Below are positions 1 to 32,795 of a DNA stretch of 32,795 nt, piece by piece. The translations under genes were made by a program, and so were the position numbers. Where the stretch lies: assembly GCA_004524435.1 (NCBI GenBank), contig SDNO01000006.1, positions 1 through 32,795 on the forward strand, in the 5' to 3' direction. Position 1 is the stretch's first letter; each line of letters opens with the position of its first letter. The notes under the pieces were generated by a model that was not told where the DNA came from, did not search any database, and saw only the letters and a list, made by a program, of their open reading frames with translations. The DNA comes from Candidatus Thorarchaeota archaeon. GTDB lineage: Archaea > Asgardarchaeota > Thorarchaeia > Thorarchaeales > Thorarchaeaceae.

Positions 1-432
1 GGGTTCTGCGGCAGAGGCATGGCAGAACGAGCCCGAGGACTTGGCGCAAACGTCATCGTGACAGAAGTGGATCCGGTACGCGGACTCCAGGCACGGATGG
101 ATGGATTCCAGGTCATGAAGATGGATGATGCAGCTCCCAAGGGAGACCTCTTCCTGACAGCCACTGGGATGAGAGACGTGATTGTGGGGCGCCATATGAA
201 GATGATGAAGGATGGCGCAATCATGGGAAATGCGGGTCATTATAATGTGGAGATTAACGAGCCTGATTTGGACAAGATTGCCACAGGCAAGAAGAGAGTA
301 CGTCCCGCATTGGACCAGTACACGACCAGAGATGGGCGTAGGCTCTACCTGCTCGGAGAGGGCAGACTGGTGAATCTCGTCGCGGCGGAGGGACATCCTA
401 GCGAGAAGTTGGCATTCGTTGCCGCTTCCTAG
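1..432 (+). CDS. ahcY: S-adenosylhomocysteine hydrolase, C-terminal part (5' partial, frame broken at 3' end)
   Basis: This enzyme cleaves S-adenosylhomocysteine to adenosine and homocysteine with bound NAD, and so removes the product of methylation reactions. The reading frame is open from base 1, so the gene begins outside the window. The start of the visible part ([24 protein letters not shown]) is the NAD-binding Rossmann loop and the following beta strand of the family. Next come the conserved segments [22 protein letters not shown] and [19 protein letters not shown]. After that serine-glutamate pair the frame runs through eight unrelated residues to a TAG at 430-432. The rest of the domain continues in another frame from 437. 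The family assignment is secure. Whether the gene is functional is open. Confidence 0.9.
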
Positions 433-436
433 AAAG
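398..436 (+). other. Hairpin-forming insertion that breaks the ahcY frame
   Basis: The 31 bases 406-436 lie between the conserved SE and VMDLSF codons and look like an addition to an otherwise intact gene. The segment folds as follows: CTAG 398-401 with CTAG 429-432, a three-base bulge CGA, GAAG 405-408 with CTTC 425-428, a TT/G internal loop, and GGCA 411-414 with TGCC 420-423 closing a TTCGT loop. An AAG triplet occurs at both ends of the extra sequence (406-408 and 434-436). Possible readings are a decayed gene, an assembly error, a removed RNA segment or ribosomal bypassing. The sequence alone does not decide. Confidence 0.6.
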
Positions 437-643
437 GTAATGGACCTGTCCTTCGCCGGCCAACTCAACGCAATGCTCTGGCTCACGAAACACGGTAAGC
501 ACCTTGAGCCAGCCGTCTATGAGTTCCCTGAGGAGCTCGATAAGAAGACTGCCCGAGATAAGCTTGAAACCATGGGCATCGAAATCGATGAGTGGACACC
601 CGAACAAGAGGCCTACGCCAAGGCCTACGCTGAAGGGACATAG
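419..643 (+). CDS. ahcY: S-adenosylhomocysteine hydrolase, C-terminal tail in shifted frame
   Basis: From the GTA codon at 437 this frame encodes [16 protein letters not shown] and then a tail ending in [18 protein letters not shown]. That is the normal C-terminus of the family, which includes the lysine- and tyrosine-bearing tail that reaches the NAD site of the neighbouring subunit. The usual family sequence joins HPSE directly to VMDLSF. Here the two halves are separated by 31 bases (406-436), which shift the frame. The TTG at 419 is only the nominal start of the open frame and has no convincing ribosome binding site. I read this as the detached end of the same gene and not as a separate protein. 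Confidence 0.75.
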
Positions 644-653
644 TAGACCGTTG

Positions 654-695
654 ATGGAGTGGACCTAGGATTCCACTCCATGTCCCTTTTCTTAC
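654..695 (+). terminator. Hairpin terminator after ahcY
   Basis: A perfect 10-bp inverted repeat, ATGGAGTGGA at 654-663 and TCCACTCCAT at 672-681, has an 8-base loop. It is followed by a pyrimidine-rich run with four consecutive T (GTCCCTTTTCTT). It lies 11 bases past the ahcY stop, which suits transcription termination of that gene. Confidence 0.6.
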
Positions 696-835
696 AGGGC
701 AACACCAAACAACTGTTCCACAACATGCGTCTATTTTTTCAAAATCGCGGTCTAGCATCGTTCAGGTGGTAGACACGTGAACAGTAGAACCAGACTACTT
801 GCATACGCTAGGTCTTAAGTAGCAGGGCGCGAATA

Positions 836-2407
836 ATGAGACTGGCGAACGAAATGTCCCGAAGATTCTCGTTCTTGGTCTTGTTCTCGTTACTTGTGTT
901 ACCTCTGGCTGGAGTGCCCCTCACAGGATGGAGCACTGTCTTACGTGATGGTCAACCAGAAACTCAGACTATCGCAGCAGATCCCGTCTTCCCCAGAGGC
1001 CCTACTGTCCATATGGTAAACAAGACAGCGGCAATGATCTACTGGAAGACGAATACTGAAACAGATGCCACCGTGAAGTATGGAAATGCTTCCGATAGCT
1101 TGGATTTAACCGTAGAGAACTCAACGCTCAGTACAGAGCACCGAATCTGGATTGATGGCCTAACTGCTGGTACTACCGTCTACTATCAGGCAGTCTCCGA
1201 TGTCATGAATAGCGAGGTGTATCATTTCAAGACCGAACCTGAAGATGGGACACCGTTCAAACTCGTCGCAATGGGTGACCCTCAACCAATACCAGGAATT
1301 GAACCAGAGCAGTCCGAGGTCTTCAAGGATATCATAACGATGGTGCAGAATGAGGAGCCTCATCTTATCATTATGCTAGGCGACTATGTACATGATCTGT
1401 CTGACACAGACGAGTCCTATAACGCTCGTGGCTGGGGGAACTACCTCAATGTTACTGATAGGGTGGGCCATTATGCCCCAATCTATGGAGTAATTGGAAA
1501 CCATGATACGATGTCGGGGGAGCATTACGCAGATGGGTTCCTTGACGCGTTCCAGCAATACGGAGGAGATTCCACATACTTCTCGTTCGACTATGCGGGC
1601 GTGCACTTCGCGCTTCTTGACAGTGAGATGCCCGAGTTCCAAGGGAGGATAAGTGGAGATCAGTACGATTGGTTGGTAAATGACCTAGAGAGCACAGATA
1701 AGAACATCAAATTCGTCATTGTTCATCAACCGATGTTTCCAGTCAGTGCTATAGGCAGCTCTTTGGACAGGAATGAAACAGAATGGAACCAACTCCAGAA
1801 CCTGTTTGAAGAAGAGAATGTCACCGTGTTTCTGGCGGGCCATGATCATGTCTTCCAAAGGGTAACGGCAAATGGAGTTGTCTACGTCACTTCAGCAGGA
1901 GCAGGGCCAAAACTCTATCATACCCAGTGGGGCGGTGACTTCAACCATTATACACGATGGAATCTTTCACCTGAGCATGTTGATTTAGAGGCCATCAATG
2001 TGGATGAAGAAGTGGCCGCCAGCTATGCGCTTCCGTATGAAGGCCACATTGAGATTGCTCTGCGAAGGCACTTCAATACATCAAATGGACAGCCCGATGA
2101 GTCCCCCTTGATTCTCTTTAGTGAAGTCCCACAGGAGAAACACTTCTCCTGGGACGGTGGTGAGAACAGCACCAATCTCGGGACATTTCCTGATAGCAAC
2201 GGACTTCATACCCTTGATGTCTACGCTCAGGGTTCAGACGGTGTATGGAATCACAAGTACTACGAGTTCACCACAGTTGGCGGTGAAGATACGGAAACAA
2301 CGCCACCTCCACAGGGTATTGATCCCCTCATCATTGCTGGTGTGATTGGAGTCGCGGCAGTAATAGTAGTCATCGTTGTGTATAGATGGAAACTAAGCAG
2401 TGCATGA
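836..2407 (+). CDS. Secreted, membrane-anchored metallophosphoesterase (purple acid phosphatase-like)
   Basis: This is a 523-residue phosphoesterase predicted to act outside the cell on phosphate esters, using two metal ions. A signal peptide or N-terminal anchor occupies roughly residues 8-33. A fibronectin/Ig-like domain (about 52-135) resembles the N-terminal domain of purple acid phosphatases, and the catalytic domain follows. The metal-binding motifs appear in the family order: GDPQ 147-150, GDYVHD 182-187, GNHD 221-224, VHQP 296-299 and GHDH 335-338. A hydrophobic segment near 495-517 with a short basic tail would anchor the C-terminus in the membrane. The start could also be the ATG at 854; both lack a clear ribosome binding site. 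The exact substrate cannot be told, and a nucleotidase role is possible. Confidence 0.88.
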   Translation: MRLANEMSRRFSFLVLFSLLVLPLAGVPLTGWSTVLRDGQPETQTIAADPVFPRGPTVHMVNKTAAMIYWKTNTETDATVKYGNASDSLDLTVENSTLSTEHRIWIDGLTAGTTVYYQAVSDVMNSEVYHFKTEPEDGTPFKLVAMGDPQPIPGIEPEQSEVFKDIITMVQNEEPHLIIMLGDYVHDLSDTDESYNARGWGNYLNVTDRVGHYAPIYGVIGNHDTMSGEHYADGFLDAFQQYGGDSTYFSFDYAGVHFALLDSEMPEFQGRISGDQYDWLVNDLESTDKNIKFVIVHQPMFPVSAIGSSLDRNETEWNQLQNLFEEENVTVFLAGHDHVFQRVTANGVVYVTSAGAGPKLYHTQWGGDFNHYTRWNLSPEHVDLEAINVDEEVAASYALPYEGHIEIALRRHFNTSNGQPDESPLILFSEVPQEKHFSWDGGENSTNLGTFPDSNGLHTLDVYAQGSDGVWNHKYYEFTTVGGEDTETTPPPQGIDPLIIAGVIGVAAVIVVIVVYRWKLSSA

Positions 2408-2410
2408 GAA

Positions 2411-2461
2411 AGGGGGGACATCCCCCTCCTCTCTGTTGCCGCTGATGACCTTATTCATCAG
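2411..2461. terminator. Pair of hairpins between convergent genes
   Basis: Two perfect inverted repeats sit between the converging ends of the phosphoesterase and VOC genes: AGGGGG/CCCCCT (2411-2416 and 2422-2427, loop 5) and CTGATGA/TCATCAG (2442-2448 and 2455-2461, loop 6). The second includes the stop codon of the VOC gene. They would fold in transcripts from either strand and probably limit read-through. No long T run follows, so termination is inferred. Confidence 0.45.
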
Positions 2462-2849
2462 TTCTTGGGCTGTATAATTCGTGGATATTGCCCTCTGGGT
2501 CGGCAAACATCGCAGTCCGTCGCATCCATGGTGTATCGTGTGGCGCCCGAATGGGAGTGGCTCCAGCTTGGATTATCTCCTCATAGGTCTCGTCGACAGC
2601 CTCAGAACTGGGCAGAGGAAATGCAAGCTCAAACGATTGACCCTCTCGTTCCCTCGTATACGACTCATGATTGCTGAGCCGGTGCATGGTGGAGCGAGCA
2701 CAGATAGCAAATCTGACGCCCTCGCTCTCGAACTCGACGTAATCGTCAGTAGTGTAGTCCTTTCCGAAGCCGAGGACCGACGAGTAGAAATCCGCTAGTC
2801 CTTTCACGTCATTAGCGAGTACAGTCACAAGTCCAATGCGGGTCTTCAT
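2451..2849 (-). CDS. VOC (glyoxalase/bleomycin resistance/dioxygenase) fold protein
   Basis: This 132-residue single-domain protein belongs to the vicinal oxygen chelate superfamily, whose members use a divalent metal to act on small molecules, or bind drugs. The two babababb halves can be seen: the first begins with LVTVLANDVKGLADFYSSVLGF and the second ends with the typical AMFADPEGNIHELYSP. The glutamate in IHELYSP is in the position of a usual metal ligand. The length is normal for a stand-alone member. It converges on the phosphoesterase gene and is transcribed alone. The substrate cannot be predicted; glyoxalase I activity proper is unlikely without the full ligand set. Confidence 0.85.
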   Translation of the reverse strand: MKTRIGLVTVLANDVKGLADFYSSVLGFGKDYTTDDYVEFESEGVRFAICARSTMHRLSNHESYTREREGQSFELAFPLPSSEAVDETYEEIIQAGATPIRAPHDTPWMRRTAMFADPEGNIHELYSPRTDE

Positions 2850-3348
2850 CCTTAGTCGCCTATGAATAACAGCCTAACGCGAGGATAAAACTGTGTTTCG
2901 ATGTGATTAAGACTCAGGGCATACTATCCATTATGGCTGGAAAACGGGAGGTGGGAGCCAGCAAGGCATCAATACATTGGGTGTGGTATTGGTGACATCG
3001 GTAGATTCGTCACCGCGACATCCCTGCGAGCAACCCACCACAGGAAGATATGTCATAACTTCTACTAAAGCGTTTTCACAGGAACATGAAGAGGCTCCTG
3101 AATAGAGGCAGCATGTAGATAGGTTGGGATGTCTCTGCCAAAGGCTCTTCAAGCACCTATTCCTCACTAGTCCCCCACTCCCCACCTCCGAAGTGGTTTC
3201 TATGATAGAAGCAGTAGGCGAAGGGTCAATCCAGCTGAAGGCTGAAAGACATCAAGAATACGAGTGTTTTCCCAGAAAGAACTCAATGTGCCGTAGAGCT
3301 CGGGCCCTATCGTGATAGGAGCAAATGTGTCACAATTCTTCTCCTTTA
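2850..3348. other. Intergenic region without a supported gene
   Basis: About 500 bases separate the VOC start from the end of the MFS gene. The open frames here have low-complexity, cysteine- and serine-rich translations with no family signature and no ribosome binding site. Local inverted repeats are present: GGTGAC/GTCACC near 2989-3018 and CCTAT/ATAGG near 3306-3319, the latter just downstream of the MFS stop on the minus strand. I see no tRNA, SRP RNA or RNase P signature. A non-coding RNA cannot be excluded. Confidence 0.5.
2884..2891 (-). promoter_or_regulatory. Possible TATA box for the VOC gene
   Basis: On the minus strand GTTTTATC lies about 38 bases before the ATG at 2849, which would place the transcript start about 12 bases ahead of the gene. 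Only position and composition support it. Confidence 0.3.
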
Positions 3349-4935
3349 TTACTCAAATTTCGCCCCTTTCTTACGCCGCTCTTCCCGCCTCTGACGGATA
3401 GGTATTTGGAATGTCTGCCTGAGACCGTCCACTGTTGATAACGTCTTCACACCCCGACGGGTTTCCTCAAGGATTGCGTCCAACACAATACGTTCGTTGA
3501 CCTCGCCTGTCTCCTTCACAAGCGCGAGGCGGTGAAGAGCATAGATGCCAACGATGACTGAAATCACAAAGACGAAGTCTAACCCACCCAAGTGAAAGGT
3601 GAAGAACTGCAGGATGCCTTCGGGTGCACTCCAGATCACCGTGAAGGATAGTTGCCGTGAAGAGAAGAAGTCTGCCAGCAGCCCTCCAATAAATGGAGCA
3701 ACGGCTCCTGCGACTGCAATCACAATCCCCCGCGCGGCCAGATATGATGTGGCTTCCCCTCGAGGGGCCAGCTTGAGGCCTATGTTGCCCGACGTCAGGA
3801 CTACACCAGCCGAAGAGATCCCTGTCAAGGCGTGAATAATGAGGAGGAGTGGAATTGTGAAGAGATGATAACTTGGAAGGGTTGTGAATGTCCATAGGAG
3901 AACGCCGACCATGTACATAGGGACAGTGACTTGGAGGACTGACTTGTTGCTGTATCTGTCGGAGAGCCTCCCCCAGAGTCTGAAGAAGATGATGCTGGCG
4001 ACTTGAGTGAGGACGGTAAAGATGATAGCAGAAGGAACATTCAGACCAAGTTGAGACAGCAGATAGACAGAGAAGAAAGGGGCAGCCAAGGCTGTCGAGA
4101 GAGTCCAGACAAACGAAAAGCGCATCAGATTCCCGAAATTCTCGTCATGGAACGGCTGAGTAACCATTACTCGAAAGGTACGCTTGGAATCAGGGGTAGA
4201 CATCTTTGGTTCCGGAATCTTATAGACGTAGTAGACACCAATGACTCCGCTCAGAATGGCTACCAGAAAGAGCATGGAGTAGCCAATCAATGGAGCGGAG
4301 GAATTCTGGAGAGCCCAGAGGTCTACGAACACTCCAGCCAGAAGTGAAACCGGTACACCAACTGCTGTAGACAATGAGAGCCTTTTCGAAAAATAGGAAC
4401 CGAGGCGGTCTTGTGGAACAAGATCTCTGAGCCAAGAGTTCCAACCGGGTGAACCGATGGCAACAAACGTGGCCTGTAAGAATACAGCGAGCACAAGAAG
4501 AAGAAGGCCAGCAGCCGACTCTGCAATGAATGGAATTAGCGCCATAAGCAGGAGAGCAAGACGGTTGAGACAGGTCGTTATCAGATTGATCTTCTTTCTC
4601 TCGTGATACTTCTCTACAAGGAAGATGGAGGGTACTTGAAGTAGTTGCGCGAGAGATGGGATAGCAGCAAGGATACCAATCACTATGTTGGATGCTCCGA
4701 GCAGAAGAGCAAAAGAAACCAGAAGGACGCCCTCTGTAAGAGTAAGACGAATCTGGGTAAAGAAACCGTGTTTGAGGAGATCATCAAGTGCCTCCTCTCG
4801 CTCCTCCATTGTCAGCGAATCACGGGGCTTCAAGTCCAATCTGTTACTGCCTCCACACTTGACATGCTGGGCACTGTCTGCAGAAAAAGATGACGTGTCA
4901 TTAAATCGATGCAGGGAGCTCAGTTGATGCGCCAT
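3349..4935 (-). CDS. Major facilitator superfamily transporter
   Basis: This 528-residue integral membrane protein has about twelve hydrophobic segments in two halves, the layout of MFS secondary transporters. The loop between TM2 and TM3 (VEKYHERKKI) and the one between TM8 and TM9 (LWGRLSDRYSNKSVL) match the basic G-x-x-x-D-R-x-x-R/K type motif of the superfamily. A polar stretch of about 50 residues precedes TM1, so the ATG at 4809 (MEEREEALDDLL) is an alternative start. The C-terminus is a basic tail (RQRREERRKKGAKFE). It is divergent from the small gene at 4994 across only 58 bases. Cargo cannot be inferred; drug, sugar or peptide export are all possible. Confidence 0.88.
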   Translation of the reverse strand: MAHQLSSLHRFNDTSSFSADSAQHVKCGGSNRLDLKPRDSLTMEEREEALDDLLKHGFFTQIRLTLTEGVLLVSFALLLGASNIVIGILAAIPSLAQLLQVPSIFLVEKYHERKKINLITTCLNRLALLLMALIPFIAESAAGLLLLVLAVFLQATFVAIGSPGWNSWLRDLVPQDRLGSYFSKRLSLSTAVGVPVSLLAGVFVDLWALQNSSAPLIGYSMLFLVAILSGVIGVYYVYKIPEPKMSTPDSKRTFRVMVTQPFHDENFGNLMRFSFVWTLSTALAAPFFSVYLLSQLGLNVPSAIIFTVLTQVASIIFFRLWGRLSDRYSNKSVLQVTVPMYMVGVLLWTFTTLPSYHLFTIPLLLIIHALTGISSAGVVLTSGNIGLKLAPRGEATSYLAARGIVIAVAGAVAPFIGGLLADFFSSRQLSFTVIWSAPEGILQFFTFHLGGLDFVFVISVIVGIYALHRLALVKETGEVNERIVLDAILEETRRGVKTLSTVDGLRQTFQIPIRQRREERRKKGAKFE

Positions 4936-4993
4936 AAGACAAGCCTTAAGAAAATCTCCTGAAGAGATGCCAAGTCAGAAAGAGTGAGTTCGG

Positions 4994-5272
4994 TTGTCGT
5001 ACTGCGTCATGGTCAAAGGCCCTTGTAGAGGAAAGAGATGCGATTTCTGGGCGAGGATCAAACTGAAGAAGAGGTCTATTGATACCCTAGCAGAGGACCT
5101 AGGAGAGAAGATTCAGACCTGTGACTCAGACAAAGGCAGACGGCTAGAGGAAGCGTTCAAGGCGTATTGGTCCCAGATTGGAATTCGAGATATGAAAAGA
5201 CTCTCCCAAGAAGAACCAGATCTCTACTCCAAAATCAGAGAAGTCGAAGATACAGTCGCATCAAGTAACTGA
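4994..5272 (+). CDS. Small conserved-looking protein with a CRGKRCDFWAR motif, function unknown
   Basis: This soluble protein of 87-92 residues is not assigned to a family. Near the N-terminus it has G-P-C-R-G-K-R-C-D-F-W, two cysteines five apart set between basic residues and an aromatic pair, followed by a helical, charged body (KKRSIDTLAEDLGEKI, LEEAFKAYWSQIG). The composition and codon pattern look protein-coding, and it fills the only gap between two well-defined genes. The start is TTG at 4994, or ATG at 5009. Neither has a strong ribosome binding site, although a purine-rich AGAGTGAG precedes the TTG. Metal or nucleic-acid binding is conceivable but not shown. Confidence 0.6.
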   Translation: MSYCVMVKGPCRGKRCDFWARIKLKKRSIDTLAEDLGEKIQTCDSDKGRRLEEAFKAYWSQIGIRDMKRLSQEEPDLYSKIREVEDTVASSN

Positions 5273-5306
5273 TGACAACTCACCTCTATCACCTTAGGCG
5301 AGCAGT

Positions 5307-6959
5307 TCACTGGAACTCGGGAGGTACGGGCACCACATTGCCCCGATTCAATAACCACGAGGGGTCTAATGCCCGCTTGACCACCTGCATCTCTGATATG
5401 CCTTCATCGCCATAGAGGACCTTGAGGAATTGCCGTTTCAGTTTCCCGATACCATGCTCAGCTGCTACCGTCCCCCCGAGTTCCACAGCACGTCCTGCGA
5501 ACAACATGTAGTTCTCCATACCCTGTTCAACCTCTTCTGCGTTCCGGGGAATCATGTTCACATGGAGATGATTGTCGCCTATGTGACCGAAAATTACATA
5601 CTCCATTCCTTGTTCTTCAAGAGTGGTTCTGTAGAAGTCCAAGTACTCTCTGAGAGATTCATCAGGAACAGCCATATCAGTACCAATCTTGTGAATCTCT
5701 GGATACTGTTGCTTGCGTTGCGCAATCAGGCTGTTGATGGTTTCAGGAACGAAGTGGCGCACCGTCTTCATCTTTTCCAACTCGGTATAGTCAAGTCCCG
5801 CCCAGCTGGATTCCGAGGACGAATGGTATCTGTTCAACGCCTCCTCAAGACCAAGGACCTTCTCCTCCAGCTCTTCTTCACTATAGGAAAATTCGAAGAA
5901 CACGATGGCTTGGGTTTCGTCTGTCAGGGCAGGCACGGTCAAGCCAGCACTGCTCGCCTTTTCTCGAATCATCTTGAGCGCGTTGGGACCAAAGTACTCT
6001 ATGAAGTCCATCGGTACTGGGGTTTCAGGAGCCCTGATGTCGTAGACAAAACCAACAGCATCTTCCTCGCTGGGAAAGAATGCCATAACTGTCATAAGAT
6101 TCTCGGGGAGAGGGACTAATCCAAGCTCGACCATAGTAATGACACCAAGAATACCCTCACACCCCACAAAGAGATCAACCAAGTCCATCTCTCTTCTTGC
6201 ATAGAGGCCAGCTGCATTCTTGGTCTTGGGCATCTCATAGGTCGGCACGGGGACTTCCACGACTTCACCGTTCGATAGCTCAATCTCGAAGATGCCCCCT
6301 TCTGACAGTATCTCGCCCCGTCTTATGTCAAGAATATCACCATTGATTAATGCCACACGGATGCGTTTCACCCAGTCACGTGCGGCCCCATACCGAAACG
6401 TGCGGGCACCCGAAGCATTACACGCCACAATTCCTCCCAGCCACGCACTCATTTCCGTGGGATCGACTGGGAAGGTGTATTCGGAGGATTCGGACTTGAA
6501 CCGCTCATAAGCCGCCTTCTGCTCCTCAGTCCCTCTGTCCTTGAGGATATCAAGATCCTTCTTGGAAACAGCGTCGACGAGATCCTCCAGAAGAACTCCG
6601 GTTTCAGCGGCCACCGTGTACATGTCTTCATCCGGATAATAGTCCATGTAGAGCATCCGGTCTAGTTTTTCCAGATTGAGAGCCACTCCGCCTAGTGGAA
6701 CAGCGCCCCCTGTCAGACCCGTACGTCCGCCTTGTATTGTGACTTGTGTTTGGCCCTCAGTTGCATCACAAAGTATCGTCGATATTTCAGGCTCAGAAGA
6801 GGGAAACACGAGCCGATCTGTTTTCCCATTGAAGGAGTGGGACTCATCGTCCAAGTAAAGCGCATAAACATCAGTAATCTCAGACTGATCCTCGACCACC
6901 TTGGTATCAGAGAGATCTACACGTTGCACGGGCTGAGCCTTGATTCGGTTCGACGCCAA
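5307..6959 (-). CDS. FAD-linked 2-hydroxyacid oxidase/dehydrogenase (GlcD/D-lactate dehydrogenase family)
   Basis: This flavoenzyme of the PCMH/VAO family oxidises a 2-hydroxyacid such as D-lactate or glycolate to the 2-oxoacid. The FAD-binding domain carries the hallmark TIQGGRTGLTGGAVP loop in the N-terminal third and IVACNASGARTFRYGA further on. The C-terminal FAD-oxidase domain has the typical GHIGDNHLHVNM histidine motif and ends with the AAEHGIGKLKR ... ALDPSWLLNRGNVV signature. I chose the TTG at 6959 because GGTGAGG lies just upstream. The open frame extends to 7088, but that would overlap the divergent phosphoesterase start. The protein is about 550 residues, somewhat longer than typical GlcD. 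No iron-sulfur GlcF partner is adjacent, so the electron acceptor is unknown. Confidence 0.88.
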   Translation of the reverse strand: MASNRIKAQPVQRVDLSDTKVVEDQSEITDVYALYLDDESHSFNGKTDRLVFPSSEPEISTILCDATEGQTQVTIQGGRTGLTGGAVPLGGVALNLEKLDRMLYMDYYPDEDMYTVAAETGVLLEDLVDAVSKKDLDILKDRGTEEQKAAYERFKSESSEYTFPVDPTEMSAWLGGIVACNASGARTFRYGAARDWVKRIRVALINGDILDIRRGEILSEGGIFEIELSNGEVVEVPVPTYEMPKTKNAAGLYARREMDLVDLFVGCEGILGVITMVELGLVPLPENLMTVMAFFPSEEDAVGFVYDIRAPETPVPMDFIEYFGPNALKMIREKASSAGLTVPALTDETQAIVFFEFSYSEEELEEKVLGLEEALNRYHSSSESSWAGLDYTELEKMKTVRHFVPETINSLIAQRKQQYPEIHKIGTDMAVPDESLREYLDFYRTTLEEQGMEYVIFGHIGDNHLHVNMIPRNAEEVEQGMENYMLFAGRAVELGGTVAAEHGIGKLKRQFLKVLYGDEGISEMQVVKRALDPSWLLNRGNVVPVPPEFQ

Positions 6960-7062
6960 ATTCCTCACCCAAAAAGGTCTTGAGAGCAGGAAACTGAAAG
7001 GTGTTATCAAGTCTTGGGTAAGTCCGTGGACTGTGACCCACACAAGAGGGTGCTGGAGCAAG

Positions 7063-7962
7063 ATGAGAATAGCAGCAATCTCAGACATTCATGTGCGACC
7101 TGATGGTAGCGACGAACCTCTGGTTGCAGAGATTAGAGAACGCGTAGAGGAGATTGCTCCTGATATCTTTGTGATTGCTGGCGATATTAGTGACCACAGC
7201 AAGGTGCTATCGGAAACCCTCCGTTCATTGCATATCGAAGACATACCCTGTCTCTATGTCGCGGGCAATCACGATATCTGGTTTGAGGAGAAGGCGGGGC
7301 TGAGCTCTCTGAGGAAGTACTCTCATCTGGTCGGAGAGATCTGTAATAGGAATGGCTTCATACATCTGCCAGATCAGTCATATATTGATGGAAAGCTCGC
7401 GTTCGTGGGCAGTATAGGCTGGTCAGACTATACCTTCAGACGCCCTGAATTAGAGATTCCAGAGGAACGGTATGAAGAGAAGGAATACCAAGGTGCAGTC
7501 TGGTACGACGTGTTCAACATTGACTGGGAATTCACAGATAGAGAAGCCACGAACCTGTTCAACAGAAAACTCGTGTACGACCTCAGTATTCTTCCTGATG
7601 AAGTGACCAGAGTCGTTTACGTATCACATCACTTGCCCTTCAAAGAACTCACACTCTACAAGGACAGACTGCCATGGGACTTCTTTTCTGCATATATGGG
7701 CTCAACCAAGACAGGGGAGATTCTCCTGAGTGACGAAAGGGTCATCTTGTCTATCTCTGGTCACAGTCACGTCAGAAACAGGATAGAAAAGGAGCATCTG
7801 ACAGCAATCTCAGTCCCACTTGGCTATGGAAGGCCACAGGATAATGACTTCACCGGACTCGTCAGGCAAGCAGTGGCTGAAATCGTTATTGATAATCGAG
7901 ATGTGCGGATTCCAGACTTCGTGGAAGGAGATATCTGTCGCGGGCTGCCCTACGTTCGTTGA
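7063..7962 (+). CDS. Cytosolic metallophosphoesterase (calcineurin-like)
   Basis: This 299-residue protein has the complete dimetal phosphoesterase motif series: SDIH at 7-10, GDISDH at 40-45, GNHD at 68-71, SHHLPF in the middle and SGHSH near the C-terminus. There is no signal peptide or membrane segment, so it acts in the cytoplasm. The ATG at 7063 is preferred over the longer open frame because MRIAAISDIH is the normal N-terminus of the fold and GGAG sits seven bases before it. It is divergent from the FAD oxidase across about 100 bases. The substrate is unknown; small phosphomono- or diesters are likely. Confidence 0.87.
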   Translation: MRIAAISDIHVRPDGSDEPLVAEIRERVEEIAPDIFVIAGDISDHSKVLSETLRSLHIEDIPCLYVAGNHDIWFEEKAGLSSLRKYSHLVGEICNRNGFIHLPDQSYIDGKLAFVGSIGWSDYTFRRPELEIPEERYEEKEYQGAVWYDVFNIDWEFTDREATNLFNRKLVYDLSILPDEVTRVVYVSHHLPFKELTLYKDRLPWDFFSAYMGSTKTGEILLSDERVILSISGHSHVRNRIEKEHLTAISVPLGYGRPQDNDFTGLVRQAVAEIVIDNRDVRIPDFVEGDICRGLPYVR

Positions 7963-8079
7963 CAAAAGGGTTCGATGCTGCTCTCGAATCTGATACACCA
8001 GATATTAATGTGGAAATTTCCTTCTTGGAAGGCAGACGACAGGCATGTCTATGCAATGGATTTTCAGAGGTCATAGTGA

Positions 8080-9411
8080 ATGGAACCGGTTGGAATTGTC
8101 GTACTGATTGTATTCATCGGGACTTACGTCATAATCTCAACCGAGAAGGTCAACCGGACAGGCATGTCATTGCTTGGCCTGACAATCATGGGGCTGGTTT
8201 TCTGGGCCGACAGCGTCATAAATCCTCCAGCAAATCCCGAAGACGTTCTTGGTTTCGTCGACCTGGTAGCGCATATCGAGTGGGGTACGATACTCTTTGT
8301 CACTGCAATGATGACCATTGTAGCGGTAGCAGGTAGTTCAGGCATGTTCCAATATCTCGCACTGACACTTGCTAAGACTAGCGGAGGCTTACACAAGAAT
8401 CTGTACCGGACGTTCATTATCTTCGTGTTTGGTATGTCACTCTTCTTTGATACTACCTCAACCATGTTGATCATAGCACCCCTGACTATCCAAGTATGCA
8501 GGGCCCTAGAGATTGATTTCAAGCCCTTTCTCGTATCTGAAGCCATCGTCTGCAACTTCTCTTCGATACCTTCGATTGTTGGTGCTGTACCCAATCTTGT
8601 TATTGCAGATGTGACTGGTCTGAACGCAGGATTCCTGTTTCTTGCCTTCATGCCACTTGCAGTCATCCTGCTGTTGGTCAGCTGGCCAGTTCTGATGTGG
8701 TGGTACGGAAAGAACTTCGGAGAGGCAGACAAAGCAAGAGCGGACCTCCTCTTTCTCATCGACCCGACCACCATGATCAGGTCCCGACGCGATTTCTATG
8801 CCTCAGTGGCTGCCTTTGCGATATTGGTGCTTGGATTTATAGTGGGACCTGCCACCGGCATCTCTCCATCCATGGTCGCATTGATGGTGGCAGCCGCGCT
8901 CCTCGTTTCTGCACATGACCGAGCAGCGGAATTTCTCGGAGAGGTAGGATGGGGCACTGTCTTCTTCTTGGTCGGTCTCTTTGGGCTTGTTGCAGGTCTT
9001 GAGCTGACAGGCTTCATCGAGCTGCTTGGGGATACGGTTGAATCGCTGGTGGGAGATAACGCGGTTACTGCCATCCTCTTTATGACATGGATTCCTGCCA
9101 TTCTATCAGCGTTTCTAGACAATTTACCGGTATCTGCTGTGCTTGCGCCTATTGCCACGGGATTTCCGGGAGTCAGTGATGTTGTTGCGATGTTTATTCC
9201 ACTTGCTCTTGTCTTTGCCGTGAACATCGGCGGATACATCTTCACCCCACTGGGTTCTCCTGCAAACATGGTCGCGATTGGGCTCTCGGAAAAAGAGGGA
9301 GATCATATTTCATTCTCTGAGTTTGTGAAAATCGGCACAATCTTGGGGATGATTCATCTCGTCATCGGTACTGGTTGGCTCCTCTTGTTCACCACCCTTC
9401 TCGGAGGATAA
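8080..9411 (+). CDS. Ion permease of the ArsB/NhaD/SLC13 superfamily
   Basis: This 443-residue polytopic membrane protein has about eleven hydrophobic segments and an internal two-fold repeat. The first half has SLFFDTTSTMLIIAPLTI, with IVGAVPNLVIADVTG after it. The second half has FLDNLPVSAVLAPIATG near residue 347 and FTPLGSPANMVAIG near 392. These are the paired discontinuous-helix motifs of the ion transporter superfamily that includes ArsB and NhaD. A start at ATG 8080 is supported by AGAGGT 11 bases upstream. Sodium/proton antiport, or dicarboxylate or arsenite transport, are the possible roles. The lack of arsenic genes nearby makes arsenite export less likely. No partner gene is adjacent. 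Confidence 0.82.
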   Translation: MEPVGIVVLIVFIGTYVIISTEKVNRTGMSLLGLTIMGLVFWADSVINPPANPEDVLGFVDLVAHIEWGTILFVTAMMTIVAVAGSSGMFQYLALTLAKTSGGLHKNLYRTFIIFVFGMSLFFDTTSTMLIIAPLTIQVCRALEIDFKPFLVSEAIVCNFSSIPSIVGAVPNLVIADVTGLNAGFLFLAFMPLAVILLLVSWPVLMWWYGKNFGEADKARADLLFLIDPTTMIRSRRDFYASVAAFAILVLGFIVGPATGISPSMVALMVAAALLVSAHDRAAEFLGEVGWGTVFFLVGLFGLVAGLELTGFIELLGDTVESLVGDNAVTAILFMTWIPAILSAFLDNLPVSAVLAPIATGFPGVSDVVAMFIPLALVFAVNIGGYIFTPLGSPANMVAIGLSEKEGDHISFSEFVKIGTILGMIHLVIGTGWLLLFTTLLGG

Positions 9412-9578
9412 GAACGAATGGACAATCCTCCCTGAATACCGCATCTAGGAAGTAGAGATGTTTGTTCTTTCGTGAGACTTCTCGCCCTGCCACGTCGTTA
9501 CATTAATGAATTGGACCTGTGCTGGCTGCTCAGACCTACTCACTAATCTCATCACTTCTGCAACAGGAGACGAATCCC

Positions 9579-10073
9579 TTGCCTAAACGAGCTCGATGCC
9601 CATATTGCGACAGACTCTTCTCTCGAGATCGTCTAGATGCCCACATCCAACGTTGTAGAATGAGAAACACCTCAGCTGGGAGAAGCAGACCCCCATCTCG
9701 GCGAAGCCTAATCGTAGATGGAAACAATGTTGCCTACTATCTATCAAGAAAGGGGGCGCCACGAGTACAGAATCTCATCCTTGCACGCCAGAGTCTGAGG
9801 CAGGCAGGATATAGACCAATTATTGTAGTATCGGCAGCATTGATTCACAAGATTGACAGACCGGAAGTCTTGGCAAGTATGATGGATGGAACCTCAGTAA
9901 TAGAGTCTCCAAGAGGGAGGAATGACGATCTGACCATCATCAGGCTTGCAGAGAAACGTAACGCAGAGATTCTGAGCAATGATAGGTTTCTTGACTGGCA
10001 GGACCGCTTTCCTTGGCTGGCTTCGCGACTGAGAAGATATCGGATGACACCAGCAGGCCTAATCCTCTCATAG
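9579..10073 (+). CDS. Zinc-finger NYN/PIN-domain ribonuclease candidate
   Basis: This 164-residue protein joins an N-terminal C2HC zinc finger (CPYC at 7-10, H22, C26) to a PIN-like NYN domain. The domain starts LIVDGNNVAYY (D47), the first acidic motif of the Zc3h12a/NYN group. It continues with the acidic pair in GRNDDLTII (116-117) and ends with ILSNDRFLDW, whose acidic residues (D135, D139) complete a metal-dependent nuclease centre. RNA cleavage is therefore expected. The TTG at 9579 is the best start because CAGGAGA lies eight bases upstream. The frame is open for 20 more codons from a GTG at 9519, which adds nothing recognisable. It stands alone, 69 bases before the alanyl-tRNA synthetase gene. 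Confidence 0.78.
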   Translation: MPKRARCPYCDRLFSRDRLDAHIQRCRMRNTSAGRSRPPSRRSLIVDGNNVAYYLSRKGAPRVQNLILARQSLRQAGYRPIIVVSAALIHKIDRPEVLASMMDGTSVIESPRGRNDDLTIIRLAEKRNAEILSNDRFLDWQDRFPWLASRLRRYRMTPAGLILS

Positions 10074-10093
10074 GCTTTGATGCTTCGAAAGCG

Positions 10094-10100
10094 TTAAAAT
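10094..10100 (+). promoter_or_regulatory. Possible TATA box for alaS
   Basis: TTAAAAT, preceded by a purine-rich CGAAAGCG, sits about 46 bases before the GTG start of alaS. That would give a transcript with a leader of about 20 bases. It rests on composition and spacing only. Confidence 0.35.
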
Positions 10101-10142
10101 CGGCTTTTAGATGGCGACTCTAGATAACATTTCCAGACTACG

Positions 10143-11930
10143 GTGAAACGGATGCATATCGACGAATTACGAGAAACGTACCTACGGTTCTTCAAGGAAA
10201 AGGGACATGCAATCATTCCATCAGCATCGCTCCTGCCGGAGCACGACCCCACAGTGCTCTTCACCACTGCAGGTATGCATCCCTTAGTTCCCTACTTGCT
10301 GGGTCAGAAACATCCTATGGGGAAACGCCTTGCCAATTGTCAGAAATGCATCAGAACAACCGACATAGAAGAAGTGGGCGACCCTACCCACCTTACGTTC
10401 TTTGAGATGCTGGGAAATTGGAGTCTTGGTGACTATTGGAAAGAAGAAACGATAAGGTGGAGTTACGAGTTTCTGACCTCAGATGAGTGGCTCGGACTCG
10501 ACCCTGACAGACTCTCCGTTACCCTTTTTGCGGGTGATGATGACGCCCCAAGGGATGAAGAGTCAGCTGAGATCTGGAGAGAGATGGGTATCCCGGATGA
10601 GAGGATCTACTTCTTGCCTAAGAATGACAACTGGTGGGGTCCAGCGGGCACTACTGGGCCTTGTGGCCCCTGTACTGAGATGTTCATAGAAGTAGACGAA
10701 GTCCCGAAATGCGGCCCAGACTGTAAACCAGGCTGCAATTGCGGACGCTACTTCGAGATCTGGAACGATGTGTTTATGGAGTACAACAAAGAACAAGACG
10801 GGTCCTACTCTAAGCTCAAGCAGCGAAATGTTGACACAGGGATGGGGGTAGAGAGAACAGCCGCGATGCTACAGGGGGTGTCAACGGTCTACCACCTAGA
10901 AAATTTCACTCCAATAGTGAACAGAATCAGGGAACTATCTCAGAGGGAGCTAGATAAGTCTGACAAGCACGAGATTCGCCTGGTTGCAGACCATGTGAAG
11001 GCTGCCACCATGATAATGGCGGACGATAGAAGGATAACTCCCTCGAACACCGAGCAGGGATATGTTGTCCGTCGGCTGGTGCGGCGAGCCATACTGAGTG
11101 CAGACCGACTGGAACTAAGACCGGGATTCATGGAAGAAATCGCACAGATGGTCATAGATGTATACAAGGATGTGTACGAAGAGGTAGAGCGCAATCACGA
11201 CTTCATTATGCAGAACCTCAAGCGAGAGGAGAAGAAATTCAAGCGTACACTGCGACGAGCACTCCGCAAGTTGGAGAGAATACTAGACGATACAGGAGAT
11301 ATAACCGGTGAGGATGCCTTCTTGCTCTTTACCAGTTACGGTCTTCCCATCGAGATTACAAGAGAGATTGCCCAGGAACGCGGACTCAAGATCGATATGG
11401 ATGAGTTTCGGGAAGAGTTCGAGCATCACCGAGAGATTTCCCGTGCAAAGAGCCAGGGCAAGTTCAAGGGAGGGTTGGCGGATCACAGTGAAGAGATAAC
11501 CAGACTTCATACGGCCACGCACCTGCTGCAAGAGGCTCTCCGCAGAGTCCTCGGAGAGAATGTCAAACAGATGGGCAGCAATATCACGAAGGAGAGGCTC
11601 AGATTCGACTTTAGCTTCAACAGGAAGCTGACACCAGAAGAGATCGAAGCAGTCGAGAATCTGGTGAATGATGTCATCGGGAATGACCTGAAAGTGAAGC
11701 GGGAATTCATGTCCTATGATGAAGCGATCAAGAAGGGAGCACTTGCCTTCTTCAAGGAGAATTACGGAGACGACGTTTCAGTCTACTCCGTTGGCGATTT
11801 TAGTATGGAGTTGTGTGGAGGGCCTCATGTTGATCATACGGGAGTTCTTGGCAGATTCAAGATAAAGAAACAAGAAAACATCGGCGCAGGCGTCATGAGA
11901 ATAAGAGCTATCTTGGAACAAGATGACTAG
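10143..11930 (+). CDS. alaS: Alanyl-tRNA synthetase, short bacterial-type form without C-Ala domain
   Basis: This 595-residue class II synthetase charges tRNA-Ala. The aminoacylation domain begins with ELRETYLRFFKEKGH and contains PSASLLPEHDPTVLFTTAGM and LTFFEMLGNWSLGDY (motif 2 region), as well as the class II motif 3 part (DTGMGVERTAAML). A cysteine cluster in the insertion (C190, C194, C198, C200) looks like an extra zinc site. The editing domain keeps HTATH 456-460 and CGGPH 558-562, the zinc and catalytic set that hydrolyses mischarged Ser- or Gly-tRNA-Ala. The protein stops right after editing and lacks the coiled-coil/C-Ala part found in full-length enzymes of about 870-900 residues. 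It lacks the archaeal-type N-terminal region and reads like the short enzymes of candidate phyla radiation bacteria. Confidence 0.93.
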   Translation: MKRMHIDELRETYLRFFKEKGHAIIPSASLLPEHDPTVLFTTAGMHPLVPYLLGQKHPMGKRLANCQKCIRTTDIEEVGDPTHLTFFEMLGNWSLGDYWKEETIRWSYEFLTSDEWLGLDPDRLSVTLFAGDDDAPRDEESAEIWREMGIPDERIYFLPKNDNWWGPAGTTGPCGPCTEMFIEVDEVPKCGPDCKPGCNCGRYFEIWNDVFMEYNKEQDGSYSKLKQRNVDTGMGVERTAAMLQGVSTVYHLENFTPIVNRIRELSQRELDKSDKHEIRLVADHVKAATMIMADDRRITPSNTEQGYVVRRLVRRAILSADRLELRPGFMEEIAQMVIDVYKDVYEEVERNHDFIMQNLKREEKKFKRTLRRALRKLERILDDTGDITGEDAFLLFTSYGLPIEITREIAQERGLKIDMDEFREEFEHHREISRAKSQGKFKGGLADHSEEITRLHTATHLLQEALRRVLGENVKQMGSNITKERLRFDFSFNRKLTPEEIEAVENLVNDVIGNDLKVKREFMSYDEAIKKGALAFFKENYGDDVSVYSVGDFSMELCGGPHVDHTGVLGRFKIKKQENIGAGVMRIRAILEQDD

Positions 11931-12001
11931 AGCAATGACAAGTCATATTTGTCGATACGGCATTGAATAGACGATTTCCGAAAGTAAAGGAGAAGGAAGA
12001 G

Positions 12002-12661
12002 ATGGGTACATTCTCAAGAATATTCGGATTAGGCGACAAGGAACTGCAAGAGAAGGCGGAGAAGCTTCTGCTCAGCCTGAGCAAATCCCTCCAGAAGGCA
12101 TGTGCCAAGCTACACGCTCAGGTTGAATGCTGGGCAGCAGGGAATGAGGAGAAAGTCAAGGAGATTGCAGAGGAAATCATTGAGGTGGAGCGTGAGGCAG
12201 ATGAAACCAAGGACGCTCTAATCAATAGCATCTTCGCAAAGCACGCATATCTTCCTCAACAGACAGAGGAACGCTATGATCTCATCACCAAAATGGATCA
12301 CATCATTGATGCCGCAGAGGAAGCAGCTCGGATTATCCTAGCAGGTTTTGAGAGAGAGCCTCCAAAAGAGATTGTCAAGATATCCGAAAAGTGCTGGTAC
12401 TGCACAGACCTGCTCCAAGACGCAATAAAGTACATCTTCTCAGACTTTGAGAAATCAATCAAATACTCACGAAAGATTGAGGATGTTAGAGAAGAGGCAC
12501 GAAATGAGAAGTTCGAGCTCATTGAGGAGATATGCGAGGGTGAGTACAAGCCAATCGATGCAATGTACTATCATCTCATTGCTACGGAGATTCTTGAGGT
12601 AGCAATTAGGGCAGAAGTCACCGCAGACCTTATTCGGGCAATAGCTGTTCGATACATCTAG
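12002..12661 (+). CDS. DUF47/PhoU-like phosphate transport accessory protein
   Basis: This 219-residue, almost entirely helical protein has many heptad-like charged stretches (LQEKAEKLLLSLSKSLQKA, EEIIEVEREADETKDALIN), the PhoU-like bundle of the DUF47 family (TIGR00153). The E-x-x-x-D-x-x-K signature EVEREADETKD, a metal-binding motif of PhoU proteins, is present near residue 65. GGAGAAGGAAGAG directly before the ATG at 12002 decides the start; the frame itself is open from 11963. It is followed after 17 bases by the PiT transporter, a common pair in which DUF47 proteins regulate or assist low-affinity phosphate uptake. Confidence 0.88.
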   Translation: MGTFSRIFGLGDKELQEKAEKLLLSLSKSLQKACAKLHAQVECWAAGNEEKVKEIAEEIIEVEREADETKDALINSIFAKHAYLPQQTEERYDLITKMDHIIDAAEEAARIILAGFEREPPKEIVKISEKCWYCTDLLQDAIKYIFSDFEKSIKYSRKIEDVREEARNEKFELIEEICEGEYKPIDAMYYHLIATEILEVAIRAEVTADLIRAIAVRYI

Positions 12662-12678
12662 CTGGGGGAGAAACTCGG

Positions 12679-13707
12679 GTGGAGGTTCTTCTTCTAGCTT
12701 TGGTACTCGTCATCGGTTTTCTCGTCGCCTTTGCGGTGGGAAGCAATGATGAAACCATGAGCCCTGCAGTCGGTGCTAGAATCTTCACAGTCAACACTGC
12801 CGTTGCCATTGGAGGAATCATCAACATAATTGGCGCCGTGACACTGGGGACCAATGTATCAGAACGCGTGGGTTCTGATATTGCGGGAGGGAGTCTGCTC
12901 ACACTGACGATGGTCTTCGCAGTTCTTCTTGCAATGGCGATATGGCTTCTGGTCGCATCATTCACTAAGGGGCTGCCGATTAGCACAACTCAATGCGTGG
13001 TAGGATCTGTCATTGGCGTAGTTGCCCTAGCACCCTTGTTGGGCATCGCCAGTGGCGGCAGCTATGCAGTGGACTGGATGGTGGTCGGCCAGATATTTAT
13101 CGGATGGATCGTGTCACCAGCGCTTGGCTTCCTTATTAGTGGAATAGTCTATGCCGGGGTCAGAAGACTTCAGTCACGAGCGAAAGGACTCGCCTCCAGA
13201 GAGAGGCAGGAGAGAATCGCAGCCTATGGCTTGACCGTCTTCCTAATCATAACATCATTGAGTAGAGGGGGCAATGATGTGGCCAATGCTGTGGCACCAC
13301 TCATCGCATTGCCAGATTTCCAAGGCTTCGCGTATCTTGGGCCGTTCATCATCCCAATGACGGTGATTCCCCTCCTTCTGGGAGGAATTGGGATGGCTCT
13401 AGGACTAGCAGTCATCGGGAGACGAGTGATCAAAACTCTAGCGACAGAGGTTGTCACTCTCTCACCCACGTCTGCACTCTCAGCAAGCATGGCCACAAGT
13501 ATTGTGATGTTTGTGGGGACCTTACTGGGTTTCCCCTTGAGTGGGACTCATGTGCTTGTTGCAGCGCTTGTCGCTGTTGGGTGGGTATCGAGAGCACCAG
13601 TCAAGAAGCGACAAATCAGAGATATTCTCATCTCATGGATTGTGACTGTACCTATCTCAGCTGGTCTAGCTGTAGGATTGTTTGCGTTGATTCAACCTTT
13701 CTTCTAG
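12679..13707 (+). CDS. pit: PiT-family inorganic phosphate transporter
   Basis: This 342-residue membrane protein has about ten hydrophobic segments and imports phosphate (probably as a metal-phosphate complex) driven by protons or sodium. The two inverted PiT signatures are visible: GSNDETMSPAVG at residues 21-32 and GGNDVANAVAP near 197-207. Each supplies an asparagine-aspartate pair to the substrate site. The start is a GTG with GGGGGAGA ten bases upstream. It follows the DUF47 gene in the same transcript. Its TAG stop overlaps the stop of the convergent protease gene in a shared CTAG. Confidence 0.93.
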   Translation: MEVLLLALVLVIGFLVAFAVGSNDETMSPAVGARIFTVNTAVAIGGIINIIGAVTLGTNVSERVGSDIAGGSLLTLTMVFAVLLAMAIWLLVASFTKGLPISTTQCVVGSVIGVVALAPLLGIASGGSYAVDWMVVGQIFIGWIVSPALGFLISGIVYAGVRRLQSRAKGLASRERQERIAAYGLTVFLIITSLSRGGNDVANAVAPLIALPDFQGFAYLGPFIIPMTVIPLLLGGIGMALGLAVIGRRVIKTLATEVVTLSPTSALSASMATSIVMFVGTLLGFPLSGTHVLVAALVAVGWVSRAPVKKRQIRDILISWIVTVPISAGLAVGLFALIQPFF

Positions 13708-14597
13708 ACCAGTGACCTATACGCATCGAAGAACGAATCGGGGCCGTCAACTATCGTCTGAACCAGAGCCCGTCGTCCAAGGTCTTCATCAATCTTCATA
13801 GCCATGTGCGCCCCGGCAATATACCAGAGTCGACGTTCGTGACCGGACATGTCCTCGAGTATCTCCATATCCGATGCGGCAAGTGGTCGATCCTCTTGCT
13901 CATCGAGCTTCTCAACTACGGAGAAGAACTCCCTCACACGCCTATCACGTAATCTTGCATCCAAGAGTACTGGATAGTCCAAATTGTTTAGAACTGTATA
14001 CTCGACACGTTTCTCTAAGGGAGCATATACAGCAAGCCCCTCAAGATGAGTTGCATACCGTATGATTCGACGAAGGTCAGACGTCATCCCTAAATCTTCC
14101 ATCTTGAAGAGTGGATTGTAATGTGTGAATCCGACATGATGGAGTTCGTGCATAGCCATGAATGGTAATTCTCGCGTGTCTTCCTGAAACCACGGATGAG
14201 CGAGGTTGAGAATTGCGGAACCGTCTGAAACAATGCCCACATCATAGCCTATTATTCCATATAGCACAGCGTCCAGATTGCAGTCATCAGGCAAGTAATT
14301 CTGGAGTTCATCGAACAATGCCTCGTACATATCTCTGTGTGAGCGGATATGATCAAGACAACATCCTACAGCTTGAACTGTTTCGAGACGGTGGTCGCGA
14401 CTGAAGTCAAGTAGACCTCTCCAGAAGTATCGAATATTCTCTGATGTGTTTCCGAAGCGTATTGCATGATTGAACGTCTTGATTGCTGCAGGATGTTCGA
14501 TGACTCTTTCAAGCGCGTCCACCTGAGTGTTTTGAATGTAGTTCAATAGATCGCCAAGGAGCGAGATGTCTATCTTCACGCGAAGAGATGCAACCAA
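13704..14597 (-). CDS. Putative zinc metalloprotease (HELHH, gluzincin-like)
   Basis: This 297-residue soluble protein has HELHH at 150-154 and, 32 residues past the second histidine, THLEGLAVY with E186. That is the third-ligand arrangement of gluzincin peptidases and of DUF2268/DUF5700-like proteins. The rest is helical and shows no recognised domain. There is no signal peptide, so it acts in the cytoplasm. It lies 13 bases after the RNase Z-like gene and is very likely co-transcribed with it. The substrate is unknown, and I cannot name the family with certainty. Catalysis by zinc-bound water with E151 as base follows from the motif. Confidence 0.7.
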   Translation of the reverse strand: MVASLRVKIDISLLGDLLNYIQNTQVDALERVIEHPAAIKTFNHAIRFGNTSENIRYFWRGLLDFSRDHRLETVQAVGCCLDHIRSHRDMYEALFDELQNYLPDDCNLDAVLYGIIGYDVGIVSDGSAILNLAHPWFQEDTRELPFMAMHELHHVGFTHYNPLFKMEDLGMTSDLRRIIRYATHLEGLAVYAPLEKRVEYTVLNNLDYPVLLDARLRDRRVREFFSVVEKLDEQEDRPLAASDMEILEDMSGHERRLWYIAGAHMAMKIDEDLGRRALVQTIVDGPDSFFDAYRSLV

Positions 14598-14610
14598 TAG
14601 ACGCTCACCC

Positions 14611-15357
14611 CTACCTATCCCAACCCTCCATCTTGGGGATCCTATGTATCAAAATCGACTCCCTCGCAAGAGCTGCGAGTTCCTTAGCCTCAGCCTCCGT
14701 GAGATGTGCACGGGGCTCTGATTCAGAGTATTCGTCTAGGGTCGCCTCAATGATAGCCAGGTCAACATCGCGCACGACTTCCTTTGCACCCTCACACATG
14801 CGCGTGTCTCCCGTGTACCCGATTTCAGTCTGACCGACCCGGACTCTGAAGCCTAGAGCGGGCATGAGGTCAACTTCATCCGAGATACTCTCTAGACCAA
14901 AGTGCTCCACTTCTTCGGCGCGCACCTTGAAGAAGTCTGTATCGAACCCAGACCCGCGCCCTACTTCATGATAGAAGATCTGGAATGGCATCGAGTTACG
15001 GTGACATCTGCGATAGTCAGTAATGATGTTCTGTGCTTCAACACACCCGCTGGGTATGAGTATGTTAAGGGTCTTCTTTCGTTGCATCATCCTCATGAAT
15101 CCAATCAACGAATAAAGACCCCCAATATGATCGAAGTGCCCGTGCGTCAAGGCAATCAGGTTTATCTCGTTCACAAAGTCGAATCTCTCTCTGGCCAAGA
15201 GATCGCGCAGAGCACCATCCCCAGTATCCATGAGCATGAGCTTCCCCGTGAACTTGGAAAAGACCCGGACTGTCGTACTCACACCAGCTGCACTATAGGG
15301 TATCTCAACTCTGACTTCATCGTTCTCCCATTCGTAGGAAGACTGGGACTCGCTCAT
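14611..15357 (-). CDS. Metallo-beta-lactamase-fold hydrolase (RNase Z-like)
   Basis: This 248-residue MBL-fold protein has the dizinc ligands THGHFDHIGG (H72, H74, D76, H77), a histidine in EEVEHFGLES (H152), D184 in YTGDTRM and H218 in RAHLTEAEA. The HLT motif and the spacing resemble RNase Z and the related phosphodiesterase group. However, the first 40 residues differ from a standard tRNase Z and the flexible arm is short. A tRNA 3'-processing role is possible, as is a cyclic nucleotide or other phosphodiester substrate. It is the first gene of a two-gene operon with the putative protease. Confidence 0.82.
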   Translation of the reverse strand: MSESQSSYEWENDEVRVEIPYSAAGVSTTVRVFSKFTGKLMLMDTGDGALRDLLARERFDFVNEINLIALTHGHFDHIGGLYSLIGFMRMMQRKKTLNILIPSGCVEAQNIITDYRRCHRNSMPFQIFYHEVGRGSGFDTDFFKVRAEEVEHFGLESISDEVDLMPALGFRVRVGQTEIGYTGDTRMCEGAKEVVRDVDLAIIEATLDEYSESEPRAHLTEAEAKELAALARESILIHRIPKMEGWDR

Positions 15358-15525
15358 ATTGATTCACAACCAACTGATGACATCAACCTATTTGATAGGT
15401 ATTTGTCTGTACTAGGAGAAGAACTTACAGAGAGAAAAGTGTCACGGATTGGTCATATCTCTACACATCGATCTCAGTCGGTGGTCTGAGGTAGTCCGTG
15501 GGGAGAATCTACTGGTGAAAGCTTC

Positions 15526-17013
15526 TTAGAAGAAAGCCGACAAGAAGTGCATCACTACGTCTGGATAGATGCCAAACAGCAAGGAAACCAATGCAAGAAT
15601 GAAGAGTGGCAGAGTCATGCTCTTTGGTGCTTCCTTCACATCTTCCAGTTCTGATGATAGAGGACCAAAGAATATGCGCTTCACCGGCCAGAAGGTATAG
15701 GCTGCCGTCAGGAACGTTGCGAATATAGCGATGACCGGTATCGCGAATTGTAGAGCCCCTTGGAGTGTTCCGCCCTGAAATATCCCAACAAACATGACCC
15801 ACTCGGCCTGAAGCCCGCTCAGAGGAGGAATGGCAGAGAGAATCATGGAACCAAGGATAGCAAGGGCCGCCGTGAAGGGCATCTTCTTGGCCAGACCGCC
15901 CATCTTGTTCATATCCCTAGATCCGGTCTGCATCATGAGAACGCCTGCTATGCAGAGGAGGATGCTCTTACCCAGGATGTGGCTCACGAAATAGAAGACT
16001 CCCCCTGCAAGCCCCATTGCCGTGAGACTCCCTATGCCCACCAAGGAATAGGCAGTCTGGCTGATTGTGGAACATGCATAGAGGCGCTTGACGTCGTCTT
16101 GGGCCAGTGTGAGAAGGCCACCATAGACCATTGTAATCAGACCAAGAACCATGATCGGTAGTCCGAACACTTGGAAGTCAGCAGCAAGAGGCACTGCGAG
16201 TAGACGAACAATCACATAGCTGCCCAATCCCGCAATGGTTGCAATGATTGCGGCGATGTGTGCAAGGTGCTCACCGTGAGCGTAGGGCAACCATACATGG
16301 AGACCGAATGCTGCCATCTTGATGAGCCATCCGACTAAAATCAACAGGCAGACCCAGAAGGCGATGGGCTGCCCCGAGATTGTCGATAGGGCATTTATGC
16401 TGAACGAGCCACCTGTGGCTGTTGAGGCCAAGATTGCACCTATTAGAAACAGACCAGCTGCAACCTGATTCCAGATGAAGTACATCGTTGCAACTCGATG
16501 CCGCTCTCTGTATCCGAAGAAGTCGAGAAGGAAGTAGGATGGAATCAGTACAAGCTCAATGAACAGGTACATAGCTATTAGGTTCGATGAGAGCGCAACA
16601 CCGACGAGGCCAATGGGGAAGAGCAGGTAGAGTGCATGATAGAGTCCATGCATGGATTTGTTCTCTTCGCCATAGAGCTCGTCTATTCGATGCTTCATAT
16701 AGTGTATAGAATAGATGGAGGCTGCCGTACAGATGAGGTTCATTATTAGTGCGACAGGCAGACTCAGATTATCAGCAATGAATCCGAATTCGAGGGTAAA
16801 ACTGACTGCACTCCATGTGTAAGTTTCACTGATTGGAAGTGCCGTTGTCCAGATAGTTGATCCTGCAATGAGTAGAAGAGATGTCGTGTATATCAGGATG
16901 GCAGAAGCAATCCAACCCACGTATTTTCCAATCCTTTTACCCATTAGAGCGACAAGAGGCGCAGCAACTGCAGGCACAAGAATCGTCTGGAGTAGAACAA
17001 ACGGTATTTCCAT
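15526..17013 (-). CDS. nuoM: Complex-I-like hydrogenase, antiporter subunit M (NuoM/MrpD-type)
   Basis: This 495-residue membrane subunit is one of the three proton- or sodium-pumping antiporter-like modules of the complex, last in the left operon and one base after nuoL. About fourteen hydrophobic segments fit the family. The TM5 glutamate is present (FIELVLIPSY, E153), and so is the TM7 lysine (WLIKMAAFGLHVWLP, K232). The discontinuous helix after it reads HGEHLAHIAAI where most homologues have E-A-P-T/S-P-x-S. The broken-helix prolines are thus missing, and an extra histidine cluster is present instead. The C-terminal channel helix has PPLSGLQAEW with a glutamate in the usual position. Assignment to M rather than N rests on E-L-V-L-I-P, which is typical for M. 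Confidence 0.9.
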   Translation of the reverse strand: MEIPFVLLQTILVPAVAAPLVALMGKRIGKYVGWIASAILIYTTSLLLIAGSTIWTTALPISETYTWSAVSFTLEFGFIADNLSLPVALIMNLICTAASIYSIHYMKHRIDELYGEENKSMHGLYHALYLLFPIGLVGVALSSNLIAMYLFIELVLIPSYFLLDFFGYRERHRVATMYFIWNQVAAGLFLIGAILASTATGGSFSINALSTISGQPIAFWVCLLILVGWLIKMAAFGLHVWLPYAHGEHLAHIAAIIATIAGLGSYVIVRLLAVPLAADFQVFGLPIMVLGLITMVYGGLLTLAQDDVKRLYACSTISQTAYSLVGIGSLTAMGLAGGVFYFVSHILGKSILLCIAGVLMMQTGSRDMNKMGGLAKKMPFTAALAILGSMILSAIPPLSGLQAEWVMFVGIFQGGTLQGALQFAIPVIAIFATFLTAAYTFWPVKRIFFGPLSSELEDVKEAPKSMTLPLFILALVSLLFGIYPDVVMHFLSAFF

Positions 17014-17014
17014 G

Positions 17015-19054
17015 CTACGGCACCACCAGGAATACGATTGAAATTAATGCAAGTAGTATAAACAGCAGTATGTATTGGATATTGATGGACAGAAGACCTG
17101 TCTGAAGCCTCCTGAGCCCCTTGCTCAATCCTGAGAATAACCTGGGAATTCCCTCATTGAACAGACAATCGAGAGGGTCTTCGATATACTTCTGGACCAG
17201 ATGGCGATATCTTATGGTTCCATCAACGAATACCCTGTTTATGGAGGAATTGATGTACCAGCGTTTTCTCAAGAACATCTGGATTCGCTGAAGGATGCCG
17301 CTACCCTCGACCAGAGCCTCTGATGAACTCGCATGACTAACATAGAAGCGATAGGCAGGCAAGGCACCGATGACAATCATAACCAATGAGAGAAGGGGTA
17401 AGAGCAAAGTCAAAGGCACTGTAGACTGAGCTGCTGGCGCGATGCTACCGGCTGTGCCGCTATGTACCTCAAACCCAAGGAAATCGACGAAGTATGCCTC
17501 GAATATGTGCTCAATCTGCTCACCAAACCAAGGCCCAATCGCACCAACTGCCACCGAAAGCACGGCCAGTATTCCGTAGGGAACAAGCATGATGGGACTG
17601 GCCTCCTTGTCCTCTTGATTTTCTTCGTCATTCTTGTGAAAGACCTTCCCCATGAAGCGTACCGAGTAGAATGCCGTGAAGGCAACAGTCACCAGAGCCA
17701 AGGCGAAGAGAATGAATTGGCCGGTCTCAAAGGAGAGACTCAAGATCTCCTCCTTGCTCCAGAATCCTGACAGAGGGGGAATCCCCATGAGGGACATAGT
17801 CGCCACCCACATGAATATCCACGTATAGCGCATGCTGCGTCTTGAGAGGTCCATTTCGGACATGTAGATGGATCCAGTTGTATGAATGATGACCCCCGCG
17901 CACAGGAATAGTGCAGCTTTGAAGATACCGTGACTGATGAGATGGAAGATCCCTGCAGTCAAACCAAGCGTCATGGAATGAGAGGTGAATCCTGCTAGAC
18001 CGAGACCTAGGATCATATAGCCTATCTGACTCATGGTCGAATAGGCGAGGACCTTCTTGAGCTCAACAGCTACCATAGCCTGGGTACCGGTAAGGAACGC
18101 CGTGATGGCTCCAACAGCTGCCGTGACTGCGAAGAAGGTGAATGCCTCCGGATAGTTTGCAATCCAAGTTGCATAGAAGAAGACAGGAATCAGCCGAGCA
18201 ATGAAATAGACACCCGCCTTGACCATTGTGGCCGCATGAATCAGGGCAGAAACCGGCGTTGGACCCGCCATGGCTTCTGGGAGCCACTCGTGTAGCGGAA
18301 ACTGAGCTGACTTTGCGATGGGGCCACCAAGCAAGAGAACAGAGAGCAGGGTGAGAGCACCGGGGTCAGTCGCGAGAGCTGCCAGCCACACATCGGCTGT
18401 CTGATACAGCTCAAGGAAACTCAAAGTCCCAGAGTAGGTATAAAGAAAGACTATACCTCCAAGCAAGGATACATCGCCAAAGGTCGTCACAAGGAGTGCC
18501 TTCAGACCGGCTCGCGATGGGGTCCGGAAAGGGAAGGGGTCGGGTCCGCCCAGCCAGTGTTCCTCCTCGTCAGAATAATAATGCCCAATGAGAGCGTAGC
18601 TACAGATACCGACCATCTTCCATCCGATAAACATGAGGATGAGATTATCGGCAAGAACGAGGAGGAGCATGCTGGTAATGAAAATCGACATGAAGAACCA
18701 GTATCGATCCTGACCCGGCTCATGCTCAACATACTTCACCGAATAGATCATGATGGCTAGGGAGAGGAAGGCAACTATGTTGGCAAGGATGATGCTGAGT
18801 GGGTCAATGAGCATGCCGATACTTATGGAGCCCCCACCGGGTAGAGAGATCCAGAAGGCGGGACTGTTGAATGACTCTGCCCTGACAATCTCAGGCAACA
18901 TCAATAGTGCCATTAGGAAACCGAGGAAGGTGAAGAAGACAACGGCGTAGTCTCGAATCGGCCTCCCGATTCGAATCAAGAGAATCGCCATTGCCGCGCC
19001 CAGCAACGGGAAAATCCAACACAACCAAGCAAGAAGATGGATGTCTATTAGCAT
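17015..19054 (-). CDS. nuoL: Complex-I-like hydrogenase, antiporter subunit L (NuoL)
   Basis: This 679-residue distal antiporter subunit aligns almost without gaps to NuoL through LADNLILMFIGW, AKSAQFPLHEWLPEAMAGPTPVSALIHAATMV, VLAYSTMSQIGYM and PPLSGFWSKEE. A long C-terminal part ends in LRRLQTGLLSINIQYILLF. This is the end of the lateral helix and the last TM found in true NuoL. The TM7 lysine (K248) is present. In TM5 the invariant glutamate of GWEGVG (E144 in E. coli) is replaced by lysine: GWKMVG, K146, AAG codon at 18617-18619 complement. A hydrophilic insert (YSDEEEHWLGGPDPFPF) follows TM5, as in other NuoL proteins. It sits between the N-like and M genes, 13 bases after the former. 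Confidence 0.93.
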   Translation of the reverse strand: MLIDIHLLAWLCWIFPLLGAAMAILLIRIGRPIRDYAVVFFTFLGFLMALLMLPEIVRAESFNSPAFWISLPGGGSISIGMLIDPLSIILANIVAFLSLAIMIYSVKYVEHEPGQDRYWFFMSIFITSMLLLVLADNLILMFIGWKMVGICSYALIGHYYSDEEEHWLGGPDPFPFRTPSRAGLKALLVTTFGDVSLLGGIVFLYTYSGTLSFLELYQTADVWLAALATDPGALTLLSVLLLGGPIAKSAQFPLHEWLPEAMAGPTPVSALIHAATMVKAGVYFIARLIPVFFYATWIANYPEAFTFFAVTAAVGAITAFLTGTQAMVAVELKKVLAYSTMSQIGYMILGLGLAGFTSHSMTLGLTAGIFHLISHGIFKAALFLCAGVIIHTTGSIYMSEMDLSRRSMRYTWIFMWVATMSLMGIPPLSGFWSKEEILSLSFETGQFILFALALVTVAFTAFYSVRFMGKVFHKNDEENQEDKEASPIMLVPYGILAVLSVAVGAIGPWFGEQIEHIFEAYFVDFLGFEVHSGTAGSIAPAAQSTVPLTLLLPLLSLVMIVIGALPAYRFYVSHASSSEALVEGSGILQRIQMFLRKRWYINSSINRVFVDGTIRYRHLVQKYIEDPLDCLFNEGIPRLFSGLSKGLRRLQTGLLSINIQYILLFILLALISIVFLVVP

Positions 19055-19067
19055 TTGTTCTCATTCC

Positions 19068-20522
19068 TCAGGTCATTGATAGAATTGCGAGTGCTGCTCG
19101 TTCTGCGATATTGAAGACCAAGTCGGGCCAGATTCCAAACGTGATAATCAGGATTGCCAGAATCCATATTGGGAACCACATCGAGACAGGTGCCTCCCGT
19201 AAATTCTCGCTGGGTTCAGACTCAGTTTCTATCATCACCCTTACGATACGTAGATAGTAGCCTGCAGAAATTGCACTGTTCAAGATGATTGCAATGCCAA
19301 CCCAGGCCAAGTTGACATCAGCCACAGATACAAAGAGAGTCAGTTTGCTGACAAAGCCGTTCAGGCCCGGCAGTCCAATGAGAGCAAAGATTGCTATGGA
19401 GAAGGCCACAGCGATCTTGGGCATTCTACGAGCAAGACCAGACATATCTGCTAGATTGCGACTCCCCAGTCTGTAGATGATTGCCCCTGCACAGAGAAAA
19501 GCGGTTCCTTTCATCAGTGCATGATTCAAGATATGAAGAATCGTGCCTGTGAGACCAACTACTGTGCCTGCTGCCAATCCAGCGAGCATATAGCCGATGT
19601 GTCCGATGCTTGAGTAGGCAAGCATGCGTTTCAGGTCATCTTGGACAAGTGCAGTCATATTCCCGAGCGTCATGGTGATGACGGCCAAGACAGCAAACAC
19701 CATCGACCAGTAGGTCTGCAGAGAGATGAGGGCAGTAAAGAGAACGCGGACCATTGCAAGGAGTCCGGTTTCAATCACTATGCCTGAAAGCATAGCGGAT
19801 ATGGGAGAAGGCGCAGCCGAGTGTGCATCAGGCAGCCATGTATGTAGGGGTACAATTGCAGCCTTGACTCCAAAGCCTGTGAAGATGAACAAGAGAGCAA
19901 TGTAGAGCCATGGCCCCGGTGTGGCGTGACCAAGAGCTGTAGCAAGCCCGCCAAAATTCAGTGTACCGGTCATCCCATACAAGAGGGATATTCCAAACAA
20001 CAGAGTCGCAGAGCCGGCAGAGCTCATCAGCAGGTACTTTATGCCTGCCTCAACAGGTTCTGGCTCTTCATTTTTGAATGCAACCAGTAGATAGGAGGTT
20101 AGACACATCATCTCCCAAAATACGAAGAGTGTGAAGAGGTCGGCCGCCGTGACAACTCCGACCATCCCGCCAATCATGCCAATGAGAAGTGCGTAGTATA
20201 ATGAACTACCACTCTCACTTCTCATGTATTGTATGGAGAAGATGCTTGCTGCGATTCCCAGGCCGATCTGGATGACCATTGCAAAGGACCCAAAGATGTC
20301 AAGGTCAAAGTAGGCATTGAAGAGACCGCTAGTGGGAGTGGGGGGTACAACTCCGCCCAGAGTCTGAAGTAGCAGCTGGAATGCTGTGAAGGCTGAGAGG
20401 AGAATCCCCAGGGTAGCATAGACGCCAGAAAGGCGCGGTAGGTCTACCTTCTGGGCAAGCCAACCGATTAGTGGTGTTGTAATGGCGAAGAGAAATAGCA
20501 AATCAAGTGGCAAGGTCAACAT
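19068..20522 (-). CDS. nuoN: Complex-I-like hydrogenase, antiporter subunit N (NuoN/MrpD-like)
   Basis: This 484-residue antiporter-like membrane subunit is the third channel of the membrane arm. Key residues are intact: TM5 glutamate in LFVFWEMMCLTSY (E137), TM7 lysine in GFGVKAAIVPLHTWLPDAH (K220), the broken helix SAAPSPISAMLSG, and the TM12 lysine in GLNGFVSKL. In sequence style it is as close to MrpD/MbhH as to NuoN, so the letter N rests mainly on its position after K and the absence of L or M signatures. The ATG start is preceded by TTAGGAGGAG ten bases upstream, one of the strongest ribosome binding sites in the cluster. Confidence 0.88.
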   Translation of the reverse strand: MLTLPLDLLFLFAITTPLIGWLAQKVDLPRLSGVYATLGILLSAFTAFQLLLQTLGGVVPPTPTSGLFNAYFDLDIFGSFAMVIQIGLGIAASIFSIQYMRSESGSSLYYALLIGMIGGMVGVVTAADLFTLFVFWEMMCLTSYLLVAFKNEEPEPVEAGIKYLLMSSAGSATLLFGISLLYGMTGTLNFGGLATALGHATPGPWLYIALLFIFTGFGVKAAIVPLHTWLPDAHSAAPSPISAMLSGIVIETGLLAMVRVLFTALISLQTYWSMVFAVLAVITMTLGNMTALVQDDLKRMLAYSSIGHIGYMLAGLAAGTVVGLTGTILHILNHALMKGTAFLCAGAIIYRLGSRNLADMSGLARRMPKIAVAFSIAIFALIGLPGLNGFVSKLTLFVSVADVNLAWVGIAIILNSAISAGYYLRIVRVMIETESEPSENLREAPVSMWFPIWILAILIITFGIWPDLVFNIAERAALAILSMT

Positions 20523-20537
20523 TATTACTAGCTCCTC

Positions 20538-20852
20538 CTAACCTCTCAGACGACGAAGTTCTCGTATGTCAAGTGTTCCATAGTGCCTGTACACAAAGAT
20601 GATGATAGTAAATGCTGCAGCACTAATACATCCCGCCAATGTGATGGACATCATCACGATTGAATGGGCAAGAGGATCAATGAATCCCTCCGTCCAGTTG
20701 GCCGACAGGACGATGAAATTGAGATTGGCCGCGTTTATCATGATCTCGATTCCAAGAACAAGACGGACCACGTTTCGCTTGGTTGCTAGGCAATACATAC
20801 CGACAATATAGAGCCCCATGGTCAATATCAGATAGTAGGAGAGGGGTATCAT
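20538..20852 (-). CDS. nuoK: Complex-I-like hydrogenase, subunit K (NuoK/MrpC/MbhG-type)
   Basis: This 104-residue subunit has three transmembrane helices and connects the H/J region to the antiporter modules. E36 in LVLGIEIMINAANLNF is the conserved TM2 glutamate of the proton path. The second glutamate of NuoK (E72 in E. coli) is absent: the corresponding helix reads MMSITLAGCISAAAF. Together with the DPLAHSIVMMSIT start of that helix, this looks like MrpC and MbhG rather than NuoK. Its start overlaps the stop of the upstream J2 gene by four bases (ATGA), so the two are translationally coupled. Confidence 0.9.
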   Translation of the reverse strand: MIPLSYYLILTMGLYIVGMYCLATKRNVVRLVLGIEIMINAANLNFIVLSANWTEGFIDPLAHSIVMMSITLAGCISAAAFTIIIFVYRHYGTLDIRELRRLRG

Positions 20853-21136
20853 AGTGTACGTTCATCTCTCTGTGAAGCTATATCCCTGAGCAACGCAAGG
20901 CTTCCAACAGCTGTCAGAAACAGAACAAAGGACTGAGCAAGCAACTCTATGCCTCGATAGTCCCACATGAAAGCACTTGCCTCATCTCCCGTCGATTCGT
21001 CTATCTCAATCAGGTCTTGGTCCGATATCGCAAAGTCAAAGGCAGGAAACGTGTTATTCACAACGAAGACAGAGAATGTGAAGATTGCCAGAATTGAAAA
21101 CACAAGGCCGGTGACCTGTATTGGATCTATGCGCAT
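20849..21136 (-). CDS. Complex-I-like hydrogenase, subunit J2 (MbhE/MrpA-C-terminal-like half of NuoJ)
   Basis: This small membrane protein of about 95 residues has two hydrophobic helices joined by an acidic loop (SDQDLIEIDESTGDE). After the loop, FMWDYRGIELLAQSFVLFLTAVGSLALL matches the MbhE and MrpA C-terminal signature (D-Y/F-R-x-x-D/E-T/L-x-x-E/Q-x-x-V-L-F). This position corresponds to the last two helices of NuoJ. The ATG at 21136 is preferred because GGAG is five bases upstream and the J1 stop ends one base before it; a GTG at 21148 is an alternative. A split J is known from Fpo of methanogens and from Mbh. Confidence 0.82.
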   Translation of the reverse strand: MRIDPIQVTGLVFSILAIFTFSVFVVNNTFPAFDFAISDQDLIEIDESTGDEASAFMWDYRGIELLAQSFVLFLTAVGSLALLRDIASQRDERTL

Positions 21137-21137
21137 A

Positions 21138-21389
21138 TCACTCCACACTTCCGGTCCTGGTTGTCAGTGTAATTGTGGCAATCAGTAGTGCAATAACTGC
21201 CCCTGCGTAGATCAGCAGCTGGAAAATCGCAACGTAGACGGCGCCAGAAAGCCAGAAGACTCCTCCCACGGCTATACACATGCCGCAGAAGGAAAGAATT
21301 GCGTATAGAATGTCTCTGGTTTCAACGGCCATTACCGCAAAGACAAACACTAGCACCATCGATATGAGCTGCATTATCTCAAGAATCAT
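21138..21389 (-). CDS. nuoJ: Complex-I-like hydrogenase, subunit J1 (N-terminal half of NuoJ)
   Basis: This protein of about 83 residues has three transmembrane helices. AVETRDILYAILSF and AIFQLLIYAGAVIALL match the first three helices of NuoJ. The YAGAV motif marks TM3, whose pi-bulge changes drive the coupling cycle in complex I. The protein ends shortly after TM3, and the remaining two helices are supplied by J2. The frame is also open from a TTG at 21416; the ATG at 21389 gives the normal family N-terminus and leaves room for a short leader. It is the first gene of the leftward operon. Confidence 0.85.
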   Translation of the reverse strand: MILEIMQLISMVLVFVFAVMAVETRDILYAILSFCGMCIAVGGVFWLSGAVYVAIFQLLIYAGAVIALLIATITLTTRTGSVE

Positions 21390-21427
21390 GGGAAATTCCA
21401 CAGGGCACTCTGTCAATTCCGCAATAG

Positions 21428-21448
21428 CCTTAAAGGCCGATTAAAAGG
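21428..21448. promoter_or_regulatory. Shared divergent promoter core of the hydrogenase cluster
   Basis: CCTTAAAGGCCGATTAAAAGG is nearly its own reverse complement. ATTAAAA lies about 26 bases before the nuoA ATG on the plus strand, and TTTTAAT on the minus strand lies about 25 bases before the J1 start region, which is TATA spacing. Both operons, twelve genes, would be fired from this one site, with nuoA leaderless or nearly so. Confidence 0.5.
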
Positions 21449-21470
21449 TTTCCATCAAGAAGGTCGGTAA

Positions 21471-21806
21471 ATGTCTCTTGAAGCCTCCTATCTGCTACCT
21501 CTGGCGTTTGGTTTGGCCTTGGGTGTCATACTAGTGATCTATTGGATTGGTGGACGAATCACCTTCAAGGGCGCCGTAGACGAAGAGGAGAGTCACATTC
21601 CATACGCGTGTGGTGAAGAGTTCGCTACTGGTGAAGTGAGAGTTCACTTGGAGAGATTCTTTGTGTTCGCAGTCTATTTACTGATCTTCGATGTCCTGAT
21701 ATTCATACTTGCAACAGCCTTCACGATAACAGGCATACTGCCTGTTCTCTATTCGGTCGTGATCCTGACATCAGCTGTTGTATTCATGATGTTCAAGGGG
21801 GTCTAG
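21471..21806 (+). CDS. nuoA: Complex-I-like hydrogenase, subunit A (NuoA)
   Basis: This 111-residue membrane subunit has three transmembrane helices. The loop after TM1 contains PYACGEE (C47, E49, E50), the conserved cysteine-glutamate loop that in complex I lies over the quinone site and moves during turnover. TM2 has FFVFAVYLLIFDVLIF with the buried aspartate. NuoA is a hallmark of complex I and Fpo and is missing from small Ech-type hydrogenases. Its presence beside a [NiFe] catalytic subunit is therefore notable. It is the first gene of the rightward operon. AAGAAGGT before the ATG could serve as a ribosome binding site. Confidence 0.9.
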   Translation: MSLEASYLLPLAFGLALGVILVIYWIGGRITFKGAVDEEESHIPYACGEEFATGEVRVHLERFFVFAVYLLIFDVLIFILATAFTITGILPVLYSVVILTSAVVFMMFKGV

Positions 21807-21810
21807 TCGC

Positions 21811-22251
21811 ATGGGAATTCTGAAGTGGTCTCGTTCCAAATCCCCCTGGTTGATCCATTTCAACACCGGGGGCTGTAACGGGTGTGATATTGAGCTGCTA
21901 GCTGCACTCACACCGAAGTATGATGTAGAGCGTTTTGGCATAGTCTTGGAAGGAAGTCCCAGACATGCAGACGTCATGGCGGTCACGGGTCCCGTAACCC
22001 GTCAGGTAAGGAAGCGTCTTCGACGGATATATGACCAGATGCCTGAACCCAAGTTCGTGGTAGCTATAGGATCTTGTGCTCTGACAGGCGCGCCTTTCGG
22101 AGACTGCTATAATGTCCTTGGAGGCACAGAGAAGCAGATACCAGTAGACGTCTACGTTCCCGGTTGTCCCCCACGACCTGAGGCAATCATTGATGGAATT
22201 GCCAAGCTCCTTGGCAAGATGGAGAGTAGCGATGATGATGACGGAGAATGA
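21811..22251 (+). CDS. Group 4 [NiFe]-hydrogenase small subunit / NuoB homologue
   Basis: This 146-residue subunit holds the [4Fe-4S] cluster next to the active site. The four ligands are C22 and C25 (TGGCNGCDIELL), C89 (IGSCALTG) and C119 (VPGCPPRPE). In complex I the first pair is an adjacent CC. The C-x-x-C seen here is the form in EchC, MbhJ and HycG, so the protein is a hydrogenase-type small subunit. It is shorter than uptake hydrogenase small subunits, as in group 4. The acidic tail (MESSDDDDGE) is unusual. It begins four bases after nuoA and overlaps the C gene. Confidence 0.92.
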   Translation: MGILKWSRSKSPWLIHFNTGGCNGCDIELLAALTPKYDVERFGIVLEGSPRHADVMAVTGPVTRQVRKRLRRIYDQMPEPKFVVAIGSCALTGAPFGDCYNVLGGTEKQIPVDVYVPGCPPRPEAIIDGIAKLLGKMESSDDDDGE

Positions 22252-22714
22252 GATTGTTGAGTCTCTGAAGGAGTCCTTCGGAGACAAGATTCTGGAGATA
22301 GAATCACCCCGTGAGAGAAGGATTTTCTCGCGCATAAAGCAAGAAGACCTGAAGAAAGTCGTAGCATTCATACGTGACGATCTACAGATTACACACCTTT
22401 CCACGATAACGGCCTCGGACCTCGGTGATGAGATTGAATTGATCTACCACTTTGTGTATGAGGGTGCCATTGTGCTCTCGCTAGTCACCGAAGTTCCAAT
22501 GGATGAGCCTAAGATTCCCACCATCGTTGATATCATCCCTGGTTCACAATTGTACGAGAGAGAAGTATACGAGATGATGGGCGTTGTATTCGAAGGGCAT
22601 CCGAATCTTGAGCCGCTGCTACTGCCAGAGGACTGGCCGAAGGGAGTATACCCGCTAAGAAAGGAGTATGACCTAGAGAAACTGAGGGAGTTGAACAAAG
22701 ATGACACCGCGTAA
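22232..22714 (+). CDS. nuoC: Complex-I-like hydrogenase, subunit C (NuoC/HycE N-domain-like)
   Basis: This peripheral-arm subunit of about 160 residues binds the catalytic subunit from the outside and has no cofactor. The C-terminal half has the 30-kDa subunit signature PGSQLYEREVYEMMGVVFEGHPNLEPLLLPEDWPKGVYPLRKEY. Three consecutive ATG codons (22232, 22235, 22238) could start it; GGAGAG at 22221 fits the first two best. It overlaps the end of the B gene by up to 20 bases and overlaps the D gene by 14, which points to coupled translation. Confidence 0.9.
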   Translation: MMMTENEIVESLKESFGDKILEIESPRERRIFSRIKQEDLKKVVAFIRDDLQITHLSTITASDLGDEIELIYHFVYEGAIVLSLVTEVPMDEPKIPTIVDIIPGSQLYEREVYEMMGVVFEGHPNLEPLLLPEDWPKGVYPLRKEYDLEKLRELNKDDTA

Positions 22715-23888
22715 GGACACAGTAGGAAGAAAGACCACAAGTATCCCTGTGGGCCCACAACACCCTGCGCTGAAAGAGCCTGAGAGTTTCACCTTTGAGA
22801 TTGATGGAGAAACGATTGTTGACGTCATACCGCGACTTGGCTATGTCCACCGAGGAATCGAGAAAGCAATGGAATCAAGGACATATATCCAGAATCTCTA
22901 CCTGGCCGAGAGAATCTGTGGAATATGCTCTCATTCTCACACAACTTGCTATGCCCAAGGTGTCGAGGAGCTCTTAGATGTCAAGATACCAGACAGGGCT
23001 AACTTCATTCGGGTGATAATAGCCGAACTTGAGAGAATCCACAGTCACATGCTATGGTTAGGCGTGGCAGCCCACGAGATTGGATTTGACACCCTGTTCA
23101 TGCATTCTTGGTTAGACAGAGAACTAGTCATGGACCTACTGGAACTCATCTCAGGGAATCGTGTGAACTACGCCATGAACACCATTGGTGGTGTGCGCAG
23201 AAACATTAGCGATGATGGAGGGCAGAAGGTCAAGGACTCCTTGGCTGATGTCGAGGAACGAATGAAGCACTATGTTGAAGTCATAAAGACAGACCAGTCG
23301 ATTCGCCAGAGAACCAAGAACATAGGGCCCTTGAACTGTACACCCGCAGCAGACCTATGCGCTGCTGGACCTACACTCCGTGCCAGCGGCATAGCCCGCG
23401 ATGTGAGAAAGGACGATCCTTACGCAGCCTATGGTGAGATTCCATTCGATGTGATCTCCTACGATGGGTGCGATCTTTTCAGTCGTACTCTGGTCAGATG
23501 TGAGGAAATACTCGAGGCCATCAAGATTACAGACTACGCCATTGACAACCTGCCTGAGGGTGCAATCCGGGTGAGAGCCGCTCGGAAAGTGCCAGAGGGT
23601 CGGGTGGTTTCCCGGCTTGAAGCGCCTCGAGGAGAACTCATCCATTACTGCAAATCGAATGGGACTGACACGCCTGAACGCTACAAGGTCAGGGCTCCAA
23701 CCCTTGCCAATGTTCTAGCACTAGGCAACATGCTTATTGGTGGCAATGTTGCGGACATTCCCATCGTCCTTGCCGGAATTGATCCGTGTTTCTCATGCAT
23801 GGATCGGATGGCATTCGTAGACACCAAGTCCGATAAGAGGTGGACTTGGACACAAGAGGACCTCCAGAGGTACGCACTAAAATGCTAG
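22701..23888 (+). CDS. Group 4 [NiFe]-hydrogenase catalytic large subunit / NuoD homologue
   Basis: This 395-residue catalytic subunit would bind the NiFe(CN)2CO centre. The N-terminal ligand motif is RICGICSHSH (C73, C76, H80), the R-x-C-G-x-C-x-x-x-H form. The C-terminal motif is DPCFSCMDR (C363, C366). Complex I NuoD has lost both cysteine pairs. HRGIEK (E54) near the N-terminus and IGPLNCTPA in the middle are shared with group 4 members. After R369 come 26 residues starting MAFVD and ending RYALKC. This resembles the HycE tail removed after maturation by the HycI protease at the same Arg-Met bond. Expected role: H2 formation with reduced ferredoxin via subunit I, or H2 oxidation. Maturation genes are not in the window. 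Confidence 0.93.
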   Translation: MTPRKDTVGRKTTSIPVGPQHPALKEPESFTFEIDGETIVDVIPRLGYVHRGIEKAMESRTYIQNLYLAERICGICSHSHTTCYAQGVEELLDVKIPDRANFIRVIIAELERIHSHMLWLGVAAHEIGFDTLFMHSWLDRELVMDLLELISGNRVNYAMNTIGGVRRNISDDGGQKVKDSLADVEERMKHYVEVIKTDQSIRQRTKNIGPLNCTPAADLCAAGPTLRASGIARDVRKDDPYAAYGEIPFDVISYDGCDLFSRTLVRCEEILEAIKITDYAIDNLPEGAIRVRAARKVPEGRVVSRLEAPRGELIHYCKSNGTDTPERYKVRAPTLANVLALGNMLIGGNVADIPIVLAGIDPCFSCMDRMAFVDTKSDKRWTWTQEDLQRYALKC

Positions 23889-24847
23889 ACACGGTCGTCA
23901 TTCCACTCGTGATGTTTCTCATATTCCCTGGTGTGGCTTTTCTGCTGGCCATGGCCTTTTTCTTAGAGTGGATAGACAGAAAGACTGTAGCCAGAATCCA
24001 GAGGAGATATGGACCCTTACATACTGGTCCTTCTGGCATTCTTCAGCCCTTTGCAGACTTTTTGAAGTTGCTTCAGAAAGAGGACATCATACCTACGGGG
24101 GTTGACAAGAAAGTGTTCATTTTGGCACCAATCCTCATTTCTGCACTTCCCCTCACTGCCCTGTTCCTTATTCCCTTTGCAGGCCCGAGTGCTCTTGTCT
24201 GGTTTGAGGGGGACCTGTTTCTCATCATGTTTATTTTCACACTGATTGTTCTCGTGGTCTTCCTTGCAGGCTATTGTACGACCTCTCGATTCAGTGTGAT
24301 TGGAAGTTCGCGAGCGGCCCTCCAGATGCTTGGTTATGAAATTCCCATGGGCCTTGCTATGATAGGGCCCGCCCTTCTTGCCGGCAGCCTTTCGATTAGC
24401 GGAATCGGGCAGTGGCAGATGGACAATGGAATCTGGACTGTTCTGCTACAGCCGCTCGGCTTTGCAATACTTGTCACATGCATGCTAGCAGAACTAGAGT
24501 TTGTGCCGTTTGATATTCCGGAAGCCGAGACAGAGATTGTGGGAGGGTGGCGCACAGAATACGGCGGTAGGAAACTCGCTCTACTGAAGCTCGGGCACGA
24601 TTTGGAGCTGGTTCTTGCATCAGCCCTGATCACGGCCCTCTATCTAGGAGGAGCGCAACAGATTTGGATAATCCCTTCAATATTTGTGTTCTTGGCGAAG
24701 ATGCTGCTAGTCACGCTTTTATTCTCCCTCCTAAGAGCAGTGTTCGCACGGATGAGCATTGCACAGATGCTTTCTGGAATGTGGAAGTATATGGTCCCTC
24801 TCGCCATAATTCAGATTCTGCTGATACAACTGGGGATTGGAGGTTGA
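23882..24847 (+). CDS. nuoH: Complex-I-like hydrogenase, subunit H (NuoH/EchB/MbhM)
   Basis: This subunit of about 321 residues has eight or nine transmembrane helices and anchors the catalytic arm to the membrane, where it forms the first proton path. Signatures are FLEWIDRKTVARIQRRYGP, GILQPFADFLKLLQKED, LGYEIPMGLAMIGP and the strongly conserved AELEFVPFDIPEAETEIVGGW loop, rich in acidic residues. The ATG at 23882 starts inside the D gene (ATGCTAG overlap); the longer open frame from 23840 would only extend into it. The order D-H-I is the standard one. Confidence 0.93.
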   Translation: MLDTVVIPLVMFLIFPGVAFLLAMAFFLEWIDRKTVARIQRRYGPLHTGPSGILQPFADFLKLLQKEDIIPTGVDKKVFILAPILISALPLTALFLIPFAGPSALVWFEGDLFLIMFIFTLIVLVVFLAGYCTTSRFSVIGSSRAALQMLGYEIPMGLAMIGPALLAGSLSISGIGQWQMDNGIWTVLLQPLGFAILVTCMLAELEFVPFDIPEAETEIVGGWRTEYGGRKLALLKLGHDLELVLASALITALYLGGAQQIWIIPSIFVFLAKMLLVTLLFSLLRAVFARMSIAQMLSGMWKYMVPLAIIQILLIQLGIGG

Positions 24848-24848
24848 G

Positions 24849-25202
24849 ATGGTGAAGATGATTCGAAACGCAATTAGCTTCCTATTTCAAGGACCAGCAA
24901 CCAGAAAGTACCCCTACGAGAAATCAGAGGTCCCAGAAGGATTCAGGGGACCACCAACTTGGGACATAGAAAGGTGTACGGGATGTGGGATCTGTGCTCG
25001 TGTCTGCCCAGTTGATGCAATAGAAGTCGAGAGAACCGATGAGAAGATAGTTGTCACATATCACCTAGATCGTTGTACATTCTGCTCACAATGTGAGGAG
25101 AGCTGTCCCCGAGATGTCATCAGAATGTCCAAGGAATTCGAACTGGCAGACTTTGACAGAGAGAAGATGACCACAGAATATGTGCAGGACCGAACTGACT
25201 AG
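24849..25202 (+). CDS. nuoI: Complex-I-like hydrogenase, ferredoxin-type subunit I (NuoI/EchF/MbhN)
   Basis: This 117-residue electron-transfer subunit has two [4Fe-4S] clusters: CTGCGICARVCP (C43, C46, C49, C53) and CTFCSQCEESCP (C76, C79, C82, C86). The amphipathic N-terminus (MVKMIRNAISFLFQGP) lies on the membrane in relatives. Electrons probably enter from soluble ferredoxin, because no NuoE, F or G or FpoF homologue is encoded beside it. The ATG at 24849 is chosen because GGAGGT is five bases upstream, and the H stop ends one base before it. It is the last gene of the rightward operon. Confidence 0.93.
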   Translation: MVKMIRNAISFLFQGPATRKYPYEKSEVPEGFRGPPTWDIERCTGCGICARVCPVDAIEVERTDEKIVVTYHLDRCTFCSQCEESCPRDVIRMSKEFELADFDREKMTTEYVQDRTD

Positions 25203-25305
25203 TCCAAACTAAGAGTATCGGTCTCGTTGAAGTACTGTAAAAGAGAGGAGTTGGGACCAGACCCACAGCCCGTGGAACTGTGGAAGGTCCCAGAAAATCT
25301 GGAGA

Positions 25306-26529
25306 CTACTCGTATCCCAACTCGGGCATTCTTGCGAGGAAGTTCATGCAATATCCGATGAGTACAGAGACTACTAGTCCGAGTGCGGTTGTGAGAAGCA
25401 CGTCGACCCAAGAAGGAATGCCACCATAGAGTAGTTGCATCCAGCTCCAATAGAGACCAGCCAATGTCATCCCCGAGAATGCAACCTTCTTGAGAGGGAC
25501 TTTGACACTCTTTGTCTGAAATACACCCATCTCGGTGAGAGCCGCGGCAAGTGCTCCGGCTTTCTCAGGTTTCAGTTTCAGTCGCTTGGCGAACTTGCCA
25601 ACTGGTACCTTGGAGCCATAGGGCACAGCCTTCAGGGCCTTTGGTGCATACTTGCCTATGTCCTTTGAGAGAAACTCGGTCGCCTCACTCTCCTTAAGTC
25701 CGCATTTAGAACACTTGTCTGAACCGTCCTTCCATTTCTTGCCACAGCGAGGACATCTTTTCTTATCCCACGATTTCTTGGCAGCCTTTGCCACTCGGCG
25801 AACAAGGTCATCTCTATCTATCTTCTCTGAATCATCCTTCTTGTGCCTGCGTAAAACCACAGCACGCGGGAAGATACCAACATCAGATGCACTCTCTGCA
25901 CCACGCACCTTGCTTGCTGCTAGAATGCCCTGTTGGAAGTCATCGAGAGCCATGAGAAGTCCGAAGACAGACATGAGAGTGAATCCGACCGTGATAAGGC
26001 CCGTAACCGAATAGACAGCCGCAAAACCTGTTTCCCCGAGTCTGAGGATGAAGAAGTCGGAAACTGTGATGTTGGCGTCAGGACTACTCGGCAGTGAGTA
26101 TACGAACGAGAAAGTACCGTTGATTGTTCCTGTGACAAGAGGAAGTCCTCCTACACTTAGAAGAGAGCCCAGTGGCAAAGACTCGTTCATCAGCTCTTGG
26201 GTTGTACCTGAGGGCACAGAAACTCCAAAGGGAAACGCTTGATTGATGATGGGGAATCCCAAGTACTGCATCATGAAGGCACCAGACTTCAGGATGATGT
26301 CGCTTCCAGTATCTATCCGAAGCTCTATGTTCAAATCAGCGTCTGTCCCTACAGCTATGGGATTGGCTGCGTCAGAGTCTGCAATCGATATACCATTGAT
26401 CTCCATCTGAAATGCAAGATTTCCATCTCCACTCCATCCGGCTGGTTGAGCCTGTACCGGAATCAAGAGTGCAGACCACATGAAGAGAGTCATCATAACA
26501 AGGGCTACTAGCGGCAGATTATGCTTCAT
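25306..26529 (-). CDS. Membrane protein with secreted N-domain, internal zinc ribbon and C-terminal TM pair, function unknown
   Basis: This 407-residue protein of unusual architecture is not assigned to a family. A signal peptide (about 1-28, ending PVQAQ) leads into an extracellular domain of beta-sheet character. A hydrophobic stretch near residues 175-195 (VTGLITVGFTLMSVFGLLMAL) crosses the membrane. On the inner side there is a basic region, then a zinc ribbon CPRCGKKWKDGSDKCSKCG near 257-275. This is followed by a segment (VPVGKFAKRLKLKPEKAGALAAALTEMGVF) that looks like a small winged-helix. Two further hydrophobic segments close the C-terminus. It converges on the hydrogenase operon 103 bases after subunit I. 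Signal transfer across the membrane is conceivable but not shown. Confidence 0.75.
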   Translation of the reverse strand: MKHNLPLVALVMMTLFMWSALLIPVQAQPAGWSGDGNLAFQMEINGISIADSDAANPIAVGTDADLNIELRIDTGSDIILKSGAFMMQYLGFPIINQAFPFGVSVPSGTTQELMNESLPLGSLLSVGGLPLVTGTINGTFSFVYSLPSSPDANITVSDFFILRLGETGFAAVYSVTGLITVGFTLMSVFGLLMALDDFQQGILAASKVRGAESASDVGIFPRAVVLRRHKKDDSEKIDRDDLVRRVAKAAKKSWDKKRCPRCGKKWKDGSDKCSKCGLKESEATEFLSKDIGKYAPKALKAVPYGSKVPVGKFAKRLKLKPEKAGALAAALTEMGVFQTKSVKVPLKKVAFSGMTLAGLYWSWMQLLYGGIPSWVDVLLTTALGLVVSVLIGYCMNFLARMPELGYE

Positions 26530-26617
26530 TGTTGCTCATTCCCTAGAGTTAGCTACATCCTTATCAACAACATTGCTTTAATTCATTATCTGAGGGACCT
26601 GCTCTTCAAATGCCAGG

Positions 26618-26983
26618 TCACCTCTCTCCCATTGCCTCTTCTATCTGCCTGTCGAACTCATCATCATCATCGGGATCAAATGTGACATAGTGGGTGGATG
26701 ATGGTTCTCTGACAGGAGCCCAGTTTGATGCAGCACCGACTATCGTACCACCTGTGCATGACAGAATCTGGAGGAAGAAGTAGTAGGTGCCTGACACTGA
26801 CGTGAAAGCAACAAGAATCATTCCAATGATTAGCCCGCCCATAAACCCAACTGATATGATGATTGCAACCCTATTTCTGACACTAAGCTGAATCTGCCCC
26901 GCGATGACATAGCCGGAACCCATTCCAATCAAGAGAGAAGGGATAAGAAAAACCATGAGAAGGGGGTCAAGGGTATACTGCAT
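26618..26983 (-). CDS. Small membrane protein with acidic cytoplasmic tail, function unknown
   Basis: This 121-residue protein has three hydrophobic segments (about 8-28, 38-60 and 66-88) and a soluble C-terminal tail that is strongly acidic (TFDPDDDDEFDRQIEEAMGER). I do not recognise the family. It lies 88 bases upstream of the zinc-ribbon membrane protein in the same direction and may share its transcript. Confidence 0.62.
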   Translation of the reverse strand: MQYTLDPLLMVFLIPSLLIGMGSGYVIAGQIQLSVRNRVAIIISVGFMGGLIIGMILVAFTSVSGTYYFFLQILSCTGGTIVGAASNWAPVREPSSTHYVTFDPDDDDEFDRQIEEAMGER

Positions 26984-27059
26984 TGGGCTGCACCACCCCT
27001 ATTTGTCACAGTACCCCATTAGAGGGTTGTGGAGAGGGATTCGACTGCGCAACTCCGTG

Positions 27060-27608
27060 CTACCACTTGTTCCAGTGCACGACCTCATCAAAGGGTCGAC
27101 GGCTTGTCCGAGTTGTCTCTTTTTCTCGGGTTTCAGTATCAAGACTGTTCAAGTCAGCCTGATATCCGAAGGTCACCACTGTGACGATACGGAATTTGTC
27201 AGGAATTCCGAGTGATTCTTTCAGACCTTCCTCCTTCCAGCCTGCAGTAGGATGACCCATCAGACCAATGTGAACAGCCTGAAGAAGCATGTTCTGAACC
27301 GCTAGACCTACATCCATCATGAAATACGGAAGACCATGAGCAGGACAGCCACCGTCTTCCTCGGCAGCAACAATCACCATGACAGGAGCGACCTTGCCCC
27401 AAGCATTGCCACGACTCAGGTGTTCACGACCCAGTTTCAGGGCATCTTTGTCCTTCAGAACAACGAAATTCCATGCCTGGGTGTTCGAACACGACGGTGC
27501 CCAACGTCCTGCCTCTAGTATCGACTCGATAGATTCGTCACTGACGGGTTTGTCGGAATATGCTCTGCCACTGTGGCGTTCCATAATCTCCTCTAGTATT
27601 TCGACCAA
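27060..27608 (-). CDS. Nitroreductase-family FMN oxidoreductase
   Basis: This 182-residue enzyme has the FMN-dependent nitroreductase fold, usually dimeric and NAD(P)H-driven. ERHSGRAYSDKPV is the N-terminal FMN-phosphate-binding arginine motif. ILEAGRWAPSCSNTQAWNFVVL is the family's second signature, and GLAVQNMLLQAVHIGLMGHPTAGW the third. The start is a TTG at 27608 with GGAGAGAG upstream; the ATG at 27584 would cut into the first helix. Physiological substrates of this family range from quinones to flavins and cannot be told from sequence. Confidence 0.88.
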   Translation of the reverse strand: MVEILEEIMERHSGRAYSDKPVSDESIESILEAGRWAPSCSNTQAWNFVVLKDKDALKLGREHLSRGNAWGKVAPVMVIVAAEEDGGCPAHGLPYFMMDVGLAVQNMLLQAVHIGLMGHPTAGWKEEGLKESLGIPDKFRIVTVVTFGYQADLNSLDTETREKETTRTSRRPFDEVVHWNKW

Positions 27609-27648
27609 TGATCTCTCTCCGTTGCTAGTGGGGTGGTTTCAAGGCAAA

Positions 27649-27816
27649 TTAGTCTTTTAGTGCCATGGTCTGACCACAATGACTGGGTATGTCTTGGTGT
27701 CCGCATGCCTTGCCCATCCAACAGACGAGCTGATCGCCTTCCCGGTGCATCTCCTTACCACAATGGACGGGAACGGATACTTCCTTCCCACACAATTCAC
27801 AAACGAGTTTAGTCAT
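27649..27816 (-). CDS. Small HCG-type zinc-binding protein
   Basis: This 55-residue protein (58 if started at the ATG at 27825) was found by reading the gap between the nitroreductase and PAS genes. It contains CELCGKEV, then PVHCGKEMH, a CWMGKACGH segment, and a closing SHCGQTM. The paired C-x-x-C/H-C-G-K-x-M blocks are typical of tiny archaeal zinc proteins with an HCGxxM repeat. The ATG at 27816 is favoured because GAGGT lies nine bases upstream, while the first ATG directly abuts it. It ends 40 bases before the nitroreductase start and could be in the same transcript. Function unknown. Confidence 0.72.
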   Translation of the reverse strand: MTKLVCELCGKEVSVPVHCGKEMHREGDQLVCWMGKACGHQDIPSHCGQTMALKD

Positions 27817-27913
27817 CTGATTCATACCTCATGTTTTCATCTATTGTTTAACTATAGTGAATGTTGTCTTTATGAATCTGTTCTTTAGGGACGTGCCTGG
27901 AAGGGAAACGGTT

Positions 27914-28324
27914 CTACTTGAAATCACCCAGCCGGTTCTCACCAGTTATTTCTTGGAGAGGAGTGAGATTCAGAGTTGCTTCCAGAGTGCCCAGGTACTC
28001 TCCATCTGCATCACGAATCGCGAAGTATCGAATGAGCAGTTTTCTCGGTGTATCGTCCTGCGGCAAGTCAATCCAGAAATCGACATGATCTCGCTCGCCC
28101 GACCGAAGCGACTCTATCACTTTGATGACCGTATCTAAGGACTTCTTGGGGTGACAGTTACGAACATCCTTTCCAAGTACACCATGGCCACGGCGGAAGA
28201 TGCGCGTGTCATGTTGATTCCAGAACCGGACTTTATCATCGGCATCAATGACCGAGAATTCCATGGGAAATGTATCAAGAGTTGCTGAGAGGAATTCGAC
28301 GCCCATTTTCTTCAGCGCGCCCAT
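27914..28324 (-). CDS. Stand-alone PAS domain protein (DUF438 PAS-like)
   Basis: This 136-residue protein consists of one PAS domain: FSVIDADDKVRFWNQHDTRIF at the start of the core, VLGKDVRNCHPKKSLDTVIKVIESL in the helical part and IRYFAIRDADGEYLGTLEATLNLTPLQ in the last strands. The NCHP motif and the closing E-x-T-x-x-L-T segment match the PAS domain that in other prokaryotes is fused to DUF438 or hemerythrin-like domains. No output domain is attached here. The conserved cysteine-histidine pair might bind a ligand such as heme or a metal, which I cannot confirm. It probably senses a small signal for an unlinked partner. Confidence 0.8.
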   Translation of the reverse strand: MGALKKMGVEFLSATLDTFPMEFSVIDADDKVRFWNQHDTRIFRRGHGVLGKDVRNCHPKKSLDTVIKVIESLRSGERDHVDFWIDLPQDDTPRKLLIRYFAIRDADGEYLGTLEATLNLTPLQEITGENRLGDFK

Positions 28325-28758
28325 CAGGGGATCGTTGTCGTTCAGCTGTGTTCACCAAAGATGTTGTTAACTGTGGCATATCATAAGTATTCCGCGATGC
28401 TCGGAAGCATAACATAGACATATCCAATCCGTGAAAGGACGTGCTCACAGAGATGCTAGTTACTCTACTCGGCTCACATGAACAGATGTTCGGGGAGAAT
28501 TGAGAGTATTGGAACACATGTTCTAAGAAACGCCATAGCATCACTTTGTTGCAAGCAAATATACCAAATCAATAATGATACAAAAATTCAAGAATGTTGC
28601 GAAAAGGCGATAAAATGCCCATCTTTGTGGGGATGCGATGCGGGAGGAAGTAACCAGCTGAAGAAGCCGTAGAATTATTAAGTGAGTCATCCATTCTTTC
28701 ATCACTGGTTGACCAGAGTACGCGGGCCACACGCACGCCACCAGACGGAGGTACCTTG
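28325..28758. other. Intergenic region between divergent PAS and LRR genes
   Basis: About 430 bases have no supported gene. The short open frames here have no ribosome binding site or family signature, and one on the minus strand runs into the LRR gene. The region is A/T-rich near 28555-28600. It carries the twin inverted repeats at 28480-28523, a TATA-like ATTATTAAG near 28674 for the LRR gene and a possible ACTTATG box near 28384 on the minus strand for the PAS gene. Confidence 0.5.
28480..28523. promoter_or_regulatory. Twin GAACA-N2-TGTTC inverted repeats (possible operator)
   Basis: GAACAGATGTTC (28480-28491) and GAACACATGTTC (28512-28523) are 12-bp inverted repeats that differ in one base and start 32 bp apart, close to three turns of DNA. 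They would place two dimers on the same face. They lie in the non-coding region between the PAS and LRR genes. The half-site resembles the GAAC-N4-GTTC box of bacterial LexA, but no such regulator is expected in archaea. Confidence 0.4.
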
Positions 28759-29424
28759 GTGGTCGAAGCAACACTGCTTTGTAGATTCCGAGACGATAGT
28801 GGGGAGGAGGTTCATCTTTCTGAGGATACTCATGAACTGGACTTGTCACATCGAAGAATTTCTGAGATAGATCTTCGCCCCCTTGCCAAGTGTGAGAATC
28901 TCGAGGTTCTTGATCTGTCACACAATCTTATCAAGGAGATAGATCTGTGGCCTCTGATGAAATGCAGACATCTCAGGCAACTTCGACTACGCAACAATCA
29001 ACTCAAACGAGTTGACGTTACACCGCTACTGGACTGTCCACAGCTGAAGACAATCGATATCGATGACACGGTAGAGATCGTGGCAAACTATGATATGCGT
29101 ACAAGAAGGATGAGGGGATTATCTCTTGAGGAGTTGCGAAGCAAGCATCCATTGAGATGGCGATTCGACTCCGAAACGATGGATCCCTTGATTGAGGTCG
29201 AGAGAATCCGAAACAAGCTCTTCACCGAACTGAACGAGATCTACTGTAGCCCTGATAATCGACAAGTGATTCATGCAGAACTCATGTGTAGACTCCAGTC
29301 TGCCTTGGAAGATGCTCTTCGACGAGAGATGGCCAATGCAGAGAAGACTGAAAACTACAAGAGACTATATGTTCTTCAGAGAGGCCTAGAATACATAAGG
29401 CAAAACACCCCTGTTGCCAGATAG
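28759..29424 (+). CDS. Leucine-rich-repeat protein with helical C-terminal domain
   Basis: This soluble protein of about 221 residues has three to four LRR units in the N-terminal half, each of the form I-D-L-x-P-L-x-x-C-x-x-L-x-x-L-x-L-x-x-N-x-I/L. They start at HELDLSHRRISEIDLRPL and end near TIDIDD. The C-terminal half (about 115-221) is charged and helical and has no known domain. The LRR face suggests protein binding. The GTG at 28759 is six bases after GGAGGT; the TTG at 28756 is also possible. A paralogue follows 93 bases downstream. Such short LRR proteins are numerous in Asgard archaea. Confidence 0.82.
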   Translation: MVEATLLCRFRDDSGEEVHLSEDTHELDLSHRRISEIDLRPLAKCENLEVLDLSHNLIKEIDLWPLMKCRHLRQLRLRNNQLKRVDVTPLLDCPQLKTIDIDDTVEIVANYDMRTRRMRGLSLEELRSKHPLRWRFDSETMDPLIEVERIRNKLFTELNEIYCSPDNRQVIHAELMCRLQSALEDALRREMANAEKTENYKRLYVLQRGLEYIRQNTPVAR

Positions 29425-29517
29425 GTGTCTTTGCGAAGGCAGCCAGGGAAATCTATCCATTTGCCAGGAAGCTAAACTGGTTAGCAGGCCAAAGCTGCAT
29501 CTGGAGGACAAGTTGAT

Positions 29518-30018
29518 TTGGACCAGATAATCCTACGCTACGAAACTGCGACTGGACTGGAGAAGATGACCCGCGTTAGGACAGATGAGTCACATATCAA
29601 CTTGGAAGTTCGCGATATCAAGACCGTCGACTTGCTGCCCCTTATCTGGTGCACAAACCTAGAGGGACTGAGCCTTAGTTACAACTCTCTTGAACAAGTG
29701 GACCTTTCGCCTCTCAACAGGTGCCCGAAACTACAGGGGCTTTGGCTCAGTCACAATCAACTGCAGTCTATCGATTTCTCACCGCTTTCCAAGTGTTCAC
29801 AACTTCAGGAGATCTGCCTTCAGCATAACGACATCAAGAAAATGGATGTTTCAGGCCTGTTCAACTGTCACAGCCTTGAAGTCCTGAGGTTTGATGATGG
29901 CGTGACCCTGACCGCTGATGTCTTTCTCAAGTCAATTGGGAACTGGCCAGATCTGCTTGTGGAGTACTACGATAAGATACTCTGGAGGTCCAACGTAGAT
30001 TGGGGAAAGCCCGAGTAG
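29518..30018 (+). CDS. Leucine-rich-repeat protein, paralogue of upstream gene
   Basis: This 166-residue protein carries four or five LRR units (DIKTVDLLPLIWCTNLEGL, SLEQVDLSPLNRCPKLQGL, QLQSIDFSPLSKCSQLQEI, DIKKMDVSGLFNCHSLEVL) with the same P-L-x-x-C pattern as the preceding gene, then a short capping segment ending in WRSNVDWGKPE. It lacks the helical C-terminal domain of its neighbour. The start is a TTG with GGAGG ten bases upstream. The two genes probably arose by tandem duplication and may be co-transcribed. A protein-binding role is likely; the partner is unknown. Confidence 0.82.
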   Translation: MDQIILRYETATGLEKMTRVRTDESHINLEVRDIKTVDLLPLIWCTNLEGLSLSYNSLEQVDLSPLNRCPKLQGLWLSHNQLQSIDFSPLSKCSQLQEICLQHNDIKKMDVSGLFNCHSLEVLRFDDGVTLTADVFLKSIGNWPDLLVEYYDKILWRSNVDWGKPE

Positions 30019-30027
30019 TCCAGCCCG

Positions 30028-31032
30028 CTACCGTGACTCAGTAGCTCCCAGCTCGTTCATGTTTCCGACTACTTCAAGCCCAGCATTCGTTCCGGTTCCT
30101 TCGAACAAGAGGCGAGGCGAGCCGGTCGTAGTGTCATAGAAGCTAACATGAATCCTAGCCGTCAGGCTCTCGACAATACGACCATCCATCAGGCCGCTCT
30201 CGGGCGAGCGTAGTGTTGCCCCTCCGGAGCGATATGCCTTCACGAGAAGCATGTTGTCCCCGTTAGAAACCTTGAACTGCACTTCAGTGGGTGAAACTTG
30301 AATGCTAGAAACCTTGGCTCTCGTGTACGTAGTGAAGCGGTAGATATGGCCTTCAAATAGGAACCCGATGATGAAGCCAGCAAAGGACCGCCCGAACCAT
30401 GGGATTGTAGCAATAGAAGAAGTGAAGGAAACACCGGACTCCTGAAAATGGTTTGATTGCATCCATATCCAGGCGCTGGGGAATCCTGCTCCCCAATCCT
30501 TCTCGATGTAACCACGTCCATCTCTGAAATCAATGGTCTGACCATCAACCTCAACGGAGCCCTCCAGTGCATGATCAAAACTCAGAATACCATGAAGACA
30601 CTCCATACTTGGAAGGAATCTGAAAGGGCCCATGGCCCCGGGACTAAGTTTCGCTACAGGCCAAGGAATGGACTCTCCAAATTGCACATCTCCTTTGACT
30701 ATGCCTGCCTCATCGGCGATATCGAGAGTGATACCTTGGAGGCTGAAAGCATTGCTGTCAATCGAGATGTCGAAATGATCATCAGAACTCTGGAAGCTGG
30801 TGATTGGGAAATCATGATACTTGGAACGAGCAGTGGGGCCCCTCATGACTTGGATGAAGGAATGAGAGTCTTCGGTGTCATCGCCATAGGAAACGCCCGG
30901 AATTATGGCAAGAGAATCATCTCGTGTTGCTGTGACCATTTTGAAGTACCAGCCTTCGAAGTAATTTCTCATCTTCTCCCGTCCCTGATACATCGCAGGG
31001 TTCCAGATTACTCGTAGCCGCCTTGGAATCAT
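30028..31032 (-). CDS. Tocopherol-cyclase-like protein
   Basis: This 334-residue soluble protein has the signatures of the tocopherol cyclase family (PF14249): WNPAMYQG, YFEGWYFKMV, AIIPGVSYG and SFIQVM in the first beta barrel, then GYIEKDWGAGFPSAWIWMQSNHF and IPWFGRSFAGFIIGF in the second. In plants and cyanobacteria the family closes the chromanol ring of vitamin E. In other prokaryotes members of this family lack the rest of that pathway and their role is unknown, which is probably the case here. The gene converges on the LRR gene with only nine bases between them. Confidence 0.8.
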   Translation of the reverse strand: MIPRRLRVIWNPAMYQGREKMRNYFEGWYFKMVTATRDDSLAIIPGVSYGDDTEDSHSFIQVMRGPTARSKYHDFPITSFQSSDDHFDISIDSNAFSLQGITLDIADEAGIVKGDVQFGESIPWPVAKLSPGAMGPFRFLPSMECLHGILSFDHALEGSVEVDGQTIDFRDGRGYIEKDWGAGFPSAWIWMQSNHFQESGVSFTSSIATIPWFGRSFAGFIIGFLFEGHIYRFTTYTRAKVSSIQVSPTEVQFKVSNGDNMLLVKAYRSGGATLRSPESGLMDGRIVESLTARIHVSFYDTTTGSPRLLFEGTGTNAGLEVVGNMNELGATESR

Positions 31033-31135
31033 AGAATTTCAACCGTGGTCTGAAAGAGATGTTTCAGGCCTATTTGTGTGCATCGAGTGGAATGAGTCAT
31101 ATCCTTGTACTGCATTCGAAGAGATGTGATACAGA

Positions 31136-31936
31136 ATGGATGCATATCTTGACGATAGTCATGTGCTGATTACTGGAGCCTCTGGTGGTATCGGTCATAA
31201 GACAACCGAGCTCTTCCTGCGGGAGGGGGCAAAGGTCACTGCAGCGTATCATACGAAGCCAAAAGAGCTTAAGAAGCTGAATGCGCAATTTCCTAACAAA
31301 CTGCTTCTCGCCCGAGTAGATGTTAGAGAGGAACACCAGGTCGAAGAGCTATTCGACCAGGGGAAGGCAGGATTTGGAAGAGTAGATATCTTGGTGGCCA
31401 ACGCGGGGGTCGCCAACCATCAGGGAATTGGTATTCACGAGATGCCTTTGCAGCAGTGGAATAGAACCCTGGCGGTCAACCTAACCGGGGTATTCCTCTG
31501 TGCAAAGCACTTCTTCAGAAACCTCGATGAACACCACGCAGACACAGCAGCACTCGTCATGATAGGCTCCACCGCAGGGGTGTTCGGAGAGGCATGGTAC
31601 TGCGACTATGCCGCATCCAAGGCCGCGATGCACGGTCTGATGATGAGTCTGAAGAATGAGATCGTGCATCTTGCTCCACGAGGGAGAGTGAATATCGTGA
31701 ACCCAGGATGGACAATGACGCCCATGGCAGAAATGGCCCTTCAAGATGAGGATATGGTGAAGACAATACTCCAGACGGTTCCCCTTCGCAAGACAGCAGT
31801 GACAGAGGATATTGCGAGTGCAATCGTCTTTCTCTCCTCTGATCGTTTGGCTGGGCATATCAGTGGGCAGTCCATCACCGTGGCTGGCGGAATGGAGGGA
31901 AGAGTGTTATTCTCATGGGACGAGATCGATATCTGA
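31136..31936 (+). CDS. Short-chain dehydrogenase/reductase (SDR family)
   Basis: This 266-residue NAD(P)-dependent oxidoreductase is a classical SDR. The cofactor loop is TGASGGIG at 13-20, NAG is at 89-91, and the catalytic set is S145, Y158 and K162 (YAASK). NPGWTMTPM follows as the substrate-loop entry, and SGQSITVAGGM is the C-terminal cofactor/dimer motif. It resembles 3-oxoacyl-ACP reductase-like members, but the substrate is not clear. It stands alone, with 103 bases from the divergent tocopherol-cyclase-like gene. Confidence 0.9.
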   Translation: MDAYLDDSHVLITGASGGIGHKTTELFLREGAKVTAAYHTKPKELKKLNAQFPNKLLLARVDVREEHQVEELFDQGKAGFGRVDILVANAGVANHQGIGIHEMPLQQWNRTLAVNLTGVFLCAKHFFRNLDEHHADTAALVMIGSTAGVFGEAWYCDYAASKAAMHGLMMSLKNEIVHLAPRGRVNIVNPGWTMTPMAEMALQDEDMVKTILQTVPLRKTAVTEDIASAIVFLSSDRLAGHISGQSITVAGGMEGRVLFSWDEIDI

Positions 31937-31952
31937 TTGATGAAGGCAAGCA

Positions 31953-31979
31953 CTTATATCTTTAAACACAATATGTATA
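31953..31979 (+). promoter_or_regulatory. TATA-rich promoter of the CopD-like gene
   Basis: CTTATATCTTTAAA (31953-31966) and TATGTATA (31972-31979) lie 33 to 60 bases before the ATG at 32012, in the most A/T-rich stretch of this end of the window. Either could be the TATA box. AGGTG at 32001 would be the ribosome binding site. Confidence 0.5.
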
Positions 31980-32011
31980 GTATCTACATATATAGGATAT
32001 AGGTGTAAAGC

Positions 32012-32503
32012 ATGGCAAATCTCTGGATTCTAGGAATCGTGAAGTTTCTTCATGATCTCTTCACAACAGTATGGGTCGGTGGACTAGTCACATTGGGAAT
32101 CACCATTATGCCGTCCGTCAAGAAATCGATGGGAATGGGCCCTGAGGCAAACAAGCTGATGGACATCATCAGGGAAAGACTCAGTATTCTGGTTTACGTG
32201 AGTATGATTGGCCTGCTCGTGACCGGGCTCTTGATGGGAAATAGCTCACCACTCTATACAGGTGTTCTGACCGTTTCCAATGAGTATTCCATTCTGCTCA
32301 CGATAAAACATCTGGTCATTGCTGTGATGGTCGTCTTGGCCATTGTCAGAAGCCGAGTTGTACCGAGAATGAAAATACAGGAAATGAAGAGGAATAGAAT
32401 GGGCGCAAGACTCACCATCCTGAACATGGTTCTTGGGATTGCCGTCTTGTTACTGAGTGCATTCACCTCTGCAATGACTCTTGTCACACTTTCAACACCC
32501 TGA
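32012..32503 (+). CDS. CopD-like four-helix membrane protein
   Basis: This 163-residue integral membrane protein has four predicted helices (about 8-30, 52-75, 90-112 and 132-157). The opening KFLHDLFTTVWVGGLVTLG, with a histidine near the start of helix 1, and a further histidine in LTIKHLVIAVMV resemble the CopD-type membrane domain. In that domain paired histidines bind heme or copper. I place it only at the level of resemblance. It lies just before the PadR-type gene, and regulator plus small membrane protein is a common pairing. Confidence 0.68.
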   Translation: MANLWILGIVKFLHDLFTTVWVGGLVTLGITIMPSVKKSMGMGPEANKLMDIIRERLSILVYVSMIGLLVTGLLMGNSSPLYTGVLTVSNEYSILLTIKHLVIAVMVVLAIVRSRVVPRMKIQEMKRNRMGARLTILNMVLGIAVLLLSAFTSAMTLVTLSTP

Positions 32504-32547
32504 AATATGAACAGAGACTCTGACAGCCTATACTGGATGGTTTCGAC

Positions 32548-32795
32548 TTGACAGCAGATGGCAGACAGGAAAAGGGAAACCCAGTTGATGGAGAGGAGTA
32601 TAGCCCCCTAGAGCCCCTTCCGATTGTCAGAGTACTACTTCTTCTGTTGATTCGCGACAATCCCGGATCAACAGGCTACGACTTGATTGGACTGACGGAT
32701 GATCTGACTGGGGGGAGAGCAGTGCTACAGTCTGGTACCGTCTACGGAGAGTTACGAAGACTGGAGCAATACGGTATGCTGAGCTCTCAGAGAGA
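32548..32795 (+). CDS. PadR-family transcriptional regulator (3' partial)
   Basis: The frame starting at TTG 32548 is open to the right edge. After a charged leader of about 20 residues it reads PLPIVRVLLLLLIRDNPGSTGYDLI and SGTVYGELRRLEQYGML. These are helix 1 and the recognition helix plus wing entry of the PadR winged-helix domain (S/T-x-G-T-x-Y-x-x-L-x-R-L-E-x-x-G-x-L). GGATGG seven bases upstream may be the ribosome binding site. There is no in-frame ATG, and a TGA lies upstream at 32521. It may control the CopD-like gene before it. The dimerisation helices lie outside the window. Confidence 0.75.
   Translation, partial: MTADGRQEKGNPVDGEEYSPLEPLPIVRVLLLLLIRDNPGSTGYDLIGLTDDLTGGRAVLQSGTVYGELRRLEQYGMLSSQR

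Follow-up and report, generated by a model that had tools for sequence, protein, structure and literature searches.

Gene content of the locus

The window (the whole 32,795-nt stretch of DNA analysed here) contains an operon for an Fpo-like complex that is split on divergent strands, with genes for A, B, C, D, H, and I on one strand and J (in two frames), K, N, L, and M on the other (Table 1). All eleven Fpo-like subunits (A, B, C, D, H, I, J, K, L, M, and N) are present, with the proviso that J is in two frames and A is identified by position and sequence.

Table 1. Predicted genes, motifs, and individual codons of the window operon.
Feature	Position (nt)	Strand	Remarks
NuoM-type subunit	15526..17013	-	495 aa; TM5 Glu153 kept; TIGR01972 231 bits, just below cut-off
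NuoM Glu404 codon (GAG)	15802..15804	-	TM12; column of E. coli NuoM E407; predicted to lie opposite NuoL TM5
NuoL/ND5-type antiporter-like subunit	17015..19054	-	679 aa; TM5 Lys; TIGR01974 and Foldseek
Lys248 codon (AAG)	18311..18313	-	TM7 lysine; E. coli K229; retained
Asp194 codon (GAT)	18473..18475	-	Column of E. coli NuoL Asp178 (TM6); invariant; putative Lys146 partner
Thr191 codon (ACC)	18482..18484	-	Column of E. coli NuoL Arg175 (TM6); neutral in every Lys-type protein
Lys146 codon (AAG)	18617..18619	-	Column of E. coli NuoL Glu144 (TM5); codon read and alignment
NuoN/MrpD-type subunit	19068..20522	-	484 aa; TM5 Glu137 and TM7 Lys220 retained; Glu251 in place of the TM8 Lys
NuoK	20538..20852	-	
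NuoJ, two overlapping frames	20849..21416	-	20849-21148 (by position) and 21138-21416 (NuoJ match)
NuoA-like subunit	21471..21806	+	Position and sequence features; no NCBIfam match
NuoB and NuoC	21811..22714	+	NuoB 21811-22251; NuoC from ATG at 22238 to 22714
NuoD-type catalytic subunit	22701..23888	+	Both [NiFe] motifs; Complex1_49kDa and NiFeSe_Hases both match
L1 motif of NuoD-type subunit (RICGICSHSH)	22911-22940	+	[NiFe] motif
L2 motif of NuoD-type subunit (DPCFSCMDR)	23781-23807	+	[NiFe] motif
NuoH and NuoI	23840..25202	+	NuoH to 24847; NuoI 24837-25202

The D subunit fits both the L1 motif C[GS][ILV]C[AGNS]xxH (as CGICSHSH) and the L2 motif [DE][PL]Cx[AGST]Cx[DE][RL] (as DPCFSCMDR), as these are defined in PMC7886697. 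Since it keeps all four [NiFe] cysteines, the complex is, as judged by these motifs, an Hfo-type Fpo-like [NiFe] hydrogenase and not a quinone-reducing complex I, a point on which the result differs from an initial sequence-only reading that described the L gene as a NuoL. No NuoEFG or FpoFO input module could be identified in a scan of the larger window genes, nor were MrpB, C, E, F, or G recognised beside the operon. The source genome (G000, 87% complete) yielded no other NuoL-like protein: just three antiporter-like matches were found in it, all from the window operon, and there are likewise three in the relatives G010 (99% complete) and G021 (96% complete).

The TM8 residue of the NuoN-type subunit is Glu251 (codon 19770-19772, minus strand). 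A Glu occupies this position in most archaeal relatives (ANME-1, Methanomethylicota, Bathyarchaeota), and a Lys in sulfate reducers. In the NuoM-type subunit the TM8 lysine (E. coli K265) is missing; relatives mostly have Gly or Asn. Also encoded in the window is a tocopherol-cyclase-like protein (30028-31032, minus strand; PF14249, 81 bits), here in an archaeal genome, and the same genome encodes a eukaryote-like actin (G000:C196:2933-4036, L256; PF00022, 439 bits), which we read as a mark of an Asgard archaeon.

A lysine at the TM5 glutamate position of NuoL

In a profile search the putative NuoL matches TIGR01974 over its full length (450.7 bits, against a cut-off of 407.5), and the top Foldseek matches to its structural model are NuoL, ND5, and NdhF chains, with a TMq of about 0.75 to NuoL/ND5 structures. 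In reviews and mutant studies, the TM5 glutamate of NuoL is regarded as essential and as conserved throughout (PMC4938563, PMC10212512). At this point the window protein reads LADNLILMFIG-WKMVG-ICSYALIG, and its alignment to E. coli NuoL is free of gaps on both flanks, placing Lys146 in the E144 column; in the AlphaFold model K146 lies within helix 138-157 (pLDDT about 86). The Glu-to-Lys replacement proposed from the sequence alone is borne out by translation and alignment, and Lys146 is genuine. The TM5 Glu/TM7 Lys ion pair that is a hallmark of NuoL/ND5 is absent from this protein, which does keep its TM7 lysine, as had also been noted (248 being the window protein's own number, and K229 the E. 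coli equivalent). Equally correct was the observation that the N (E137) and M (E153) subunits retain their TM5 Glu; the TM7 Lys is kept in N, L, and M. By column comparison, the NuoL axis residues D178, K229, H254, K305, H334, H338, K342, and K399 (E. coli numbering) are all retained.

Distribution of the TM5 lysine

Among 184 distinct NuoL-type homologues, the TM5 column contains Lys in 64, Glu in 120, and nothing else, and the occurrence of Lys goes far past what chance would give. The premise that every NuoL has a Glu at TM5 does not hold in archaea and anaerobic bacteria. The two nearest relatives of the window protein (G010 and G021, 64% identity), in which a Glu would by the sequence-only reading have pointed to a sequencing error, both have Lys. 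G000 is a fragmented assembly, but with the same residue in these two and about 60 further sequences, and with gap-free flanks, an error of sequencing, assembly, or alignment is refuted by the homologues and need hardly be considered.

In a tree of 74 NuoL proteins, calculated with both test columns masked, the main Lys clade (SH-aLRT 100), to which the window protein belongs, comprises NuoL-like proteins of Methanomethylicota, ANME-1, sulfate reducers, SAR324, Acidobacteria, and Spirochaetes, while a second (also SH-aLRT 100) comes from other Asgard genomes; the TM5 Lys of this second clade is, as placed by the tree, a separate gain. Within the main clade the Lys is invariant except in one protein, L040, a Glu-type sequence nested inside it with a support of 97. 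Altogether the tree has three Lys/Glu changes, and five changes of the Arg at site 175 (see below).

Genome pattern scans gave a broader, if coarser, picture: they asked for Lys or Glu only, and other residues would escape them. Lys was found in 7 of 70 genomes with a pattern match in the window's own phylum; in 10 of 114 in the phylum of G237 (labelled Deltaproteobacteria), after removal of two false matches, with 7 of these 10 also having a Glu-type copy; and in 7 of 44 in the phylum of the GoM-Arc1 genome, where most matches are GWELVG-like (Glu). In this last phylum Lys is limited to ANME-1-like and GoM-Arc1 genomes, which rules out the idea that Fpo/Fqo complexes are generally Lys-type. 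Two Lys-like pattern matches (G328:C603 and G258:C1:6871) fell outside NuoL genes identified by homology, and were dropped. No earlier description of a TM5-Lys NuoL was found in the open-licence full-text literature searched.

Coupled changes in TM6 and in NuoM TM12

The sequence-only reading had suggested that the lysine might be compensated by acidic residues nearby. Some compensation was found, but of another kind: in the columns compared, the acidic residues gained by the Lys clade map to the C-terminal region and to the loop between TM5 and TM6, so that a new carboxylate near TM5 was rejected as a candidate, and what changes instead is the TM6 arginine (E. coli Arg175). None of the 64 Lys-type proteins has Arg or Lys at site 175 (Ser in 27, Gly in 22, Thr in 11, Leu in 3, and Phe in 1), while 101 of the 120 Glu-type proteins do; Gly is found in 18 Bathyarchaeal proteins and Ser in one Asgard protein. 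L040, inside the Lys clade, combines a TM5 Glu with an Arg at 175. It was considered as a possible chimera, but this was rejected because its TM5-TM6 segment is still most like those of Lys-type proteins. The 18 Bathyarchaeal Glu-type proteins show that loss of the Arg does not by itself require a TM5 Lys. Lys146 is probably compensated, as far as these columns indicate, by the disappearance of the TM6 Arg, and both TM6 Asp194 and NuoM TM12 Glu404 are retained; the TM6 Asp is invariant, and the TM12 Glu is present in almost every complex with a Lys-type L.

NuoM TM12 comes into consideration through mouse complex I, in which ND5 D179 is hydrogen-bonded to E145, and ND5 E145 connects to ND4 TM12 E378 (PMC10396290). 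The three sites (NuoL TM5, NuoL 175, NuoM TM12) were counted as a triad in complexes where both L and the next downstream gene are present. The canonical triad is (Glu, Arg/Lys, Glu); the window and Methanomethylicota have (Lys, neutral, Glu), and a mirror arrangement, (Glu, neutral, Lys), is found in Bathyarchaeota. With 0 for neutral and + for Arg or Lys, the counts are 48 for (K,0,E), 48 for (E,+,E), 16 for (E,0,K), 7 for (K,0,K), and 2 for (E,+,K); among these same complexes neither (E,0,E) nor (K,+,any) occurs at all. Of the seven (K,0,K) cases, four come from Desulfonatronospira-type loci; L045, L080, and L081 have a Glu-type NuoM upstream, and L044 is truncated at that point. This leaves L042, L053, and L068 as true exceptions, with a NuoM TM12 Lys alongside a Lys-type L. 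In the two (E,+,K) cases (L012 and L183), the downstream gene is of N type and not of M type, or a distant homologue is involved. Once the rule had been formulated, twenty Glu-type loci were retrieved, and each one in which NuoL 175 and NuoM TM12 could be read was (E,R,E). In the second Asgard Lys clade, the TM12 residue of the partner subunit is Lys or Glu, and the TM7 Lys of this partner is lost.

These counts are not independent, because the sequences are related, and a sign test on three independent pairs gives p = 0.25. The pattern might then reflect a few old lineage splits, without any physical compensation: the tree has just the three Lys/Glu and five Arg changes, and numerous other columns likewise separate the clades. 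This seems unlikely, however, as the sites move together where they do change. TM5 and 175 shift jointly in the main clade, in the L040 reversal, and in the second Asgard clade; 175 and NuoM TM12 do so in Bathyarchaeota, where L071 keeps (E,R,E); and a solved structure shows a link between the corresponding residues (PMC10396290). We consider it somewhat better than an even bet that the NuoL/NuoM contact in pumps of the complex I family comes in three interchangeable electrostatic forms, in which the TM5 Glu would be replaceable by Lys as long as one positive charge stays; mechanisms built on a TM5 carboxylate would then be too narrow.

Genomic contexts of Lys-type L genes

Archaeal Lys-type L genes (Methanomethylicota and the window family) accompany NuoB, D, and H. 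Those of bacteria and ANME-1 are found, at most loci, with homologues of MrpE, F, G, B/MbhE, and C together with N, L, and M, and with no recognised redox module; the bacterial Mrp-like operons look, from their gene content, like stand-alone antiporters that have one additional subunit. The only three antiporter-like matches in the closed genome G237 are those of its Lys-type operon. In the ANME-1 locus L047, the Lys-type L follows FrhB- and HdrA-like genes.

Examples of the Mrp-like operons (MrpE, F, G, B/MbhE, C), each with the three subunits N, L, and M, are L058 (3164-11547) and the similar L055, L066, L074, L087, and L111. At L150-L153 (Asgard genomes G095, G096, G097, and G057), the second kind of Lys-type L lies beside an N-type subunit in which the TM7 lysine is Thr, and adjoins a D subunit with the [NiFe] cysteines.

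Possible roles of the TM5 lysine

The reading we prefer, with a probability of roughly 0.7, is that the window NuoL is the distal antiporter-like subunit of an eleven-subunit Fpo/Nuo-like membrane [NiFe] hydrogenase (Hfo type) of an Asgard archaeon, that its positive charge has been relocated, and that it probably still moves ions. One positive charge would be needed among the carboxylates at the NuoL/NuoM contact. In the canonical enzyme, the TM6 Arg would supply it among NuoL TM5 Glu, TM6 Asp, and NuoM TM12 Glu; in the Lys type, Lys146 would do so, paired with Asp194 and NuoM Glu404; and in the Bathyarchaeal type it would be shifted to NuoM TM12. Asp194-Lys248 (TM6-TM7) might take over as the switchable ion pair, and in all three forms the TM7 Lys would retain the acidic TM6 Asp; the corresponding K229/D178 pair in E. 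coli NuoL has already been discussed (PMC9271201). Because a TM5 lysine can accept and release a proton, Lys146 could still relay between NuoM TM12 and NuoL TM7. In E. coli, changing NuoL E144 to Ala or Gln abolishes activity (PMC3046159), and therefore uncompensated changes are harmful.

As a second possibility, the lysine might alter the choice of ion, giving the Lys-type subunit, for example, a Na+/H+ antiport role. The Mrp homologues adjoining bacterial and ANME-1 Lys-type L genes, without a redox module, are consistent with this, and a role for Na+ has been suggested for Asgard group 4 complexes (PMC11291895). Archaeal Lys-type complexes, the window's included, have no adjacent Mrp subunits, however, so that the same Lys is used in both settings; adding another positively charged side chain makes no obvious Na+ site; and the Na+ paths proposed for Mrp lie where MrpA, MrpB, MrpC, and MrpD meet rather than at MrpA TM5 (PMC9568556). 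We regard a change of ion as unlikely, to about the same degree as the lineage explanation considered above.

A third possibility, extending the inactive distal pump suggested in the sequence-only reading, is that the lysine breaks this pump, leaving L as a structural spacer in a complex that moves fewer ions, through N and M only. This could suit a reaction of low energy yield such as ferredoxin-driven H2 evolution; less energy is gained from reactions of hydrogen than from the reduction of quinone. The loss of activity in E. coli E144A and E144Q (PMC3046159) could be read in this way, as could the replacement of TM8 Lys by Glu in the window N and the lack of a TM8 Lys in M, by which the whole axis is altered. 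Against it, the Lys is fixed in a large family, and in the 184-protein set is never swapped for Gln, Arg, or a neutral residue; within the Lys clade the remaining NuoL proton-path residues vary little or not at all, among them the TM7, TM8, and TM10-TM12 lysines and histidines; the loss of the Arg is coordinated with it; this is the sole NuoL-like protein found in the lineage; and Lys-type L proteins also occur in what appear to be stand-alone antiporter operons, where ion movement would be the only plausible job. A dead distal pump is unlikely on this evidence, about as much so as the other two alternatives to a relocated charge.

The TM5 Glu serves as a proton site in current models, among them the "domino" scheme, where all protons exit via NuoL. 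A widespread natural variant with Lys, coupled to a change in the neighbouring helix, offers a ready-made test of what that site requires.

Comparison with known systems

The window NuoL resembles E. coli NuoL and mitochondrial ND5 in fold, length, the long C-terminal helix, the axis residues of TM7 and TM10-TM12, and the TM6 Asp. It differs from them in its TM5 Lys, the absence of a TM6 Arg, and a longer TM5-TM6 loop, and has a TM8 Lys where E. coli NuoL has Thr260.

Hfo is an Fpo-like, eleven-subunit [NiFe] hydrogenase of Bathyarchaeia and Methanomethylicus, in subgroup 4g (PMC7886697). The window complex shares its Fpo-like gene set without NuoEFG or FpoFO and the L1 and L2 [NiFe] motifs in D, the likeness to this subgroup being one of motifs and gene set. 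Unlike it, the window has its genes on two divergent strands and NuoJ in two frames, and while the L proteins at most Bathyarchaeal loci here belong to the (Glu, neutral, NuoM Lys) form, the (Lys, neutral, NuoM Glu) form is that of the window and of Methanomethylicota.

From other Asgard archaea, a complex I-like group 4 [NiFe] hydrogenase has been described (PMC11291895), which similarly joins a hydrogenase to NuoL-like subunits, including an L with a long helix; it has two antiporter-like subunits, however, where the window has three. By gene content, the second Lys-type clade (L150-L153) resembles this kind.

The Mrp antiporters (MrpA Glu140/Lys223; MrpD TM12 Lys392; PMC9568556) have homologous subunits, and bacterial Lys-type L genes lie among MrpE/F/G/B/C genes, but MrpA has a TM5 Glu, and Mrp has two such subunits against three (N, L, and M) in Lys-type operons.

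The closest engineered counterpart is E. coli NuoM E407K, a Glu-to-Lys change at the same NuoM/NuoL contact, which assembles and has 80% of the electron transfer left, with weaker pumping at about 1.5 H+/e- (PMC9271201). It still has Arg175, while natural Lys-type and Bathyarchaeal complexes are without the Arg; this residue, left behind, is a candidate reason for its pumping at only about 75%. The pattern described here predicts that removal of Arg175 would help E407K, and so a specific two-residue rescue in E. coli.

Follow-up and report, generated by a model that had tools for sequence, protein, structure and literature searches.

How complex I came to be built out of parts of hydrogenases and antiporters has long been asked, and the connector is the part of such complexes that turns redox work into ion pumping. 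The stretch of DNA analysed here (the window, 32,795 nucleotides of contig SDNO01000006.1 from a Thorarchaeota archaeon) encodes a putative connector in three small overlapping genes, J1, J2 and K, and raises the question of whether a connector that blends features of complex I with features of the Mbh and Mrp systems was put together from pieces or inherited as a whole. A preliminary description of the locus had read it as a mosaic of a NuoJ-like J1, an MbhE-like J2 and an MrpC-like K. Archaeal hydrogenases of this kind split features that are joined in complex I, with Glu36 of K present without Glu72 and the tyrosine helix of J present without the C-terminal half of NuoJ, and connectors in which features are split in this way are natural variants with which to test which part of the connector is essential.

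The three genes lie on the minus strand within 20538-21416 and adjoin three antiporter-like genes, all divergent from the plus-strand genes A, B, C, D, H and I. J1 (21138..21416), the first half of a split NuoJ-like subunit, has 92 aa from a TTG start, or 83 aa from the in-frame ATG at 21389, which was the limit taken in the preliminary description. J2 (20849..21148; 99 aa, GTG start) is the second half, and K (20538..20852; 104 aa) is a subunit of the NuoK/MbhG family with an MbhG-like C-terminal tail and without the second glutamate of NuoK. Downstream on the same strand are an antiporter-like subunit of 484 aa (19068..20522), whose gene is next to K and which is closest to E. coli NuoN, with NuoM nearly as close, and retains the TM5 Glu, TM7 Lys and TM12 Lys; the NuoL-type subunit L (17015..19054; 679 aa), in which the TM5 Glu is replaced by Lys146; and a NuoM-type subunit (15526..17013; 495 aa) that retains the TM5 Glu, TM7 Lys and TM12 Glu. 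The plus strand encodes the NuoA-like A (21471..21806; 111 aa), which carries the Asp equivalent to E. coli NuoA D79, the NuoB-like FeS subunit B (21811..22251; 146 aa), the NuoC-like C (22190..22714; 174 aa when read from its earliest start codon, although translation may begin further in), the hydrogenase large subunit D (22701..23888), which contains both [NiFe] motifs (CGICSHSH and DPCFSCMDR), the NuoH-like H (23840..24847), which carries the Glu equivalent to E. coli NuoH E157, and the ferredoxin-type subunit I (24837..25202) with 4Fe-4S domains.

The antiporter-like proteins and A, B, C, D, H, J1 and K match Pfam families, and Pfam identifies I as a protein with 4Fe-4S domains; the membership of J2 was recognised through its relatives and not by a Pfam family. 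All eleven subunit types (A, B, C, D, H, I, J, K, L, M and N) are found in this one cluster, with J as two genes. Together with the two [NiFe] motifs of D, of which L1 occurs in 89 and L2 in 72 of 90 D-like frames (E. coli included), this complement marks the cluster as encoding a predicted complex I-like [NiFe] hydrogenase of the Hfo kind, with 11 subunits and a divided J. No FpoFO or NuoEFG electron-input module was noticed among the ORFs of the window. The possibility that the contig is a contaminant was rejected: an alanyl-tRNA synthetase-like ORF at 10143-11930 (named by eye) is 66-75% identical to its counterparts in 32 of 36 other genomes of the same family, the remainder giving three weak matches and one without a match, and in two genomes (G020 and G061) this ORF lies about 9 kb from hydrogenase genes. 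Elsewhere in the window, two adjoining plus-strand ORFs near the hydrogenase region (28756-29424 and 29518-30018) have leucine-rich-repeat-like sequence, and a PhoU-like ORF is followed by a phosphate-permease-like ORF (11963-13707, plus strand), all as judged by eye.

The overlapping genes and their motifs were confirmed. J1 contains the sequence FQLLIYAGAV, with the NuoJ-type IYAGAV helix and its Tyr codon at 21207-21209. As a single sequence, it scores 39.8 bits with the Pfam family Oxidored_q3 and 21.3 with MbhD, and of 19 aligned Asgard J1 sequences searched at E<=0.01 all match Oxidored_q3 and 14 match MbhD. When a profile of these 19 rows was run against the PDB, P. furiosus MbhD came top with 56.8 bits, the best NuoJ scoring 44.0. 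J2 carries DYRGIELLAQSFVLF, the DYRG signature of the preliminary description, and includes the stretch 'FMWDYRGIELLAQSFVLFLTAVGSLALLRD'; residues W62, R65 (20954-20956), E68 (20945-20947) and Q72 (20933-20935) make up a W..R..D/E...Q motif. Searches with the single J2 sequence gave no Pfam family at E<=10, one weak NCBIfam match to an MrpB model (12.8 bits, E=0.059) and MbhE as the best PDB match (E=0.007), and Pfam MbhE was matched by one of 19 aligned Asgard J2 sequences, which is not that of the window. The 19-row J2 profile retrieved MbsE (33.8 bits), MbhE (29.6), weakly MrpA (14.9 bits, E=0.22) and one unrelated chain from the PDB, and no NuoJ at E<=10, so that the C-terminal half of NuoJ (TM4-5) is not favoured. 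After two rounds the profile gave E-values of 2e-14 to 7e-23 for Mbh-type J2 and none better than 3e-4 for complex I NuoJ, although it had absorbed Mbh-type rows before these values were obtained. A search with the predicted J2 structure (pLDDT 73.2) returned nine chains with Z up to 6.2, no relative among them, and excludes nothing.

Comparison of aligned groups places these motifs more precisely. Complex I rows typically read Q..VY.GA in the first half of J and have a C-terminal half without the Arg and Asp columns; Mbh-type rows read AEAAVGAG or AQAGVGAC in J1 and DYRGFDTLGEATVLF in J2; bacterial hydrogenase rows read FELSVCAGLI and LW..R.LDL.GQ; archaeal hydrogenase rows read FQLLVYAGAV and LW.YRGID.L.Q. 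Column counts were taken in the subsample used for the trees, after rows with poor C-halves had been dropped from them and from the column scores given below. Asp or Glu occupies the acid column of J2 in 26/26 archaeal, 18/18 bacterial hydrogenase and 14/14 Mbh-type rows, in 12/14 rows from further Thermoproteota and 1/3 euryarchaeal hydrogenase rows, and in 0/15 complex I rows, all 15 of which have other residues in both the R and the D/E columns. Four columns further on, Gln is present in 21/26 archaeal, 17/18 bacterial, 9/14 further Thermoproteota and 1/3 euryarchaeal rows, in none of the 14 Mbh-type rows (all Glu) and in none of the 15 complex I rows. From these counts, W..R..D...Q reads as a mark of these hydrogenases that is in part common to Mbh/Mrp. 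The window's own pair is E68 and Q72, in place of the DTLGE-type carboxylate pair of MbhE and of the C-terminal half of MrpA. The Tyr of J1 is present in 20/20 complex I, 17/26 archaeal and 11/14 further Thermoproteota rows and absent from the 18 bacterial, 14 Mbh-type and three euryarchaeal hydrogenase rows, and the TM3 Glu of MbhD, shared by 8/14 Mbh-type rows, is Gln in the window.

The order J1-J2-K is kept among relatives, two Asgard loci (L045 and L050) have J1 and J2 fused into a single reading frame, and in most bacterial loci the J1 and J2 profiles both land on one ORF; on these grounds the pair together is predicted to form one J subunit. Seven loci from other genera of the same family (L035, L042, L049, L052, L145, L149 and L153) have a different connector, with VFSGA and a J1 without the Tyr, and branch apart as a clade of their own in the trees of all three proteins.

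K contains the sequence 'LGIEIMINAANLNF', which includes E36 (codon 20745-20747), and 'DPLAHSIVMMSITLAGCISAAAF...YRHYGTLDIRELRRLRG', the MbhG-like helix and tail. Aligned with E. coli NuoK, it has Glu in the Glu36 column and Ile in the Glu72 column, and so lacks the two-glutamate arrangement of NuoK. Nor does it have the MbhG-type pattern of a missing Glu36 and a later acid: among 17 Mbh-type K rows, a class set by hand, Glu36 is present in two and an acid three residues after the Glu36 column in 16, where the window has Ile. The single K sequence scores 65.3 bits with the FpoK, 65.0 with the NuoK and 55.0 with the MrpC model of NCBIfam, each under its own curated cut-off, and against the PDB 54.2 with NdhE, 52.9 with MbsG, 52.2 with MbhG and 44.5 with E. 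coli NuoK. For the 19-row profile the PDB order is MbhG (80.3), NdhE (78.8) and MbsG (73.0), and of 19 aligned Asgard K sequences all match NuoK models of NCBIfam and 18 the archaeal MrpC model PRK08388. K is the sole PF00420 match in the assembly at E<=0.001.

Structural superposition did not separate the alternatives either. The predicted K structure (pLDDT 84.8) matches MrpC (Z 13.6, rmsd 2.0, 97 residues aligned) and cyanobacterial NdhE (13.2, 2.4, 99) as a tie, followed by E. coli NuoK (12.4, 2.6, 99), MbsG (11.5, 2.3, 98) and MbhG (11.2, 2.7, 98); because complex I and Mbh/Mrp chains are both among the top matches, the modelled fold cannot choose between the two sides, and the J2 model, as noted, matched no relative.

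How widespread is this blend of features? When 148 genomes of the phylum were searched with J2, 26 of them, counting that of the window, had a match at E<=0.01, and in each of the other 25 loci J1, J2 and K open reading frames follow in order, as they also do in Bathyarchaeota, Thaumarchaeota and Heimdallarchaeota loci. Further loci were gathered by a D-alignment scan of named loci, from which the best 80 of at least 582 were kept (Bathyarchaeota, Asgard lineages, Omnitrophota, Planctomycetes, Chloroflexi and others), and complex I and Mbh-type comparison sets were added by further searches. To gather rows, and for nothing else, the phylum was also searched for the MrpC family (E<=0.001 in 88 of 148 genomes, none over the cut-off). 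The K comparison holds 185 different rows, of which three are PDB fragments. All 25 Asgard K rows found by J2 similarity have Glu36 and lack Glu72. Among the D-linked rows, which come from the best 80 of at least 582 loci, Glu36 is found in 10 of 12 archaeal rows (Ser in the other two) and 45 of 57 bacterial rows (Gln in the other 12), and no Glu occurs in the E72 column of the 12 archaeal rows or, with the Asgard and bacterial rows counted, in any of 94. All 32 complex I rows have Glu there, although that class was drawn up mainly by this column, and the independent evidence for it comes from the J trees. Most bacterial K rows (L061-L130) have, by eye, a Glu or Asp three residues before the NuoK E72 column. 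Being recurrent across the phylum and beyond it, the connector states are, on this sequence evidence, more than chance, and the blend is the ordinary state of a published hydrogenase family and not peculiar to this organism.

The retained residues bear on how the connector might work. Protons have been described as moving in E. coli complex I from NuoH E157 by way of NuoA D79 to NuoK E36, with NuoJ Y59 in the modelled region (PMC13324432). The window retains all four, in the Glu157 column of H, the Asp79 column of A, the Tyr of J1 and the Glu36 column of K. Across the other loci of the hydrogenase set, the E157 column is Glu in 84/84, and the D79 column is Asp in 6/10 and Glu in 4/10 Asgard loci and Asp in 9/58, Glu in 3/58 and His in 46/58 others. 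The predominance of His at NuoA D79 in relatives outside the Asgard set and the shifted acid in bacterial K (L061-L130) look like a different wiring of the same channel. In MrpA, the carboxylates E706, D792 and E796 are essential for activity and are reported not to be conserved in complex I (PMC7419157); by our own sequence-based placement, the residue of the window's J2 that corresponds to D792 is acidic and the one that corresponds to E796 is Gln. The third carboxylate, E706 of MrpA, was paired with NuoJ Y59 by Steiner and Sazanov (PMC7419157). An equation of the Mbh TM3 Glu with the NuoJ Tyr was set aside; in our alignment this Glu lies four columns before the Tyr. The assembly, which is 87% complete, contains no match to MnhB (MrpB; PF04039). 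With Glu and Gln at the essential Mrp carboxylate pair, and neither an MrpB nor a PF00420 protein other than K found in this 87% complete assembly, the predicted module is most likely a complex I-type proton connector with no Mrp-type Na+ path.

We infer the functions of the proteins, their neighbours in the complex, the ion and the direction as follows. Electrons would pass between ferredoxin and H2 via I, B and D, and the redox change would drive a relay of protonation from H Glu157 through A Asp79 and J1 Tyr to K Glu36. Without the second NuoK glutamate, Glu36 alone would hand the charge signal to the helix-5 Glu of the 484-aa subunit, from which it would continue to the other two antiporter-like subunits. 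The complex might run towards H2 production or towards H2-driven ferredoxin reduction.

The distal pump, L, has an unusual residue. NuoL E144 has been called fully conserved (PMC4938563); the window has Lys146 at this position (codon 18617-18619, minus strand). Close L proteins have Glu in 102 others and Lys in L028, L029 and L057, and a wider set of 199 rows, in which the query and the window are both counted, contains 189 Glu, six Lys (the query, the window, the same three loci and the remote L190), one Ala and three gaps. Lys is found in 16 and Glu in four of the best 20 Thermoproteota loci, and among 12 Asgard loci Lys is found in three (the window, G020 and G061) and Glu in nine, which gives 18 other genomes with the Lys (16 Thermoproteota and two Asgard). 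At position 158 the Lys rows carry H or Y where Glu rows mostly carry F, and at 191 they carry T or S where Glu rows mostly carry R. Lys146 looks like a lineage trait.

To follow descent, trees were built from 101 K rows (a subsample of the 185), 97 J1 rows and 91 J2 rows, with 83 to 107 columns kept; four rows classed as 'other' (L185, L187, L189 and L190) were left out, and the J1 and J2 numbers are those of the candidate rows that yielded a usable J1 (97) and a usable J2 (91). The trees are unrooted and have many open forks, and the K bootstrap had not settled; within these limits, complex I rows form one clade that excludes the window in every tree (100/95 for K, 100/97 for J1 and 96/87 for J2), as do Mbh-type rows (100/95, 100/100 and 98/92). 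Archaeal hydrogenase rows form a grade and no clade (7 changes for K, 9 for J1 and 8 for J2). Each tree gives the window the sister L028, a locus of the same family, with the Bathyarchaeota locus L054 next and L057 near, and the window's J1, J2 and K are nearer to Bathyarchaeota and Thaumarchaeota forms than to most of the sampled Asgard forms. For core rows chosen after the trees had been seen, AU tests rejected K held with Mbh (p-AU 0.006) and not K held with complex I (p=0.258), rejected J1 held with either complex I (0.049) or Mbh (0.013), and did not reject J2 held with Mbh (0.181), while J2 with complex I was barely rejected (0.046). That the tests pull different ways could be a faint trace of different histories. 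For K, the AU results and the slight lean of the curated models towards FpoK/NuoK speak against calling the protein MrpC-like as a whole.

Column scores for a seven-row core including the window, in BLOSUM units per column with positive values on the complex I side and negative values on the Mbh side, locate the blend. TM1-2 of K score +0.70 (95% 0.08 to 1.32), TM3 and the tail of K -0.91 (95% -1.47 to -0.33) and TM5 of J2 -0.84 (95% -1.59 to -0.15); the scores of J1 TM1-2, J1 TM3 and J2 TM4 are not decisive. These scores back the reading that the connector mixes complex I and Mbh/Mrp features, and the similarity switches side within K and not at a gene border. The NuoJ-like character ascribed to J1 holds for the motif in one helix but finds no decisive column score in TM1-2 or even in TM3 itself.

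We consider it probable that J1, J2 and K make up a connector of the Hfo kind, with the proton mechanism outlined above, that has its blend by inheritance and was not assembled from pieces. Archaeal hydrogenase rows would then stand between complex I and Mbh/Mrp and have retained different shared features of either side, and such separately retained inherited features explain the blend better than gene swapping does, as far as the short alignments go. That the window has one and the same sister whichever of the three proteins is used argues against swapping, and with it against a mosaic in the sense of pieces brought together.

A true mosaic, in which recombination brought together a complex I/Fpo source, for J1 and the first half of K, and an Mbh/Mrp operon, for J2 and the second half, is in our judgement unlikely. 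It would account for the change of side inside K, for the lean of J2 TM5 towards Mbh and for the different partners that the AU tests prefer for K and J2. Nearest-relative identity also varies among the genes of the cluster: the best-segment identity of K, N, L and M is highest to L028, whereas that of A, B, D, H, J1 and J2 is higher to L054 (59 vs 55% for J1 and 56 vs 46% for J2), and D of the window is 65-69% identical to Bathyarchaeota D among the best 80 of at least 582 loci vs 49% to same-family Asgard D. L028 and L029 have C and D apart from the remaining hydrogenase genes. This division of identity between the genes of 15526-25202, in comparison with L028 and L053-L055, suggests exchange within the cluster, or of the cluster, between lineages, and it takes a little from our confidence in descent over swapping. 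A swap of the kind proposed would, however, need a break point in the middle of K, the pattern is common to Asgard, Bathyarchaeota and Thaumarchaeota rows, neither part has a donor clade as its nearest relative, and the sister and the next relative of the window are identical in all three trees.

We find it similarly improbable that this is a complex I (Fpo/Nuo) connector that drifted, being NuoJ and NuoK by descent with the second glutamate lost. Such a history would agree with the top scores of K to FpoK and NuoK models, with the AU test that does not reject core K and complex I as one clade, and with the complex I type of the J1 TM3 motif and of the acidic path through H, A and K, but complex I is a supported clade without the window for K, J1 and J2 alike, J2 lacks the pattern of the NuoJ C-half while its Arg and Asp/Glu are common to hydrogenases and Mbh, and the [NiFe] motifs of D are intact. 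That this is an Mbh/Mrp connector which transports Na+ and resembles complex I by chance at a few residues is highly improbable: the J2 profile, which retrieves MbsE, MbhE and MrpA and no NuoJ, and the MbhG-like TM3 and tail of K would fit it, but the Glu of DTLGE and the Glu of MbhD TM3 are both Gln in the window, Ile stands where 16/17 Mbh-type K have an acid, MnhB was not found in the assembly, and K held with Mbh was rejected.

A bolder reading, which we hold to be rather doubtful, would take the archaeal hydrogenase connector as a stage that has survived from the passage between the Mrp/Mbh design and that of complex I. If this were true, the input side (A, J1 TM3 and K TM2) would already be the complex I path and the output side (K TM3 and J2 TM5) of antiporter type, the second NuoK glutamate would be a later addition of complex I, and the distal pump L of the window's sub-lineage, with Lys for the helix-5 Glu, would run without the usual Glu-Lys switch and so make a pump with a different stoichiometry.

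Among the closest known systems is Hfo, an Fpo-like 11-subunit hydrogenase of Bathyarchaeia with no Na+ module, for which a closer link to respiratory complexes than that of Mbh has been claimed and, for one lineage, H2-driven ferredoxin reduction proposed (Loh et al., 2021; PMC7886697). The window shares its 11 subunit types and D [NiFe] motifs, and Bathyarchaeota loci are among the nearest D relatives (within the best 80 of at least 582) and the close relatives of J1, J2 and K. It differs in belonging to an Asgard genome and in having the J-K-L-M-N genes opposite to A-I, whereas Hfo has the Fpo and Nuo gene organisation (PMC7886697). The main text of that paper mentions neither NuoJ, FpoJ, 'subunit J' nor glutamate, and says of subgroup 4g hydrogenases that they are not characterised biochemically. 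An Asgard group 4 complex I-like [NiFe] hydrogenase has also been published (Valentin-Alvarado et al., 2024; PMC11291895); it comes from the same phylum and is of the same kind, with complex I-like membrane subunits and an L-like subunit, but the models are of Freyarchaeia and Atabeyarchaeia.

The MBH and MBS of P. furiosus (PDB 6cfw and 6u8y; PMC7684303) resemble the window in the DYRG of J2, in TM3 and the tail of K and in having J in two chains, the second of which is, in MBS, the start of a longer chain. They differ in the Glu of DTLGE and of MbhD/MbsD TM3, where the window has Gln, and in MbhG and MbsG, which lack Glu36 and have an acid three residues later, whereas K of the window has Glu36; MBH also carries MbhABCF. 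Complex I and Fpo share with the window the J1 YAGAV helix, Glu36 of K, Asp79 of A and Glu157 of H, but not its lack of the second NuoK glutamate or a J2 unlike the NuoJ C-half. A split J is itself on record, fpoJ N and fpoJ C being annotated in Methanomassiliicoccales (PMC4153887), and so are the homologies of MbhD and MbhE with the MrpA C-terminus and NuoJ, and of MbhG with MrpC and NuoK (PMC7419157). A residue-level comparison of J2 and K for this hydrogenase family was not found in the passages of the literature searched. The complex and its status as a link are already in print, and what the present analysis adds is the residue-level detail of the connector and the survey of its relatives.
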